NCBI RefSeq assembly: GCF_030823375.1
Contig: NZ_JAUSXB010000001.1
Coordinates: forward strand, 2,356,001 to 2,420,000
DNA: 64,000 bases
Direction of reading: 5' to 3'
Source: Pseudarthrobacter siccitolerans
GTDB taxonomy: Bacteria; Actinomycetota; Actinomycetes; Actinomycetales; Micrococcaceae
Below are positions 1-64,000 of the stretch, piece after piece. The first letter of the stretch is position 1, and each line of letters begins with the position of its first letter. The notes under the pieces are model-generated. The model saw only the letters and a list, made by a program, of their open reading frames with translations. It was not told where the DNA came from and searched no databases. The position numbers and the translations under genes are program-made.

Positions 1-726
1 GGCAAAGAAGACAGTGGCGGAGCCTGCCACCACGGGGCCGAAGCCGCTGGGCATGAACGGGTTGTAATTGTTGGTGTCGATGTAAAAGACGCCGAGGCCG
101 ATGATGAAAAGAATCAGGATGACCTTGATGGCCACTGCCACCAGTTCGAACCGGCCAAAGGCCTTGGTGCCGCGGGACAGGATCCAGGTGACCAGCAGGC
201 AGACCAGGATCGCCGGAATGTTAACGATGCCGCCCTTGCCCTCATCAACCGTGGACGTCATCCAGGCCGGCATGTGGATGCCGATGCCCGAGAGGAAGGC
301 GTCAAAGTAGCCGGAGATACCGATGGCCACCACGGCCACGATCGCGATGTACTCGAGCAGCAGGTCCCAGCCGATGAACCAGCCAATCACCTCGCCCAGG
401 GCAACATATCCGTAGGTATAGGCGGAGCCGGCGCGGGGAATCATGCCGGCAAACTCGGCGTACGAAAGCGCGGCCGCCGCCGAGGCGAGGCCCGCAATCA
501 GGAACGAGATCAGCACCGCGGGCCCCACACCCGGGTTGTCGCCGCTGCCTGCTGCCACCAGGCCGGCAAGGGAGAAGATGCCGACGCCGATGATGCCGCC
601 TACACCAATAGCCGTCAGCTGCCACAGTCCGAGTGACTTGAAAAGGCCGCTGTGTTTGTTTTCTTCCTCGATGTCGTCGATAGGTTTGCGCCGCATGATC
701 GACTGGGTCATATCTCTACTGCTCAT
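1..726 (-). CDS. Amino acid permease, APC family (C-terminal part outside window)
   Basis: This is a membrane transporter for amino acids or polyamines of the APC superfamily, most like the cationic amino acid transporter group. The 242 visible residues begin with a short cytoplasmic tail and the first helix motif GVGGIIGVGIF, followed by strongly hydrophobic segments and the conserved SYAEFAGMIPRAGSAYTYGY stretch, both typical of the family. The reading frame runs without a stop to base 1, so the gene continues beyond the window. The start at 726 has AGGAG about 9 nt upstream. It is divergent from a LysR regulator, which may control it. The substrate cannot be read from the sequence. Confidence 0.88.
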   Translation of the reverse strand, partial: MSSRDMTQSIMRRKPIDDIEEENKHSGLFKSLGLWQLTAIGVGGIIGVGIFSLAGLVAAGSGDNPGVGPAVLISFLIAGLASAAAALSYAEFAGMIPRAGSAYTYGYVALGEVIGWFIGWDLLLEYIAIVAVVAIGISGYFDAFLSGIGIHMPAWMTSTVDEGKGGIVNIPAILVCLLVTWILSRGTKAFGRFELVAVAIKVILILFIIGLGVFYIDTNNYNPFMPSGFGPVVAGSATVFFA

Positions 727-878
727 CAGGAACTCCTGCTTGGGTGCGACCCCATCACGGCGCGCGAAGAATCGCTTGTGACGGGGGTAACTCGGTCCCA
801 ACAGTATGCAAGGGTGCTTGCGTTAGATAAAGTGACTACTTCTAACCTATATTCATTAGTTTCGGTAAGGATTTCCTC
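727..878. promoter_or_regulatory. Divergent promoter region with a LysR-type dyad
   Basis: This gap separates the permease from the LysR gene. It contains the interrupted dyad TTAGA-N13-TCTAA (823-845) with a nested AAGT-N4-ACTT (832-843), the kind of T-N11-A symmetry that LysR proteins recognise. Its place about 35 nt upstream of the LysR start fits combined autoregulation and control of the permease. No binding data are implied. Confidence 0.4.
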
Positions 879-1793
879 ATGCTTGACGTCCGCAGGCTCC
901 GCCTGCTTCGGGAATTAAGCATCCGCGGGACTCTGGCAGAGGTGGCCGAGGCACTCCAGTACAGCCCGTCGTCGGTATCGCAGCAGCTGGCCCTCCTGGA
1001 AAAGGAAGTGGGCGTGGAACTGCTCCGGAAAACCGGACGGCGGGTCCAGCTCACGCCGCAGGCCGAAGTGCTGGTGGCGCACACGGCGAACCTGCTGGAA
1101 ACCATGGAGCAGGCGGAGGCGGACCTCGCCGCTTCCCTGACCACCGTCACGGGCACTGTCCGGATCGCGGTGTTCCAGTCCGCGGCCCTGGCCCTGATGC
1201 CGGACACCTTGACGAGGATGACCAAGGCCTACCCGGAGGTCCGCATCGAAATGATCCAGCGCGAGCCCGAAACGGCCCTGCACGAGACCTGGGCACGGGA
1301 TTTCGACCTCGTCATTGCCGAACAGTATCCGGGCCACGCCGCCCCACGGTACCCCGAACTGGACCGGGTCCGGCTGACCACCGATGCCATCCGCCTGGCG
1401 GTTCCACCCGCGTCCGACGACGGGCCCGCCGTCCGTTCGCTCGAGGACACCGCGGGACTCGCCTGGGTCATGGAGCCGCGGGGGGCGGCATCCCGCCACT
1501 GGGCGGAGCAGGCGTGCCGCAGCGCCGGCTTCGAGCCCGACGTGCGCTTCGAAACCGCCGACCTTCAGGCCCAGATCCGGCTGATCGAATCAGGCAACGC
1601 GGTGGCCCTGATGCCGGACCTGGTGTGGACCGGGCGCGGCACCACAGCCCGGCTGCTGGAGCTGCCAGGCAAGCCGCACCGCACCGTTTTTACCTCTGTC
1701 CGGCGCTCCAGCGCCCAGCGGCCGGCCATCCTGGCCGCAAGGGAGACCCTTGCTGCAGCAGCCGCGGCGGTGGCGGGGAACGACGCCGGGTGA
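879..1793 (+). CDS. LysR family transcriptional regulator
   Basis: A 304-residue DNA-binding regulator. Residues 1-60 form the winged helix-turn-helix (LRLLRELSIRGTLAEVAEAL, then SPSSVSQQLALLEKEVG), and the rest matches the LysR periplasmic-binding-protein-like effector domain. The length is normal for the family. The ATG at 879 follows AAGGA. The gene is divergent from the permease at 1-726 and precedes panD by about 95 nt with no obvious terminator. The usual LysR layout suggests it controls the permease. The effector is unknown; an amino acid would fit the context but this is inference. Confidence 0.88.
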   Translation: MLDVRRLRLLRELSIRGTLAEVAEALQYSPSSVSQQLALLEKEVGVELLRKTGRRVQLTPQAEVLVAHTANLLETMEQAEADLAASLTTVTGTVRIAVFQSAALALMPDTLTRMTKAYPEVRIEMIQREPETALHETWARDFDLVIAEQYPGHAAPRYPELDRVRLTTDAIRLAVPPASDDGPAVRSLEDTAGLAWVMEPRGAASRHWAEQACRSAGFEPDVRFETADLQAQIRLIESGNAVALMPDLVWTGRGTTARLLELPGKPHRTVFTSVRRSSAQRPAILAARETLAAAAAAVAGNDAG

Positions 1794-1864
1794 CCGGCCG
1801 CCGTCGTACGTTTCCTCCCAAAGGTGGGGCGCCAGTGTTCCCTGCGTCACTGCGCGGATCAGAG

Positions 1865-1888
1865 CCCGGCGCTAGAATGATGCCGTTA
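1865..1888 (+). promoter_or_regulatory. Probable panD promoter, possibly leaderless
   Basis: A TAGAAT -10-like hexamer lies at 1873-1878, only 9 nt before the panD ATG, and no purine-rich ribosome site separates them. This spacing puts the transcription start at or beside the ATG, as in leaderless mRNAs, which are common in actinobacteria. The -35 is not clear. Confidence 0.4.
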
Positions 1889-2313
1889 TGAATCGAACAA
1901 TGTTCAAGTCCAAAATCCACCGGGCCACCGTCACGCACGCCGACCTGCACTACGTAGGTTCCGTCACCGTGGACCTGGACCTGCTTGAGGCCGCCGACAT
2001 CCTCCCCGGCGAGCTCGTGTCCATTGTGGATATCACCAACGGCGCACGGCTTGAGACCTACACGATTGCCGGCGAGCGCGGCTCCGGCGTGATCGGCATC
2101 AACGGTGCAGCGGCGCACCTCATGCACGAGAACGACCTTGTCATCCTGATTACTTACGCGCAAATGACCACCGAAGAGGCCAAGGCCTATGAACCGCGGG
2201 TGGTCCACGTGGACGGGAACAACCGGATGATCCAGCTGGGCAACGACCCCGCCGAGGGCCTCACTCCCGGGATGATGCGCCCCCCTTTCGCGCTTAACAA
2301 CGCCACCGTCTAG
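1888..2313 (+). CDS. panD: Aspartate 1-decarboxylase proenzyme
   Basis: PanD decarboxylates L-aspartate to beta-alanine for pantothenate and coenzyme A synthesis. It is a cytoplasmic pyruvoyl enzyme made by self-cleavage of a proenzyme. The 141-residue product opens with [20 protein letters not shown] and has Gly24-Ser25 in YVGSV, exactly where the Escherichia coli proenzyme is cut to give the pyruvoyl group from Ser25; this also supports the chosen ATG. Lys9, Tyr22 and the NGAAAHL segment are conserved. No other pantothenate gene is beside it. The ATG has no clear ribosome site, so a leaderless message is possible. Confidence 0.95.
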
Positions 2314-2376
2314 CCGGAGCGTGCATCCCGGTACCCACCTCCGCCGCGCCCTGAGGGATAAGTCGCCGGTGACCCC

Positions 2377-3303
2377 GTGCTAGGTGTACTGGCAGGCTTC
2401 TTTGTGGTGTGGTGCATCATCCTGGTGGGCTGGTTCGTGGGCCGGCAGAAAATCCTGGGCGACAATGCACGGCAGGTCCTCAGCTCCCTCACCTTCTTTG
2501 TGGCCAGCCCCGCGTTGCTCTTCGAAACGCTGGGCAAGGCCCGCCTCGCCGAAGTCTTTGCCGCACCCCTGCTGGTGACGGCGGTGGCGGCCATCGCCAC
2601 GGCCGGCATCTTCTTCACCATCGCCAAATGGTGGCTCAAGCGTTCCCTGCCCGAATCCCTGATGAGCGCCATGGCGGCGTCGCTCGCCAACTCCGCCAAC
2701 CTGGGCATTCCCATCGCCGTCTATGTCCTGGGTGATGCCAGCTATGTGGCGCCGCTGCTGATTTTCCAACTGGCGTTCTTCACCCCGCTGTTCCTGATGA
2801 TCCTGGACTCCAGCACCAGCGCGCACCGCACCACGCCCCTGAGTTTTGCGGTGATGATCCTGCGCAATCCCATGATTGTGGGCTCCGCGCTGGGCCTGGT
2901 GGTGGCCGGCACCGGCTGGCAGGTTCCACCCCTGGTGATGGAGCCCATCCACCTGATCGGCGGTGCTGCCATCCCGGCCATGCTGATCGCCTTCGGCATG
3001 AGCCTGAACGGCACCCGTCCGCTGCAGGCGGTTGCAGGCCGGCGCCTGGACACCCTGCTGGCGAGCGGGTTCAAGCTGGCCATCCAGCCGGCGCTGGCGT
3101 ATCTCTTCGCCCGTTTCGCGCTCGGCATGGCGGACCACGCCCTGTTCGCCGTGGTGGTCACGTCCGCCTTGCCCACCGCGCAGAACGTCTTTGTGGCCGC
3201 CAGCCGCTACAAGACCGGCCTCACCGTGGCCAAGGACACCGTACTGATTACTACCGTTGTGGCCGTTCCGGCGATGATTGGCGTAGCGCTGCTGCTGACG
3301 TGA
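2377..3303 (+). CDS. AEC family transporter (auxin efflux carrier type)
   Basis: A 308-residue integral membrane carrier of the AEC/BASS-like group, whose bacterial members move small carboxylates such as malate or malonate. The sequence is hydrophobic throughout with about ten membrane segments, and the helix containing LANSANLGIPIAVYVLG is the hallmark broken helix. The GTG at 2377 is the first start in frame; the ribosome site (AGGGA) is rather far upstream. The stop at 3303 is followed after about 10 nt by the sarcosine-oxidase-like gene, so the two are probably one transcript and may handle related small molecules. The substrate is not determined. Confidence 0.82.
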   Translation: MLGVLAGFFVVWCIILVGWFVGRQKILGDNARQVLSSLTFFVASPALLFETLGKARLAEVFAAPLLVTAVAAIATAGIFFTIAKWWLKRSLPESLMSAMAASLANSANLGIPIAVYVLGDASYVAPLLIFQLAFFTPLFLMILDSSTSAHRTTPLSFAVMILRNPMIVGSALGLVVAGTGWQVPPLVMEPIHLIGGAAIPAMLIAFGMSLNGTRPLQAVAGRRLDTLLASGFKLAIQPALAYLFARFALGMADHALFAVVVTSALPTAQNVFVAASRYKTGLTVAKDTVLITTVVAVPAMIGVALLLT

Positions 3304-3313
3304 GGGGAGATTG

Positions 3314-4441
3314 ATGGAAAAGATGCTGGACACCGTGGTGGTGGGCGGCGGAGCCATGGGATCGGCCGCAGCCTGGGCGCTGGCCCGCCGCGGACGGCAG
3401 GTGACGCTGGTGGAGCAGTTCGGGCCGGGGCATAAGATCGGCGCCTCGCACGGCAGTACGCGCAACCTGAATCCGGGTTACTACCGTCCCGAATACGTGG
3501 CCATGCTGGCCGAGGGGCTGGCTCTGTGGGACGAACTGGAGCAGGAAAGCGGCGAGACGCTGCTGGCCCGCACGGGCATCGTCAATCACGGCCCGGACCC
3601 GCGGCTTCCGGACGTCGCCGCGGCACTGGACTACGCGGGCATCCGCGCCGAATTCCTGTCCCCCGCGGAGGCGGGCCAGCGCTGGCGCGGCATCCGTTTC
3701 GATCAGCAGGCACTGCACATGCCCGACGGCGGGCAGCTCAACCCCGAGGCGGCACTCCCCGCTTTCCAGCGGCTCGCAGCAGCCCGGGGCGCTGAAATCC
3801 GCCACCACACCAAAGTGGTCGACCTGAAGGTGATGGACGACGGCGTCCGGCTGGCTTTGGAATCTGAGGCAGGCACCGAGGTGGTCACCGCCGCCCAGGT
3901 TGTGGTCACGGCCGGCGGCTGGACAGAGAAACTCCTCGGCGCCAGCGGCGCAGGGCTCCGGATTCCGAAGCTTCGGGTCACCCAGGAGCAGCCGGCGCAC
4001 TTCCGGGTGGCCGATGGCGAGGCGGTCTGGCCCGGGTTCAATCACATGCCAGGCACCAGCGCGGAATACAGGAACTGGTACTCCCCCGTCTACGGGATGC
4101 AGACCCCGGGCGAGGGCATCAAGGCCGGCTGGCACGGCGTAGGCCCCCTGGTTGACCCGGACCGGCGCTCCTTCCAGCCAGAACCCGCGCAGCTCGCGGC
4201 ACTGCAGGACTACGCGCGGACATGGCTCCCGGGCGTGGACGCCGATTCGTTCGAGGCCATCAGCTGCACGTACACCACCACCCCGGATGAGGACTTCATC
4301 CTGGACCGGATCGGACCGGTGGTGATCGGCGCCGGGTTTTCGGGGCACGGGTTCAAGTTCACTCCCGTGGTGGGCCGGATCCTTGCAGACCTTGCCACGG
4401 GCACGCGGCCGGCGCCCGAGATTTTCAGAGCCTCGCGTTAG
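3314..4441 (+). CDS. Sarcosine oxidase / N-methyltryptophan oxidase-like FAD enzyme
   Basis: A 375-residue flavoprotein of the DAO family, closest in length and motifs to monomeric sarcosine oxidase and SolA. These oxidise N-methyl amino acids with O2, giving the amino acid, formaldehyde and H2O2. The N-terminus carries the dinucleotide-binding VVVGGGAMGSAAAWALA, and the GASHGSTR segment with the C-terminal GFSGHGFKFTPVVGRILADL stretch is typical. The ATG at 3314 is preferred over the TTG at 3311 because AGGGGAG then lies 4 nt upstream. It follows the AEC carrier closely. The monomeric enzymes bind FAD covalently through a Cys near the C-terminus, which is not obvious here, so the exact substrate and flavin linkage are open. 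Confidence 0.85.
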   Translation: MEKMLDTVVVGGGAMGSAAAWALARRGRQVTLVEQFGPGHKIGASHGSTRNLNPGYYRPEYVAMLAEGLALWDELEQESGETLLARTGIVNHGPDPRLPDVAAALDYAGIRAEFLSPAEAGQRWRGIRFDQQALHMPDGGQLNPEAALPAFQRLAAARGAEIRHHTKVVDLKVMDDGVRLALESEAGTEVVTAAQVVVTAGGWTEKLLGASGAGLRIPKLRVTQEQPAHFRVADGEAVWPGFNHMPGTSAEYRNWYSPVYGMQTPGEGIKAGWHGVGPLVDPDRRSFQPEPAQLAALQDYARTWLPGVDADSFEAISCTYTTTPDEDFILDRIGPVVIGAGFSGHGFKFTPVVGRILADLATGTRPAPEIFRASR

Positions 4442-4527
4442 CTATGCCCGGCGTCGGGGACCGGTCTCCCGGGACGGTTCTCCCGGGGTACCCGACATCT
4501 GCCGTCTCTGGCCGGGGCGTCTTCCCG

Positions 4528-6054
4528 CTAAGTGTCAGCGCTGCTGCGGCTGCTTTCGGGCTCGGTGTCCGGCCGGGCATTGCTTTGGGCCGCCTCATCT
4601 GCGGTGCTCGCCTCGCCCGCCTTCACTGCAGGCATGGCCAGCACCGCGGCCACGGTGAGGATGCCGCCCACCAGCGCCGCCAGGAAGACTGCGCCGGAAG
4701 CGGCCACCACGGCGGGAGCATCACCTTCGCCGCCCGCGTTCCCGTAGACCGCATTGGCCACGGCGCCGAAGACGGCCACGCCAAGTGCGCTGCCGATAGA
4801 CCTGGCGAACATGTTGCTGCTGGTGACCACACCGCGCTCATTCCAGGAAACGCTGGACTGTGCAGAGATCAGGGTGGGAGTGGCCACCAGGCCCAAACCG
4901 AGTCCCACCACGAAGCAGCTGGTCGCCACCAGGGCCACGTTGGGAGTGGCAGCCGTAAGCGTCAGGACCAGCAGGCCCACCACGGTAATGGAGATCCCGA
5001 TCAACGCGGTGGCCTTGAACCCGATCCGCAGGTAGAACCGGCCCGCCTGCGAGGCGCTAATGGGCCAGCCAAGGGTGAGTGCTGCGAGCGCCAGGCCTGC
5101 AATGAGGGGCGAGCTGTGCAGCGCCCCTTCCAGGAACGTGGGCACGTAGGAGGTCAGGCCAATCATCACTGCCCCGACTCCAAAGGACACCAGCGCGGTG
5201 GTGCCGAGAAGCCGCCGCGACACCACCCAGGACGGCAGGACCGGCTCCGCGGCCCGCCGCTCCACCACCAGGAACACGGCCAGCAGCGCCCCGCCTACCA
5301 CGAAGATGCCAATACTTATCGTTGAATTCCACTCCCACCCCTGGCCACCTTGGAGGGCGCCAAGGATCAGCAGGCCAAGTGACCCCGCCAGCAGGGCCGC
5401 ACCGGCGTAGTCCACCCGGTGCCTGGCGCGCTCCACGTTCTCATGCAGGGTCCGGAGCAGCATCCACGAGGCCAAGAGGCAGAGCGGAACGTTGACCAGG
5501 AAAATGCCGCGCCAGATGCCCAGGGCGGAGAAGATACCGCCAAGGCTCGGGCCTACGACGGAGGAGACAGCCCACACGCTGGCCAGGTAGCCCTGCACTT
5601 TGGCGCGCTCCTCCAGCGAATAAATGTCGCCCGCGATGGTGATGGACACGGGTAGCACCGCTCCCGCGCCGAGCCCTTGCAGCGCCCGGAAGGCGATCAG
5701 GGCGGGCATGCTCCAGGCGATCCCGCAGAGTATGGATCCGAGCAGGAACAGCCCGATGCCCGCCAGGATGATCGGCTTGCGGCCCACCATGTCGGACAGC
5801 TTCCCGTAGATGGGCACCGAGACGGCCTGGGCCAGCAGGTATGCCGAAAAAAGCCAGGGGAACGATTCGAACCCGCCCACGTCGCGGACGATCGACGGCA
5901 CGGCGGTGGCCACGATGGTGGAATCGATGGCCACCAGTCCGGTGGACAGCATCAGGGCAATGAGAATAGGGCCCCGTTCAGAGCGGAACCCCACTCCCTG
6001 GGTTCGGGCGGTCATCATCAGTCTCGTTTCGGTTTGGGTCCCTGTTACCTCCAC
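4528..6054 (-). CDS. MFS drug efflux transporter, DHA2 (EmrB/QacA) type
   Basis: A 508-residue proton-coupled exporter of the 14-helix DHA2 family, in the cytoplasmic membrane. Motif D1 appears as AIDSTIVATAVPSI, motif A as YGKLSDMVGRKP, and the antiporter motif C as SSVVGPSLGG. The C-terminal tail is acidic and Ser-rich. The GTG at 6054 is the longest start; an ATG pair at about 6018 is an alternative and neither has a strong ribosome site. The gene converges with the oxidase upstream. No regulator is adjacent. Drug efflux is the family role; the true substrate is unknown. Confidence 0.87.
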   Translation of the reverse strand: MEVTGTQTETRLMMTARTQGVGFRSERGPILIALMLSTGLVAIDSTIVATAVPSIVRDVGGFESFPWLFSAYLLAQAVSVPIYGKLSDMVGRKPIILAGIGLFLLGSILCGIAWSMPALIAFRALQGLGAGAVLPVSITIAGDIYSLEERAKVQGYLASVWAVSSVVGPSLGGIFSALGIWRGIFLVNVPLCLLASWMLLRTLHENVERARHRVDYAGAALLAGSLGLLILGALQGGQGWEWNSTISIGIFVVGGALLAVFLVVERRAAEPVLPSWVVSRRLLGTTALVSFGVGAVMIGLTSYVPTFLEGALHSSPLIAGLALAALTLGWPISASQAGRFYLRIGFKATALIGISITVVGLLVLTLTAATPNVALVATSCFVVGLGLGLVATPTLISAQSSVSWNERGVVTSSNMFARSIGSALGVAVFGAVANAVYGNAGGEGDAPAVVAASGAVFLAALVGGILTVAAVLAMPAVKAGEASTADEAAQSNARPDTEPESSRSSADT

Positions 6055-6079
6055 TCTAGGTACCCAAAACGCACACCTG

Positions 6080-8710
6080 CTATCTCCTGCCCTGGTGTTC
6101 GTCCAGGAGCCGGGCGCAGCGGATGAAGCCCAGGTGCGAGTAGGCCTGCGGATGGTTCCCCAGGTGGGTCTCCGTGCCGGGGTCGTACTCCTCCGGCAGC
6201 AGCCCGGTGGGCCCGAAAAGGTTCACCAGCTGGTCGAACAGGTCCCAGGCCTCATCGATCCGGCCTACCGCCACGTAGGCTTCGATCAGCCAGGTGGTGC
6301 AGATGTGGAACCCGCCCTCCAGGCCCGGCAGGCCGTCGTCGTACCTGTACCGGAAGACGGTGGGCCCCACCCGCAGCTCCCGCTCCACGGCAGTGACGGT
6401 GTCCAGGAAGCGCTGGTCCGCAACACCCAGCAGGCCGGAGAGGCCGATGTGCAGGACGGCAGCATCAAGGTCCGGACTGTCGTACGCCACGGTGTAGGAC
6501 TGCGCCGACTCGTCCCAGCCTTCGCGCAGCACCTCTTCCCGGATGGTGCCGGCGGTCGGAGCCCAGGCCGGGTCCGGCTCCCGGCCGTGGCGGCCCGCAG
6601 TCCGCAACGCCCGGTCAAGGGTCACCCAGCACATCACCTTGGAGTAGACGTGGTGGCGGGCTGCACGCCGGGCTTCCCAGATGCCGTGGTCGGGTTCGTG
6701 CCAGCGGGCCAGGACCGCTGAGGCCATCTGGACCATCAGCTCCCAGTGGTCATCGGCGAGCGCGCTTTCCCGCTCGCTCAGGGCATGGATCAGTTCAGCA
6801 ACGGGCCCGAAGACGTCCAGCTGGACCTGGTGGTCCGCGGCGTTGCCGATCCTGACGGGGCGGGAGCCGGCGTACCCGGGAAGGCTGTCGATGACGGCTT
6901 CCGTGGAGAGCGGCGCGCCGGTCACCGAGTACAGGGGGTGCAGCCATTCGGGGCCGGGTGCGTGTTCGAGGATCCGCCCCAGCCAGCCCAGGAATCCTGC
7001 AGCCTCCGCCGTGGAGCCAAGGTCCACCAGCGCGTTGACCGTCATGGATCCGTCCCGCAGCCAGCAGTACCGGTAGTCCCAGTTCCTTGTCCCGCCGATT
7101 CCTTCAGGCAACGACGTGGTGGGGGCGGCGAGGACTGCACCCGTGGGTTCGTGCACCAGGGCGCGGAGCACCAGGGCCGACCGCCGCACCAGGGAGGGTT
7201 TGACGGACGGGAGCACAAGTTTCTGGACCCACTGCCGGGCATGCAGGGCCACCCCCGACCGCCGCTCCGTCTCACCTTCCGGGTCCGCGGGCTGGGGTTC
7301 CGTATCGCCGCAGCGCAGGTTGAGGACCACGGGACCGTCCTGCAGGTTCACGGATGCTGTGGCTGTAGCGTGGCGCCCGTCCGAGGTGATGCTGAAGGTG
7401 ACCCCGGGGGCGAACAGGATGATCGGTTCTGAGGTGCCCACAACGTGGAGTTCACCGCCGCGCGCCTCCATGCTGAACGGGGCATTGGCGTAGTCCGGCC
7501 GGGGAGCAAAGGTGATCCTGGCGGCGCCGTTGCCGGAGAGCACCCGGACCAGGCTGGTGATGCCGTCCGGGGCAGGCTCCAGGTAGTCCGTGACCGTGAC
7601 GTCCGCCCACCGGGTTTCGACAATCATGGTGCTGTCCACGTACCGCTGCCCCAGCACCTGGGAGCCCTTGACCGGCTCCACAGAGAAGTGCCCGGCAGCG
7701 TCTCCGCCCAGGATGTGGGCAAACAAGGACCCGGAATCCGGCAGCGGGTGGCTCATCCAGCAGATCTTCGCATCGGGTGTCAGTAGCGCGGTGGAGGACC
7801 CGTTCCCGATCATCGTGTGCCGCTCAAGGCCTACGGCGTCCTCGCCGAATAGCCAGGCCCGGCGCAGTTCGAAGAGGAGGGCAAGGACCCGGGCAAAGGA
7901 TTCCGGGTCGCGGACGCGGTGCGCCGCGGCGGTCTCCCCGGGCCCTACCCGCAGCCCGAGGTCCGGCCCGCGCAGGGTGGCGATGGCCAGTTCGTCACTG
8001 TAGGCATCCCCGGCGAACATGGCAGCGCTGGCTCCGAGCCGGGATCGGAGGCTCTCCAGCGCCTCCGCTTTGGACGGCTCCACCACGGACAGGTCCAGCA
8101 CCGAACCGTCCACAATGAAGAACAGGCCGTGCACGCGGGCAATCTCCCGGGCGGTTTCCGTCACCGACTCCACGACGTCCGGCGGGGCGGGGCGGGTGTG
8201 GACCGAAACGGCCACGGGTTTGCGTTCGATCCAGATGCCTTTTTGGAAACCCACGGCCTCATTGAGCGCGGCGTTGACTTTTTGCAGGACGGATTCGGTG
8301 GCCAGGGTCTGGGCGTGTGCGAAGCCCATATCCGATTCCGCGCCGTGGGAGCCGATGAGATGAACCTCCACCGGAAGGCGTGATACGGCGGCAAGATCAC
8401 GGAGCGAGCGCCCCGAAATGATGGCCGCGTGGGTGTTGGGGAGGGCTGCAAGGGCGCGCAGGGCTATGGCGGCGCTGCCGAGCGGGAGGATCTCCGTGGA
8501 GATGCCCTCGGCGTCGCAGAGGGTTCCGCCGTAGTTGCAGGCCACCAGCAGCCCGGGAACGCGCGCCAGTACTTTGAGCTCCGCGAGGAGCGCAGGCGTC
8601 AGCCCGTTGTCCGCCGCATCCGACTGGACGAAGGCCCGGAGCATCTCCAGCGGGAGGGAACGCGTGAGCAGCGCGGAATCCGCCACGCTTTGGTTCAAAG
8701 GCGTCGCCAT
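6080..8710 (-). CDS. Trehalose-phosphatase-like / GH15 glycosidase fusion
   Basis: An 876-residue two-domain protein. Residues about 45-270 resemble the HAD-type trehalose-6-phosphate phosphatase (IISGRSLRDLA, LIGSHGAESD and FAGDAYSDELAI motifs). Residues about 285-870 are a glycoside hydrolase family 15 domain, as in glucoamylases and the mycobacterial trehalase, with GTRNWDYRYCWLRDGS and the catalytic-acid region LLPEEYDP. In the HAD motif I the expected DxDGT reads N59-Y-G61-G-T, so both the nucleophile and the acid Asp are replaced; the phosphatase half is probably inactive. The ATG at 8710 has AGGGG upstream. Likely substrates are trehalose or maltose-type sugars. Confidence 0.85.
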   Translation of the reverse strand: MATPLNQSVADSALLTRSLPLEMLRAFVQSDAADNGLTPALLAELKVLARVPGLLVACNYGGTLCDAEGISTEILPLGSAAIALRALAALPNTHAAIISGRSLRDLAAVSRLPVEVHLIGSHGAESDMGFAHAQTLATESVLQKVNAALNEAVGFQKGIWIERKPVAVSVHTRPAPPDVVESVTETAREIARVHGLFFIVDGSVLDLSVVEPSKAEALESLRSRLGASAAMFAGDAYSDELAIATLRGPDLGLRVGPGETAAAHRVRDPESFARVLALLFELRRAWLFGEDAVGLERHTMIGNGSSTALLTPDAKICWMSHPLPDSGSLFAHILGGDAAGHFSVEPVKGSQVLGQRYVDSTMIVETRWADVTVTDYLEPAPDGITSLVRVLSGNGAARITFAPRPDYANAPFSMEARGGELHVVGTSEPIILFAPGVTFSITSDGRHATATASVNLQDGPVVLNLRCGDTEPQPADPEGETERRSGVALHARQWVQKLVLPSVKPSLVRRSALVLRALVHEPTGAVLAAPTTSLPEGIGGTRNWDYRYCWLRDGSMTVNALVDLGSTAEAAGFLGWLGRILEHAPGPEWLHPLYSVTGAPLSTEAVIDSLPGYAGSRPVRIGNAADHQVQLDVFGPVAELIHALSERESALADDHWELMVQMASAVLARWHEPDHGIWEARRAARHHVYSKVMCWVTLDRALRTAGRHGREPDPAWAPTAGTIREEVLREGWDESAQSYTVAYDSPDLDAAVLHIGLSGLLGVADQRFLDTVTAVERELRVGPTVFRYRYDDGLPGLEGGFHICTTWLIEAYVAVGRIDEAWDLFDQLVNLFGPTGLLPEEYDPGTETHLGNHPQAYSHLGFIRCARLLDEHQGRR

Positions 8711-8942
8711 GCGCGTACCCCTAAGGCAAAACCCGGCCGGGACTTCAGCCGCTGGATTGCCTGCGGACTACCGGTTGGTGCCCCTCCCGGGAATCCCAGC
8801 GATTCCCGAGGAGGCAAGTCCTATCCTCAGCCCCGGCGGTTTCCCACGAAAGTCCCCTTCATTGCGTATGTGTAAAAGTCCCGGAAATGCGCACCGGGCT
8901 TGTGCCGGGGACCTGCCCCCGGCCAGCCGGGGCGCCCCGAGG

Positions 8943-9932
8943 CTAGACCCTCGCCAGGCCTGCAGCCTGGGCCAGGAGCTCCACCGAACGCAGCCGCTCC
9001 TCCGTGCCGTTGCTTTGGTGGGCAACGATCAGTTCATCGGCGTCGGCGTGCTTGCCGAACCCGTCCAGGTAATCGATGACGGCATCCGGCGTCCCCACCG
9101 CCGAGTAGGTCATCATCTGCGAGACGTGCTGGCCCTGCGGCGAGTCGAGGATCATATCCGCTTCGTCGTCGGTGAACTCGCGGCCCCCGCCGAAGAACAG
9201 GGACACCCGCGCCCGCATCGTGGCCCGCAGCATGGCCTGCGCCTCCGCGGCGGAATCGGCGGCAACCACGTTCACACCGGCGATCACGTGCGGCGCGTCC
9301 AGCTGCGCCGAGGGCTTGAACTCCCGGCGGTAGATGGCCACGGCATCCTGCAGGGCGTTGGGGGCAAAGTGGGAGGCAAACGCGTACGGCAGCCCCAGTT
9401 GGGCGGCCAGCCGCGCACCGAACAGGGAGGATCCCAGGATGTACAGCGGAACGTTGGTGCCCTTGCCCGGGGTGGCTTCAACCCCCTGGATCCGGGTGGG
9501 GCCGGTGAGGTAGCCCTGCAACTCCAGGACGTCCTGGGGGAAGCTGTCCGCGGACATGGGGTCGCGGCGCAGGGCGCGCATGGTGTTCTGGTCGCTGCCC
9601 GGTGCGCGGCCCAGGCCGAGGTCGATCCGGCCCGGGTGCAGCGTCTCCAGGGTGCCGAACTGCTCTGCGATGGTCAGCGGCGAGTGGTTGGGCAGCATCA
9701 CGCCGCCGGCACCGAGCCGGATGCTTTCCGTGTGCGCGGCAACGTGGGCGATCAGCACGCTGGTGGCGGAGGAGGCGATGGAGGACATGTTGTGGTGCTC
9801 GGCGTACCAGACCCGCCGGTATCCCAGCCGCTCCGCGCTCTGCGCCATGGCCACGCTGCCCGCGAAGCTCTCCGCCGCCGTCTGGCCCTTGCCGATGGTT
9901 GCCAGGTCAAGGATGGAGAGGGGAAGAGTCAC
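8943..9932 (-). CDS. LLM class flavin-dependent oxidoreductase
   Basis: A luciferase-like monooxygenase family flavoprotein, about 329 residues from the GTG at 9932. It starts [16 protein letters not shown] and contains the family segments [32 protein letters not shown] and [11 protein letters not shown], the group of single-component LLM proteins with an unassigned substrate. The GTG at 9932 is chosen because GAAAGG lies 11 nt upstream and homologues begin at this methionine; a frame extension to 9992 exists but has no ribosome site and reads unlike protein. Substrate and flavin (FMN or F420) cannot be told. Confidence 0.85.
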
Positions 9933-10072
9933 GGTGAGTGCCGGCCTTTCAGAACTTTTCGTAGGATGTGCGGGCCCAGTCGCGGCGGGCACAGAAGATA
10001 TAACGACGGCGGCGGCCGGCTTATTTCTGTGACTTCCGGAATACTCAGCAGGCTGATGAGGTTGCCGCCCCT

Positions 10073-10945
10073 ATGAGCCTGGAGACAACAAACAAGTTGG
10101 AACTGTCCGCAACCATCGACCTGAAAGACCTCGGAAGGGTGCACCGGCTCGGCTTCGGTGCCATGCGCATTGTGGGCGACGGCGTCTGGGGCGAGCCCGC
10201 GGACCGCCAGGCCGCCGTGGCCGTGGTGCGACGCGCCGTCGAACTCGGCGTCGACTTCATCGACACCGCCGACTCCTACGGCCCGAACATCAGCGAGGAG
10301 ATCCTGGCTGAGGCGCTGCACCCGTACAAGGACGGCCTGAAGATCGCCACAAAAGTCGGGTTCACCCGCACCGGGCCCAACAGATGGATTCCCGTGGGCC
10401 GCCCGGAATACCTCCGCCAGCAGACCGAACTGAGCCTGCGGAAGCTGAAGGTGGACACCCTGGACCTGCTGCAGCTGCACCGGATCGACCCCAAGGTGGA
10501 CGCTGAGGAGCAGTTCGGTGTGCTCCGCGAACTCCAGGACGAGGGCAAGGTGCGGGCGCTGGGACTCTCGCAGGTCAGCGTGGCCGAACTTGAGGCGGCC
10601 GGGAAGTATTTCACCGTTGCAACCGTGCAGAACCGCTACAACCTGACGGACCGGAGCTCGGAGGACGTGCTGCGGTACTCGGAGGAGAACGGGATTGGAT
10701 TCATTCCCTGGGCTCCCATTTCAGCCGGCGAACTGGCGCGGCCGGGTGGACCGCTGGATGAGGCAGCCAAGCGCCTGGATGCGACCACGTCGCAGGTTGC
10801 GCTGGCCTGGCTGCTCCGCCGCTCCCCCGTGATGATGCCGATTCCCGGCACCGGCTCGATAAAGCACCTTGAGGAGAACATGGCCGCCGCGGGCATCACG
10901 CTCGACGACGATACGTACGCGCAGCTCGAAGCCGCCAGCGAGTAG
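10073..10945 (+). CDS. Aldo/keto reductase
   Basis: A 290-residue NADPH-dependent carbonyl reductase of the AKR superfamily, cytoplasmic. The (beta/alpha)8 catalytic tetrad is visible: Asp and Tyr in [10 protein letters not shown], Lys in IATKVG and His in LLQLHRID. The length fits. The ATG at 10073 is the only plausible start, though its ribosome site is weak. It is followed after 28 nt by the DJ-1/PfpI gene, so both may be one transcript for carbonyl detoxification. The substrate is unknown. Confidence 0.9.
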
Positions 10946-10973
10946 CCACTTCCGTGCAGAGAGGAGCAGCACC

Positions 10974-11671
10974 ATGGCAAACATTTTGATGGTTGTTTCA
11001 GCAGCAGATTCGCTCACCATGAAGGACGGCAGCGAGCACCCCACCGGATTCTGGGCCGAGGAGCTGGTGGTTGCGCACCAGACGCTGGTCGACGCCGCAC
11101 ACACCGTCCACATCGCAACCCCCGGCGGGGCGAAGCCCACCGTGGACCAGGTGAGCCTGGTCCCGACTCGGCAGGTGGCGAGGAGCGGGCGAAAGGTTTC
11201 CGCAACTACCTCGCATCCATCGACGGCGAGCTATCGCAGCCGCTGGTCCTGGCCGATATCGACCTCTCCGCGTACGACGCCGTGGTGATGCCCGGCGGCC
11301 ACGGCCCGATGGCGGACCTCTACAAGGACGCGGACCTGGGCCGGCTGCTGGCAACCGCGGACAAGGACGACAAAATCATCGCGCCGTTCTGCCATGGTCC
11401 CGCCGGTCTGCTGAGCGCCATGAACGACGACGGCAAATTCGTTTTCGCCGGACGCCGCCTCACCGTCTTCACCAATGAGGAGGAACTGGGCGGCGGCACC
11501 GGCGAAAACACACCGTGGCTGGTGGAGGACGCGCTGAAGGAAAAAGACGCGCTGATTGAGAACGCCGCGGCCTGGAGCTCCCACGTGGTCCGGGACGGCA
11601 ACCTCATCACGGGCCAGAACCCGCAGTCCAGCGAGGACCTGGCGAGGGAAGTCATCAAGGCGCTGAGCTGA
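10974..11671 (+). pseudogene. DJ-1/PfpI family glutamine amidotransferase-like gene, frameshifted
   Basis: This encodes a type 1 glutamine-amidotransferase-like protein of the DJ-1/PfpI/Hsp31 group, which act as glyoxalases or chaperones. The first part (from the ATG at 10974, GAGGAG upstream) reads MANILMVVSAAD and reaches DQVSLVP at about 11165. The rest lies in another frame and contains YDAVVMPGGHGPMADL and the nucleophile elbow IAPFCHGPAGLL. Adding one G after base 11165 joins the halves as VPDSAGGEERAKGFRNY and gives a normal 232-residue protein. So a single-base deletion, or a base-calling error, breaks an otherwise intact gene. Confidence 0.88.
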
Positions 11672-11689
11672 CTCACGTTTGTGACGCAA

Positions 11690-11723
11690 GGAAGTGGCCC
11701 GGTCTTTTGACCGGGCCACTTCC
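11690..11723 (+). terminator. Stem-loop terminator after the DJ-1-like gene
   Basis: A perfect 15-bp inverted repeat (GGAAGTGGCCCGGTC and its complement) with a TTTT loop lies 19 nt after the stop at 11671. There is no long T-run after it, but its strength and place between two units suggest transcription termination. Confidence 0.75.
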
Positions 11724-11910
11724 GTCTGGGCGGACTTTGGGTGCAGCACTACCAGCTTCCCGAATGTGACCGCCGCGGTCCTCGCGTGACCTGCAGTTAC
11801 TCCCTGTATCTCCGGATTTCAGCGCCTTTGATTCACCAGCTCACGCTGCCGGATAGTTGCTGCAACGAACCCATTCCGTTGCATCAAATACCTACCTCCA
11901 AGGAGGAAAA

Positions 11911-12894
11911 ATGGCCATTATCAAGGCGAAACCGGCTGCTGCCGTGGCCCTCACCATCACCGCGCTGCTGGGGCTGGCAGCCTGCTCAGATCCGGGCGCG
12001 AGGGCGGCGACAGCACCGACGTCGGGATCCTCCAGCACCGCAGCAGGCAAGACCTTCAACCTGTCCCCGCAGCAGGACCGCTTCAAGGTCTCCGTTGACC
12101 CCGCAGCCGCAGCGCTGGTCCCCGAAACCATCAAAGCTGATGGCAAGCTCACTGTGGTGAGCACCGGCGGCACAGCGCCACTGAGCCTCTTCGCCACCGA
12201 CAACAAGACCCTCATCGGCAGCGAGCTGGACATCGCCTACGCGGTGGGCGAGACGCTGGGGCTGGAGGTTGAGGCTCTTCCCGTGGCCTGGGCTGACTGG
12301 CCCCTGGGTATCGAATCCGCCAAATACGAAGCGGTGCTCTCCAACGTCACGGTCACCGAGGCGCGCAAGGAAAAGTTCGATTTCGCCACCTACCGGAACG
12401 ACCTGCTGGGCTTCTACGCCAAGAGCGATTCGGACATCGGCGAGATCAAGGAAGCCAAGGACGTTGCCGGCAAGCGCATCATCGTCGGCTCCGGCACCAA
12501 CCAGGAAGCCATCCTGGTGCGCTGGGACGAGGAGAACAAAAAGAACGGCCTCAAGCCTGTTGAGTTCCAGTATTACGACGACGACTCGGCCTCCACCCTG
12601 GCCCTTCAGTCGGGCCGCGCGGACCTGACGTTCGGGCCCAACGCGGGTGCCGCCTACAAGGCAGCCCAGGACGGCAAGAGCAAGCAGGTGGGCACCCTCA
12701 ACGGCGGCTGGCCGCTGACTGCCGAAATCGCCTTTACCACCAAGAAGGACAACGGCCTGGCCGTTGCTGCCCAGGCTGCCCTAAACAAGCTGATCGAGAA
12801 CGGCACCTACGCCAAGATCCTGGACCGCTGGGGCCTGTCTTCCGAGGCCATCCAGAAGTCCCAGCTGAACCCGGCGGGCCTGCCCAAGAAGTAG
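11911..12894 (+). CDS. ABC transporter substrate-binding lipoprotein (polar amino acid type)
   Basis: A 327-residue extracellular solute-binding protein of family 3, the group that binds polar amino acids for ABC importers. The N-terminus is a lipoprotein signal: positive residues, a hydrophobic stretch and the lipobox LAAC, so the mature protein is lipid-anchored at Cys23. The SBP_bac_3 pattern follows (GSELDIAYAVGETLG, AVLSNVTVTEARKEKFDF, GRADLTFGPNAG). The ATG at 11911 is chosen because AAGGAGG lies 5 nt upstream. No permease or ATPase gene is next to it, so it is an orphan that may serve a transporter encoded elsewhere. A hairpin terminator follows. Confidence 0.88.
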   Translation: MAIIKAKPAAAVALTITALLGLAACSDPGARAATAPTSGSSSTAAGKTFNLSPQQDRFKVSVDPAAAALVPETIKADGKLTVVSTGGTAPLSLFATDNKTLIGSELDIAYAVGETLGLEVEALPVAWADWPLGIESAKYEAVLSNVTVTEARKEKFDFATYRNDLLGFYAKSDSDIGEIKEAKDVAGKRIIVGSGTNQEAILVRWDEENKKNGLKPVEFQYYDDDSASTLALQSGRADLTFGPNAGAAYKAAQDGKSKQVGTLNGGWPLTAEIAFTTKKDNGLAVAAQAALNKLIENGTYAKILDRWGLSSEAIQKSQLNPAGLPKK

Positions 12895-12914
12895 GCGGAC
12901 CTGCCGACGAATGG

Positions 12915-12950
12915 ATCCCCGCTTCGCTCCGGCAAGGCGGGGATTCTTCA
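12915..12950 (+). terminator. Stem-loop terminator after the binding-protein gene
   Basis: ATCCCCGC (12915-12922) pairs with GCGGGGAT (12937-12944), with extra CTT/AAG pairing inside and a T-rich tail (TCTTCATGTTT). It lies 21 nt after the stop codon. Confidence 0.65.
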
Positions 12951-13052
12951 TGTTTGACGCCGGTCAATCAACAACCAGGCTCTGAGGGCCGCAACCTGTG
13001 TCCGGGCGGCACCGAAAGTGCACTGCCCCGGGTTTGGCAATAGTCTGGCCAG

Positions 13053-13691
13053 ATGGGGACAAATACCGTGAACAATGGAGAACAGATCGACAGGCAGTCG
13101 CGCATTCTCGAAGCGGCGATGGATCTGCTCTCGCGGCACGGTATTTCAGGGGTCAGCATGCGTGCCGTAGCCCGCGAAGCCGGCGTCGCGCTGGGCCTGG
13201 TGAACTACTACTACGACGACAAGACGAGCCTGATCCGCGCAGCCCTGCGCCGGGTGGACGAGCACGACCTCCTGCTGGTTGCGCCGGACGCGTCGTTGGC
13301 CCCGGACGAACAATTGCGCAAGGCTTTGCGGCGCGTTGCGGGCGCTGATCTGCTGACCACCCGCTACCTGTCCCTGCGCCTGCACCTCTGGGCCCTCGCC
13401 CAGGCCGACGAGGACTACGCGCAAATCAACGCCGCCGCCTTCGACCGCTACATCGACGGGCTCGCTGCACTGGTCTCCAATGCCCAGCCCGGACTGTCGT
13501 GGGAGGAGTGCAGGGAGCGGGCATCCGACATTGTGGTGGTACAGAACGGCATGTGGCTGACGTCGCTTCTCGGCGTGGACAAGGAGTCCATCAAGCGAAG
13601 CATCACCCGCACGGAGCAGATCGCATTTGCGCCGGCCCAGGATCAAAACAGCGGCCACGGCGACAGCCACAGCGCGCTTCAGGAGCACTAG
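13053..13691 (+). CDS. TetR family regulator of the choline cluster (BetI-like)
   Basis: A 212-residue TetR-type repressor. Residues 15-60 form the helix-turn-helix (ILEAAMDLLSRHGISGVSMR, then VALGLVNYYYDDKTSLI). The C-terminal ligand domain resembles BetI in length and in the WALAQADEDYAQIN region. It sits just upstream of betB and codA, and two matching palindromes lie between, so choline- or betaine-aldehyde-responsive repression of the cluster and of itself is likely. The assignment as BetI rests on context more than on sequence. The ATG at 13053 has no strong ribosome site. Confidence 0.82.
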   Translation: MGTNTVNNGEQIDRQSRILEAAMDLLSRHGISGVSMRAVAREAGVALGLVNYYYDDKTSLIRAALRRVDEHDLLLVAPDASLAPDEQLRKALRRVAGADLLTTRYLSLRLHLWALAQADEDYAQINAAAFDRYIDGLAALVSNAQPGLSWEECRERASDIVVVQNGMWLTSLLGVDKESIKRSITRTEQIAFAPAQDQNSGHGDSHSALQEH

Positions 13692-13731
13692 AACAAGGCG
13701 GCCTTCGCCGGTACCGGCACTTCACGTCACA

Positions 13732-13771
13732 TTGAACGTTTGTTCAAAATAGGTATTGAACACTCGTTCAA
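13732..13771. promoter_or_regulatory. Two tandem TTGAAC-N4-GTTCAA operators
   Basis: TTGAACGTTTGTTCAA (13732-13747) and TTGAACACTCGTTCAA (13756-13771) are two perfect 6-bp-arm palindromes with centres 24 bp apart, ending 20 nt before the betB ATG. This is the size and symmetry of TetR operators. The neighbouring TetR protein is the obvious candidate to bind them. Confidence 0.75.
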
Positions 13772-13791
13772 CATCCATTACTGTCCTGCGT

Positions 13792-15309
13792 ATGACATAC
13801 GCCACACCATCCACTGACACGGCAGCATCCACACTGTTCATCAACGGCTCATGGGAGCCGGCCGCGTCCGGCGCGGTGCGCCAGATCCGCAACCCGGCCG
13901 ACGGCGAACTGGCAGCCACTGTGTCCGAGGCCGGCCGGGAAGATGCGGAGCGGGCCATAGCCGCAGCCCGGGCCGCCTTCGATTCCGGTGTCTGGTCCGG
14001 GGTGCCGGCACCCGAGCGCGGCACCTTCCTGCTCAAGGTCGCCGCGGAACTGCGCGAACGCCGGGAAAAGTTTGCCCGCGCCGAGTCGCTGGACACCGGG
14101 AAGCGGATCGTCGAAAGCCGCATCGACATGGACGACATCGCGGCCTGCTTCGAATACTTCGGCAGGCTTGCAGGGCAACAGGCCGGACGCATGGTCGATG
14201 CCGGGGACCCCGCCGTCGTCAGCAAAATTGTCTACGAGCCCGTGGGTGTCTGCGGCCTGATCACGCCTTGGAACTACCCCCTGCTCCAGGCGGCGTGGAA
14301 GATTGCCCCCGCCCTCGCCGCCGGCTGCACCTTCGTCCTCAAGCCTTCCGAGCTGACACCTTCCACCGCCATCCTGGCCATGCAACTGCTGCAGGACCTT
14401 GGCCTTCCCGACGGCGTCGCCAACCTCGTGACGGGACCCGGCGCCGAGGCGGGTGCACCCCTTTCGGAACACCCCGCCGTCGACCTTGTCTCCTTCACCG
14501 GCGGCCTGGAAACCGGCAAGCGTATCGCGGCGGCGGCCGCAGGGACGGTCAAGAAGGTGGCGCTGGAGCTTGGCGGCAAGAACCCCAATGTGGTGTTCGC
14601 GGACGCGGACTTCGACGCCGCCGTCGACAATGCCTTGAACGGGGCCTTCGTCCACTCTGGCCAGGTCTGCTCCGCCGGGGCACGGCTGCTGGTGGAGGAA
14701 TCGATCGCCGAACGCTTCGTCGAGGAACTGGTCCGTCGCGCGCAGGGCATCCGGCTTGGCGGTCCGTTTGACGACGCTGCCGAAACCGGGCCGCTGATCT
14801 CCGCGGCCCACCGGGACAAAGTGCACACTTACGTCCAGCGCGGCCTCCAGGAAGGCGCACGGCTCCGCAGCGGCGGCGCGGCACCTGCCGGGGAGAAGTA
14901 CGACGCCGGCTACTACTACCAGCCGACCATCCTGGACCAGGTGCAGCGAGGCATGTCCGTGGTCACCGATGAGGCGTTCGGCCCCGTGGTGACCGTGGAA
15001 ACCTTCCGCACCGAGGACGAGGCCGTCGCCACCGCCAATGACACCATCTACGGGCTGGCCGGCGCGGTCTGGACCCAGGACGCCGGCAAGGCGCAGCGCG
15101 TGGCATCCCGGCTGCGGCACGGCACAGTGTGGATCAACGATTACCACCCCTACCTCCCACAGGCCGAGTGGGGCGGCTTCGGCCAGTCCGGCGTCGGCCG
15201 CGAGCTTGGCCCCACCGGGCTGGCGGAATACCAGGAAGCCAAACACATCTACCAGAACACCAACCCGCAGGTAACCGGCTGGTTTGCTGATCACAGCAAG
15301 GAGAACTAG
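13792..15309 (+). CDS. betB: Betaine-aldehyde dehydrogenase
   Basis: A 505-residue NAD(P)+-dependent aldehyde dehydrogenase, cytoplasmic, expected to oxidise betaine aldehyde to the osmoprotectant glycine betaine. Family motifs in order: GVCGLITPWNYPLLQAAWK, the catalytic Glu in LELGGKNPNVVF, the nucleophilic Cys in HSGQVCSAGARL, and the C-terminal GGFGQSGVGRELG, typical of the BADH group. The ATG at 13792 is chosen because the operators lie directly upstream; the in-frame TTG at 13756 is inside an operator. The stop abuts the codA ATG, so the two are translationally coupled. Confidence 0.9.
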   Translation: MTYATPSTDTAASTLFINGSWEPAASGAVRQIRNPADGELAATVSEAGREDAERAIAAARAAFDSGVWSGVPAPERGTFLLKVAAELRERREKFARAESLDTGKRIVESRIDMDDIAACFEYFGRLAGQQAGRMVDAGDPAVVSKIVYEPVGVCGLITPWNYPLLQAAWKIAPALAAGCTFVLKPSELTPSTAILAMQLLQDLGLPDGVANLVTGPGAEAGAPLSEHPAVDLVSFTGGLETGKRIAAAAAGTVKKVALELGGKNPNVVFADADFDAAVDNALNGAFVHSGQVCSAGARLLVEESIAERFVEELVRRAQGIRLGGPFDDAAETGPLISAAHRDKVHTYVQRGLQEGARLRSGGAAPAGEKYDAGYYYQPTILDQVQRGMSVVTDEAFGPVVTVETFRTEDEAVATANDTIYGLAGAVWTQDAGKAQRVASRLRHGTVWINDYHPYLPQAEWGGFGQSGVGRELGPTGLAEYQEAKHIYQNTNPQVTGWFADHSKEN

Positions 15310-16953
15310 ATGCACGTCGACAACATCGAGGACCTCAGCGAGCGCTCGTTCGATTACATCGTCATCGGCGGCGGATCCGCCGGCGCGGCTGTGGCCGCAC
15401 GGCTCAGTGAAGATCCTGAGGTGACCGTGGCCCTTGTGGAAGCCGGCCCGGATGACCGCAACCTGCCCGAGATCCTGCAGCTGGACCGCTGGATGGAGCT
15501 GCTCGAATCCGGCTACGACTGGGACTACCCGGTGGAGCCGCAGGAAAACGGCAACTCCTTTATGCGCCACGCCCGCGCCAAAGTCATGGGCGGCTGCTCC
15601 AGCCACAACTCCTGCATCGCCTTCTGGGCGCCGCGCGAGGACCTGGACGAGTGGGAATCCAAGTACGGGGCCAGCGGCTGGAACGCTGACGCCGCCTGGC
15701 CGCTCTACCAGCGGCTGGAGACCAACGAGGACGCGGGCCCGGACGCGCCGCACCACGGGGACTCAGGCCCCGTGCACCTGATGAACGTGCCCCCGGTGGA
15801 TCCTGCCGGCGTCGCGCTTTTGGACGCCTGCGAACAGGCCGGCATTCCCCGGGCGAAGTTCAATACCGGAACCACCGTGGTCAACGGCGCCAACTTCTTC
15901 CAGATCAACCGCCGCGCGGACGGCACGCGCTCCTCCAGCTCCGTTTCCTATATCCACCCGATCATCGGGCGCCCCAACTTCACCCTGCTGACCGGCCTCC
16001 GCGCCCGCCAGCTGGTGATCGACGCGGACAAACGCTGCACCGGCGTGGACGTGGTGGACTCAGCGTTCGGCCGGACCCACCGGCTCTCCGCGCACCGCGA
16101 GGTCATCCTGTCCACCGGTGCCATTGATTCCCCCAAGCTGCTGATGCTGTCCGGCATCGGCCCGGCAGCGCACCTGGCCCAGCACGGCATCGAGGTCCTG
16201 GTGGACTCCCCCGGTGTGGGCGAGCACCTGCAGGACCACCCGGAAGGCGTGGTGCAGTACGAGGCCAGGCAGCCCATGGTGCAGACCTCAACGCAGTGGT
16301 GGGAGATCGGCATCTTCACCCCCACCGAGGACGGCCTGGACCGGCCGGACCTGATGATGCACTACGGCTCGGTCCCGTTCGACATGAACACTCTGCGGCA
16401 CGGCTACCCCACCACGGAGAACGGCTTCAGCCTCACCCCGAACGTCACGCACGCCCGCTCCCGCGGAACCGTTCGCCTGCGCAGCCGCGACTTCCGGGAC
16501 AAGCCCATGGTTGACCCGCGCTATTTCACGGACCCGGAGGGCCACGACATGCGCGTCATGGTTGCCGGCATCCGCAAGGCCCGCGAAATCGCCGCCCAGC
16601 CTGCAATGGCCGAATGGGCGGGCCGGGAACTTTCCCCGGGCATCGAGGCGCAGACCGACGAGGAGCTGCGGGACTACATCCGCAAGACGCACAACACTGT
16701 GTACCACCCGGTAGGCACCGTCCGGATGGGACCTCTCGACGACGGCATGTCACCGCTCGATCCCGAGCTGCGGGTCAAGGGCGTCACAGGACTTCGCGTC
16801 GCCGATGCCTCCGTCATGCCTGAGCACGTCACCGTCAACCCCAACATCACCGTCATGATGATCGGCGAGCGCTGCGCGGACCTCATCCGCGCCAGCCGGT
16901 CCGGCGAAGCCATGGCCATTGAAGAAATGGAGCTCACCGCGTCCCTCGCCTGA
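15310..16953 (+). CDS. codA: Choline oxidase
   Basis: This is a 547-residue GMC-family flavoenzyme that oxidises choline to betaine aldehyde and then glycine betaine with O2, releasing H2O2. Length and sequence agree closely, from memory, with the Arthrobacter globiformis enzyme. The FAD motif IGGGSAGAAVAARLSEDP is near the N-terminus, His99 (site of covalent FAD) and Ser101 lie in GCSSHNS, and the active-site His and Asn are seen in NTVYHPVGT and VNPNIT. Choline oxidase does both steps alone, so the coupled betB is a partly redundant aid. The ATG at 15310 follows the betB stop directly, with AAGGAG upstream. Confidence 0.95.
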   Translation: MHVDNIEDLSERSFDYIVIGGGSAGAAVAARLSEDPEVTVALVEAGPDDRNLPEILQLDRWMELLESGYDWDYPVEPQENGNSFMRHARAKVMGGCSSHNSCIAFWAPREDLDEWESKYGASGWNADAAWPLYQRLETNEDAGPDAPHHGDSGPVHLMNVPPVDPAGVALLDACEQAGIPRAKFNTGTTVVNGANFFQINRRADGTRSSSSVSYIHPIIGRPNFTLLTGLRARQLVIDADKRCTGVDVVDSAFGRTHRLSAHREVILSTGAIDSPKLLMLSGIGPAAHLAQHGIEVLVDSPGVGEHLQDHPEGVVQYEARQPMVQTSTQWWEIGIFTPTEDGLDRPDLMMHYGSVPFDMNTLRHGYPTTENGFSLTPNVTHARSRGTVRLRSRDFRDKPMVDPRYFTDPEGHDMRVMVAGIRKAREIAAQPAMAEWAGRELSPGIEAQTDEELRDYIRKTHNTVYHPVGTVRMGPLDDGMSPLDPELRVKGVTGLRVADASVMPEHVTVNPNITVMMIGERCADLIRASRSGEAMAIEEMELTASLA

Positions 16954-17043
16954 GAGGCGAGGTCCGGCGGCAGGGCATCGACCTTCCATTTGCCACGGCC
17001 GGCCGGTCATCACTATCGTGCTTTTCTGATTTAGGAGTCCCAC

Positions 17044-18645
17044 ATGGCGGAACCCAGCAAGAGTATTGATTCAAGCGGCATGGACGAGTTTGGTTATACG
17101 CAGACCCTGGACCGAAGCATCGGCAAGTTTGCCAGCTTCGCAGCAGGCGTCAGCTACATCTCCATCCTCACCGGTGTTTTTCAACTGTTCTACTTTGGCT
17201 TTTCCATGGCCGGCCCTGCGTACGCGTGGTCCTGGCCGCTGGTCTTCGCCGGCCAGCTGATGGTGGCATTGTGTTTTGCCGAACTGGCGGGCCGATACCC
17301 GGTTGCCGGATCGGTGTACAACTGGGCCAAGAGGCTCACCACCGGGACGTGGTCCTGGCTCGCAGGGTGGCTGCTGCTCATCTCGTCCATCGTGGCGCTC
17401 GGCGCCGTGGCGCTGGCCTTGCAGCTCACCCTGCCGCAGCTCTGGTCCGGCTTCCAGTTCATCGGAGACGGAACGGGCACCTACGACTTCGCCCTCAACG
17501 GCGTGCTGCTGGCGAGCATCATGATCGGCATTTCCACCATGATCAACGCGTTCGGCGTGAAACTCATGACCAGGATCAACAGCATCGGCGTGTTCGTGGA
17601 GCTGATCGCTGCCGTGCTGCTGATCCTCGCCCTGGGCTGGCACGTGGTGCGGGGGCCTGAGGTCTTCTTCGACACCGCCGGTTTCGGAGAAGGGCACGAC
17701 CTCGGTTTCTTCGGCGTGTTTATGATCGGTGCCATGGCCTCGGGCTACGTGATGTACGGCTTTGACACCGCAAGCTCGCTGGGCGAGGAAACCAAGGACC
17801 CCAAGCGCACCGCACCCAAGGCCATCCTCCGTGCGGTGACGGCGTCCTTCCTGCTGGGCGGCCTGATCCTGCTCTTTGGCATCCTGGCAGCCCCGGATCT
17901 CAACGATCCCAAGCTGGGGGCGGCCGACGGCGGCCTGCAGTACCTGGTGCTCTCAGTGCTGGGCGGCCCCTTCGGGAAAGCCTTCCTGGTGTGCATCGTG
18001 GTGGCCGTGGTGGTCTGCACCCTGGCCGTCCATGCTGCAGCCATCCGGATGATGTTCGCCATGGCGCGGGACAACAACCTGCCCTTCAGCCGGCAGCTGA
18101 GCAAGGTGGACCCGGTCCGCCGGACCCCCACTGTTGCCGCGATCGTCATCGGCATCCTGGCCGTGCTCCCGTTGGTGGTCAACGTGATGCAGCCGGCGAT
18201 TTTCACCATCCTGTCCAGCATCAGCATCGTCCTGATTTACCTGTCCTACCTCCTGGTCACCGTTCCGTTGCTCCGCAAGCGGCTGCAGAAGAAGTGGCCG
18301 CTTGCCGACGACGGCTCCGAGCCAGGGTTCAGCCTGGGCAAGTGGGGCCTGCCGGTGAATATCCTCGCGGTCCTGTGGGGCGGCGCCATGACGCTGAACC
18401 TGGTCTGGCCGCGGCCGGAGATCTACAACTCGGTGCCGCCGTTCGAGTGGTACCTGCAGTGGGGCGGCGTGATCTTCGTTGCCGCTGTCGCCGGGGGCGG
18501 GGCCCTGCTCTACCGGCTGAAGATCCGCCATCAGACGGGTGTTCTCGCGGAGCACGCCGCAGCGGTTGCGGCGCACCCGTCGTCTGGCCCGGCCTTACAG
18601 GCAACCACAACCGAAGCCCACGCGATGGAGGCCCCGGTGGCCTAG
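17044..18645 (+). CDS. APC family permease, probable choline or amine uptake
   Basis: A 533-residue membrane transporter of the amino acid/choline (ACT) branch of the APC superfamily. It has about twelve hydrophobic segments, an early FGFSMAGPAYAWSWPLVF region and the conserved GFDTASSLGEETKDPKRTAPKAIL loop. The ATG at 17044 has TTAGGAG upstream. It follows codA by 90 nt in the same direction and ends at a strong terminator, so it belongs to the choline operon and may import choline. Related permeases carry GABA, other amines or urea, so the substrate is inferred from context only. Confidence 0.85.
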   Translation: MAEPSKSIDSSGMDEFGYTQTLDRSIGKFASFAAGVSYISILTGVFQLFYFGFSMAGPAYAWSWPLVFAGQLMVALCFAELAGRYPVAGSVYNWAKRLTTGTWSWLAGWLLLISSIVALGAVALALQLTLPQLWSGFQFIGDGTGTYDFALNGVLLASIMIGISTMINAFGVKLMTRINSIGVFVELIAAVLLILALGWHVVRGPEVFFDTAGFGEGHDLGFFGVFMIGAMASGYVMYGFDTASSLGEETKDPKRTAPKAILRAVTASFLLGGLILLFGILAAPDLNDPKLGAADGGLQYLVLSVLGGPFGKAFLVCIVVAVVVCTLAVHAAAIRMMFAMARDNNLPFSRQLSKVDPVRRTPTVAAIVIGILAVLPLVVNVMQPAIFTILSSISIVLIYLSYLLVTVPLLRKRLQKKWPLADDGSEPGFSLGKWGLPVNILAVLWGGAMTLNLVWPRPEIYNSVPPFEWYLQWGGVIFVAAVAGGGALLYRLKIRHQTGVLAEHAAAVAAHPSSGPALQATTTEAHAMEAPVA

Positions 18646-18692
18646 AGCCGCTGCTCCCACCCCGTCAGTTGGAGCCTGACGCCCCCAAGGAA

Positions 18693-18737
18693 GGGTCGAC
18701 GGCGGCACTCACCTCAGTGCCGCCGTCGGCCCTTTCT
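18693..18737 (+). terminator. Strong terminator ending the choline operon
   Basis: A stem of about 17 bp with one G-T pair (CGACGGCGGCACT at 18697-18709 pairing with 18716-18728) and a 6-nt loop, followed by CCCTTTCTT. It lies about 50 nt after the permease stop. Confidence 0.85.
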
Positions 18738-18853
18738 TGATGCTCCAAGCACGTTGATGAAAAGTTCTTTCGCCGATACTTATGACTTCAGCATCAGGCA
18801 CGAGTGGCCGGTCCACGGATGAATGGACACAACCATTGGGAGCAGGGGCAACA

Positions 18854-18884
18854 GGAAAGCCCGTGTCAGTGACACGGGCTTTCC
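18854..18884. terminator. Bidirectional hairpin terminator
   Basis: GGAAAGCCCGTGTC (18854-18867) pairs perfectly with 18871-18884 across a 3-nt loop. It lies just after the stop of the small membrane protein gene on the minus strand and most likely ends that transcript. Confidence 0.7.
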
Positions 18885-18899
18885 TTCAGAGACTGCGTT

Positions 18900-19046
18900 T
18901 TAGACGCGGGACCTGCCGCGGACGAAGTGAACGATCAGGACGATCACGGCAACGACCAGAAGGATATGGATGAGGCCGCCGCCGATGTTGCCAAGCAGGC
19001 CGAGCAGCCAGAGAACGGCGATAATAATGGCTATCCAAAGCAACAT
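18900..19046 (-). CDS. Small membrane protein, lmo0937 family
   Basis: A 48-residue protein that is almost entirely hydrophobic: MLLWIAIIIAVLWLLGLLGN, a Gly-rich turn, then a second helix HILLVVAVIVLIVHFV and a basic tail. This two-helix pattern is the lmo0937/DUF5670 family found widely in bacteria with no known function. The ATG at 19046 is chosen because GAAGGAG lies 8 nt upstream; the frame extends to 19103 but without a ribosome site. It is a single-gene unit with its own terminator. Confidence 0.8.
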   Translation of the reverse strand: MLLWIAIIIAVLWLLGLLGNIGGGLIHILLVVAVIVLIVHFVRGRSRV

Positions 19047-19162
19047 AGTAGTATCTCCTTCGTTCGTCTGCGGATGGGATACTGCGGCCCGTCCGCTCTT
19101 CACATGGTTCGCTCAGCCTACGCCAGCGGCTGCCCTTGGGGGAGGCTACAGCTCACGCTGTT

Positions 19163-20476
19163 TCAGGCGTTGGGCTTGAGCCAGACAAGCGCGGCGACGA
19201 CAATGGCGGCTGTACCGGTCTGAAGCGTGGGGGTGATGACCGGCGCGAAGTGTGGTGAGTGGTTGGCCGGGATATCGCTGGATACGGTCCCGGCCGCTTC
19301 GGCCTTCGCGTACAGTGCCGGATCGATCCCGCCGAGTCCCCAGTACGTGTATGGGATGCCCAGCGAGTCCGCGATTTCACTGAAGTCCTCGCTGGCTGAT
19401 TGCCGGTCAAGAGTGGTTGCCTTCTTGCCGAAATGGCTGCGGAAGGCCTTGTCCACCCTTGCCGTTACGCCGGGATCATTCGTGGTCAGCGGGTAGTGGT
19501 CATAGAGTTCGAAGTCGGGATGCTTCGGGGAGCCGGCGGCGCTGCATTCCCCGCTGACGATCCGTCTGATCGCGTCCAAAACGAGTTTGCGGGTGTCGTT
19601 GTCGAAGGTACGGATGTTCAGCTCCAGCACGGCACGGTCAGAGATGATGTTGCTTTTCGTTCCGGCGCTGAGCCGGCCGATCGTGAGGACGGCGAATACA
19701 CCGGGGGTGACCTCGCGGGAGACGACGGTTTGCAGGCGCAGAGCGATCGAGGCAGCCAGGAGGACCGGGTCTACGCTCAGTTGGGGCATGGAGCCGTGAC
19801 TGCCCCGCCCGAAGACGGTGATCCTCATGCTGTCCGCGCTGGAGAGGAAGGCGCCGGGGCGGGTACCGAGGTGCCCGGAAGGAAACGCGAGCACGTGCTG
19901 GGCGAGCGCGACGTCCGGTTTCGGGATCATCCCCGCCAGACCGCCCTCGATCATCCGGCGGGCTCCGTCTGCCAGTTCCTCCGCCGGTTGGAACAGTGCG
20001 ATGAACGTCCCGGTCCAGGCGGACTTACTTTCGGCGAGCAGCCGCGCTGCTCCCAGGAGGCAGGCAACGTGCACATCGTGCCCGCAAGCATGCGCCACGG
20101 GTACTTCTTCGCCCGCGTCATCGGCCGTCACTTTGCTGGCGTAGGGCAGCCCGGTGTCTTCGGCCACGGGCAGGGCATCCATGTCAGCGCGCATCAGCAC
20201 GGTGGGGCCCTCGCCGTTTCTCAGGATACCTACCACGCCCGTGGAACCGACCTTCTGGTGCACCTCGTAACCGAATTCCTGCAGTAGCCCGGCGGCTTTG
20301 GCTGCCGTTCTGTCCTCCTGATTGCCGAGCTCCGGATGCCGGTGCAGGTCCTTGTACAACTCGTCCCGCCAGCCGGCGATGCCCTCCTGGCGGGCGAGAA
20401 TCTGCGCTACTGTGTCCTGGCCCGGGCCGTCAACTTCGGTTCCCGTCTGCGTCCCATCCTTTCCTGCTGCGCCCAT
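19163..20476 (-). CDS. M20 family amidohydrolase (hippurate / IAA-amino acid hydrolase-like)
   Basis: A 437-residue metallopeptidase-fold hydrolase of family M20D, which cleaves amide bonds of N-acyl or N-aryl amino acids. Motifs: DLHRHPELGNQE, the metal ligands in VLMRADMDALP, HACGHDVHVACLLGAA and LFQPAEE, and the dimerisation-domain GRGSHGSMPQ. The ATG at 20476 is preferred over the upstream start at 20623 because GGAAGGAG precedes it and the extra 49 residues read like non-coding sequence. The gene is alone and divergent from the quinone-reductase-like gene. Metal type and substrate are not shown. Confidence 0.88.
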   Translation of the reverse strand: MGAAGKDGTQTGTEVDGPGQDTVAQILARQEGIAGWRDELYKDLHRHPELGNQEDRTAAKAAGLLQEFGYEVHQKVGSTGVVGILRNGEGPTVLMRADMDALPVAEDTGLPYASKVTADDAGEEVPVAHACGHDVHVACLLGAARLLAESKSAWTGTFIALFQPAEELADGARRMIEGGLAGMIPKPDVALAQHVLAFPSGHLGTRPGAFLSSADSMRITVFGRGSHGSMPQLSVDPVLLAASIALRLQTVVSREVTPGVFAVLTIGRLSAGTKSNIISDRAVLELNIRTFDNDTRKLVLDAIRRIVSGECSAAGSPKHPDFELYDHYPLTTNDPGVTARVDKAFRSHFGKKATTLDRQSASEDFSEIADSLGIPYTYWGLGGIDPALYAKAEAAGTVSSDIPANHSPHFAPVITPTLQTGTAAIVVAALVWLKPNA

Positions 20477-20643
20477 GGCCCGCTCCTTCCACCTTTGGAA
20501 TCCCTGCCATCCCCCTGACAGTGTCCGCCCCAAGCTGGGCGGCTGCAAGGGACGACTCCCGGCCCCCGCTGCAACGGCAGTCGAGTCCTTCGGTAGGTTG
20601 GTTCGGTAATGCCAGCCAGTCAAACCGACTCATTGGAGAAGAC

Positions 20644-21669
20644 GTGAAAGCGATTGTGTTCGAGGAGACAGGTCCGTCCGCAGTGCTGGAGCTTCGGGAC
20701 AAGCCGTTGACTGATCCAGGCGCTGGTGAGGTCCGCGTCCGGGTCGTCGTCTCCGGGGTGAATCCCACCGACTGGAAGTCCCGGGCAGGCGGAGGAAGCA
20801 CCAAGCTGGACGCTCCAAAGGTTCCTAATCAGGACGGTGCCGGCGTGATCGACGAGATCGGATCCGGAGTGACGGGATTCAGCATCGGAGACCGCGTCTG
20901 GCTGTGGGACGTTGCTTGGGGCGGCAATGAAGGCACCGCGCAGGAGTACGCGGTTGTACCGGCGGTCAAAGCAGTGGCACTTCCGGATACCGAATCCTTC
21001 GACACGGGCGCATCCATCGGTATCCCCGCCCTGACAGCGCACCGGGCGCTGACCTCGGCCGAGGATGGCCCCGCCAGGCTCGCACCCGGAGCCCTGTCGG
21101 GACGAACCGTGCTCGTTACCGGCGGCGCAGGCGCAGTGGGACATGCGGCCATTCAGTTGGCAGTATGGGCTGGAGCGACTGTCATTACGACCGTCAGCGG
21201 CGAACGGAAAGGTGAACTCGCGCGCCTCGCCGGAGCCCATTCAGTTATCAACTACCGGACGGACGACGTCGTGACTGCTGTCCGCCGAGCGGCCCCAGGC
21301 GGAGTCGACATCATCGTCGATGTTAACGCTCCAGCGAATATCGACTCCGACGTACAGGTGCTCAAGCCGAACGGAACCATCGCCATTTACGCGGCGAATC
21401 CCGGGGAATTAGTGACCGTTCCCATCCGTGAAAGCATGACGAAGAACGTCCGCTACCAGTTCATCCTGACTTACACCGTTGGGGACGAGCAGAAACAGCA
21501 CGCCGTGAACGCCGTCTCCGAGGCGCTAAAGGCCGGCGCGTTGCGAGTTGGTGAAGAACATGGCCTGCCGCTGACCCGCTTTCCGCTCGAAGCGACCGCC
21601 GCGGCACATGACGCCGTGGAGCAGGGCACCATCGGTAAGGTGCTCATCGACGTCGCATCGTCATCCTGA
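20644..21669 (+). CDS. NADPH:quinone reductase-like zinc-free MDR oxidoreductase
   Basis: A 341-residue medium-chain dehydrogenase/reductase resembling QOR/zeta-crystallin, which reduces quinones or enones with NADPH. The N-terminal GroES-like half includes VSGVNPTDWKSRAG, and the Rossmann half has VLVTGGAGAVGHAAIQLAVWAGA. The Cys/His zinc ligands of alcohol dehydrogenases are absent, as in the quinone reductase branch. The GTG at 20644 has GGAGAAG just upstream. It is monocistronic and overlaps, at its end, the tail of an opposite-strand gene remnant. The physiological substrate is unknown. Confidence 0.88.
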   Translation: MKAIVFEETGPSAVLELRDKPLTDPGAGEVRVRVVVSGVNPTDWKSRAGGGSTKLDAPKVPNQDGAGVIDEIGSGVTGFSIGDRVWLWDVAWGGNEGTAQEYAVVPAVKAVALPDTESFDTGASIGIPALTAHRALTSAEDGPARLAPGALSGRTVLVTGGAGAVGHAAIQLAVWAGATVITTVSGERKGELARLAGAHSVINYRTDDVVTAVRRAAPGGVDIIVDVNAPANIDSDVQVLKPNGTIAIYAANPGELVTVPIRESMTKNVRYQFILTYTVGDEQKQHAVNAVSEALKAGALRVGEEHGLPLTRFPLEATAAAHDAVEQGTIGKVLIDVASSS

Positions 21670-22010
21670 GCTTCTCTATGGCCTTCCGACTCGCCCGGGC
21701 CGTTATCAACTGATCTGCCCCCACTCCCTGGCACGCGACGGGAATGTCCAGGAAGGCAGGGTCAAAAGGCGCATCGGAGCCGGTCAGGTCGGTCACCCAT
21801 GCGGAGTATTCGGCGTGGTCAGGATGCGACGGCTCCACCAAGGCATCCATGACCTCCTCGTAGCCGGGAAAACCTCCGGAGTCTTCCAACGGCCCGCGCC
21901 GGGCGCCGTCCATCAGTAGGGCCGGCGGACTTGTTTCGTCCAAGGGCCGGCGGGCAACCAGCTCAAGCCGGTGAAGCCACCTGTCACCAAAAGTCGCACT
22001 CCCTGGATTC
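21644..22010 (-). pseudogene. Remnant of a plasmid pRiA4b ORF-3-like gene (first copy)
   Basis: The minus strand encodes only the C-terminal part of a pRiA4b ORF-3 family protein: CDFGDRWLHRLELVARRP, then EDSGGFPGYEEVMDAL and SDAPFDPAFLD. An in-frame stop lies just before the first segment, so the N-terminal domain is missing. The last ~25 residues do not fit the family and overlap the 3' end of the quinone-reductase-like gene. The full-length family is common in actinobacteria and has no certain function. A second remnant lies at about 26.9 kb. Confidence 0.6.
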
Positions 22011-22507
22011 TCAGCAGCCGCATGCGGAAAACCCCCGGGCCGCGCCTAGCACCACCGCAAAATAGACAGTATGCTTACAAGCGGGTTGGCGGCTGCATCA
22101 TTTGCCGCCAAGACCAGTCAAGCAACGGCTTCCACTACTCCCATTGATGATGGGCTCCCACCGTGTTGAAGCATGCCGATGCCGCCAGAGTTGTTCCCCG
22201 TAGTGCCGGTCGCCTGTCTGTCGATTACGTGACAACCACCGACCACGCCCTCTCCTTTTGGTTTTTCTTTTCAGCCTCATAAATCGCCCTCGCCTGGTTC
22301 CTCATGCCCAGGGTTCGGCTGACTGCGGTTGGACCCCATACACGGCAATGGGGCACGCCACGTACTCCCCGGGGCGTGGGCGGAGACTTCCAGCGGGGAT
22401 TTATGAGGGTCAGGCGCAGAGGCAGCGCTTGGTGGAATAAGGGTGGGAAGTAGCTGTGCATGGTGCTCCCGGCGGAGCTTCCCGGGCAGGGATGTAAGGA
22501 GAGGTAG
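22011..22507. other. Stretch without a recognisable gene
   Basis: No frame here combines a ribosome site, a plausible start and protein-like composition. Open frames on both strands are Arg/Pro/Ser-rich shadows. It links the gene remnant on the left to the small DUF4193-like frame on the right. Confidence 0.5.
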
Positions 22508-22609
22508 GTGACCATCGACTACTACGCACCTCACCCTTCCTCGTGCATCACCCAGCAGATGGCAAGGCAAATGGATGGGCGTGAGTACTGCATTGAATGT
22601 GAAGGATGA
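22508..22609 (+). CDS. 33-residue protein resembling the DUF4193 C-terminus
   Basis: A GTG at 22508 with GGAGAGG 4 nt upstream opens a 33-codon frame whose last 18 residues, QQMARQMDGREYCIECEG, match the end of the DUF4193 protein at 26390-26692 (SQLARESNGHSYCIECEG). It keeps the last CxxC pair but not the first. It is either a tiny paralogue with its own ribosome site or the end of a decayed DUF4193 gene. The clean ribosome site makes expression possible; there is no evidence of function. Confidence 0.4.
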   Translation: MTIDYYAPHPSSCITQQMARQMDGREYCIECEG

Positions 22610-22706
22610 GTACGAGCACCTCGCTCATCCGGACCACACGTTTGATAACTGGCGTTAACAGACACCGCGAAACGGCTGGGGAGTCGCCTTAGCGGAGGAG
22701 CAAGGT

Positions 22707-23162
22707 ATGTATGTGTCGACCAGCTTTGGCTTTACCTATACTTTCGGGCTTATGGACTGGGTGGGTCGCGCCGACTCGAAAACCCCCTCCGCGGTTGCCC
22801 TTGCCCTATTAATAATGGCGGTCACGTTAGCGACGAGAGCAGTCGTCACTCATAGCGCGAGGGAGCCCATTGCCGCTTTCGTTTACGGCGTGGGCGGGGC
22901 GCTCTGCCTGGCGGGGTGCATCTGGATGATGGTTGAAGCCTGGAATCGATGGCTGACCGGCTTGGGTCAAAGCGGGATCCACCTGGGTGGAATTTCTGGA
23001 GCAGCCGCAGGCACAGTACTAGCCCTGCTCCCGATCATCATCGTGACAGGAATCATGCGCTATGTGGGACGGCGCCTTTCAGGAGCTAAACCCGTTTCAC
23101 ACCACGCCATAACCCCGGCCGCAGCGAGCAGGCGTCCTGGTCCATACCAAACAAACCAATGA
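22707..23162 (+). CDS. Hypothetical membrane protein, 151 residues
   Basis: The product has about three to four hydrophobic segments (residues ~28-50, 57-77, 91-113) joined by short charged turns, with a Pro/Arg-rich hydrophilic tail. I do not recognise a family. The ATG at 22707 has GGAGG 9 nt upstream. Its stop overlaps the ATG of the next gene by 4 nt, so both are co-translated and their products may work together in the membrane. Confidence 0.65.
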   Translation: MYVSTSFGFTYTFGLMDWVGRADSKTPSAVALALLIMAVTLATRAVVTHSAREPIAAFVYGVGGALCLAGCIWMMVEAWNRWLTGLGQSGIHLGGISGAAAGTVLALLPIIIVTGIMRYVGRRLSGAKPVSHHAITPAAASRRPGPYQTNQ

Positions 23163-23620
23163 CCACCGGGCAATCCAGCACTATGCAGATCACGCCAAGT
23201 TCAGTTTGGCGGAATGGAGCGACTATGGCCTTCCTGAACTTAGCCAGACTGCAGGGCGGCTTTAATGTCATCAACGGGCTTTGGCCGTTAGTGCACATGC
23301 GCAGCTTTGAGGCGGTCAGTGGAGCCAAAACCGATAAATGGCTGGTCCGGACCGTATCAGGGCTGCTCATCACCATTGGTGTGGAGCAACTGCGTGCCGC
23401 GGCCCGGTCTGGCAGCGATAGGTCAGCACGACGACTTGGTATCGGGACGGCGGCCACACTTGCGGCCATTGATTTGATCTACGTGGGCAAAGGGCGGATC
23501 AGCAAGATCTACCTTCTGGACGCCGTCGTCGAAATACTTATCCTTCAGGGTTGGTTGAAGACACCGAATACCATCAAACAAATATTCTCTGGACGTGTTC
23601 CTCCCCGGGGCATATCCTGA
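23159..23620 (+). CDS. Conserved hypothetical membrane protein, 153 residues
   Basis: It overlaps the previous gene by 4 nt (ATGA). The product contains NLARLQGGFNVINGLWPLVH and KTDKWLVRTVSGLLITIG, a pattern I associate with conserved uncharacterised actinobacterial and proteobacterial membrane proteins, with about four hydrophobic helices. No catalytic motif is seen. Its end overlaps the extended frame of the following secreted protein gene. Confidence 0.7.
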   Translation: MTTGQSSTMQITPSSVWRNGATMAFLNLARLQGGFNVINGLWPLVHMRSFEAVSGAKTDKWLVRTVSGLLITIGVEQLRAAARSGSDRSARRLGIGTAATLAAIDLIYVGKGRISKIYLLDAVVEILILQGWLKTPNTIKQIFSGRVPPRGIS

Positions 23621-23639
23621 TCTCGCATTGCTCGGGGGG

Positions 23640-24608
23640 GTGAATGGAATGGGCAGCTTGCTTCGCTATTGCCGCATTGTTTCTGTGCGCGCCCTTCTGG
23701 TCCCCGCCCTGATTGCACTGGCGTGGCTCGTGTGGGGCGCGGACAGTGCGCAGGCGTCAACGGACCCTTCCAAGGCCGCCGTCTCTGAAAGCGCCTTGGA
23801 CCCTAGCCTCGTCAATGCTCCTTCATCCCCGGCTGCTCAGCTTCTGCCTGCCGGGCAGGACCCCGCCAGTTCCACCGCGCAACACGTTGCAGGTGTCGGG
23901 GGTGCCGTCGTCGGCGCAACCGCGCCTACTGTTTCCATAGTTACCCAGGTGACCGAGCCGGTGGCCTTGCCGGTGACCGGGATCGCGGCACCGGCAGTCT
24001 CCGCCGTTTCTCAGACAGCCACACCGGTGACCGCCACCGTGAACAGGACTGTCGCCTCTTTAGCCTCCACTCTCGACCGTACGGTGGCAGCTGTGGACGA
24101 CGCCGTTGCTTCCATACCCCAGCCGCTACCCCGACTGCCCCTTCCGGCGGTCATACCTCCACAACTGCCCAACCCGAACGTTCCTGTCGCTACCGTTCCC
24201 GAGACGAAGCCGGCGGCGGTGTCCACTGTGCTGCCGTCACCTGCTGCGGACGCCCGGCAATTCGTCCCTGACCGTCCGTCCGGGGAGGTTAACCCGGTCC
24301 AAAACATTGATCCGCCGTTCAAGACATTCGCCCAGCCGAAGATCACTGCCTCAACCGGCCCTCTGGCCAGCGCTATCCAGGCACCGGCCCCAGGGCAGCT
24401 GCACGAACACCCCGTCACAGACTGGCTGAATAATGCCGCGACCCACGGCGCGCCGGGCTCCTCCGGCTCAGGCGGCTCCGCCTCACACATGGCCCATATT
24501 GCCGCCTTCTGGGACGGGCTGTCCCCCGCCGCCAGCGCCGTCGCCACCAATGCAGCGGTGACACCGCCTTCCGGTCCCGCCGCCGATCCGGGGTCTTCCC
24601 CCGACTGA
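23640..24608 (+). CDS. Secreted Ala/Pro/Val-rich protein, function unknown
   Basis: About 322 residues. The N-terminus is a classical signal peptide: basic residues (RYCRIVSVR), the hydrophobic stretch ALLVPALIALAWLVWG and a likely cleavage after AQA. The mature part is of low complexity, rich in Ala, Pro, Val, Thr and Ser, with repeated VTxPVALPVTG-like and TVNRTV units and no cysteines, like cell-wall or surface spacer proteins. The GTG at 23640 or the ATG at 23649 is the likely start; both keep the signal peptide. It lacks an LPxTG anchor. The two upstream membrane genes may belong to the same transcript. Confidence 0.6.
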   Translation: MNGMGSLLRYCRIVSVRALLVPALIALAWLVWGADSAQASTDPSKAAVSESALDPSLVNAPSSPAAQLLPAGQDPASSTAQHVAGVGGAVVGATAPTVSIVTQVTEPVALPVTGIAAPAVSAVSQTATPVTATVNRTVASLASTLDRTVAAVDDAVASIPQPLPRLPLPAVIPPQLPNPNVPVATVPETKPAAVSTVLPSPAADARQFVPDRPSGEVNPVQNIDPPFKTFAQPKITASTGPLASAIQAPAPGQLHEHPVTDWLNNAATHGAPGSSGSGGSASHMAHIAAFWDGLSPAASAVATNAAVTPPSGPAADPGSSPD

Positions 24609-24699
24609 ACAGGTCAGCTCTGCCTTCACGCAGGCAGATAAGACCAGCCGTACGCCGCATTTCGGCCTACGGACTCAATGTTCAGTCAGGAGAAATGCC

Positions 24700-24843
24700 A
24701 TGTCCAACCGCACCCCGCTTTCCGTTGCCTCAGACCAGTCCCGCCGCTCCCACATCGGCAACTGGCCGGATCCATGCCTGCACACATCGGCAGTGGCCCA
24801 ACCCGCAACACCTAGGGTAGCCACCCCCGGGTTCATGATTTAG
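24700..24843 (+). CDS. Possible small protein, 47 residues
   Basis: An ATG at 24700 with AGGAG 8 nt upstream opens a 47-codon frame (MSNRTPLSVASDQSRRSHIG at the start). The product is hydrophilic with no recognised motif. The good ribosome site is the only support; it may be spurious. Confidence 0.3.
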   Translation: MSNRTPLSVASDQSRRSHIGNWPDPCLHTSAVAQPATPRVATPGFMI

Positions 24844-25142
24844 ATCGGAAAAGGACCCGAAGTAATGTTGTTCCCGCACTGCCACGAGGCTGTGCGGGAA
24901 CACCATCACCATGTTTAGACCTGAATTGGCTCAATCGCTTGATGTCACTGCCTTTGCGAACCGGCAGCGCCCAACCGACTGCTAAGTACGTAATCGCCAG
25001 GTTGACAGAACGTCGGCTATCAGCTTTTAGTCCTTAGGCAAAGGGCGATGGGGCAACGACATTTCAAATGTCATCGGGCTTACCGGATCGATGAGAACGC
25101 GATTTGAATGACGAGGCGGGCTTGGCGTTGGGGGAACAAAAA
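24844..25142. other. Intergenic stretch without a recognisable gene
   Basis: No credible coding frame is seen. The sequence is less GC-rich than its surroundings in places, and the cold shock gene terminator follows. Confidence 0.5.
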
Positions 25143-25172
25143 GAAGCTGGCCAGCATGTGCCGGCCAGCTTC
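25134..25172 (-). terminator. Rho-independent terminator of the cold shock gene
   Basis: GAAGCTGGCC (25143-25152) pairs with GGCCAGCTTC (25163-25172); on the minus strand the stem is followed by TTTTTG. It lies just after the stop of the cold shock protein gene. Confidence 0.9.
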
Positions 25173-25183
25173 CTAACAACCGA

Positions 25184-25387
25184 CTAGAGCGGCTGGATGT
25201 TCTCCGCCTGCGGACCCTTCGGGCCCTGGGTGACGTCGAACTGAACCTTCTGGTTCTCGTCGAGGGAGCGGTAACCGCTGGACGCGATTGCCGAAAAGTG
25301 TGCGAACACGTCAGCGCTTCCGTCGTCGGGGGCGATGAAACCGAAGCCCTTTTCGGCGTTGAACCACTTGACTGTACCTGTTGCCAT
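25184..25387 (-). CDS. Cold shock protein, CspA family
   Basis: A 67-residue OB-fold RNA chaperone that binds single-stranded nucleic acid and melts mRNA structure. RNP1 (KGFGFI) and RNP2-like (VFAHFSAI) motifs and the opening [16 protein letters not shown] are diagnostic. The ATG at 25387 is chosen from this N-terminus and an AAGGAAA ribosome site; the frame continues upstream without protein-like sequence. It is a single-gene unit with its own terminator. Long 5' leaders control related genes; nothing specific could be shown here. Confidence 0.95.
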
Positions 25388-26389
25388 GCCTGTTTCCTTC
25401 ACGGGTCGCGGGCCGGATCCGCTTTTCGGATTGCCGTCCCCGCCACTCACACCATGAGCCTATGGGCCAGCAGTGGGGGCGGGCAAGAGATTGGTCAAAG
25501 GCTGAACTTCGGGAGGACGGCCATACGAGTTGCGGCAGTCTGACTTGTGAGTACCTGGCCGGAGCGCAGTGTGAGGCACGACTGGCCCGTTGCCCAACTG
25601 CAAGACCATCGGGAAGGGTGGGCCGGCCTCATTGAAAAATTGCGCGAAGCGGGATCACGACCGCGCTTCTTGAATGGCTATTGTCGTGGAGGTACCCCTC
25701 TTGTTCTGACGATCTCCAGTCCTGCAATAAGCGCGAAAACTAGGGGCGGTAGCGCCATCACGCGGAGCTTTTTGAGCTGGGGCCTTAATCGCGATTAAGC
25801 GGCAGCGACAATCAATGGGGGACCAGTGGGGAGCGGCGTGGAGCCGGCGGCGGCTGGGGGTGGCCTTCGCGGTCTCAGACGACGGCCCTCGTCGCCGACT
25901 CCGCTTATGACGCTATGGCGAAGAGTTGAGAGATACCCGAGTAATCCGTACGTGTTTCCTGAAGCAGGACTACCCGCTGGCTGTTGGTGACTGAGGTGTC
26001 CATCACTAAGTGACAGTGGAGGGGGAGTGGCTCGACTGCTTCATTTTGGCTCAAGGCCAGATCTTCAAACATGCGGGAGCGGCGGTGCTTAGCCTGTGGG
26101 TTGCCAGCTCCCAGCAGTTTCTCAGGTTTCAGGGGTCATAATGAATCGAAGCTCCGGTCAACCGCTATTTGACCGGGGCTTCGCCATTGCTCGGCGCAGT
26201 GCTCCCGCGGCGTGAAGCACCTTTTACGTCTTGACGTATTTATTGATCTGCACGGGTGAAAAGTTGCCGCACATCTCGATGGGCGCCACGATATCGCTGG
26301 CAGAATTTTTTGAGGAACAACCGCGCAACCGCGTACGTTAGAGTCTCGTCCGGAAAGAGCATCAGAGAGACAGAAGGAAGAAGCTCCTA
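25388..26389. other. About 1 kb without a recognisable gene
   Basis: No supported gene was found between the cold shock gene and DUF4193. Short open frames are rich in Arg, Gly and Ser and lack ribosome sites. The only clear structure is a hairpin at 26147-26183 (listed separately). The length is unusual for this genome, where genes are otherwise tightly packed. Confidence 0.5.
26147..26183. terminator. Hairpin in an otherwise empty interval
   Basis: CGAAGCTCCGGTCAA (26147-26161) pairs with 26169-26183 with a single G-T pair. It is shaped like a terminator, but no gene ends beside it, so it may mark the end of a lost or non-coding transcript. Confidence 0.5.
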
Positions 26390-26692
26390 GTGGCAGCCGA
26401 CTATGACGAAGTCCGTCCCGACGTCAAAGAATCCCAAGAGCGCTCCCTGGAGGATTTGCAGTCTGCAAACGCCCCTGATGCCCGCAGCGTCGTCACCGAA
26501 CTGGACGAGGCCGACGTCCTTAATGAGGGGCTGACGCCTGGCGGGGAAATCATCTCGGACGAGCTCATCGTGCAGGTGATTCCGCAGGCCGCGGACGAGT
26601 TCACCTGCTATTCCTGTTTCCTTGTCCGTCACCGGTCCCAACTGGCGCGGGAAAGCAACGGCCATTCATACTGCATCGAGTGCGAAGGCTAA
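26390..26692 (+). CDS. DUF4193 family protein
   Basis: A 100-residue protein of an actinobacterium-specific family of unknown function. It has an acidic N-terminal half and a C-terminal metal-site-like module with CYSC, the conserved FLVRHRSQLARE and CIEC, which could bind zinc. The GTG at 26390 has AGAAGGAAG upstream and gives the normal family length. It is monocistronic. A 33-residue relative of its last segment lies at 22508-22609. Confidence 0.88.
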   Translation: MAADYDEVRPDVKESQERSLEDLQSANAPDARSVVTELDEADVLNEGLTPGGEIISDELIVQVIPQAADEFTCYSCFLVRHRSQLARESNGHSYCIECEG

Positions 26693-26840
26693 AACACGCA
26701 CTTTTGCGGCGTATTGCGGCCCCTTGTGACCGCAGCTTTACATAATATAAGCTACCGGCTCTTTGAAACGGCGGGGGAGTACCCGCAAAAGGGGCTGATT
26801 CCTGCTGCCGCTCGGAGCATCTTTCCCGAAGTCCGGTAAG

Positions 26841-27065
26841 TCAGAACAGCTTAGCCAGCGATCGGTTCAGGTCGTCGATGTCCAGGAACGCAGGGTCAAA
26901 AGGCTCATCGGAGCCTGTCATATCGGCCACCCAGGCAGCGTGTTCGGCGTGGTCGGGATGCGACGGGTCTTCCAGCCGGGGCCGCGCAGGGCGCCGTCGA
27001 TCAGTCGGGCCGGCGGGAATCCAGCTCAAGCCGGTGAGGCCAGCTGTCACCAAGTCGTACGTCGT
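26841..27065 (-). pseudogene. Second remnant of a pRiA4b ORF-3-like gene
   Basis: The minus strand keeps the C-terminal HPDHAEHAAWVADMTGSDEP and FDPAFLDIDDL segments, very like the copy at 21.6-22.0 kb. The central GGFPGYEE part is deleted and the segment upstream (GDSWPHRLEL) is in another frame. It is clearly a decayed copy. Two remnants of the same family about 5 kb apart suggest an old duplication or mobile carrier. Confidence 0.55.
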
Positions 27066-27199
27066 GGAACACTATGCCGGAGCCCAATGGACGCAGCTGA
27101 TCAAGCGTCATCGGACGCATGTCGACGTCCGCTCCTCGGTATGGATGCGGGGATGTGTAGGTCGAGTTATAGGAGCGGGCAGGCGTTTAGACTTGCGGG

Positions 27200-27766
27200 A
27201 TGATCGACACCACGGGTTCAGCACAGACGCGGCTGCGCCGTCTACCGCGGTGGAGGGCTGACCGGCCGTTGACTGCCGAAGATGCCGCGAGCCGCATCAC
27301 GGCGTTCGTGTATGGGAACATTCTTGTTCTTGCCGCGCTGCTTGCACTTCATCCGGATGACCTGACGGGACCGAAAGCTATTGCCTATGTAGTAGGAACG
27401 GGTGTCTCCACGTTCCTCGCTCACGTTGTCGCGGAGTTGGCCGGGGGAAGTGTTCACGCCGTGGAGGGTGAGACCGGAGCCGCGGGTCGTCTCCGGTTGC
27501 GGCACCACTTGTGGGATGCCGTGCCAATTGCCTCTTCCGCGATCACACCGGCCGTCTTGATGGCTGTCGTCCTGGTGGGCTGGGTTGCTCCCATCACCGG
27601 ATTGATCCTTGCTATCAGTGTCACGGTGCTGCGCCTTGCTGGCCTTGGTTTCGTGGTTGCACGCTTACGCCAGAAAAAGGCATCGCTCCGCACGATACTG
27701 GCAGGGATCCTGCTCGCAGTGGTCTGTGTGGTTGCGGCCTTGGTGAAGTGGTGGCTGACGCACTAA
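27200..27766 (+). CDS. Hypothetical integral membrane protein, 188 residues
   Basis: After a basic hydrophilic N-terminus (residues 1-30) come about five hydrophobic helices: around 34-50, 60-80, 108-125, 128-155 and 165-183. I do not name a family, although the layout of SRITAFVYGNILVLAALLAL resembles small conserved actinobacterial membrane proteins. The ATG at 27200 is the first good start; the ribosome site is weak. It stands alone between decayed sequences. Confidence 0.65.
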   Translation: MIDTTGSAQTRLRRLPRWRADRPLTAEDAASRITAFVYGNILVLAALLALHPDDLTGPKAIAYVVGTGVSTFLAHVVAELAGGSVHAVEGETGAAGRLRLRHHLWDAVPIASSAITPAVLMAVVLVGWVAPITGLILAISVTVLRLAGLGFVVARLRQKKASLRTILAGILLAVVCVVAALVKWWLTH

Positions 27767-28095
27767 GCACTAAGCTTTGTGCTGCCCACCATGTATGCAG
27801 GCATCTTCTACTACCAGTTCATGGTCCGCGGCGACGCCCTCCACCACGAACCACAAGGAAACCTGGGCACGCTGCCACACAGCCACTGGCACGGACCTAA
27901 GGAATCTCAACATGTTGTCAACGGAGTCCCGGCTGCCGTGAAAGCTTCCATGCGGCTTCTACCAACCTGTCAACGAATGTTGGCAGTGCCGTTGGGGTGT
28001 TCCGGCCAGTTGGTGGCGGGAACACCCGAACGCCTTTCTAGCTTATCCAGCCCGGGCTCGTCCGGCAGTCGTGCGCAGGCAGCCAGCCAGCCACA
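27767..28095. other. Interval without a supported gene
   Basis: A plus-strand frame at about 27784-27930 reads YAGIFYYQFMVRGDALHHEP and looks protein-like, but it has no convincing start and runs on only as antisense to the SDR gene. It may be a gene fragment that I cannot identify. Confidence 0.35.
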
Positions 28096-28977
28096 TCATC
28101 CACATGCGTCGCTGCCGACCCCCGCGACGTCATTCAGCCTTGCGGCCAAGCCGCCATCCACGCGCAGATCGCAGCCGCTGATGAAGCTCGCGGCATCGGA
28201 TAGCAGGAACTCTACAGCTTCTGCGACGTCCAGAGCCGTACCCCAGCGTCCGACTGGTGCTTGCTCGGCCAGTCCCGACGCTTCTGTATTTCCTTGCGCT
28301 TCCGCGAGCCCCATCGACGTCGCGATGAGCCCCGGCGAAATGGACGTCAGGCGTGCACCTCGCTCGCCCCACTGCCGTGCCCGGCTCTCGCAAATAAGTT
28401 TCACGGCATACTTGCTCACCTTGTAGGCGGCACCGCTAAGCGATAGCGGGTCAGCGTCGTCGGCCACGGATCGCACGAGGGGCTCCAACCCGTCGACGGT
28501 GTCAGCTGTGACAGCTTTCAGCGTGGCGTCGATCTCCGGTGAGCCGTCGAAAAGCTGCGCAGCCAGCGATGCAATCAGCACGCCGGCGGCGCCGGGCACC
28601 AGCCGTGGCTCGACCGCGTCGAGCAGATTGAGCGTCGCGGTGAGATTTACTCTCAGTACCTGCTCCCAGGAGCCCATTGTGGGGGAAATACCTGCTGTGT
28701 GCACGAGGGCGTCCAGGCCGCCGTTCTCCTCGATGAGGCGGCCGATTGTCGCGATTGTTTCTGGTGCGGAGATATCGCCCGTCACCGCACCTACAATGTT
28801 CGCGCCGTCACGGCGGAGGGGGTCAGCTACTGACGTGAGCGGTTCCGCGGTGAGCTCGGCCAGGATCAGGCGGTATCGCCTGCTGAGCACGCGCGCGGAT
28901 GCCGCGCCCATGCCGCCACCGGCTCCCGTGATCAGGGCTAGCGGCCGCCGAGTGGTTTCCTTCTTGTCGTGGGTCAT
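28096..28977 (-). CDS. Short-chain dehydrogenase/reductase
   Basis: A 293-residue NAD(P)-dependent oxidoreductase. The cofactor motif is ITGAGGGMGAASARVL, the catalytic region includes LVHTAGIS and the Tyr-Lys pair in AYKVSKYAVKL, and the C-terminal FISGCDLRVDGG is typical. An insertion of about 30 residues lies between the beta5 strand and the catalytic Tyr, longer than in classical SDRs. The ATG at 28977 is chosen because GGGAGATGGG precedes it directly. It is an isolated gene with decayed surroundings; the substrate is unknown. Confidence 0.88.
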   Translation of the reverse strand: MTHDKKETTRRPLALITGAGGGMGAASARVLSRRYRLILAELTAEPLTSVADPLRRDGANIVGAVTGDISAPETIATIGRLIEENGGLDALVHTAGISPTMGSWEQVLRVNLTATLNLLDAVEPRLVPGAAGVLIASLAAQLFDGSPEIDATLKAVTADTVDGLEPLVRSVADDADPLSLSGAAYKVSKYAVKLICESRARQWGERGARLTSISPGLIATSMGLAEAQGNTEASGLAEQAPVGRWGTALDVAEAVEFLLSDAASFISGCDLRVDGGLAARLNDVAGVGSDACG

Positions 28978-29769
28978 CCCATCTCCCTTTGTTCTTCGTT
29001 GCAATTTTCTGGATAGTTACGGGTGGTCGTCACACATGACCCGGGTGGAAGCGTTTCCCGTCTTTTGCCCCGGCTGTTGCCAAGGCGAGTGCAGACCAGA
29101 GATCAGTCCGTTCCAAACCGCACTCGAATTCGGACTTCGGCTGGCCCCTACGCGGGCCGGAAGCTCAACGATCCCGAGGATCTCGGTCCGCCGGGTCAAA
29201 CAAATGCCAGCTGCGCGCATTGTCGTACTCTCCGTGTAGAGGCGATGGTCTGCGTGAATAGATACTTCTTCAGGACACCGGTTGCCCGGCATGCACCCCG
29301 GGTAGGCTCTCCGCACAGTATCGGTCGTGCACCGAAGGCGGGTTGCTCTGTTTCCCCGCCCATTTCGTCTTCCGTGATGGCGTCGATCCGGCCAACCGCC
29401 AGGCGCTTGGTCAGCTGGACCAGCACGTCTTTGCCTTCCCGGTCTACCGCAGGGTGTACGAGGACGGTAGCGCGGGGGGGTAAAACGCAGCGACTGAAGC
29501 CGTTCCGCTCTGATTCGGTGTGATGCAGTGCGATGGATGCGGGGTTAGACATTCGAGAACCTAAGGTCTCACTACTGCTCCCTTGTCAGTGAGGGGTGAC
29601 TGAAGGTCCCTTTTTGCGGGAGGGCAAGCTGGAGCAGGCCAGAGCTGCGGGCCGACATCCATCGGACATTTTTGGTCCGTAAATAACGCTAGCAGGTGGA
29701 TGTTGAGGCGACAAGGGTGCCCCCCTTGTCGTCTAAGATGTGCCGCTTGATGGAGGGGGTGCATCCTGT
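28978..29769. other. Interval without a supported gene
   Basis: Frames on both strands look partly protein-like (for example VYRRVYEDGSA on plus at about 29460) but break quickly and lack starts. The interval probably holds decayed sequence. A hairpin with GCGACAAGGG paired to its complement lies at 29708-29732, just before the debranching-enzyme fragment. Confidence 0.4.
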
Positions 29770-30432
29770 TCAACTGAGCCGGTTGATGTGTGCGCTCCAA
29801 ACATGGGGCACGGCCTGTTTTTCGGCATTGTCGGTAAGGACAAGGCCCCGCTGGTGGCCGAACGGCTGATGTCCCCGGAGATGTTTAGCGGCTGGGGCGT
29901 GCGGACCCTGGCCAGTAACATGGGAGCCTACAACCCCGCAAGCTACCACAACGGGTCCGTCTGGCCTCACGATAATGCAATTATCCAAGCCGGCTTGCTG
30001 CGCTACGGGTTCATAGCGGAAGCACAACGGATTTCCACAGCCCTGTTTGAGGCGGCCGAGTACTCAGAAGGGCGGCTGCCCGAACTGTTCTGCGGCTTCA
30101 GCCGCGAGCACTTCGACGAACCCGCGCCCTACCCCACATCGTGCTCACCGCAGGCCTGGGCCGCCACGACCCCTATCCAATTGGTGAAGAGTCTCATGGG
30201 CTACCACGCCGACGTTGCCCTCGGAGGTCTCTGGATGGATCCCGTGCTCCCGGAATCCTACGGTAACCTGCACATCACCAACGCCCCCATGGCCGACGGC
30301 AGGATCACCATCGACATTTCCGGTTCTACCGCGTCCGTCCGGGGACTTCCTAAAGGCATGGTGTTCCACCGCGAAACGCGTCCGTGGGCGGCTGACCTTG
30401 TGGAACAGGCCATAAGGCACGGAAAGTACTAA
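29770..30432 (+). pseudogene. 3' fragment of a glycogen-debranching enzyme gene
   Basis: The frame from about 29785 encodes the C-terminal ~215 residues of an amylo-alpha-1,6-glucosidase-type protein: NMGHGLFFGIVGKDKAPLVA, SPEMFSGWGVRTLASNMGAY, NPASYHNGSVWPHDNA and PYPTSCSPQAWAA. The catalytic N-terminal two thirds are missing and the upstream sequence is unrelated. An ATG exists but no ribosome site is seen, so the fragment is most likely dead. It borders the left end of the catabolic island. Confidence 0.75.
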
Positions 30433-30542
30433 CGCGGTCGCGGTCAGGCAGGCTCAGGAGGGCAGCTTTCCGGTTTAGAGAGTCTCCTGTGATTGTCACG
30501 TGAGACGCGTTCAGCACCCTGTGATTCACATCGCATTTTCTA

Positions 30543-30607
30543 TTGACATCGGTCCTAAAACTTCCAATACTTCACTTATGGACGATTTATGTCCCTAAGT
30601 GAAGTAT
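30543..30607 (+). promoter_or_regulatory. Promoter and operator of the MFS gene
   Basis: TTGACA (30543-30548), 17 nt, then AATACT (30566-30571) form a near-consensus promoter. Directly after it lies TTATGGAC-N7-GTCCCTAA (30576-30598), within a larger 12-bp-arm repeat (ATACTTCACTTA at 30567-30578, complement at 30596-30607). The GGAC-N7-GT(C/A)C core recurs at 32.95 and 35.08 kb in the same place relative to a promoter. Confidence 0.75.
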
Positions 30608-30792
30608 CGCACAATCCTGTTCCGAGTCGTCGTGGTCAAAGTCGCCCATGAGGTGCAGCATCACCGAAGCTGATGCACCGCAGGTACTACGTTTGAGACC
30701 GCCACTGGACACCCCCAGCGCTGGTGGCTCCCTGGAACAGGATTCACCCAATTCCATTCCGAGCTGCCTAACGGCCTCAGGAGAGTAGATCC

Positions 30793-32175
30793 ATGTCTCA
30801 AACTGAAGAAGTCCTGGACCAGACCCCGGACACCGGCAAGAAAACCGTAAGCCAAATTATTGATGCGCTGCCCCGCGTGGGTTTGACGAAATGGGCCGCG
30901 GTAGCCCTTTTCTGTTCCTTCTTTTTTTCAAACTACGAGATCGCAGTCTTCACGCTCACCATCCCCGGGCTCCGCCTGGGGCTGGGACTGACTCCGGGTG
31001 ACTTTGCTTGGCCGGTCGTGTGGAATCTGGTCGGGTACGCCGTGGGGGCGTACGTCTTCGGCTATGTGGCCGACAGGCGCGGGCGACAGTGGGGACTTCG
31101 GCTGACCTTCGTCACCCTGGGCTTGGGCGGGCTGCTGAGCGGGCTCTCCTGGGACGTGGCATCGCTGTCGTTCTTCCGTTTTCTGGCCGGCTGCGGCATG
31201 GGCGCGGTTCTGGCCATCTGCTCCACCTACATCGGAGAAATGGCGCCTTCGAATCAGCGTGGCCGGTACCAGGCCCGCTTCTACCTCATTCAGGCCCCGC
31301 TGCTCTTGCTTGCAGGGCTCCTTTCCTTGCCGTTGCTCGCCGCTATGCCGGACACCGCATGGCGATACCTGCTCAGCTTCGGTGGTCTCGTGTTGCTGGT
31401 CGTCCCGCTTATCAACGGAAAGCACCTGATCGAGTCACCTCGGTGGCTGGAAGAGAAGGAACGTCGTAATGAGGCGCTGCGTGTGCTGTCCCAGCTGGTG
31501 GCAGGCGCCGGTGCTGGGCCGCTCCCAGCCGGAACCGAACTTGCGTCGGAAGCTAAGGAAACCTCATCGGTTGGTCCCCTGCGCACTCTGCTGGCTTCAG
31601 GCTATATGCCAAGGCTCATGGTGATACTTGGGTTCTGGTTCGTTTTCTTCATTGGGATGTATGGGTTCGGTAGCTACCAGACAATGATCCTGGAGGGGCT
31701 GGGCATCAGCACGAGTAACGCCCTGCTCGTGTCAGTACTGGGGCGGGCGGTGCCGATCTTGGCGGCCCTTGGCGTCTTTGTTGTGATCGAACGCTTCGAG
31801 CGGCGCAGTATCATCATCACCGGTGTGATCATCTTTGCGGCGTCCGTCCTGCTCATGGCTTCAGGTCTTGGAGAGTGGGCGGCCACGGTCGGTTCCCTTG
31901 GCACTGGTGTAGGAGTTTCTCTGATGGCAAGCCCTGCCTACACCTACACTGCCGAGGTCTTCCCCACCAAAGTGCGCGGGACAGCTTCGTCGATTTGTGA
32001 CGGCATTGGGCACTTGGGCGGAGCTGTGGCGCCATTCATCATCCTTCCTATTCTGCAAAGCTTTGGGGCCTCGGCGGCCTGCTGGGCGATTATCGCCTGC
32101 CTGCTCCTGTCAGCCGCCATTGTCCGCCTGGGCGTGAAAACCAAGAACCGCACGCTGGAGCAGATCGCAGCATAA
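30793..32175 (+). CDS. MFS transporter, aromatic/organic acid symporter-like
   Basis: A 460-residue, 12-helix major facilitator protein. Motif A is seen as YVADRRGRQWGLR and the sugar-acid-type signature as ESPRWLEEKERR; the C-terminal AEVFPTKVRGTASSI matches the SV2/AAHS-like group that imports carboxylic or aromatic acids. The ATG at 30793 has AGGAGAG upstream. It opens the catabolic island and shares its operator type with the amidase-like and acyl-CoA synthetase genes, so it probably imports the substrate of that pathway. The compound is unknown. Confidence 0.85.
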   Translation: MSQTEEVLDQTPDTGKKTVSQIIDALPRVGLTKWAAVALFCSFFFSNYEIAVFTLTIPGLRLGLGLTPGDFAWPVVWNLVGYAVGAYVFGYVADRRGRQWGLRLTFVTLGLGGLLSGLSWDVASLSFFRFLAGCGMGAVLAICSTYIGEMAPSNQRGRYQARFYLIQAPLLLLAGLLSLPLLAAMPDTAWRYLLSFGGLVLLVVPLINGKHLIESPRWLEEKERRNEALRVLSQLVAGAGAGPLPAGTELASEAKETSSVGPLRTLLASGYMPRLMVILGFWFVFFIGMYGFGSYQTMILEGLGISTSNALLVSVLGRAVPILAALGVFVVIERFERRSIIITGVIIFAASVLLMASGLGEWAATVGSLGTGVGVSLMASPAYTYTAEVFPTKVRGTASSICDGIGHLGGAVAPFIILPILQSFGASAACWAIIACLLLSAAIVRLGVKTKNRTLEQIAA

Positions 32176-32204
32176 GCCCTGGGACTAAAAACCGTCACTG
32201 GGAT

Positions 32205-32247
32205 AACCTCTTCTGGAGCGGGTCGTAGCACCGCTCCAGAAGAGGTT
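32205..32247 (+). terminator. Long perfect hairpin between MFS and TetR genes
   Basis: A 17-bp perfect inverted repeat, AACCTCTTCTGGAGCGG (32205-32221) with its complement at 32231-32247, loop 9 nt. It has no T-tail, but it separates two genes and probably ends the MFS transcript. It also lies 15 nt before the TetR start, so it could act in control of TetR. Confidence 0.65.
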
Positions 32248-32262
32248 GGCGAAGGGAACACG

Positions 32263-32910
32263 ATGAGTAATTCCACGGCACTTTTGGGCAGGCCCCGCGA
32301 TCCGGCAATCGACCGCCGGATCAACGAAGCCGCCCTTTCGGTCTACGCAGCCCAAGGATGGCAGGCCATGACCATGGACGCCATCGCCAAGGACGCCGGG
32401 GTCGGCAAGTCAGCCTTGTACCGGCGCTGGCCCAACAAGGGCAAGCTGCTCATCGACGCAATGTTAACCCTGGAAGTAATACAGGACGTGGACACCGGCA
32501 ACCTCCGGGAGGACCTCCTGATCCTCGCCCGGCAGTTCGCCGATATGTACTTCGGACCCACAAGCATGACCTACCTTCGGTTCCAGGTCGAGGCAAGGCT
32601 GATACCGGAGCTGCAGGAAGTCGGGGAGGATTACGTCCGCCGCCAGGTCCTCGCTGGCCGGAGTATTATTCGCCGGGCCATCGCCCGCGGCGAACTGCCG
32701 GTCGAGACTTCACCCACCGTTCCCATGGCCATGCTGTATGGCGCAATCATGACCCACTCCTTCTCCTATCCCCAGCAGCTCGACGAACGGGTCCGACGAA
32801 ACCTCCCCCTTTTCCTAGAAGATCTCGTCGACTCCGTCATAGCGGGAGCAAACCGGTCCCGCCACCAAGGGGACGACGGTTCAAAGTTAGCTCCAGGAAG
32901 TCAACTGTGA
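32263..32910 (+). CDS. TetR family regulator of the 30.8-41 kb pathway
   Basis: A 215-residue TetR/AcrR-type regulator. Residues ~16-62 form the DNA-binding domain (INEAALSVYAAQGWQAMTMD, then VGKSALYRRWPNKGKLL). The C-terminal domain matches the TetR_C group with FQVEARLIPEL. It lies between the MFS and amidase-like genes, and three operators of the form TTAyGGAC-N7-GTnC surround it, so it likely represses all three units until a pathway intermediate binds. Part of its 3' end is duplicated at about 34.95-35.01 kb. The ATG at 32263 has GAAGGGA upstream. Confidence 0.85.
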   Translation: MSNSTALLGRPRDPAIDRRINEAALSVYAAQGWQAMTMDAIAKDAGVGKSALYRRWPNKGKLLIDAMLTLEVIQDVDTGNLREDLLILARQFADMYFGPTSMTYLRFQVEARLIPELQEVGEDYVRRQVLAGRSIIRRAIARGELPVETSPTVPMAMLYGAIMTHSFSYPQQLDERVRRNLPLFLEDLVDSVIAGANRSRHQGDDGSKLAPGSQL

Positions 32911-32913
32911 CCA

Positions 32914-33008
32914 TTGTCTCCGGCACGGGGAACGGCTAGTCTTATTACGGACCCAGAACGTACCGTAAATACTTTTCCTTCTCGCGTGGACCGCAGTGTC
33001 GGCGGTCC
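32914..33008 (+). promoter_or_regulatory. Promoter and operators of the amidase-like gene
   Basis: TTGTCT (32914-32919), 17 nt, TAGTCT (32937-32942), then the operator TTACGGAC-N7-GTACCGTAA (32945-32968). A second inverted repeat, GGACCGC-N7-GCGGTCC (32988-33008), follows in the leader. The whole block overlaps the TetR gene end and is duplicated upstream of the acyl-CoA synthetase. Confidence 0.75.
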
Positions 33009-33058
33009 GCCCCCCTTATTTCACCGTTATGCAAGGCGCATAGACGGGAAAGGTTGCA

Positions 33059-34477
33059 ATGACGCAAGACATTACGTGGATGCCAGCTTGGCAAATTCGC
33101 GATCTTATCACTACGGGCAAAATGACCGCCGTGGACGTGCTCGAACACTTCATCGAGCGCATCGGGAAACTCGAATCCACACTTCATGCATTCGACGTTC
33201 TGGACTTGGAGGGCGCCCGGAAACAGGCAAAGGATGCAGACGAAGCCGTTCGTTACGGACATCCACTTGGCCTGCTCCACGGTATCCCCATCGGTGTCAT
33301 GGACGCAGTCAAGGTCAAGGGTCTCCCAAACCACGTGTGGCATTCTCAGGAAGAACAGCACGACGATCTGTCTGTCGAACGGCTTCGAAACGCGGGAGCA
33401 GTAATTGTCGGACTCACCGCAACCTACTTCTGGGATCCTAACGAACGCCCCCGGAACCCCTGGGACCTGACCAAAGATCCTGGAAACTCGAGTCGCGGAA
33501 GCGCGATCGCCGTATCTGCAGGCATGCTCCCCCTGGCCCTCGCCGAAGATGGCGCCGGTTCGACGCGTCTTCCCGCATCTTGGTGCGGCGTTCTCGGCCT
33601 ATCTCCAGGGCGCGGTTTAATCCCGTACATCGATTATCAGAAACCTGGCTTTGCGCTGACCGTGACCAATGGGCCCATCGCCCGTAACGCTCGTGACGCC
33701 GCGATCATGCTTCAGGCCCTCGCAGGCCCAGATGGCAGGGACTTCACCTCTATTCAGGCCGATCCTCCGAACTACTTAGAACGCATAGAGGAGGGGGCGA
33801 ACGGCGTAAAGCTTGCTTGGACCGATGATTTTGGGTGGTCAAGGTCTCAATGGGTGCCAGAAACTCCAGCAATCGTTGAGTTTGCCCGGGAATCCGTTTT
33901 TGGCATGGCCGAAGTGGGGGCTGAAGTAATCGAGACGAGGGAGGTCTGGGAGGATATTCGCCCAGCAATGTTCCAGCTTGGTGTAATCATGAAGGGAATG
34001 GGTTATGAGCCTCCGATCGATGCCAGTGAAATTAGTGAGATGAAGAAACGTATTGACGAGGTTTGGGGACTAGCGGAGGATGCGTCCGTCCCATTCGCAC
34101 TTCCGGGCGGTGTCGAAAGCGTTGAGAACTCCTTCGAACTTGCGAGTAAGACGAGGGAACAGGCTTGGCGTACCTTGCGCAACGTACTTGACGAGAATGA
34201 TGCGCTGGTGTCTATCACTACCCCGCTTCCACCCCAGGATCTCTACCGTTGGGGAATGAGCGGTAGAGACCTCACAATGACGAGCTACTCCGCACACACC
34301 GCAATGTTCAATTTTCTTGGATTCCCTGCATATTCGGTTCCGATCGGGCTACTCAACGGGCTCCCTGTTGGAATCCAGATCGCCTCTAAACCAGGTAAGG
34401 AAGACCTCCTGCTGCGCCTTGCAGGGGCAATCATGGACAAGTATCCGCTGAAAGAACGACCTGCGGTCGCGCTTTAA
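33059..34477 (+). CDS. Amidase-signature family protein with altered active site
   Basis: A 472-residue protein of the amidase signature family, whose members hydrolyse amides through a Ser-cisSer-Lys triad. The fold is clear: GLLHGIPIGVMDAV, SSRGSAIAVSAGMLPLAL, DGAGSTRLPASWCGVLGLSP and the C-terminal AYSVPIGLLNGLPVGIQI. The nucleophile (Ser168) and the cis-Ser (144/145) are kept, but the Lys of the GVKD motif is Met81, so ordinary amidase chemistry is doubtful. Its GC content looks lower than that of its neighbours. It has its own promoter and operator. It may act on a non-amide substrate or be inactive. Confidence 0.8.
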   Translation: MTQDITWMPAWQIRDLITTGKMTAVDVLEHFIERIGKLESTLHAFDVLDLEGARKQAKDADEAVRYGHPLGLLHGIPIGVMDAVKVKGLPNHVWHSQEEQHDDLSVERLRNAGAVIVGLTATYFWDPNERPRNPWDLTKDPGNSSRGSAIAVSAGMLPLALAEDGAGSTRLPASWCGVLGLSPGRGLIPYIDYQKPGFALTVTNGPIARNARDAAIMLQALAGPDGRDFTSIQADPPNYLERIEEGANGVKLAWTDDFGWSRSQWVPETPAIVEFARESVFGMAEVGAEVIETREVWEDIRPAMFQLGVIMKGMGYEPPIDASEISEMKKRIDEVWGLAEDASVPFALPGGVESVENSFELASKTREQAWRTLRNVLDENDALVSITTPLPPQDLYRWGMSGRDLTMTSYSAHTAMFNFLGFPAYSVPIGLLNGLPVGIQIASKPGKEDLLLRLAGAIMDKYPLKERPAVAL

Positions 34478-34590
34478 CAGATCCTCGGAATTGAGTGTGG
34501 AAAACCCAGCCGTGTAAGTGCCCGGATACTGCGATGACCTCGCGGGACAATCAGAGTGTCTAGGTTGAGATAGCCACGAGGAGGTACTGA

Positions 34591-34830
34591 GTGGCTAACG
34601 CTACCTTCCGCCTGACCTGACCACGTTCTGCCGCCTCGACGACCACGTGCGATGGTACGCGAGTGAGCGAGTCACGGAGAACCCCATCCGCTCCGCACTT
34701 GCCCAGCCACGGGTCGGGCTCCGTAAACGCGGCACTCGGTGATTGGCCTTGAAGCGGTCGGGCAGCAACGCATCGAGCCCGACCGCACGACACGTGCCCG
34801 TCAAGTTCTTCTGCTGCTCACAATCCGTGA
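34591..34830 (+). mobile_element. Rearranged remnant of an ISL3-family transposase gene
   Basis: A GTG at 34591 with GAGGAGG upstream opens the ISL3-type N-terminus MANATFR and, after a frameshift, LTTFCRLDD. The next piece expected, read as GLEAVGQQRIEPDR, occurs on plus at 34743-34790. Between them, on the minus strand (about 34735-34640), lies the following transposase segment EPDPWLGKCGADGVLRDSLT. So an internal part was inverted. The rest of the element is missing. The family call comes from memory of ISL3 N-termini. Confidence 0.55.
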
Positions 34831-34925
34831 GCTGATTGCACCACGGCCACCCGCTAAAGCTGTGGTGCCAAAGACCGCCCTACCTCCTACCGTGCTTGGC
34901 CCCTTCTCGGGTCTGGTCACATCCA

Positions 34926-35165
34926 CGACGCCGCCCTTTCGGTATTTCCTTGAAATCGCGTCGCCTCTGTCATAGCGGGAGCAAACCGCTCCCGACGCCA
35001 GCGGACCAGTTCAACTGGCCCGGACGAAGTCAGCTGTGACCCTTGTCACGGGTGCGGGGAACGGCTAGTCTAGTTACGGACAAAGAACGTCCCGTAATAA
35101 TTTTTCTTCCTCCTCACGTGGACCGCAGTGTCGCTGGTCCCCCCCACTTCAGTTTTGGAGTAGTC
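34926..35165 (+). repeat. Duplicated TetR 3' end and promoter region
   Basis: This block repeats two pieces of the unit at 32.3-33.0 kb: a short 5' bit of the TetR gene (CCGCCCTTTCGGT) fused to its 3' end (GTCATAGCGGGAGCAAACCG), then the promoter (TTGTCA 35043-35048, 17 nt, TAGTCT 35066-35071), the operator TTACGGAC-N7-GTCCCGTAA (35074-35097) and the GGACC/GGTCC leader repeat (35120-35140). The TetR part is a dead internal-deletion copy. The promoter part drives the acyl-CoA synthetase operon. Confidence 0.75.
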
Positions 35166-37316
35166 ATGGAATCTTCTCTCACCCTTAGCCCCGCACCTCC
35201 CGTCGAGATAACGTCAGAGCGGCTGGCTTCACTTTTCCGGCCCCGCTCCATTGCTCTGATCGGAGCTTCGGACAAATCGTCCTTTTCCCACACCGCGTAC
35301 ACCAACCTGAAAGAGTTTGGTTTCGGCGACCGCACCTATCTTGTTAACAAGCGCGGCGCTGTCACTCACGGGGTTCAGACGTACACCAGTTGCGCGCACC
35401 TGCCCGAGCAGGTCGACGTTGGCTACTTCATGGTCCCGCAGGCCGTCACCTTGGAGGCCATGACAGAGGCCGCACAGGCGGGCATCAAAAACGCCGTCAT
35501 CCTCTCCTCCGGCTACGGTGAGGCAGGCGCGGCCGGCAAAGCCGCCGAGCAGGAGCTCGTCGCCCACGCACAGAGCCTGGGCATGGTCCTTCTTGGCCCG
35601 AACCACTTGGGCTTTATCAATATCGTCGATCAAATCCCGGTCGCGTCTTTGAACAACATTCCCCGCACCTCGGGATCTGTGGCGCTGTTGTCACAGTCGG
35701 GAGCTTCGTCAGCGGCGATGCTGGATTTCGCAAAAATCGCCGATGTGGGACTTTCCTACGCAATTACGCTCGGGAATGAGGCGATGATCACCGCCGGTCA
35801 CGTGATCGACTACATGGTCGACGACCCTTCGACAAAAGCCATCGCTATATTTCTGGAAACCATCCGCGATCCGGAAAACTTTAAGAAAGCTGCCCTGCGG
35901 GCCGCTGCGGCCGGGAAAGCCATCGTCATCCTCAAGGCGGGCAGCTCCGAACTCGCAGCCCGTACCGCGGCAGCACACACGGGGGCCCTCGTCGGCGACG
36001 ATAAGACAATCAATGCGATCTTCCACGAGCTGGGCATTATCCGGGTGGACAGCATCGAAGACATGCTCGTTACCGCCAACGTTTGCGCCAGGATCGGCCG
36101 ACTCGAGCACCCCGGCGTTGGTATCGTCTCGATCTCCGGCGGCGCCTGCGACATCATCGCTGACCGGGCCCAGGACTTCAGGGTCCAGCTTCCCACGATC
36201 ACCGATGAGACCCGCACGCGCCTGCAGGAGGTCATGCCCGGCTTCGGAACCGTTCAAAACCCGCTCGATGTCACGGGCGCCGCCATCATTGACCCGTCAC
36301 TGTTCACCAAAGCCATCCAGATTATGTCCGAAGACCCGAACGTCGGAATTGTCGCGGCCGTCAACAGCATGCCCTGGGAACGCCAGGAAGTACATCCGAT
36401 GCAGCTGGGCGCGTACAAGGCCGTGGGCGAGGGAGCAAAGAGCGCGGCAGTACCTGTCGTCTTCGCCAACCAGGTCATCCAGCCCGCCAGCGACTTCAGC
36501 CGCGAACTCATGGAAGACGCGGGCATCGAACACACCATCGCCGGACTTGGTCAAAGCGTCTATTCCCTGGGAAAGCTCGCATGGTGGTCCGGCCGAGTGA
36601 GGGAGCTTGCGGCGCCAGCGGAACGGGTCGCTGTTGAACTCGACCGAGGCGCAACACCCCTTACGGGGTCCTGGTCCGAGTTCCAGGCCCGGAACTTCCT
36701 CGAGGCCGCCGGGGTCCCAGTAATACCGTCGAAACTCCTTACCAGCCCAGAGGAAGCAGCTGCCTTCGCTGCCGAAACCGGCACCGCACTTGCCCTGAAA
36801 ATCGTCTCCCCGGACATCCTGCACAAGAGCGACATCGGCGGCGTCAAGCTGGGCGTCACGGGCCCGGCGGAAGCCTCAGCTGCCTACTCCGAAATCCTGG
36901 AAGCCGGTAGCAGGGTTTCGGGGGCACGGATCGAGGGAGTCCTCGCCAGCCCCATGCGCGCTGGCGGAACCGAACTGCTCGTCGGAGTCGTCCGCGATCC
37001 GCAGTGGGGACCCATCCTCGCCGTCGCCCTCGGCGGAATCTTCGTGGAAGTCCTGCAGGACTCGGCGCTGGCCTCGATCCCCGTATCACCGGCACGGGCA
37101 AAAGAAATGATCGAAACCCTGCGCGGAGCTGCCCTGCTCCGTGGCGTCAGAGGCACGGAACCGGCCGATCTGGACCGGCTCAGCGACGTTGTCGCCCGCG
37201 TGAGCGAGATCGCCCATGCCCTTGGCGATGACCTTGAATCCCTCGAAATCAACCCCCTCCGCGTCAACGGCGAGCAAATCGAGGCCCTCGACGCGGTCCT
37301 TACCTGGACCAACTAA
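35166..37316 (+). CDS. Acyl-CoA synthetase, ADP-forming type
   Basis: A 716-residue fused alpha-beta ADP-forming acyl-CoA synthetase, which links a carboxylic acid to CoA with ATP through a phosphohistidine. Residues ~20-460 hold the CoA-binding and ligase domains (FRPRSIALIGASDK, GPNHLGFIN, and the catalytic His in AAHTGALVGDDK). Residues ~490-716 are the ATP-grasp domain (LALKIVSPDILHKSDIGGV, LEINPLRV). The ATG at 35166 has GGAG upstream. It starts the operon with the NMO-like, hydratase, thiolase-fold and DUF35 genes, so it activates the pathway acid. The acid is unknown. Confidence 0.88.
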   Translation: MESSLTLSPAPPVEITSERLASLFRPRSIALIGASDKSSFSHTAYTNLKEFGFGDRTYLVNKRGAVTHGVQTYTSCAHLPEQVDVGYFMVPQAVTLEAMTEAAQAGIKNAVILSSGYGEAGAAGKAAEQELVAHAQSLGMVLLGPNHLGFINIVDQIPVASLNNIPRTSGSVALLSQSGASSAAMLDFAKIADVGLSYAITLGNEAMITAGHVIDYMVDDPSTKAIAIFLETIRDPENFKKAALRAAAAGKAIVILKAGSSELAARTAAAHTGALVGDDKTINAIFHELGIIRVDSIEDMLVTANVCARIGRLEHPGVGIVSISGGACDIIADRAQDFRVQLPTITDETRTRLQEVMPGFGTVQNPLDVTGAAIIDPSLFTKAIQIMSEDPNVGIVAAVNSMPWERQEVHPMQLGAYKAVGEGAKSAAVPVVFANQVIQPASDFSRELMEDAGIEHTIAGLGQSVYSLGKLAWWSGRVRELAAPAERVAVELDRGATPLTGSWSEFQARNFLEAAGVPVIPSKLLTSPEEAAAFAAETGTALALKIVSPDILHKSDIGGVKLGVTGPAEASAAYSEILEAGSRVSGARIEGVLASPMRAGGTELLVGVVRDPQWGPILAVALGGIFVEVLQDSALASIPVSPARAKEMIETLRGAALLRGVRGTEPADLDRLSDVVARVSEIAHALGDDLESLEINPLRVNGEQIEALDAVLTWTN

Positions 37317-37339
37317 ACCTTCTGAAAGGAAAAGACATC

Positions 37340-38479
37340 ATGATCCGCACCAAACTCACCGAACTCCTCGGCATCGATAATCCCTTGGTTGGGTTCAGCC
37401 GCTCACCACGGGTAGTCACCGAAGTCACCAACGCCGGGGGCTTCGGCGTCCTCGCCGCCTCCGCCTACTCCCCCGAGGAACTCGACGCCCAACTCAGTTG
37501 GATCGAGGAACAGGTCAAGGGACGGCCCTACGGCGTCGACATGCTGATCCCGGGCAAGACCGCAGCCGGGAACCCCAACGACCTCATTGCCAGCCTCCGG
37601 GCGCAGATCCCGCAGGAACACATCGACTTCGTAGCAGGCCTGCTGAAGAAATACGGCGTGCCGGAGGCAACGGAGTTCGAAAACAAGGACGAACTGTCAG
37701 CCTCGGTGAACCCCGAAGGCGCCATGGCATTGGTGGACGTCGCCTTCACACACAAGATCTCACTCATCGCCAATGCCCTCGGCACTCCTCCGCCGGTACT
37801 CGTGGAACGCGGGCACAAGGAAGGCGTCGCGGTGGCCGCCCTTGTCGGCCAGGCCAAGCACGCGGTGCGCCAGCTTGAATCAGGGGTCGACATCCTCGTC
37901 GCCCAGGGCTATGAGGCTGGCGGACACACAGGCACCATCGCCGGCATGGTCCTGACCCCGGAAATCGTCGCCATCGCCGGTGACGTTCCGGTGCTGACAG
38001 CAGGGGCGATGGCCAGCGGCCGCCAGATGGCCGCCGCCATCGCACTGGGCGCCTCCGGTGCCTGGGCCGGCTCGGTATGGCTGAACAGCCATGAAGACAT
38101 TACCCCGATCGAAATCAAGCAAAAATTCCTTGCCGCGTCATCCAATGACACGCTGCGCTCCCCCACGCGAACCGGAAAGCCTGCCCGCCAGCTTCGCAGT
38201 GCATGGCACGACGAGTGGGAAGCCGAGGGTGCGCCCAAGCCGCTGCCGATGCCCCTGCAGCCCATGCTCGCTAACGCCGCTTGGGAATCCATTGACCAGG
38301 CAGCCGCCCAAGGCAACGAAGGGGCCCTGAAACTCGAGTCCTTCTTCATCGGTCAGGTTGTTGGCTCCTTCACTGAACTGCGCGGCGCCGGTGATATCAC
38401 ACGAGAGATCCTCGCCGACTGCGAACAGCGCCTCAAGGAACTGAGCGAACTCGTCGCCGACACCCAGCCCGTCTCCTAA
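37340..38479 (+). CDS. Nitronate monooxygenase-like flavoprotein
   Basis: A 379-residue FMN protein of the nitronate monooxygenase / 2-nitropropane dioxygenase family. The flavin-binding TIM barrel starts with the family opening TKLTELLGIDNPLVGF, and the catalytic-His motif EAGGHTG and the GAMASGRQMAAAIALGASG stretch are present. In acyl-CoA clusters such proteins may act as enoyl- or nitro-acyl-CoA redox enzymes rather than on nitronates. AAGGAAAAG lies upstream of the ATG at 37340, 23 nt after the synthetase stop. The true substrate is open. Confidence 0.82.
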   Translation: MIRTKLTELLGIDNPLVGFSRSPRVVTEVTNAGGFGVLAASAYSPEELDAQLSWIEEQVKGRPYGVDMLIPGKTAAGNPNDLIASLRAQIPQEHIDFVAGLLKKYGVPEATEFENKDELSASVNPEGAMALVDVAFTHKISLIANALGTPPPVLVERGHKEGVAVAALVGQAKHAVRQLESGVDILVAQGYEAGGHTGTIAGMVLTPEIVAIAGDVPVLTAGAMASGRQMAAAIALGASGAWAGSVWLNSHEDITPIEIKQKFLAASSNDTLRSPTRTGKPARQLRSAWHDEWEAEGAPKPLPMPLQPMLANAAWESIDQAAAQGNEGALKLESFFIGQVVGSFTELRGAGDITREILADCEQRLKELSELVADTQPVS

Positions 38480-38495
38480 CTGACAATGCTCTCCA

Positions 38496-38524
38496 CCGGG
38501 GGCCCGCTCTTGCCGGGCCCCCGG
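38496..38524 (+). promoter_or_regulatory. Intra-operon GC-rich hairpin
   Basis: CCGGGGGCCCG (38496-38506) pairs with CGGGCCCCCGG (38514-38524) across a 7-nt loop, in the 67-nt gap before the hydratase ATG. It has no T-tail, so it is more likely an mRNA-stability or partial-attenuation element than a full terminator. Confidence 0.5.
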
Positions 38525-38546
38525 AACCATCCACAAAGGAATCAGC

Positions 38547-39383
38547 ATGACCACCTCCACAGCTCCTGAGACGGACCGCCCGATTGTCCTCAACTGCAAT
38601 GATGCAGTCACGGCCGAAGAAATCGGCCACGTCCTGCTTGTGACTATCAACCGGCCCGACGCCCGGAACTCTGTCAACCCCGACGTCATCAGGGGTGTGG
38701 GCAAGGCACTCGAGCACGCGGAGCAATGCCCCGGCGTTTGGGTTGTCGTCATCACCGGAGCCGGTGACAAAGCGTTTTGTGCCGGCGCGGATCTCAAGGC
38801 AGCGGCCGCCGGCGCCTTCAACGAGATGGGCGAAGAACTGGAAAAGTGGGGATTCGCCGGGTTCGTCAAACACCACATTTCCAAGCCCACCATCGCAGCA
38901 GTCAACGGCTTTGCCCTCGGCGGGGGCACCGAAATCGTCCTGGCCAGCGACCTCGCCGTCGCCTCCTCCGAGGCGACCTTTGGCCTGCCCGAGGTCAAGC
39001 GCGGAATCTTCGCCGGCGCCGGAGGAGCCTTCCGCATCGGCCGTCAGGTTCCCAAGAAAATAGCCATGGAAATCCTACTCACCGGTCAGCCCCTCACCGC
39101 CCAGCGCGCCCTGGAAATCGGCCTTATCAACAGGGCCGTTCCCCAGGACCAGGTCCTGGATGCTGCACTGGAGCTCGCTAACCTCATCTGCGAGAACGCG
39201 CCGCTGGCGGTACAAACCAGCAAGCGCATCGCCAACGCCATCTCCGACGGAAAGGTGCACAGTGAAGACGATGACTGGGCCCGATCCGAAGCCGAGGGGC
39301 AGGCCCTGATGCTCAGCCAGGACTCCCGCGAAGGAATGCTTGCCTTCGCTGAAAAGCGTGCTCCCAAATGGCAGGGCCAGTAA
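38547..39383 (+). CDS. Enoyl-CoA hydratase/isomerase
   Basis: A 278-residue crotonase-fold protein that probably adds water to an enoyl-CoA. The oxyanion-hole motifs are GDKAFCAGADLKAA and VNGFALGGGTEIVLASDLAV, and the second catalytic Glu is in FGLPEVKRGIFAGAGG. Both glutamates expected of a hydratase appear present. The ATG at 38547 has AAAGGA upstream. Its product, a beta-hydroxyacyl-CoA, would be the substrate for the thiolase-fold/DUF35 pair encoded next. Confidence 0.88.
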   Translation: MTTSTAPETDRPIVLNCNDAVTAEEIGHVLLVTINRPDARNSVNPDVIRGVGKALEHAEQCPGVWVVVITGAGDKAFCAGADLKAAAAGAFNEMGEELEKWGFAGFVKHHISKPTIAAVNGFALGGGTEIVLASDLAVASSEATFGLPEVKRGIFAGAGGAFRIGRQVPKKIAMEILLTGQPLTAQRALEIGLINRAVPQDQVLDAALELANLICENAPLAVQTSKRIANAISDGKVHSEDDDWARSEAEGQALMLSQDSREGMLAFAEKRAPKWQGQ

Positions 39384-39420
39384 ACAGAAACGGCGCTGCA
39401 GAATCAGGACAGGAATTTAC

Positions 39421-40593
39421 ATGAGCACATTAACTGACCGCACCCCGGCGATCGCCGGGCTTGGCATCACTGAACTTGGCAAGGTCTATGGCCGCAGCGC
39501 ACCGCAGTTCGCTGCCGAGGCCGTCCAGCGGGCCGTCGCCGACGCCGGGCTCCAGCTCGGTGACCTGGACGGTCTCATCGTCTCCGGCGGCCTCGATGAC
39601 ACCGTTGACCTGAATATGCAGGGCCGGCTGGGGCTGACAGACCTGAAACTCTTCACCCAGATGCAGGCCTACGGATCAACGGCCGGGCAGATGGTCCAGT
39701 ACGCAGCCATGGCAGTGCAGGCCGGGATGGCCGAGACGATCGCCGTCGTCTGGGCCGACGCTCCCCTCAAAGAGAAAGTCAGCGGGTCAGCTTCCTACGC
39801 CTCTGCCGCCACCAAGAACCCGGCCGGCTGGCAGGCCATTAACGGAACCTCCGGGCTTGTCAGCGCCAACCAGATGTACGCAATCGCCGCCCGCCGCCAC
39901 ATGGACACCTATGGTACGACCAGCGAACAGTTCGGAGCCATCGCCGTAGCCCAGCGCGCGTGGGCGGGTCGTAACCCCCTGGCGCAGCTCCGCGAGCCCA
40001 TCACACTGGCTGACCACCAGGGGTCGCGGATGATTTCGGACCCGATGCACCTGCTGGACTGCTGTCTTGTTTCCAACGGCGGCATCGCCTTGGTGATTAC
40101 AACAACCGAACGTGCCAAGAGCCTCGCCCAACCACCTGTCGAAATCCTCGGATGGGGACAGGGACATCCCGGCCGGACGGGGATCCGCAATGACAACTTT
40201 GGTCTCGCCACGGGAGCGGCAATTTCAGGTCCCACCGCCCTTGCGATGGCCGGTCTGACCGTCGATGACATCGATGTGGTCGAACTCTACGACTGCTACA
40301 CCTACACCGCACTGGTCACCCTCGAAGACTACGGATTCTGCGCCAAGGGCGAAGGCGGAGACTTCGTAGCCGAACCCGGCATGCTCGGGCCCGGAGGGAA
40401 ACTAGCTGTCAACACCGGCGGGGGTCAATTGTCCTCCTACTACATGTGGGGCATGACCCCGCTCTCGGAAGCAGTCATCCAAACCCGCGGCCAGGGAGGA
40501 GACCGGCAGGTCGCCAACCACGACCGCGTCCTCGTCTCTGGAAACGGGGGCATCCTCGATTACCACTCCACGCTAGTCCTTGGAACCGTCTAG
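39421..40593 (+). CDS. Thiolase-fold protein lacking the nucleophile, Ltp2-like
   Basis: A 390-residue thiolase-superfamily protein of the SCP2/lipid-transfer type. Where thiolases carry the nucleophilic Cys, it has MQAYGSTAGQMVQ, so Claisen thiolysis is unlikely. It keeps VVELYDCYTYTALVTLEDYG and NTGGGQLSSYYMWGMTPLSE. This matches the Ltp2-type retro-aldolases of steroid side-chain breakdown, which need a DUF35 partner, and a DUF35 gene follows by 9 nt. It probably splits a beta-hydroxyacyl-CoA into acetyl- or propionyl-CoA and a carbonyl compound. The ATG at 39421 is preceded by AGGA. Confidence 0.8.
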   Translation: MSTLTDRTPAIAGLGITELGKVYGRSAPQFAAEAVQRAVADAGLQLGDLDGLIVSGGLDDTVDLNMQGRLGLTDLKLFTQMQAYGSTAGQMVQYAAMAVQAGMAETIAVVWADAPLKEKVSGSASYASAATKNPAGWQAINGTSGLVSANQMYAIAARRHMDTYGTTSEQFGAIAVAQRAWAGRNPLAQLREPITLADHQGSRMISDPMHLLDCCLVSNGGIALVITTTERAKSLAQPPVEILGWGQGHPGRTGIRNDNFGLATGAAISGPTALAMAGLTVDDIDVVELYDCYTYTALVTLEDYGFCAKGEGGDFVAEPGMLGPGGKLAVNTGGGQLSSYYMWGMTPLSEAVIQTRGQGGDRQVANHDRVLVSGNGGILDYHSTLVLGTV

Positions 40594-40602
40594 GAGAATC
40601 CC

Positions 40603-40992
40603 ATGGCCCTCTTCCCCATCATCACTGACGCCGACACCAAACCTTTTCTCGACGCTGCAGAACGCGGAGAATTCCTTCTGGTCCGCAGCAAGTCCACCGG
40701 CGAATACTTCGAACCACGGACCGACCCCACACTTGATGATGACCTTGAATATGCTGCAGCTGCCGGCACCGGCACCGTAATTTCCTGGACCATCGCGCAC
40801 GGCAAAGACCGGGACGGCAACCCGACCCGGACCGGCCTCGGCATTGTCGAGCTCACCGAAGGACCCTGGTGGTGGACACGGATCGATGGCATCGGTTCGG
40901 ACAGTCCAACAGGGAAACCAGTGCACGTCGAGTTCGAAAAGTCCGGCCCTGGCGAAATCCACGCAACCGTCCCCTACTTCGTCATGGACTGA
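40603..40992 (+). CDS. DUF35 OB-fold protein, partner of the thiolase-fold enzyme
   Basis: A 129-residue protein of the DUF35 / Zn-ribbon plus OB-fold family that binds acyl-CoA and partners thiolase-fold enzymes. Typical pieces are FLDAAERGEFLLVR, a YFEPR motif and GLGIVELTEGPWWWTRI. The four Cys that normally bind zinc in the N-terminal ribbon are absent; the protein contains no Cys at all. It follows the thiolase-fold gene by 9 nt with AGGAG before the ATG, so the two are surely co-expressed. It closes the operon. Confidence 0.82.
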   Translation: MALFPIITDADTKPFLDAAERGEFLLVRSKSTGEYFEPRTDPTLDDDLEYAAAAGTGTVISWTIAHGKDRDGNPTRTGLGIVELTEGPWWWTRIDGIGSDSPTGKPVHVEFEKSGPGEIHATVPYFVMD

Positions 40993-41099
40993 AGTGGATC
41001 GGGCTGCAGGGACACCGTGAGTATCACTATCACCGGCCGCTGCAGTAAGCGCTTCGAGTCTCCAAACTCCTGTAAAGCTTTACCCACGCCGCATCGTGG

Positions 41100-42128
41100 T
41101 TATTGGTCAGCGCCTGGGTGCGCGAGCAGTGAGCTGGCTTCCTGGCGGGTGGTCCCGGAGTCCTGGATGCCTTCTGCGATGTGGGCGAGTTCGGCGGGGA
41201 TGTCCCGGCCTTTCTTGCGCATGGCGGTGGCCCAGAGCCGGCCGGCCCGGTACGAGGAACGTACCAGCGGGCCACTCATGACGCCGAGGAAGCCGAGCTC
41301 GGTGGCCTCGTCCTGCAGGTCCACGAACTCCTGGGGCTTGACCCACCGGTCCACCGGCAGGTGCCGCTCGGACGGGCGAAGGTACTGGGTGATGGTGATC
41401 AGGTCGCACCCCGCCTCGTGCAGGTCGCGGAGCGCTTCGGAGATTTCTTCGCGGGTTTCGCCCATGCCCAGGATCAGGTTGGACTTGGTGACCATGCCCA
41501 GGTTCCGGCCCTGCGTGATCACGTCCAGGGACCGCTCGTACCGGAACGCGGGCCGGATCCGCTTGAAGATCCTTGGCACGGTTTCGACGTTGTGCGCGAA
41601 CACCTCGGGTTTGGAGTCGCAGATCGCGGCGATGTGTTCGGGTTTGCCGGAGAAGTCCGGGATCAGCAGCTCCACCCCGGTGCCCGGGTTCAGCTCGTGG
41701 ATCTTCCGGACGGTTTCGGCGTACAGCCATACGCCCTCGTCCGCCAGGTCGTCGCGGGCCACCCCGGTGACGGTGGCGTAGCGCAGCTGCATGGCCTGCA
41801 CGGACCGGGCCACCTTGGTGGGCTCGAACATGTCCACCGGGGAGGGTTTGCCGGTATCGATCTGGCAGAAGTCACAGCGGCGCGTGCACTCGGACCCGCC
41901 GATCAGGAACGTGGCTTCCTTGTCCTCCCAGCACTCAAAAATGTTGGGGCAGCCGGCCTCCTCACACACCGTGTGCAGGCCCTCTTTCTTCACCAGGTTT
42001 TTGAGCTGGACGAACTCCGGGCCCATCTGGACCTTGGCCTTGATCCACTCCGGCTTCCGCTCCACAGGAACAGCAGAATTGCGCTGTTCAACCCGCAACA
42101 GCTTGCGGCCTTCAGGTGCCAATGTCAT
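41100..42128 (-). CDS. lipA: Lipoyl synthase
   Basis: A 342-residue radical SAM enzyme that inserts two sulfurs into an octanoyl group on lipoyl domains. Both iron-sulfur motifs are seen: the auxiliary cluster in [12 protein letters not shown] and the radical SAM cluster in CTRRCDFC. The ATG at 42128 is chosen because GGGGAG lies 8 nt upstream; an ATG at 42143 overlaps that site. lipB is not beside it. The cluster contains a lipoyl carrier (55587-55814), so this copy probably serves that 2-oxo acid dehydrogenase and may be additional to a housekeeping lipA elsewhere. Confidence 0.93.
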
Positions 42129-42345
42129 ATCAACGCTCCCCATGGCTCTACTTGGTTGGACGGTCGTGAAGTCTTAGTGCCTGTTTCCGCTCTGAATTGC
42201 TTCATACTCATCCCTTGACTGGGTGCTACCCGTCGTTATTTGGACATAGATAAATTTGTGTCTGCGGGAGTACCAGCAAGAACTGAAATTTGGAGATCAC
42301 TGATGTACAGGATCCTCGGATGCGTTTAGACCGGGCCTCGCATTG

Positions 42346-43017
42346 CTAGGCCACGAGGTTATTAGCGGCTTCGTGCATATGCTCGTGGATGGTCCTGATT
42401 GACAGTGCAGCGTCACCGGTTTCGATTGCGGTCACGATATCGCGGTGGCGCTGCGCGGTCATGTTGGTGGCGGCCCTTTCCAGACCACCGAACATGACGG
42501 ACATGCGGATGGAGCCTTCAAGGGAGGTCCAGGAGTGAAGCAGCGTTTTATTCCCAGTAAGCCTGCAGAGGCTCCGGTGGAATTCTGTATCAGTGTCGAT
42601 TCGCTCCTCGACTGGTGCGTCACGGGCAGCGTCTATCGCGTCAACTGCCAGATGCAGCGATTTCGTCGCACGATCACGCTCCGGGAGTTCGCAAAGTATA
42701 CGAGCGGCCAGCGATTCCAGCGCGGCACGCACGGCGTAGATGTCCCGAATCTCAGTGACATTGATGGCGCGGACGGAGAGACGGCCCCGCTCTCCTGCAG
42801 TCACCAGGCCTTCTTGCTCGAGTTGCCGCAGTGCTTCACGGAGGGTTCCACGGCTGATCTGGAGCATTTCCGAAAGCTCTGTCTCGACCAGGTGCCGGCC
42901 GGGTACCAGCTCGCCTCTTGTGATGGCGGTGCGCAGCGCAGCAAGCGTCTGCTCGCGGAGGCTCTTTTTTTCCAGGCCGCGTAGCGGTGTGCGCAGTGCG
43001 CCTTGGTCTGGTGTGAT
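42346..43017 (-). CDS. GntR family regulator, FCD type, without a standard start codon
   Basis: A GntR/FadR-type regulator. The winged-helix part (LEKKSLREQTLAALRTAITR, VPGRHLVETELSEML, RGTLREALRQLEQEGLV) is followed by an all-helical FCD ligand domain with DTEFHRSLCRLTGN. The full domain needs to begin near 43017, but this frame has no ATG, GTG or TTG between the upstream stop (at about 43029) and 42867. The codon following GAGGAG and 5 nt is ATC at 43017-43015, giving 223 residues. So it uses a rare ATC start or has lost its ATG. Starting at 42867 would cut the DNA-binding domain. Confidence 0.75.
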   Translation of the reverse strand: MTPDQGALRTPLRGLEKKSLREQTLAALRTAITRGELVPGRHLVETELSEMLQISRGTLREALRQLEQEGLVTAGERGRLSVRAINVTEIRDIYAVRAALESLAARILCELPERDRATKSLHLAVDAIDAARDAPVEERIDTDTEFHRSLCRLTGNKTLLHSWTSLEGSIRMSVMFGGLERAATNMTAQRHRDIVTAIETGDAALSIRTIHEHMHEAANNLVA

Positions 43018-43092
43018 GGGATCTCCTCATTGAGTCTTTGCGTATGTGCGGATGCAGATTTCCGGAGCTGGGTTAGCCCGTTGTCCGAGGCT

Positions 43093-43980
43093 CTACATGG
43101 TTAGGTCCCGCGGGACATCCACGATTGAGGAGTCATCCGCGGTATCGAGGCCTTCTTCCGAGGCTCGCTGGAATTCTTGGGCCACGGCGTTGAGGATTCT
43201 GGCATCGAATCCCGCCGCTGCCGCTGCGGTCTTCACCAGTGATGTGTCTTTGACGAAGATGGATAGGTGGGTCTGCGTGGGGCGTTGTTCTGGGGGCAGG
43301 AGCATGCGGGGGCCGCGGTCTGCGAGCATCCAGGATCCGCCAGCACCCCCACCGACGGCCTTGAGCACTTTTTCCTGATCCAATCCGAGCGAGTGAGCAA
43401 ACGCGAGTGCTTCCCCTGCAACGGCGAGATGGGACGCGGACAGCAGCTGGTTGACCATTTTGTAAGCCTGTCCGTTGCCGACTTTGCTTCCGCAGTCCTG
43501 GATGGTCCCTATGGTTTCCAACGTCTCCCGGAGGGAACTCACGTCCGCCGAGTTGCCCGCGACGAAGAGGCCCAAGCGACCTTCAAGCGCGCCGCTGACT
43601 CCCCCTGTTACCGGACAGTCGATGACGCTGATCCCGCGGCCAGCAAGTTTGTCAGCGAAGTCACTCACCGCATCGACGCCTACCGTACTGAGGACCACAA
43701 CAATCTTAATGGCGCTGGCACCGGACAGCAGTCCGGAGTCCAGCAGGTCCCGAAGTTGGTCGCCAGTTGCGACCACGACAAACAGGGCGGTGGCGTCGGT
43801 GAGATCCTCAAGTGCCGTAGACGCTGCGATTCCCAGCTCGGAGGCCTTGGCGACCTGGCTTTCATTCAGGTCCACGGCGCATAACGCCTGGCCGCTGTTG
43901 TGGATACGTTGCGCCATGGGCAGACCCATGGCGCCTATCCCGAGAAAACCGACGAGAGGAGCCGTAGTTACTGTGGTCAT
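43093..43980 (-). CDS. 3-hydroxyisobutyrate dehydrogenase family oxidoreductase
   Basis: A 295-residue beta-hydroxyacid dehydrogenase that oxidises a short hydroxy acid, or reduces a semialdehyde, with NAD(P). The N-terminal Rossmann motif is VGFLGIGAMGLPMAQRI, the substrate-binding segment is DCPVTGGVSGALEGRLGLFV, and the catalytic Lys lies in NGQAYKMVNQLL. The ATG at 43980 places the Rossmann motif as usual; an upstream in-frame ATG exists. The start codon lies inside a perfect inverted repeat. It precedes the GntR and lipA genes on the same strand. The substrate is not shown. Confidence 0.85.
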   Translation of the reverse strand: MTTVTTAPLVGFLGIGAMGLPMAQRIHNSGQALCAVDLNESQVAKASELGIAASTALEDLTDATALFVVVATGDQLRDLLDSGLLSGASAIKIVVVLSTVGVDAVSDFADKLAGRGISVIDCPVTGGVSGALEGRLGLFVAGNSADVSSLRETLETIGTIQDCGSKVGNGQAYKMVNQLLSASHLAVAGEALAFAHSLGLDQEKVLKAVGGGAGGSWMLADRGPRMLLPPEQRPTQTHLSIFVKDTSLVKTAAAAAGFDARILNAVAQEFQRASEEGLDTADDSSIVDVPRDLTM

Positions 43981-44016
43981 ACTTTCTGCGCCACCTTGCA
44001 GTGCAGAAAGTATGAC
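43976..44016. promoter_or_regulatory. Perfect 14-bp inverted repeat over the dehydrogenase start
   Basis: GTCATACTTTCTGC (43976-43989) and its exact complement (44003-44016) flank 13 nt. The ATG at 43980 lies in one arm. As DNA it is a good operator candidate; as RNA it would fold the start codon into a stem and could limit translation. Confidence 0.6.
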
Positions 44017-44258
44017 TCCAACTGTCATGGCTTCCCTTCGCCGCGGAGCGGTGCGTGGGTTTGCGGACAGGTCTTTTTGGAAGTTGCCCCTGAGTCGTGT
44101 CAGAGCATTTTGAAGAAGCTCCACAGAGGGTTTCCTTCCTATCGGCAGGGGACGCATGGGCCGCGGCGACCGTTCCCCAGCGTTTCGCCGCGACTTTCCT
44201 GATGCTTTGCGGCGGCTACAGAGCCTCTGAGTATCATCTAGGCCACCCAAAGGCTATA

Positions 44259-44271
44259 TTGGTAGTACCAA
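44259..44271. promoter_or_regulatory. GntR-type operator, site A
   Basis: TTGGTAGTACCAA is a perfect palindrome of the FadR/PdhR type (TTGGTNNNACCAA). It overlaps a TATATT box and lies about 330 nt upstream of the small protein gene and 720 nt upstream of the MHS transporter. Confidence 0.65.
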
Positions 44272-44472
44272 GATGTCCAGCCTTAACGGTTCCTGGCCCC
44301 GCTCAGACGTCAATGAACCGCGCGTCGGCCATGGTGGCAGCAGCCTGCCCCGCCCTCCTGGATGCCGGGCGTCGGCCCTTCTTGTGGGATGGTGCCGCGA
44401 GAAATCGAAACGCCTCACACCAAACTCTGGATGTGGGCTTGACCACACTCAAAGGTCATGCCAAACTTACTT

Positions 44473-44485
44473 CTGGTACTACCAA
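44473..44485. promoter_or_regulatory. GntR-type operator, site B
   Basis: CTGGTACTACCAA, the same palindrome with one change in the outer base. It lies about 105 nt upstream of the small protein gene at 44590. Confidence 0.6.
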
Positions 44486-44589
44486 GATTCGGGTTGTAGC
44501 GACATGCTGGTCATGTCGAATCAAAGCATGGACCTACTAATGGCCCGTAGCCCATATCTTCATCGGGTCGATAGCGAAAGGATTCTGCC

Positions 44590-44901
44590 ATGGACACTGT
44601 TGTCAAGCGGAAGCTTCCCGAGAGCAGCGCGGAAACTCGCCTGCCTCGATCTGAACCGAATGAGCAGCCCGTCGGGGTAGCAGCCTGGCGCGTCAACCAG
44701 TGGAGCCTCCTTGTGGGGCTCGATGTGGAGGTCCGGCTCGAGCCGGGACAGCGTATTACCGGTCGAGTCGATGATGCGATGCCTGACTCCACCCTCCTTT
44801 GGCTGAACACAGATGGTACGGGGAGGCGGACAATCGAAAAGTCCCGAGGGCATGAAGTTTGGCTCCACGCGCCGGTCTCGGACCTGCGCCCGCGAAGGTA
44901 G
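44590..44901 (+). CDS. Hypothetical protein, 103 residues
   Basis: The C-terminal half (residues ~38-95) reads LVGLDVEVRLEPGQRITGRV, then STLLWLNTDGTGRRTIEK, a beta-rich pattern with alternating hydrophobic residues like small barrel (Sm- or SH3-like) proteins. I recall similar short actinobacterial proteins, but no function. The ATG at 44590 has AAAGGA upstream. It is in line with the MHS transporter 87 nt downstream and behind the two GntR-type operators, so it may be part of that unit. Confidence 0.5.
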   Translation: MDTVVKRKLPESSAETRLPRSEPNEQPVGVAAWRVNQWSLLVGLDVEVRLEPGQRITGRVDDAMPDSTLLWLNTDGTGRRTIEKSRGHEVWLHAPVSDLRPRR

Positions 44902-44988
44902 AGACCGTCTGGTGTCTACTGCCCATTAACTGCATATGCGTTACACCTACATAGGCGTGAGGCCTCACGGCCCGCGCGAAAGGGACAT

Positions 44989-46326
44989 ATGAGCAACAAA
45001 TCCCCCGTCTCGAATTCTGAGGCAACAAAACCGTCGGCCGAGAAGTCTCCTCCGATCATGAAAAAAGTCGCCTTCGCGAGTTTCGTTGGCACAGCAATCG
45101 AGTATTACGACTTTTTCATCTACGGCACAGCAGCGGCGCTGGTCTTCCCGACGGTGTTTTTCCCTGAAATGACACCGGCGCTGGCCGCAACGGCATCTTT
45201 TGCCACCTTCGCCGTCGCCTTCCTTTCACGGCCCCTCGGAGCTGCAATCTTCGGCCATTTTGGTGATCGCCTGGGCCGCAAGAAGACCCTGGTTGCCACC
45301 CTGCTCATCATGGGCCTGTCAACGGTGGCCGTCGGGATTCTGCCGGGTGCTGCCGCAATCGGCATTGCCGCACCCATCATTTTGTTGATCCTTAGACTGC
45401 TGCAGGGAGTGGCGGTCGGTGGTGAATGGGCCGGCTCGGCCCTGCTCAGCGCAGAATACGCGCCAGCCAATAAGCGTGGTCTCTATGGCATGTTCACCCA
45501 GCTGGGCGTGGGCGCCGGCCTGGTGCTGACCAACCTGGTCTTCCTTGCTGTCAACTTCACCATGGGAGAAAAGAGCGAAGCGTTCCTCACCTGGGGCTGG
45601 AGGATCCCGTTCCTTTTCAGTGCCGTCCTGGTCATCATCGCGCTGTACGTGCGGCTCACCATCGAAGAGACCCCGGTGTTCCGCGCAGAGAAGGCGAAGT
45701 CGGGGGCCGTCAAGGCACCCATCGTCGAGCTGTTCCGTCACCAGGGGGGCAGGGTAGTGCTGGCAGGCGGATGTATCCTCGCAGCCTACATCTACAGCTT
45801 CATGGGCGGAACGTTCCTGCTTGGATATGCCAGCACCTCAGTGCATCACCCGCGGACGCTGATCCTGGTGGGCGGTGTTCTCGGCGGACTCGCCCTGATG
45901 GCTGTCACTGCAGTCTCGGCGATCCTCTGCGACAAGTACGGGCGCCGCGCAATGATGATCCTTGGGTTCAGCCTGGCCCTCCCCTGGTCCTTCGCAGTCA
46001 TACCCCTTCTCGATACCGGATCACCGTTCCTGTTTATCGTCGGAGTCATGGGAACGTCCGCGGTCATGGGTGTTTTCTATGGCCCGCTGGCATCCTTCAT
46101 CCCGGAACTCTTCGCTACCCGGTACCGGTACACCGGGGCCAGCCTGGCGTTCCACGTCAGCGGCATCATCGGTGGCGCCATCCCGCCGCTTCTCATCGGT
46201 GCCCTCCTCGTGTCCTATGGAAGCTGGGCAGTAGGAGCCATGATGGCAGTTCTTGTACTGCTAAGCCTGCTGAGCACCCTTGCCCTCAAAGAAACGCGTG
46301 ACGAGGCCTTGGACGCGGTCTACTAA
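44989..46326 (+). CDS. MFS transporter, metabolite:H+ symporter (MHS) family
   Basis: A 445-residue, 12-helix symporter of the MHS family (KgtP, ShiA, ProP relatives), which imports carboxylates or betaine-like compounds. Diagnostic segments are ASFVGTAIEYYDFFIYGTAA, FGHFGDRLGRKKTL, LLQGVAVGGEWAGSALL and EETPVFRAE. The ATG at 44989 has GAAAGG upstream. It lies behind two TTGGTNNTACCAA-type operators and ends at a strong hairpin. It probably imports the substrate of the 46-58 kb pathway, perhaps an organic acid. Confidence 0.87.
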   Translation: MSNKSPVSNSEATKPSAEKSPPIMKKVAFASFVGTAIEYYDFFIYGTAAALVFPTVFFPEMTPALAATASFATFAVAFLSRPLGAAIFGHFGDRLGRKKTLVATLLIMGLSTVAVGILPGAAAIGIAAPIILLILRLLQGVAVGGEWAGSALLSAEYAPANKRGLYGMFTQLGVGAGLVLTNLVFLAVNFTMGEKSEAFLTWGWRIPFLFSAVLVIIALYVRLTIEETPVFRAEKAKSGAVKAPIVELFRHQGGRVVLAGGCILAAYIYSFMGGTFLLGYASTSVHHPRTLILVGGVLGGLALMAVTAVSAILCDKYGRRAMMILGFSLALPWSFAVIPLLDTGSPFLFIVGVMGTSAVMGVFYGPLASFIPELFATRYRYTGASLAFHVSGIIGGAIPPLLIGALLVSYGSWAVGAMMAVLVLLSLLSTLALKETRDEALDAVY

Positions 46327-46363
46327 AGTCTCTTAGTCAGGGAAATCCCCGGCGTCCTAATAG

Positions 46364-46401
46364 GTGGGCTCCGAGATGAGGAAACTCATCTCGGAGCCCA
46401 C
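46364..46401 (+). terminator. Perfect 17-bp terminator hairpin after the MHS gene
   Basis: GTGGGCTCCGAGATGAG (46364-46380) pairs perfectly with 46385-46401 around a GAAA tetraloop, followed by TTGAG. It lies 38 nt after the stop. Confidence 0.85.
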
Positions 46402-46440
46402 TTGAGATCTACCTCACAAGGGCGTATCGTACTCATTAGA

Positions 46441-46462
46441 TGGATCCTGGATCCAGGATCCA
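46441..46462. promoter_or_regulatory. 22-bp perfect palindrome of GGATCC units
   Basis: Three GGATCC units overlap to form a perfect 22-bp palindrome, TGGATCC at each outer edge, 50 nt before the amidohydrolase start. The promoter of the GntR gene at 56882 has a related TTGGATCCCGGATCC (56923-56937). A dimeric GntR regulator is the likely binder. Confidence 0.65.
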
Positions 46463-46513
46463 GACAAGCTGCTTAGTTTCTCCAGCACAATGAAGTGGAA
46501 GGAAAAGATTTAT

Positions 46514-47641
46514 ATGAGTCTGGCCCAAAAAAGCGCGGCTGATGTCATGTCCTCCGGCGGTGTCCGGCCTGCCGTCGTCGATTGCGACGTTCATCCTATT
46601 CTGGAGTCTTCCGGTCAGCTGCTGCCCTATCTGGATGAGTACTGGCATGACCAGCTGGTTGCCGCGAGGACGCCGACGTATGAGCCGAACTATCACCCGC
46701 GAAACTCTGCAATCGCTCAGCGTCCCGGAACCAAGACAGCGGAAAATGGGCGAGCAGCCACTACGGTTGAAAACCTTGTTGCCGATGTCTTTAAGGACGG
46801 GTTCACGGATTTCGCGATTTTGAACTGCCTGTATGCCACTCAGCAGATTCATCAGCCGCGGCGGGAGCAGGCCCATGTCCGTGCGCTGAACACGTGGATC
46901 GCCAATGAGTGGCTGGCTAAGGACTCCAGGCTGAGGGCATCCATCGTTGTGCCCCTGGGAACACCGGAAGCCGCTGCGGCGGAAATCGATTTCTGGGCCA
47001 GCGACGACCGGTTCGTGCAGGTACTGCTGGTGGGCCAGTCCGAGTTGCTCTACGGCCGCCAGATCAATTGGCCGATCTGGGAAGCTGCAGAACGGGCCGG
47101 GCTTCCGGTTGCCATTCACATCGGAGGCGTATTCCGTCAGGCTCCTACATCTGTTGGATGGCCCGCGACGCACCTGGAATGGTATGTCGGCCAGACGTCC
47201 AATCTTGAAGCGCAGATCAGCTCGATCGTCTGTGAAGGCGTGCTTCAGAAGTTCCCGGGCACCAAGGTTGTTATCAGCGAGGTTGGTTTCAACTGGCTGC
47301 CGGCCTATATGTGGAAATTTGACAAGCTCTGGAAGAGCTACCGGCCCGACACTCCGTGGCTTGACCGGGCACCCTCGGATTTGATCCGTGAGCACTTCAG
47401 GTTCACAACCAGCCCGTCAGACGGTGCCGAGATTCCCGGGCAACTCGACAAGACCGTTGATCGTATGGGCTCAGATCGCTTGCTGGTTTACTCCAGCGAC
47501 TATCCGCACAACCATGCCTCCGGGCCACGGGACATCGAAGCGGGAACCAACGACCAAGCACTTCTGGATCGGATCTACCGCCAGAACGCCGCCGAACTCT
47601 ACAACCTGGTCGTTGCCGAAAACCGGATTGAGGGGAAATAG
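46514..47641 (+). CDS. Amidohydrolase-fold protein A
   Basis: A 375-residue protein of the amidohydrolase_2 (ACMSD/LigW-like) family. The N-terminal metal motif, normally HxH, reads V-V-D23-C-D25-V-H27-P. Later expected ligand regions are PVAIHIGG and SSDYPHNH. Family members decarboxylate or hydrolyse aromatic acids, but the company of a Rieske ferredoxin and a reductase suggests redox chemistry. The ATG at 46514 is preferred over 46490 because GGAAGGAAAAG lies upstream. It is followed by its paralogue after 5 nt; both have D25-x-H27, so they may form a heteromer. Confidence 0.82.
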   Translation: MSLAQKSAADVMSSGGVRPAVVDCDVHPILESSGQLLPYLDEYWHDQLVAARTPTYEPNYHPRNSAIAQRPGTKTAENGRAATTVENLVADVFKDGFTDFAILNCLYATQQIHQPRREQAHVRALNTWIANEWLAKDSRLRASIVVPLGTPEAAAAEIDFWASDDRFVQVLLVGQSELLYGRQINWPIWEAAERAGLPVAIHIGGVFRQAPTSVGWPATHLEWYVGQTSNLEAQISSIVCEGVLQKFPGTKVVISEVGFNWLPAYMWKFDKLWKSYRPDTPWLDRAPSDLIREHFRFTTSPSDGAEIPGQLDKTVDRMGSDRLLVYSSDYPHNHASGPRDIEAGTNDQALLDRIYRQNAAELYNLVVAENRIEGK

Positions 47642-47646
47642 GAGCC

Positions 47647-48783
47647 ATGACTACAACCAAAAGCGAAAAGGCGACTGCTTTGTCCAAGCCAGTCGTAACA
47701 ACGGGGCTTATCGACGTCGATATCCACCCTCTTCCCAAAGTCGGGGGACTCAACGAGTACTTGCCAACCGGCATCCTGAAGCAGCTTGATGAGTACGGCA
47801 TGAGGTCAACCACGGGACTCCAGCTCATCAGCGAATACCCGCAGATGTATGGCAACGCGATGCGCGCCGATGCCTGGCCCGAAGACGGCTACCCGGGCAG
47901 CGACCTGGACCTCATGCGGACGCAGCTTCTTGACCTGTACAACATTGAGCTCGGGGTGCTGCAGTGCCTCTCCCCCGGGGGTCAGACGCTGAATCCCGCT
48001 GGGCAGGCTCTGAACCCTGAAATCGGATCAGCCCTGTGCAGCGCACTCAACGACTACCAGATTGAACACCTGGTTCACCCTGAACCCCGCCTGCGTGTGT
48101 CAATGGCGGCAACCTTCGAAGCGCCCGACCTGGCTGTTAAGGAGATCGACCGCGTTGGCTCCGACCCGGCGGTCATTTCCATTCTTGGGCTGAGCAAGAC
48201 CATGGAACCGATGGGCAGCAGGAAGTACTGGCCCATCTACGAGGCGGCGGTGGCGCACAACCTGCCCATCCAGGTACACCTGTCCCAAGGAGGCGGCCAC
48301 GCCAACACGGGTACCGGCTGGACTTCGTATCACGCCGAGTACCATGTCGGTCACGTACAAAGCATCCAGTCCCAAATGCTGAGCCTCATTCTTCAGGGGG
48401 TCTTCGACCGGTTCCCCGGCCTCAAAATCATGTTCGTTGAAGGCAACGTCGCACACTTCGTCCCGTTGATTCAGCGGCTTGACTACCACTGGAAGACGCT
48501 GCGCAGTGAGGTCCCGAACCTGCAGCGCAAACCGTCTGAGTACATTCACGATCACATTTGGGCTTCCACACAGCCGATTGATGAGCCGCAGAACCCCCGG
48601 CATCTTCAGGAAATCATTGAAGAGTTCTGCCCTGACAACGTGCTCTTCGCCTCTGACTATCCGCACTTTGATTTTGACTCGCCTGAAACCGTGTTCCCGG
48701 CAAGCTTTTCGCCGGAGCTCAAGGAGAAGATCTTCAGGACCAACGGCATGCGATTCTTCGGGCTGGAGAATGGGGCAAAGTGA
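47647..48783 (+). CDS. Amidohydrolase-fold protein B
   Basis: A 378-residue paralogue of the preceding protein. Its metal motif is L-I-D23-V-D25-I-H27-P. It is richer in His around the putative site: VHLSQGGGHANTG, SYHAEYHVGHVQ, RLDYHWKTL and ASDYPHFDFDSPE. Such a set of His, Asp and Glu could bind one or two iron ions. From memory, PtmU3 of platensimycin synthesis is an amidohydrolase-fold non-heme di-iron hydroxylase, so this fold can do oxygenase chemistry. GGAG precedes the ATG. Its stop overlaps the start of the Rieske gene by 4 nt. Confidence 0.82.
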   Translation: MTTTKSEKATALSKPVVTTGLIDVDIHPLPKVGGLNEYLPTGILKQLDEYGMRSTTGLQLISEYPQMYGNAMRADAWPEDGYPGSDLDLMRTQLLDLYNIELGVLQCLSPGGQTLNPAGQALNPEIGSALCSALNDYQIEHLVHPEPRLRVSMAATFEAPDLAVKEIDRVGSDPAVISILGLSKTMEPMGSRKYWPIYEAAVAHNLPIQVHLSQGGGHANTGTGWTSYHAEYHVGHVQSIQSQMLSLILQGVFDRFPGLKIMFVEGNVAHFVPLIQRLDYHWKTLRSEVPNLQRKPSEYIHDHIWASTQPIDEPQNPRHLQEIIEEFCPDNVLFASDYPHFDFDSPETVFPASFSPELKEKIFRTNGMRFFGLENGAK

Positions 48784-49263
48784 GTAAGTACGTTGTTGCC
48801 CGGGCTGGCGAGATTGAGCCAGGGGGCCGGAAAATCATCGAACTCGAAGGACGCTCAGTGGGCGTGCTGAATGTCGATGGCGAGTACTTTGCCCTCCTGA
48901 ACCACTGCCCACACGCCGGGGCCGAACTGTGCAGATTTGGCACCATCTTTGGAGTGTCTTCCGCTGAAAAGCCTGACTCGCCCATCACCTACCAACGCGG
49001 GCCGTTCCATTCGCTGTCCGTGGCACCAGTGGGAGTTCGATATCCGCACCGGTGAGTCCTTCTACGACCCGAAAAACGCCAGAGTACGCAAGTACGACGT
49101 CGAGGTGTTCCCCGGGTCCCCGGAGGCATTGACAGACCCTGAGGGGGGCCTGCAAAAAGGGCCCTACGTCATGGAGGGATACGAGGTCAGTATCGAGGGC
49201 GAAGTCATCGTTGTGGACACGAGCCGTCGACGCAAAGAACGTCGTCCCAACATCGAGCCGTGA
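48780..49263 (+). pseudogene. Rieske 2Fe-2S ferredoxin gene with a single-base frameshift
   Basis: A Rieske-type ferredoxin of about 160 residues, starting at a GTG (48780) that overlaps the previous stop. The first iron-binding motif, NHCPHAGAELC, lies in frame 1. The second, CPWHQWEFD, lies in another frame after about 49008. Removing one of two Cs at 49007-49008 joins them as QRGPFIRCPWHQW and restores a complete protein. So the gene carries one extra base, which is either a real mutation or a sequence error. It would pass electrons from the reductase encoded next to an oxygenase. Confidence 0.85.
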
Positions 49264-49391
49264 TCTGCCGCTGACATCCGCCCCCTCCGGGGAGTCGCAC
49301 TTCCGGGGCAGCTCAGAGGTCCAAAAGGGCATCTGAGCTGCCCCACAGCAATCCACCGGTACATCCGTACCCAACTCTTACAGGTGAGACC

Positions 49392-50366
49392 ATGACCCAC
49401 GCAAAAAAGTCCTTCCCTGAGCATTCAACCGTAAATGCTCAGATCGTAGATATTGTCAATGAAGCCGAGGGTGTCGTGTCCTTGCACCTGGCGCCCGTAG
49501 AAGGCTCATTCCCTGGCTGGGAACCTGGTGCCCACATCGAGTTGAATCTTGCTCCTGACCTGATCCGCCAGTATTCGCTCTGCGGAGATCCTCAGGTACG
49601 CGACCGTTGGCGGGTTGGAGTTCTGCGCGAACCCCAAAGCCGCGGTGGATCCCAGTTCGTTCACGACAAGCTATCGGTCGGGGACGTCATCGAATGTGGC
49701 AGCCCTCTGAACAACTTCGAACTGGTCGATGCAAAAGAATACCTGTTTATTGCGGGCGGAATCGGGGTGACCCCTATTTTGCCGATGATCGCCGAGTGTG
49801 AGGCACGAGGTGCTTCCTGGCGGATGGTCTACGGCGGGCGCAACGAAAATTCCATGGCCTTCAGGGCCGAAGTGGCAAAATACGGCGACAAAGTGACCAT
49901 GTGGCCTCAGGACCGATTCGGGATCATTGATCTAAAATCGCTACTCACAGAACCAAACGACGGCCTTGCCGTCTATTGCTGCGGCCCGGGCGTGCTGCTC
50001 GATGCGGTGGAGGGGTTCTGCGCGCAGTGGCCCGAAAACACCGCAACGCTGCACCTGGAGCGGTTCCGCCCCAAGGCCGGCGCCCTCGATGGGCAAAACA
50101 CCGCGTTCGAGGTAGTGATTGATTCCTCGGGTGACGTACTAACGGTTGAGGCCGACCGGTCCATTGCAGAAACACTCGAGGCCGCCGGTATCCACGTGCC
50201 AACTTCATGTCGGGAAGGCACCTGCGGTACCTGCGAAACGGGCCTCCTCGAGGGGATCCCGGATCATCGGGACTCTTACTTGACACCAGAGGAGAAATCC
50301 TCGAACGAGATCATCATGCTTTGCTGCTCGAGGTCCTGCAGCAAACGCCTGGTCCTCGATCTGTGA
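49392..50366 (+). CDS. PDR/VanB family ferredoxin reductase
   Basis: A 324-residue reductase of the phthalate dioxygenase reductase type. It takes electrons from NAD(P)H through FMN to a plant-type 2Fe-2S centre. The FMN domain has IRQYSLCGDP, the nucleotide domain has FIAGGIGVTPILPM and YCCGPG, and the C-terminal ferredoxin domain has CREGTCGTC with a fourth Cys in MLCCSRS. The length is normal. The gap of 128 nt after the Rieske gene has no terminator. No classical oxygenase alpha subunit or P450 is encoded nearby, so its final acceptor is probably the amidohydrolase-fold pair. Confidence 0.9.
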   Translation: MTHAKKSFPEHSTVNAQIVDIVNEAEGVVSLHLAPVEGSFPGWEPGAHIELNLAPDLIRQYSLCGDPQVRDRWRVGVLREPQSRGGSQFVHDKLSVGDVIECGSPLNNFELVDAKEYLFIAGGIGVTPILPMIAECEARGASWRMVYGGRNENSMAFRAEVAKYGDKVTMWPQDRFGIIDLKSLLTEPNDGLAVYCCGPGVLLDAVEGFCAQWPENTATLHLERFRPKAGALDGQNTAFEVVIDSSGDVLTVEADRSIAETLEAAGIHVPTSCREGTCGTCETGLLEGIPDHRDSYLTPEEKSSNEIIMLCCSRSCSKRLVLDL

Positions 50367-50453
50367 TTTTACTTCTCCCGACCAGACGCGCCATAGAGGG
50401 TTGAAAACGTTGGTCGTGGCTGCAGGTCCCCGCCAGGACAAACTCAACCGTCC

Positions 50454-51419
50454 ATGCTAGTTGAAGTATTCCTTAAGGTCCTCCCACTCTTCCTTGGGAT
50501 CCTCGTTGGATACCTTGCAAGTTACTGGCCGCGATTTCAGGAGAACGCCGAGCCCGCAATCAGTGCCTTCGTGTTCTACATCGCACTACCGGCCCTACTT
50601 TTCGTCGTCGCGGCTAAAGCCGATCTGGGTGAAGGCATCCCGCCGGCCTTTCCCGCCTTGATCGTGGCTGTCACCGTTGGAGTCTCCTTAGTGAGCTTTG
50701 TTCCACTGTGGATCATCTCGAAAAGAGACCTGCCCAACAGCATTGCCGCTACGCTTTCAGCGACCTATGGCAACGTCTCCTACCTTGGGATACCAGTGGT
50801 GTTGGGCATTCTGGGCACAGCGGGCGGCCTGCCAGCAGTGATTGGCCAGCTCGTCCACAACCTCATATTCCTGCTCGGCTACCCCGTTCTTCATGAGCTG
50901 CTGTTCAGCCAGCGGGCGGACAGAGCCGGCCGATGGAAAGCGATCACCCACACGGTCTACAAAGCGATGGTGTGCAGCCCCTTAATCTGGGCCATCGTGC
51001 TCGGCATCGCCGTAAGCACGACGAAAATCTCTGTGTTCGCTCCGCTGATGGAATTCACAAGCATGCTGGCAGGAGCAGCCGCACCAGGGGCGCTATTCGC
51101 GATCGGCCTGAGCCTACGGGGCGCGGTCCGGGTTTTTCGCGGAGGCAAACTTCGTCTTACCCCTGTATGGGCGGCCGGAGTCGCCAAGCTGATCCTTATG
51201 CCAGCGGCAACAGCAGCCGCCGCTCTCATTTTCGCTCCGGACATACCTCACCCCTGGCTAATCACCCTCATCATCATGGCCGGAATGCCAACCTCAGCCA
51301 CCGCCTATGTATTGTCCCAAACCAGCGGCGGGGACGGCCGAACAGTTGCGGCAATCATCCTCGTCACCAACTTTTTCGGGATCGTCACCCTTCCCATCGC
51401 CGCACAGTTGTTCACCTAA
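50454..51419 (+). CDS. AEC family transporter
   Basis: A 321-residue AEC-type membrane carrier, distinct from the one at 2377-3303. About ten helices are visible, with the conserved broken helix in ATYGNVSYLGIPVVLGILG and the late MPTSATAYVLSQ segment. It follows the reductase by 87 nt and is probably the last gene of the amidohydrolase/Rieske operon. It could import the substrate or export an acidic product. The ATG at 50454 has only a weak ribosome site. Confidence 0.82.
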   Translation: MLVEVFLKVLPLFLGILVGYLASYWPRFQENAEPAISAFVFYIALPALLFVVAAKADLGEGIPPAFPALIVAVTVGVSLVSFVPLWIISKRDLPNSIAATLSATYGNVSYLGIPVVLGILGTAGGLPAVIGQLVHNLIFLLGYPVLHELLFSQRADRAGRWKAITHTVYKAMVCSPLIWAIVLGIAVSTTKISVFAPLMEFTSMLAGAAAPGALFAIGLSLRGAVRVFRGGKLRLTPVWAAGVAKLILMPAATAAAALIFAPDIPHPWLITLIIMAGMPTSATAYVLSQTSGGDGRTVAAIILVTNFFGIVTLPIAAQLFT

Positions 51420-51676
51420 AGGGCAGTCATCGATCCGGAGAACCAACTGGACTGCCCTGCCCGCCCCCGGCTGTCTTCAAGCGGCACATTTGTCCTTCAA
51501 TGTAAAAGGTTGCCGCGGCCGGGTGCACGCTCTGTCTACCCGGATACTCCAGACTCTGAACAGAAGCTGCGGGGCTTTGCCTGCGGGAGAAAGCACGCTT
51601 GGAACGATGGTCACCCGTCAGTCGTACGGAGGCTTATCGGTTGCACCGGAACGCCGACCGTACACACCCGGGGACG

Positions 51677-52050
51677 TGTTAACGCTAACCGAAAATAGGG
51701 CCAGTGTGCCGATCGAAAACGGGCCACAGGTTGCTGTTCTATTGTGCCTGAAGCTGCGTTCTGGTCTTGTCCCTGAGCCGGTAGCTGTTTCCGGTCAGGT
51801 TCAGGACTTCTGCATGGTGAACGATCCGGTCGATCATTGCTGAGGCCACTGTCGCGTCGCTGAAGACCTCGCCCCACCTGCTGAAGGCGAGGTTGCCGGT
51901 CAGCACCGGGAGGCGTGTTCCTAGCGGGATGAAACCAACCGGAAAAGGGGATGTAGCTGACGTCGTCAACGATGAGCAGCTTGTAACGGCGGAGCTTGGC
52001 CAGTTCCTGGGGCAGGCGTCCGGGGTCGTGGACTTCGGCCAACCTCAATA
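51677..52050 (-). mobile_element. IS21-family remnant: istB 3' part and element end
   Basis: The minus strand encodes pieces of the IstB ATPase helper: ELAKLRRYKLLIVDDVSYIP (Walker B region), then, after a deletion and frame change, FSRWGEVFSDATVASAMIDR and HHAEVLNLTGNSYRLRD. The TGTTAACGCTAACC at 51677-51690 looks like an IS21-type end. The N-terminal half of istB is missing. Confidence 0.7.
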
Positions 52051-52530
52051 CCCACCTGGTCGCGCTGTCGAACAGGACCCGGTGGCTGGCACGTGCCGCC
52101 CGGATCCCCCGGACCGGATCAGCTACGAACCCGGGCAGGCGCAGTGCGATTTCTCGTTCCCGGAGGTCGGGATACCCGTTGGCGCCGGCAAGGTCAGGGT
52201 TCTGCCGGAGCCGGTGTCATACCATTCGCGGCGCATCATTGCCCCGGATGATCCCGTCCCGGATGACCGGGGACCTGTCAGCCGGAGTGTGGGACCTGTC
52301 AGCCGGAGTGTGGGAGCTGCTCGGTGGGTTGGGCGCGGTCCCGCGGCGGCTGGTCCGCGATAACGAAACCGGCATCCGGCGGCGGAACGCTATGCCGCCG
52401 GGGTGGCGCATTCGCCGGGTCCTCGCCACTCCGATCGTTTAGGTCAAGCCTGCGGCCCGGAGATCAAGGGCGTGGTCGAGCGGCCCAGTTCCTGGAGATG
52501 TCGATCTGCCGGGCCGTCATCGCCTCACCG
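52050..52530 (+). mobile_element. IS21-family remnant: istA fragments
   Basis: The plus strand holds broken pieces of the IstA transposase: DRISYEPGQAQCDFSFPEVG, then LLGGLGAVPRRLVRDNETGI, then PEIKGVVERP and FLEMSI, with frame changes and deletions between them. It faces the istB fragment, although the two genes normally lie in one direction, so part of the element was inverted. It is non-functional. Confidence 0.7.
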
Positions 52531-52701
52531 GAGGACTACATCGATGGCCGGCACCTGGGTGTGGGGCTTACGCTGATGGCAACCTCAGTTAGACCCCTTG
52601 GACGCCAGCCCACATCATGCGGCATGACGTGGGATTTCGGCATCGGGGATGACTGGGCCGCCCGCGAGTATCAGTCGTTGTCCGGGGTACGGCAACGGCC
52701 C
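52531..52701. other. Decayed sequence between IS21 remnant and acyltransferase gene
   Basis: No intact gene. A plus frame (DDWAAREYQSLSGVRQ) may be a further transposase scrap. Confidence 0.4.
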
Positions 52702-53400
52702 TCAAAAGGTTGCTGTCAGACCCGCATCTTCGATTGCGGTGGCAAAGGCGGCAAGCACCGTTGCCGCGGCGGCCCCGTCAAGGGCCTGATGATCAAAGGT
52801 TAAGGACAAAGGAATCTGTGGGGCGCTTCCCGGGACGGCAGTGTGCATGGCTCCAATACCCAGGATGCCGACTTCGGGGGCGTTCAAAACCGGTGTGAAC
52901 CAGTGGATTCCGAGCCCTCCCAGGTTGGACACGGTGAAAGTTCCTCCGGTCATCGCGTCCATGGTGATCTTTCCAGTTTTCGCAAGTTCGATTAACTGCT
53001 TGCTCCGTTGTGCCAGTTCTTTCAGGCTGAGCCCGTTGGCGCCATGGATAACCGGAACCAGGAGGGACTTCCCGGTGTCGACGGCAAATCCAAGGTTCAC
53101 AGAGGAATGCCGCTCGATGCCCTCTGAGGTGAAGAGAGCGTTGATCTCAGTATGAGTTTCCAACACCCGCGACGCACAGTACATGATGATGTCGTTGACG
53201 GTAGGGCAGACATCATCAGGGTTCTCTGTGCTCTGTTTCTTCAGGCTTGCTCTGAGAGAGACCATGTTTGTGGCGTCGGCATATCGGGTCAGGGTGACCT
53301 GAGCCGTTTCCTGCAGTGACGCGCGCATCCGTTGGGCGGTGATTTTCCGTGCGCCCCGGACCTTGATGAGTTCCGTGCATGTGTGGTCGGTATCCTGCAT
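52702..53400 (-). CDS. 2-oxo acid dehydrogenase acyltransferase domain (E2, catalytic part only)
   Basis: About 232 residues of the 2-oxoacid dehydrogenase E2 catalytic domain, which moves the acyl group from lipoyl to CoA. The start IKVRGARKITAQRMRASLQE, the middle NLGFAVDTGKSLLVPVI and the catalytic LTFDHQALDGA (usually DHRxxDG) are seen. No lipoyl domain or subunit-binding domain is attached; a separate lipoyl carrier lies at the other end of the operon. The ATG at 53400 is preferred because residues before it, up to an ATG at 53502, look non-coding. Neither has a strong ribosome site. Confidence 0.83.
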   Translation of the reverse strand: MQDTDHTCTELIKVRGARKITAQRMRASLQETAQVTLTRYADATNMVSLRASLKKQSTENPDDVCPTVNDIIMYCASRVLETHTEINALFTSEGIERHSSVNLGFAVDTGKSLLVPVIHGANGLSLKELAQRSKQLIELAKTGKITMDAMTGGTFTVSNLGGLGIHWFTPVLNAPEVGILGIGAMHTAVPGSAPQIPLSLTFDHQALDGAAAATVLAAFATAIEDAGLTATF

Positions 53401-53506
53401 GAGTGAGCTTTCTTGAGGCTGTCGGCAGAGCGTGTCTGTTACGCCGGCTTCCGGTTGTTTGGGATCGACGCCGCGCCTTGGGGCGCGGGATTTCTTCAGC
53501 ATTCTG

Positions 53507-53550
53507 ATTCAGGCCATGCGCTGCGGGATGCAGCAGCGCACAGCCTGAAT
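53507..53550 (-). promoter_or_regulatory. Hairpin between E1 beta and E2 genes
   Basis: ATTCAGGC (53507-53514) pairs with GCCTGAAT (53543-53550), and inside it TGCGCTGC pairs with a GCAGCGCA. This long interrupted stem in the 79-nt (or 181-nt) gap could set E2 levels below E1 or protect the mRNA. Confidence 0.5.
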
Positions 53551-53581
53551 GTCAACGCCGTGTGGCATTAAAGCTACGGAG

Positions 53582-54592
53582 TCACACAGTCAGTTTGCTG
53601 TGGTGTCCCACTGTTGCCAGAGCCTCGGCAACGATGTTCTCCGTGGAGGGGACCACGGCGCTCTCCAGCTCTTCGGAATAGGGAATGGGTGCTCGTGCGG
53701 CGCCCATCCGGCGGGGGGCTGCGGCAAGTTCTCCCCAGCATTCCTGCACCGTGTTACTGATGAACTCCCCGCCCCAGCCGAAGTCCCGGACTGCTTCGTG
53801 AACAACCAGAAGGTGTCGGGTTTTCCGAACGGAAGTAAAGACAGTCTCCATGTCGAAGGGATAGAGAGTCCGCGGATCGATGATTTCCACGTCCACTCCT
53901 TGAGAGCTGAGAATGTCTGCGGCTTCGAGTGCGCGCTTGGTCATTAGTTGCGTTGCAACTATGGTGAGGTCTTTGCCTTCACGGGCCACCCGGGCCTTGC
54001 CCAGCGGAATGAGTTCCTTCGTCACTGGGCCCTTGTCGTAGTAAAGGGCTTTGTGTTCGAGGAAAATTGTGGGGTTGTTGCTCTTGATAGCGCTGCGCAA
54101 GAGACCGTAAGCGTCGTTTGCGGTACCGGGAACGACGACCTCCAAGCCCGGAATGTGGGCATAGAGGGTTTCCAGCGACTGTGAATGCTGGGCCGCTTTG
54201 CCGATGCCGGATCCACCGTTGCTGCGCACCACCAGCGGGGTGGAGAACTGTCCCCCGAACATGTAGCGGGCTTTGGCGGCCTGGTTAATCAGTCCGTCTG
54301 CTCCCAGAAGCATAAAGTCGGAGTACATGATCTCAACGACAGTCCGTGTGCCCGCCATAGCGGCCCCGGCTCCGGCAGAGATCAAAGCTTCTTCACTGAT
54401 TGGCGTGTCCCGGACACGCTCTTTACCAAACACTTCAGCCATTTTGCGTGTCACACCGTAGATGCCGCCGCCGGTACCCCAGGTGGTGAGGTCCTCGCCC
54501 ATGATGATCGTTGAAGGGTCCTCAGTGAATTCATCATGCAGGGCTGCGTTCAGTGCCCGCCAAATTGTCAGTTGCTGAGCTGGTTTGTTCAT
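53582..54592 (-). CDS. 2-oxo acid dehydrogenase E1 component, beta subunit
   Basis: A 336-residue transketolase-fold beta subunit of a thiamine-dependent 2-oxo acid dehydrogenase. Typical segments are FGKERVRDTPISEEALISAG, VEIMYSDFMLLGADGLINQA, GGSGIGKAAQHSQSLE and the C-terminal DIEIIDPRTLYPFD-like stretch. It resembles the acetoin, pyruvate or branched-chain enzymes (AcoB/PdhB/BkdB). Its ATG overlaps the E1 alpha stop by 4 nt, so both are co-translated. The substrate cannot be told from sequence. Confidence 0.9.
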   Translation of the reverse strand: MNKPAQQLTIWRALNAALHDEFTEDPSTIIMGEDLTTWGTGGGIYGVTRKMAEVFGKERVRDTPISEEALISAGAGAAMAGTRTVVEIMYSDFMLLGADGLINQAAKARYMFGGQFSTPLVVRSNGGSGIGKAAQHSQSLETLYAHIPGLEVVVPGTANDAYGLLRSAIKSNNPTIFLEHKALYYDKGPVTKELIPLGKARVAREGKDLTIVATQLMTKRALEAADILSSQGVDVEIIDPRTLYPFDMETVFTSVRKTRHLLVVHEAVRDFGWGGEFISNTVQECWGELAAAPRRMGAARAPIPYSEELESAVVPSTENIVAEALATVGHHSKLTV

Positions 54593-55584
54593 CGGTTGAC
54601 CTCGCTGACTTGAGTGAAGGCTGAAGAAACGTCCGGGTAGGGAGAGGCCTTGGCAAATTCCTCAGCGGCGTCTACTGCTGTCAGAGCGGCGGCTGCAATC
54701 GTCTGCAGTTGCGTCTCGTCCAACACGTTCGAGTCGAGGAGTTTTTTCGCGATCCGTGCAATTGGGTCACGGCCCTTCCATTGCTCCACCTGTTCCGCAG
54801 TCCTGTAAATTTCGGTGTCTCCGGCCATATGACCCAGGTACCGATAGGTGTCCGCAACGATGAAGGACGGTCCCTGCCCGGACCGGGCCCTATGGACCGC
54901 TGCGGCGGCGGCATTGCTGACGGCTTCTACGTCCATTCCATCAACATCAACAGATGGCACTCCATAAGCTTCTCCGCGCCGGCGCAGATCGGGCTGGGCC
55001 ACCATCTCCTCCAACGTTGCGGACTGAGCGAAGTGGTTGTTTTCGCAGACAAAAATCACGGGGAGATTCCAGATCGCTGCAAGATTAAAGGCTTCGGCCA
55101 GCACACCCTGATTGGTGGCCCCATCGCCGAAATAGGCCACCGCCACATCGTCTGTGCCCTGCGCTTGGGCCGCCAGTGCCGCGCCGGTGGCGAGCCCGAT
55201 GCCGGCGCCAACGATGCCGTTGGTGCCCAAAATTCCCAGCTCTTTCACTCCGATGTGCATAGAGCCTCCCTTGCCACCGCAATATCCATCGCGACGTCCC
55301 AGGATTTCAGCCAGTGTCCGTCCGGCATCTGCTCCCTTAGCCAGGCAATGGGCGTGCCCACGATGATTGCTTGCGACGCTGTCGGAGGCCCGCAGTGCCC
55401 AAGACACGCCCACTGCTACGGCTTCCATGCCTACCGAAGGGTGGGTCGAGCCGCGAATAAGGCCTTCCTCTGAATACCCCGGAAGGCGGGACTCAAACTC
55501 GCGGATTGTACTCATCAACTCCAAAGCCGACGGTCCATCTATGTCAAGAGCAAACCTGGTGGTCTCCGAAGTGTCGACAGTCAT
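54589..55584 (-). CDS. 2-oxo acid dehydrogenase E1 component, alpha subunit
   Basis: A 331-residue alpha subunit with the thiamine diphosphate motif GDGATNQGVLAEAFNLAA ending in ENN. Other family marks are SNHRGHAHCLAKGADAGRTL, GRRDGYCGGKGGSMHI and TYRYLGHMAGDTEIYR. Size and motifs are nearest to the acetoin dehydrogenase/PdhA group. Its ATG lies 2 nt after the lipoyl-carrier stop and its end overlaps E1 beta, so the order carrier-alpha-beta-acyltransferase is one operon. No E3 gene is in the window; the housekeeping E3 may be used. Confidence 0.9.
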   Translation of the reverse strand: MTVDTSETTRFALDIDGPSALELMSTIREFESRLPGYSEEGLIRGSTHPSVGMEAVAVGVSWALRASDSVASNHRGHAHCLAKGADAGRTLAEILGRRDGYCGGKGGSMHIGVKELGILGTNGIVGAGIGLATGAALAAQAQGTDDVAVAYFGDGATNQGVLAEAFNLAAIWNLPVIFVCENNHFAQSATLEEMVAQPDLRRRGEAYGVPSVDVDGMDVEAVSNAAAAAVHRARSGQGPSFIVADTYRYLGHMAGDTEIYRTAEQVEQWKGRDPIARIAKKLLDSNVLDETQLQTIAAAALTAVDAAEEFAKASPYPDVSSAFTQVSEVNR

Positions 55585-55586
55585 AT

Positions 55587-55814
55587 CTAGCTCACCCTCG
55601 CGATGATCGTCTCAGGTTCCACAACATCTCCCTCGGCTGCCACGTACTTAATGGTTCCGCTGGCCGGTGACACGACTTCGACCTGGACCTTTGAGGTTTC
55701 GAGTTCGGCGATGGCTTGGCCTGCGGTAACTTCACTGCCATCCTCCACCAGCCATTCACTGAGGTCGGCTTCAGTTTCGCTTCCCAGGAGTTCCTTACTC
55801 ACAATGACATCCAC
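55587..55814 (-). CDS. Free-standing lipoyl carrier protein
   Basis: A 75-residue protein made only of a biotinyl/lipoyl domain: LSEWLVEDGSEVTAGQAIAE, the attachment Lys in LETSKVQVEV, then SPASGTIKYV. In ordinary complexes this domain is the N-terminus of E2; here it is a separate gene ahead of E1 alpha. LipA (41100-42128) could supply its cofactor. The GTG at 55814 has AAGGGA upstream. A GntR-type operator lies 37 nt before the start. Confidence 0.87.
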   Translation of the reverse strand: MDVIVSKELLGSETEADLSEWLVEDGSEVTAGQAIAELETSKVQVEVVSPASGTIKYVAAEGDVVEPETIIARVS

Positions 55815-55850
55815 AATAAAATCCCTTCGTTGGTGTTTCCCTCATCCATC

Positions 55851-55863
55851 ATGGTGCTACCAA
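55851..55863. promoter_or_regulatory. GntR-type operator, site C
   Basis: ATGGTGCTACCAA, a near-perfect TTGGTNNTACCAA element, upstream of the 2-oxo acid dehydrogenase operon start at 55814. A TTGACA-like box lies just beyond on the minus strand. Confidence 0.65.
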
Positions 55864-56147
55864 GTAAGTTATGTCAATGACCTGTCTTAAATTTCAAACA
55901 ATCTTCTGAGCGGAGCTCCTGGCGACTCGGGTAGGGTCCGTACCCTCGCATGCAGCCCCTGAAGGAGCATCTTCTTCAGGGCACAGCACCATGCAACCCA
56001 GCGTCAACCCCTGCACAAATGCGCCTTTTACGGACCACGACCACGAACACCGCAGTCCTGCGCGAAACCTGAAGGCGTTCCCCGGTTCCGCACAACGGCT
56101 CGGCGAGTTTTTGGCTTCGGGGGCACAGGGTGCCACAACGCAGCCCG
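55864..56147. other. Intergenic stretch without a supported gene
   Basis: An 80-codon open frame on the minus strand lacks a ribosome site and reads Cys/Pro/Ser-rich like non-coding sequence. Nothing else is seen. Confidence 0.5.
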
Positions 56148-56882
56148 CTAGTCGGAGAGGGAGATGACCTTGGCTAGCTGGGCTGCACCATTTTCAAGAT
56201 GCTGCCGGAGCCTGCTCTCGGCGAGGTCGGGGTCACCGTCGAAGATCGCGGCAGCAATCATTTCGTGTTCGTCCCAGGCAATGGCAGCCACGCTCGGCAT
56301 GTTTAACATCCTGAACATGGCCCGCTCCACGACTGACCACACGGGGATGACAACTTTCCGGAACTGGGAATTTCCAGTAGCGGTCAGAATCGACATGTGG
56401 AACTCCCGGTCGACCTCCAGCAGTTGCTCGGCGTCGTAGCCGGATACCTTGCCCCGATGTTTTTCCAGGACGCGGCGGATCTGCTCCACCCCCTCCATCG
56501 GGCGATGAGTGGCCACGTGCCGGACGGCCTGGGACTCAAGAGCCTGCCGGATTTCGTAGACGTCTTGCAGATCCTTCAGGTACAGGGGACGGACAGCCAC
56601 ACCGCCCCCTGGCAGCTTTTCGAGCAGCCCTTCAGTTACAAGTTCGCTGATGGCTGCCCGAACAGGCATGCGGCTGACGCCAAGCTGGTTGGCGACCTGC
56701 TCTTGGCTGAGCCGGACCCCGGTGGGTAATTCGTCGCGTGCGACTGCCAGTCGCAATCTGTCCCGAACCGTCCGGGCCAGAGTTGTGGAGTCCCGGGCAG
56801 GAATTTCGGCCATCGCTGGACCGCCGGCCCGAGGCAGGCTCATTCCAAAGCCTGGCGTAGCTTCTGGGTTACGCAAGGACAT
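56148..56882 (-). CDS. GntR family regulator, FCD type
   Basis: A 244-residue FadR-type regulator. The winged helix (VRDRLRLAVARDELPTGVRL, QEQVANQLGVSRMPVRAAIS) is followed by an FCD domain with the metal-site-like DREFHMSILTATGN and the C-terminal RLRQHLENG. The ATG at 56882 has GAGGAGG upstream. Its promoter has a GGATCC-based operator like the one before amidohydrolase A, so it probably controls itself and the 46.5-51.4 kb operon. It lies between the 2-oxo acid dehydrogenase operon and the SDR gene. Confidence 0.87.
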   Translation of the reverse strand: MSLRNPEATPGFGMSLPRAGGPAMAEIPARDSTTLARTVRDRLRLAVARDELPTGVRLSQEQVANQLGVSRMPVRAAISELVTEGLLEKLPGGGVAVRPLYLKDLQDVYEIRQALESQAVRHVATHRPMEGVEQIRRVLEKHRGKVSGYDAEQLLEVDREFHMSILTATGNSQFRKVVIPVWSVVERAMFRMLNMPSVAAIAWDEHEMIAAAIFDGDPDLAESRLRQHLENGAAQLAKVISLSD

Positions 56883-56922
56883 AGTGCCTCCTCGGACGGC
56901 TGTGTTATAGATATCCTATCCT

Positions 56923-56937
56923 TTGGATCCCGGATCC
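56923..56937. promoter_or_regulatory. GGATCC-based operator of the GntR gene
   Basis: TTGGATCCCGGATCC, two GGATCC units one base apart, 41 nt upstream of the ATG at 56882. It is a shorter version of the 22-bp palindrome at 46441-46462. Confidence 0.55.
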
Positions 56938-56975
56938 CACGTCAGGGCGGTTAGGGTGCGGCTGCAAGTGCCGAA

Positions 56976-57791
56976 TTACTGTCCCACGGAGGCCGTCAGA
57001 CCACCGTCTACGGGCAGGCAAACACCGTTGACGTATTTCGACTCATCCGAAGCCAGGAAGAGCGCGGCCTGGGCAACGTCAAAGGATGTACCCATTTTTC
57101 CCGTGGGGCTGAGGGCGTGGCGGGCTTCGAGCATCGCTTCAATGGACGGGTAGTTACCGGCGATTTGCTTGTACATCATCGGTGTTTCGATGAAGCCGGG
57201 CGCTACAGCGTTGGCGCGGATGCCCTTATCGGCGTATTCAAGAGCCAGGTTGACCGTAAACTGAATCAGGCCGCCCTTGGTCGCTGAGTAACTTGGGTAG
57301 TTGTACCCCAGGTAGCGCATGCCGCCCACTGAGGCGATGTTGACGATGCTGCCGTAGCCCTGTTCGAGGAAGATCGGCAGGACATGCTTGGTGGTGATGA
57401 AGGCGCTGGTGAGGTTGACCCTCATGACAAGGTCCCACTCGTCCAGGCCCATCTCGATGGGCCCGCCCATCCTCGCGATGCCGACGTTGTTATGGAGCAC
57501 GCTTGGTTTCCCCACTTGGGAAACACAGTCGCGGACAGACGCCTCCACTGCCGCGTTGTCGGATACGTCCGCTACCGCACCACCGATTGAAATCGAGAGA
57601 TTCCTCGCATCCTTCAGCTCAGCCAGTTTTTCGACGGAACCCTTCACTGCATCCGGCGAAACATCTACGACAAAAACGTTGCCGCCCTCTTCGGCGTATG
57701 TCAGCGCCGCAGCCAAACCATTGTTGATCTCACCCCCCACCGATCCCCCGCCGAATACGATGACTGTTTTCCCTGCCATACGTGCTGTCAT
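56976..57791 (-). CDS. Short-chain dehydrogenase/reductase
   Basis: A 271-residue NAD(P)-dependent SDR. The cofactor motif is slightly unusual, VIVFGGGSVGGEINNGLAAA, in place of TGxxxGIG. The catalytic Ser, Tyr and Lys are seen in VNIASVGG and YPSYSATKGG, and the end reads YVNGVCLPVDGG. The ATG at 57791 is chosen because AAAGGAGA lies just upstream; the longer frame to 57953 reads as non-coding. It shares its upstream region with a divergent GntR gene and two operators (57967 and 58051), so it belongs to that regulon. The substrate, likely a hydroxy intermediate, is unknown. Confidence 0.88.
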   Translation of the reverse strand: MTARMAGKTVIVFGGGSVGGEINNGLAAALTYAEEGGNVFVVDVSPDAVKGSVEKLAELKDARNLSISIGGAVADVSDNAAVEASVRDCVSQVGKPSVLHNNVGIARMGGPIEMGLDEWDLVMRVNLTSAFITTKHVLPIFLEQGYGSIVNIASVGGMRYLGYNYPSYSATKGGLIQFTVNLALEYADKGIRANAVAPGFIETPMMYKQIAGNYPSIEAMLEARHALSPTGKMGTSFDVAQAALFLASDESKYVNGVCLPVDGGLTASVGQ

Positions 57792-57966
57792 AACGTCTCC
57801 TTTGTCGATTCTGATTTTTGCAACCGGATCCCCGCATGCGAGTGGCAATCTGGCTTCCGTATGAACCCTGACCATGCGCTGGCACGCCGGAACTGGGCGG
57901 TGCGGCGTTTTGGTCAGTTCTTCACCCGGGCAGGCCATGGAAAATGCTTGCACCCCAGCCGCAATT

Positions 57967-57979
57967 TTGGTGCTACCAA
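57967..57979. promoter_or_regulatory. GntR-type operator, site D
   Basis: TTGGTGCTACCAA, matching the palindrome in both arms, in the divergent region between the SDR and the GntR gene. Confidence 0.65.
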
Positions 57980-58050
57980 GCCTGTGGTGTCAAGGCAGGT
58001 CTATTAAAATCCACGTACCATGTACAGAAATAGGCCGCGAAAAGACAGCC

Positions 58051-58063
58051 TTGGTACTGCCAA
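58051..58063. promoter_or_regulatory. GntR-type operator, site E
   Basis: TTGGTACTGCCAA, one mismatch in the right arm, 26 nt before the GntR ATG at 58089; suited to autoregulation. Confidence 0.6.
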
Positions 58064-58088
58064 AATAGGTAGGAGGGTGAGGAGCGCA

Positions 58089-58787
58089 ATGGAAGACAAC
58101 CTTCTGGTCAAATTGCTGAACTTGGTGGAGGACGCGGGACCTGATCAGCGCATACCTTCCGAGCGCGAACTTACCGTCCAGTGGGGTACCTCGCGGACGG
58201 CATTACGTCACCGGCTCAGGATGCTGGAAGCCATGGGGGCCCTCGAAAGGAGAGGGGCCGCAGGGACGTATACACGCACCGTGAAGCCGCATGATGTTGC
58301 AGCTGCGCTCAAGATAGGTCTGCATTCCTCGGCCCTCTCATCAGCTTCCGCTTTTCAACCGGTGCGAGTCGCGCTTGAACGACAGGCGGCCAAGATGGCA
58401 GCAGAGGACTTCAAACCCATTCCTGTCGCTCATGCAGAAGACGCCGTCATGAGAATGGAAAAGTCCACCACACCCGACGCCCTCTACGCAGCTGATCTCG
58501 ATTTTCACCATGCAATTTTCGAGGCCTCCGGCGACCCTGCATTGATCTTCTTCTCCACGGCGGTCGGTGACTTGATCGCGGACTCGGTGAGCTCCCGCCG
58601 GTCGAGAATGCTTCGGCTCGCGAATGATGTAGATGAAATGAGGGTGCTCCACCGCGCCATCCTTGAAGCGGTCAAAGCCAAGGATCCGGCCAGCGCCATG
58701 GCTGCTATGGATAGCCATTTCGACAGAATCGATTCCTTGGAAATTCATGACCCTACTTACCGACCTGTAGTGGACGAGGTGGTCTAA
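58089..58787 (+). CDS. GntR family regulator, FCD type, likely regulator of the TTGGTNNTACCAA sites
   Basis: A 232-residue FadR/PdhR-type regulator. The winged helix includes RIPSERELTVQWGTSRTALR and RLRMLEAMGALERRGA, and the FCD domain has DLDFHHAIFEASGDPALIFF. The ATG at 58089 is chosen because GTGAGGAG lies upstream; the frame opens earlier at 58020 but across operator site E. PdhR-type proteins bind TTGGTNNNACCAA, and five such elements lie in this cluster, two of them in front of this gene. It therefore probably controls the transporter, the 2-oxo acid dehydrogenase, the SDR and itself. Confidence 0.87.
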   Translation: MEDNLLVKLLNLVEDAGPDQRIPSERELTVQWGTSRTALRHRLRMLEAMGALERRGAAGTYTRTVKPHDVAAALKIGLHSSALSSASAFQPVRVALERQAAKMAAEDFKPIPVAHAEDAVMRMEKSTTPDALYAADLDFHHAIFEASGDPALIFFSTAVGDLIADSVSSRRSRMLRLANDVDEMRVLHRAILEAVKAKDPASAMAAMDSHFDRIDSLEIHDPTYRPVVDEVV

Positions 58788-59412
58788 AGATTTGTGATAA
58801 TCGCTCGCCTGGGATGCGGGCGGACCGCACAAAAATGCCCCGCTACGTTTAGTCGGCCCTGCACGCGAGGTAATCAGATGATCACCGAGGGATGCCAACA
58901 TCCTGTGAGAAACAAGGCGGCAGCGGCTCGAAAAATCACAACAGCGGCGGTGCAACTGGGGAATGAAACTCTCCATCGGGCGGGTTCGCATGCCGAAGCC
59001 CGCACCCGGTACTTCCCCAGCTGAGCCGAGAGCATTGCGTTTGCCCGCAGCAGCCTTTCCTTATCTCATTGGGATAGGTGAGCGATAGCTTTTCTTCCCT
59101 CGTCCGGCTAGGGGCGGTGGAACTTGTCCAGCCAGTGTTCTCCGTCATTCTTCGCGTGGTTCCCGATCTCCGAAAAACTCCTCCGAACAAATCGGTTCGC
59201 GTAGCCCGGACCCCAGATTGACAAAAGAACTTTTCCTGGTCCGCCTCCGCGATCTCTACATGCTCTGGGGTTTTCTCGTTTAATGCCGAGGTACCCCCAA
59301 CCTGACAAGGGAATGTCAGGGTCTTAACTTCCTTGTAGGACGGTTCTGGAACTCAACCTCACAGGCGAAGGTTGGAGGCAACTCTGGCCGGACAGCGAAT
59401 CGGGTATATGCG
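58788..59412. other. Interval without a recognisable gene
   Basis: Open frames on both strands are short and lack ribosome sites. It lies at the right edge of the catabolic island and may be decayed sequence. Confidence 0.5.
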
Positions 59413-59952
59413 GTGAGCACGCTGGACCAGAACGAGAAACGCCAACTCGAAGGCCAGGTCCTCCACCGGGTGATCACGGACAAGGCCTCCGGCAGTGCCG
59501 CCGACGCCGGCGTGTCAGCATCCCTGGTAAAGAAGCTGTTCCTTTCCAAGGAAAAACTCTTTGCCGCCGTGCAACCTGAAGAGTCACTGCTTGCCGAAGT
59601 GAACGTCCCGACGTTGGAACTGGGCATAGCCCTCGTCTTTCGCGTGCTGATGCGCCAGGAACGCGGAATGCAGGAGCCCTGGGCAACCATCCCGCTGGCC
59701 GTGCTGAACTCCCCCAACCCCGAGGCCGCGCGGACAGAAATCCGCGAACGCTACCTCGATGCCATCGCCCAGCTCATCGGTGACACCACCCCGGACCGCC
59801 GATTCGCCTCCACCGTGACCGCCTTGATGACCGGGTTCGGCGGGACCATGCGTACCCTGGGCCTCTTCGACGGCTGGGACCTTGACGAACTCGTGGAGCA
59901 GTACGGAGCAATCGTCCAAACCCAGATCAACGCATCCAAGGCCGCCGCATAG
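59413..59952 (+). CDS. TetR-like regulator with a degenerate DNA-binding domain
   Basis: A 179-residue product whose C-terminal part (residues ~60-175) is a TetR-type ligand domain (LELGIALVFRVLMRQER, RFASTVTALMTGFGGTMRTL). The N-terminal part should be a helix-turn-helix of about 50 residues, but only KASGSAADAGVSASLVKKLF and SKEKLFAAV remain; the first helix is missing or replaced by MSTLDQNEKRQLEGQVLHRV. Start GTG at 59413 without a clear ribosome site. It is either a truncated regulator or a variant that does not bind DNA in the usual way. Confidence 0.55.
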   Translation: MSTLDQNEKRQLEGQVLHRVITDKASGSAADAGVSASLVKKLFLSKEKLFAAVQPEESLLAEVNVPTLELGIALVFRVLMRQERGMQEPWATIPLAVLNSPNPEAARTEIRERYLDAIAQLIGDTTPDRRFASTVTALMTGFGGTMRTLGLFDGWDLDELVEQYGAIVQTQINASKAAA

Positions 59953-60540
59953 ACCGGATCCGCCTCCCCAAACTGCGTCGGCTGGCGACACGGCCCGGGA
60001 TCGCTCCCCCGGCCGCGGCTCGTGAAGGCCTGATGCCCGAGCCCGTAAAGCGGAGCTTGAGCGAAACCCCAGGCAGGCCGTAATAGCCGTCCCAGCGGGG
60101 CAAGGTCGACAACAATCAGTCGACGGCCTGAGGCGAGGAAAACTACAAGCAGCCCGAGCGCGAGCTCTCAAAGTGGTCCTGGGATGACCTGAGCCTTTTA
60201 GCAGCTAAGGACGGGTGCAAAAGCATTCCGAGTTAGCGCACTGAACATCATAGGGCCCTAGCTGTTCAAATGTCTGTTCCGAACGCCTCCGGCTATTTTC
60301 CTTGTCCTCGTCAATGGACCGCGTCACCTTTTTCATAGCTCGCACCTAGTCCTCCTTCGGTGGCCAGCGAGAGCGGCCGTTCATAATCATTCGACGGTAG
60401 GGGCCCGGGATTTCGGTTCCGGGCATGAATTATTTCCGCTGAGTAAAATGCAGGTTTAGGCACGAAATAACGCGGAATCTGAACACTTCGCGGACGTGGT
60501 ACCACCGGTGGGACACGATAGCCGACCTGGAGCGTTCGAC
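59953..60540. other. Interval without a recognisable gene
   Basis: No supported gene. Frames here are short, basic and without starts. It joins the TetR-like gene to an IS110-type remnant. Confidence 0.5.
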
Positions 60541-60720
60541 TACTCAAAAAAGCGCCGCTGCTCCTCCTGGGCGGCTACCACACCCCTGGAGGCATCCGGC
60601 GGATAGGATTGGCCCGGCTTACCGGCTGGCTGAAAAAACGCGGCTGCCGCAACAGTGCCAAGATGGCCGAGAAGGCATTGATAGCCGCGAACTCGCAGCG
60701 CACCGTCCTGCCTTACTCAG
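60541..60720 (+). mobile_element. Internal fragment of an IS110-family transposase gene
   Basis: The plus frame reads APLLLLGGYHTPGGIRRIG, then RLTGWLKKRGCRNSAKMAEK, a pattern I associate with the middle of IS110-type transposases. The catalytic DEDD domain and the C-terminal Ser domain are absent. It is a dead fragment; the family call is from motif memory. Confidence 0.5.
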
Positions 60721-63623
<2,903 letters not shown>

Positions 63624-63641
63624 GCGCGCTTTACTGAGTGA

Positions 63642-63683
63642 CGTGTCCGGGCCGGCTGCAGCTGTGGCCGGCCCGGAACACGC
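63642..63683 (+). terminator. Terminator hairpin after katG
   Basis: CGTGTCCGGGCCGGC pairs with GCCGGCCCGG-A-ACACG with one bulge, 19 nt after the katG stop. No T-tail follows. Confidence 0.7.
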
Positions 63684-64000
63684 GGAGCGCTCTGGGCTGT
63701 ACTGATGTTCTGCTCAAAGTTTTCCTCCCCTTTCGGCGCCTATGCATTGATGAGAGATGCTTTGGACGCCTCGGCACTTGCATGCGCATCGCGACTCGTT
63801 GCTTGGAGGTTGATAGTCTTCGTCGGTTGTGACTCAGGGAGCACCCGGCCAGGTAATAACTGGGCTGGTGCGTCCAGTTACGGACACCCCAACCTGACGC
63901 CAGGCAGAAGTGCTGATTGGTGTCAGTCCGGGATGGCTGTAAAACGAATTGACGTCTGTTACTAGCTCTTCCTAGGTTTCTACCTGACACTTGTGGTTAG
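63684..64000. other. End of window without a recognisable gene
   Basis: No supported gene. The sequence is less GC-rich than the rest and short frames lack starts or family motifs. Confidence 0.5.

Follow-up and report, generated by a model that had tools for sequence, protein, structure and literature searches.

The paired amidohydrolase-fold genes described here, together with the Rieske ferredoxin and reductase genes that follow them, most probably encode a three-component monooxygenase of the AibH1H2GF type. Judging from the sequences, we assign this reading a probability of roughly 0.92; it concerns the type of enzyme, not its substrate. In Rhodococcus wratislaviensis C31-06, AibH1H2GF hydroxylates 2-aminoisobutyrate (Aib) (2021; PMC7782822), and structures of AibH1 and AibH2 have been solved (PDB 6M1W, 6M2I, 8FUL-8FUO). 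The first-pass annotation had proposed a candidate new oxygenase system; since the orthologue has been published and solved, and three research papers are already available, a new oxygenase class was rejected. Overall, what it observed is partly confirmed and how it interpreted this is partly supported. The features of the locus are as follows, in positions of the 64,000-nucleotide stretch analysed (the window):

43093..43980 (start inferred), minus strand: beta-hydroxyacid dehydrogenase of the L-threonate / tartronate-semialdehyde type (NCBIfam, all matches below cut-off)
44989..46326, plus strand: MFS metabolite:H+ symporter (TIGR00883 / shikimate-transporter type), probable substrate importer (TIGR00883, 408 bits against a cut-off of 443)
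46514..47641, plus strand: H1 (protein A), AibH1 orthologue, probable structural subunit with a mononuclear site (631 bits against 6m2i_A; 75.5% identity)
47647..48783, plus strand: H2 (protein B), AibH2 orthologue, probable catalytic subunit of a dinuclear Mn/Fe monooxygenase (645 bits against 6m1w_B; 71.9% identity)
48780..49263, plus strand: G, AibG-type Rieske ferredoxin gene, split (pieces 48780-49055 and up to 49263)
49392..50366, plus strand: F, AibF-type reductase of the PDR family with flavin and plant-type 2Fe-2S domains (Fer2 and NAD_binding_1)
50454..51419, plus strand: transporter of the AEC (auxin efflux carrier) family (PF03547)
52702..53502, minus strand: E2 acyltransferase (E2 profiles matched in the C-terminal catalytic part only)
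53582..54592, minus strand: AcoB-like E1 beta (profile match)
54589..55584, minus strand: AcoA-like TPP-dependent E1 alpha (best NCBIfam match PDH E1 alpha, below cut-off)
56148..56882, minus strand: GntR-family regulator (relatives near AibH genes in other loci)
56976..57953, minus strand: SDR dehydrogenase (matches include meso-2,3-butanediol dehydrogenase, below cut-off)
58020..58787, plus strand: GntR/LldR-type regulator, right edge of the conserved module (profile match and conservation)

Similarity to istB of IS21 and to a Tn3 resolvase was also seen, at about 51.7-52.1 and 59.3-59.5 kb.

A Pfam scan placed both A and B in PF04909, in agreement with the first reading of two paired amidohydrolase_2 proteins. 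In comparisons with the PDB, AibH1 and AibH2 were by a wide margin their best solved matches (E values of about 1e-189 and 1e-193, respectively), and at the sequence level A and B are orthologous to the R. wratislaviensis proteins. The genes run in the order H1-H2-G-F, the reductase gene adjoining the Rieske gene, as in the published aib order of H1, H2, G (Rieske) and F (reductase) (PMC7782822). The D25-x-H27 motif reported for both proteins holds on the translations when A starts at 46514. All six dinuclear ligands of H2 (D25, H27, H211, E265, D337 and H340) and the second-shell residue D342 are present in each of the 16 aligned rows, as are the mononuclear ligands of H1 (D24, H26, H201, E255 and D328). 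The H1 segment WKFDKLW[KR]SYR and H2 F341/D342 are likewise conserved throughout these rows; if our mapping of residue numbers is right, they lie near the H1H2 interface residues named in a review (PMC12141560). An H2-Rieske fusion among the homologues (P0179, 534 aa) appears to be due to a frame artefact in the contig and was left out. In the phylum sample, close relatives of H2 occur in two of 396 genomes, the window's own and one at 46%.

The first-pass annotation regarded A as an equal catalytic partner of B. This did not hold up: AibH1 is mononuclear and probably structural (PMC7782822), and A, like AibH1, lacks the extra acidic residue at the D342 position, where it has His. A is probably a non-catalytic partner of B. 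The idea of a heteromeric oxygenase fed by ferredoxin and reductase stands, as this was demonstrated for the orthologous AibH1H2GF (PMC7782822), for which an O2 reaction and a need for all four proteins have been established (PMC7782822, PMC10401708); the idea of an iron enzyme does not. AibH1H2 activity requires manganese and a Mn/Fe site has been proposed (2023; PMC10401708), and B is therefore likelier to hold Mn/Fe than iron only. The absence of a Rieske oxygenase alpha subunit, P450 or classical di-iron oxygenase was borne out among the 10 proteins encoded at 39.4-51.4 kb, and no classical oxygenase turned out to be a constant companion among the neighbours recognised, partly by eye, in relatives' loci. 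One hidden in the operon was considered and rejected.

We infer the oligomer, cofactor and reaction of H1H2 by analogy with the solved orthologue. In the proposed mechanism, NADH would reduce the reductase F, from which the Rieske ferredoxin G would carry electrons to the H1H2 heteromer, in which H1 would be structural with one metal and H2 catalytic and dinuclear, probably with Mn/Fe. H2 would then activate O2 and hydroxylate a strong C-H bond adjacent to a quaternary carbon in a small acid taken up by the cell. The notion that the system starts catabolism of an imported compound agrees with what was found for AibH1H2GF (PMC7782822).

The operon had been credited with a full NAD(P)H-to-Rieske electron chain, but the assembly does not show the Rieske gene as a single open frame. 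The frame changes near 49000-49020: Pfam Rieske positions 2-55 are encoded in the frame of 48780, by a 91-codon ORF that ends at 49055, and positions 56-87 come from the next frame, whose ORF ends at 49263. C-x-H is found in the first product and C-x2-H is missing from it, so that the cluster-binding motifs fall in separate frames and a single open frame with both is absent from this assembly. In each of the 14 relatives the gene lies next to H2 as one open frame, so the split arose either by recent mutation or through an error in assembly. Intact loci are present, for example, in Arthrobacter sp. SLBN-112 and OAP107. Relative to the nearest relative, G179 (98% for B), synonymous codon changes far outnumber non-synonymous ones in H2 (102 against 9), H1 (101 against 21) and the two Rieske pieces (15:3 and 18:4), so any loss must be very recent, if it is not an assembly error. 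This particular copy of the system may be inactive if the split is real and no other ferredoxin takes its place. That this strain's copy is decaying and has lost its function is, in our view, a serious possibility, though one we tend to doubt. Besides the lost Rieske frame, it draws on the IS21 istB and Tn3-resolvase remnants nearby and on the nitrile hydratase block of G179, which is missing from the window's genome when searched for in the same way that detects it in G179. However, the synonymous excess persists in H1, H2 and both Rieske pieces, and another relative, G186, also lacks nitrile hydratase, yet its Rieske frame is whole.

Relatives were compared at 11 loci of at least 64% identity, taken from the best 80 of 135 related loci; most loci span about 10 kb on each side and neighbours were recognised partly by eye. 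A reductase F gene next to G was identified in 11 of the 14 relatives, at 56-86% identity, and was not found at L004, L005 and L010. The AEC transporter has relatives at the same place in G179 (87%) and G186 (67%), while relatives of the MFS symporter lie near AibH genes in G179, G186, L004, L005, L010 and L091 (44-94%); the symporter's close neighbours on two plasmids gave no clue to a substrate. For the upstream dehydrogenase, NCBIfam scores were 169 bits for ThreonDh, 125 for 2-hydroxy-3-oxopropionate reductase and 108 for HIBADH, and the best solved match was a 2-hydroxy-3-oxopropionate reductase (97 bits). In the window's clade the module comes with a metabolite/H+ symporter, a dehydrogenase of the threonate/tartronate-semialdehyde type and an AcoABC-like cassette. 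E1 alpha is 95% identical in G179, E1 beta 96% in G179 and 95% in G186, and the SDR dehydrogenase 93% and 85%, respectively. The GntR regulator at 56148..56882 has relatives near AibH genes in L006, L008, L010, L091, G179 and G186, and the GntR/LldR regulator is 90% identical in G179 and 78% in G186. The name AcoA-like is weakly founded: pyruvate dehydrogenase E1 is the top match in both NCBIfam and the PDB, and among the 120 homologues listed three are labelled acetoin oxidoreductase, four pyruvate/acetoin dehydrogenase and four pyruvate dehydrogenase. The AcoABC/SDR/GntR cassette is semi-linked to the AibH genes; in Arthrobacter sp. VKM Ac-2550, AcoA is about 22 kb from H2, with an apparent TRAP transporter, recognised by eye, in between.

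What does the enzyme hydroxylate? The gene neighbourhood suggests that the substrate is probably a 2-methyl-branched acid other than Aib itself. Our preference is for a 2-methyl acid that derives from a nitrile and may carry a 2-hydroxy group. Nitrile hydratase genes lie near AibH genes in 4 of 14 relatives (G179, L004, L005 and L010), and in G179 both nitrile hydratase and amidase adjoin the module. This preference is in part disfavoured by the absence of nitrile hydratase from the window's genome and G186 and by the H2 tree, in which the order of clades is unsettled and the window's clade is not securely joined with the other nitrile-hydratase-linked loci.

A plain Aib monooxygenase, with its downstream genes elsewhere in the genome, strikes us as rather unlikely. 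H2 shares Q66, H233 and H236 with AibH2, at positions aligned with the sulfate-binding residues of SfbO, and because these residues are identical Aib has to be kept among the candidate substrates; the 72-76% identity to AibH1/AibH2, an upstream dehydrogenase of the same superfamily as AibD1 and three SHMT-like genes elsewhere in the genome point the same way. Against it, queries with the L013 genes detected no amino-acid permease and no close AibE relative in the window (best ALDH match 38%), the dehydrogenase scores best as L-threonate dehydrogenase rather than HIBADH, and no AibC-type (SHMT-like) gene lies near the window's AibH genes, the three in the genome being far away. An AibT-type permease was seen in only one of 14 relatives and an AibC-like gene beside AibH genes in only one of 10 searched, in both cases L013, which alone among the 14 clusters with AibH2 in the tree. 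At residue 182, AibH2 and L013 have T and the other 14 rows L, a pattern that is confounded by ancestry.

As to the preferred nitrile-derived acid, a more specific and doubtful proposal is that this branch of the AibH family hydroxylates cyanohydrin-derived 2-hydroxy-2-methyl acids, which are oxygen analogues of Aib. From linamarin, acetone cyanohydrin would lead to 2-hydroxyisobutyrate and then 2-methylglycerate, which dehydrogenation and decarboxylation could turn into lactaldehyde or lactate and pyruvate; from lotaustralin, the corresponding cyanohydrin would lead to 2-hydroxy-2-methylbutyrate, acetolactate, acetoin and, via the AcoABC-like system, acetyl-CoA. The acetoin step is weakened by the semi-linkage of the cassette and the distant AcoA of VKM Ac-2550. 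Of lactate-oxidation (LUD) genes, G179 and G186 have none, and those in the window's genome are remote from the AibH genes; this tells against a lactate branch in the clade to which the window belongs. If the proposal is true, this clade would have an oxygenase route for salvaging breakdown products of cyanogenic plants, unlike the known routes for 2-hydroxyisobutyrate, which use a B12 mutase or an acyl-CoA lyase.

PF04909 zinc hydrolases and decarboxylases typically carry H-x-H on the first strand. That A and B are such enzymes (of the ACMSD or gamma-resorcylate decarboxylase type), with redox genes adjoining by chance, is highly improbable and a Zn decarboxylase was rejected: the Pfam family is shared and the PDB comparison gave weak matches to decarboxylases, but these reach at most 57 bits against 631-645 bits for a proven monooxygenase, neither protein has H-x-H in place of D-x-H, the dinuclear ligand set is complete, and the Rieske and reductase genes recur beside H2 and G as described.

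To our knowledge, few members of the AibH/ARO oxygenase family have an assigned substrate. Among 555 AibH2-like proteins, few co-occurring neighbours other than Rieske proteins and permeases were informative on function (PMC10401708). On its own, the window is a modest result, a known system with one gene split. However, its neighbour genes hint at a food molecule other than Aib, perhaps from plant cyanide compounds, and the links to nitrile hydratase, amidase and lactate-oxidation genes narrow the candidate substrates to a few that can be tested for the branch nearest to AibH1H2, where a second example would reveal the residues that set substrate choice.

Among known systems, PtmU3, the diiron hydroxylase of platensimycin biosynthesis (PDB 6OMP) that had been invoked as a precedent, is a poor one. 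It shares the fold, and its iron ligands are reported to be conserved with AibH2 (PMC7782822), but it scores only 66 bits with A, where AibH1 scores 631, and 40 bits with B, where AibH2 scores 645; it accepts CoA-linked substrates (PMC7782822) and has no auxiliary H1-like partner (PMC10401708). The AROs, a defined family of amidohydrolase-related dinuclear oxygenases exemplified by SfbO (2024; PMC10811679; PDB 8SM6-8SM9), to which AibH1H2GF itself is assigned, share the PF04909 fold, the dinuclear ligand set and a small adjoining Rieske protein, although they match H2 less closely, at 151-223 bits. Relative to the AibH1H2GF cluster, the window has transporters of other families, no AibE, AibC or AibT relative alongside, a dehydrogenase of another subtype, an extra AcoABC-like cassette and, in this assembly, a split Rieske frame; yet it shares with that cluster orthologous H1 and H2, the same ligands, the order H1-H2-G-F and a transporter gene adjoining F.

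The locus comprises the following features:

41100-42143, lipA (98.5% identical in G179, a genome of the same genus)
44989-46326, MFS symporter, before A
46514-47641, A (H1), PF04909, with D25-x-H27
47647-48783, B (H2), PF04909, with D25-x-H27
48780-49263, Rieske ferredoxin gene (G), in two frames
49392-50366, PDR-type reductase (F)
50454-51419, AEC transporter
51611-52048, IS21 istB-like remnant, between the AEC and AcoABC-like genes
52702-53502, E2 acyltransferase (266 aa)
about 59290-59500, Tn3-family resolvase-like remnant, beyond the right-edge GntR gene

The first-pass annotation had placed A, B, the Rieske gene, the PDR reductase and the AEC transporter correctly, and its D25-x-H27 motif is present in both PF04909 proteins. 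It had further proposed a new oxygenase system, and here the kind turned out to be known already. The top solved relatives of A and B are AibH1 (631 bits) and AibH2 (645 bits) of the 2-aminoisobutyrate (Aib) monooxygenase AibH1H2GF, with 75.5% and 71.9% identity over the compared parts. SfbO-type proteins match B at 151–223 bits, and PtmU3 matches A and B at 66 and 40 bits. B has all six dinuclear-site ligands of AibH2 together with D342, and A has the five mononuclear-site ligands of AibH1; both sets are conserved in all 16 rows compared. At the position equivalent to D342, where only binuclear members conserve an acid (PMC7782822), A has His, as does AibH1. The cluster order H1-H2-G-F is also identical. 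In AibH1H2GF, all four proteins are required (PMC7782822), as is Mn; a Mn/Fe site in H2 has been proposed, and H1 is disfavoured as the catalytic site (PMC10401708). The wider family, AROs, was defined by the same genome-neighbour logic as that of the first-pass annotation (PMC10811679). Given this match, the shared ligands and gene order and the published family, the system is ordinary in kind: a further AibH1H2GF-type member with one gene split in the assembly. A search among 5.8 billion proteins returned 59 with E <= 1e-100 to B. One metagenomic homologue (P0179, 534 aa) has an H2 domain joined to a Rieske domain, the joint resembling a frame artefact.

The split gene is G. In this assembly, Rieske profile positions 2–55 lie in the frame of 48780 and positions 56–87 in the next, so that the first product (91 codons) is without the second cluster motif (C-x2-H). 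The gene is a single frame in all 14 relatives (11 named genome loci, one plasmid and two same-genus genomes). Codon changes relative to G179 are 15 synonymous against 3 non-synonymous in the first part and, with the second part translated in its separate frame, 18 against 4. This synonymous excess in both parts points to selection until very recently or to an assembly error; the codon data fit a very recent loss of constraint and a misassembly alike. Since the genome has seven other Rieske-domain places (nine profile matches, two being the pieces), another ferredoxin might substitute for G.

Reductase F is present in 11 of the 14 relatives. It was not found beside G in the searched flanks of three related loci (L004, L005 and L010), where the reductase must therefore come from a gene elsewhere; in these loci nitrile hydratase genes lie farther downstream of G. 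The window's F shares 86% identity with the F of G186, the second same-genus genome, and 73% with the F of G179, whereas for H2 the values are 82% and 98%. This mismatch makes recombination within the operon possible.

Close H2 proteins occur in 2 of the 205 other genomes of the genus that were searched, G179 and G186. In 4-kb steps, G+C is 0.585–0.636 across 20–60 kb of the window versus 0.644–0.679 across 0–20 kb, and in 19000–60000 third-position G+C is mostly below that of the left 18 kb. Together, these compositional differences suggest that 19000–60000 is a horizontally acquired island. The istB and resolvase remnants lie on the side where the nitrile hydratase block sits in G179.

We compared the 14 relatives (B 63–98% identical) together with their flanks, about 10 kb per side in most loci and 40 kb in all for G179 and G186. 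H1, H2 and G are present in every one. In the H2 tree, L013 (Streptomyces sp. SID8352) groups with AibH2 with full support. A second clade unites the window, G179 and G186, a third L004, L005, L008, L010 and L091, and a fourth L009, L011, L012 and L014; L006 and L007 pair apart. Only L013 has the amino-acid permease. It is also the only one in which an SHMT search, covering ten relatives (all but the fourth clade) and the window's genome, placed an AibC-like gene, with 452 open codons, next to the AibH genes; a weak match, G606, was assigned to L013 by matching coordinates. In G179 an SHMT-like gene lies about 11 kb from H2, next to a cluster that by eye resembles the sarcosine type. Position 182 of H2 separates the Aib clade from all others, a difference confounded by ancestry. 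The fourth clade, which perhaps acts on another substrate, has Gln instead of His at H2 position 236, which we align with a sulfate-binding Arg of SfbO; its neighbours include SDR, thiolase and CoA-ligase genes.

The evidence most deserving of a specialist's time is that of neighbours pointing to a nitrile-linked, non-Aib substrate. On the flanks of the G179 module (B 98% identical to that of the window) are genes for the nitrile hydratase subunits alpha and beta, which both score over their NCBIfam cut-offs, and for an amidase, a periplasmic-binding-like protein and a NicO-family metal transporter. Nitrile hydratase lies near the AibH genes in 4 of 14 relatives (G179, L004, L005 and L010); the alpha subunit exceeds its cut-off in 23 of 198 sampled genomes of the phylum. 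The probability of such linkage by chance (4/14, or 3/13 with L004 and L005 taken as one) is 8e-11 to 2e-6 when values are assumed for copy number, genome size and span. The search that detects the enzyme in G179 found none in the window's genome or G186.

In all three genomes of the window's clade, the neighbours of the module include an AcoABC-like cassette, an SDR and a dehydrogenase whose nearest matches are L-threonate dehydrogenase and 2-hydroxy-3-oxopropionate reductase. Two protein searches placed E1 alpha of this type and an H2 relative on what we take to be shared contigs of 4,386,623, 27,554, 11,990 and 105,356 bases. The two are only loosely linked in Arthrobacter sp. VKM Ac-2550, at a distance of about 22 kb. 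Such an E1 alpha was not found in eight other genomes of relatives (E <= 1e-90). The E2 aligns with E2 profiles only over their C-terminal catalytic part and thus appears to be without a lipoyl domain.

Our preferred inference is that the imported acid is a nitrile-derived 2-hydroxy-2-methyl acid. From 2-hydroxyisobutyrate the route would pass through 2-methylglycerate to a three-carbon aldehyde or lactate; from 2-hydroxy-2-methylbutyrate it would lead to acetolactate and acetoin, which would account for the AcoABC-like genes and for ilvC genes elsewhere. Several findings count against this reading. Q66, H233 and H236 of B, which we align with SfbO sulfate-binding residues, are identical in AibH2, so that Aib fits equally well. 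L006, L007 and L008 have AibD1-, AibE- and LysR-like genes 60–79% identical to those of L013, though not the permease. E1 homologues are named in part after acetoin and in part after pyruvate, the top solved match being pyruvate dehydrogenase, and the H2 tree gives no firm order among its clades. LutA/LutB-type lactate oxidation genes occur in L004, L005, L008 (set identified by Pfam) and L091; LUD genes are absent from G179 and G186 and far from the AibH genes in the window's genome, so that the window's clade would fall outside the lactate branch.

The term 'nitrile' is absent from the main text of each of PMC7782822, PMC10401708 and PMC10811679, and 'hydroxyisobut' appears only in a dehydrogenase name in PMC7782822. 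Among the titles and abstract openings listed by keyword searches (20 of 673 for one of them), we recognised no publication describing the proposed route. White clover contains linamarin and lotaustralin (PMC5872296); one relative is Rhodococcoides trifolii, a name that is only a hint of clover.

About 25 kb of a Rhodococcus pseudokoreensis R79 plasmid carries GntR, ilvC, LysR, mmsB, ALDH, an enoyl-CoA-hydratase-like gene, CoA transferase, LUD/LutB, thiolase, acyl-CoA synthetase, F, G, H2, H1, MFS and a few others, a set similar to the Aib pathway with lactate replacing alanine. Of two known 2-hydroxyisobutyrate routes, one uses an acyl-CoA lyase (PMC7176365); the other, encoded by a Mycolicibacterium sp. 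ELW1 cluster that likewise contains ilvC and an MHS-family MFS transporter, relies on a B12 mutase (PMC13188929).
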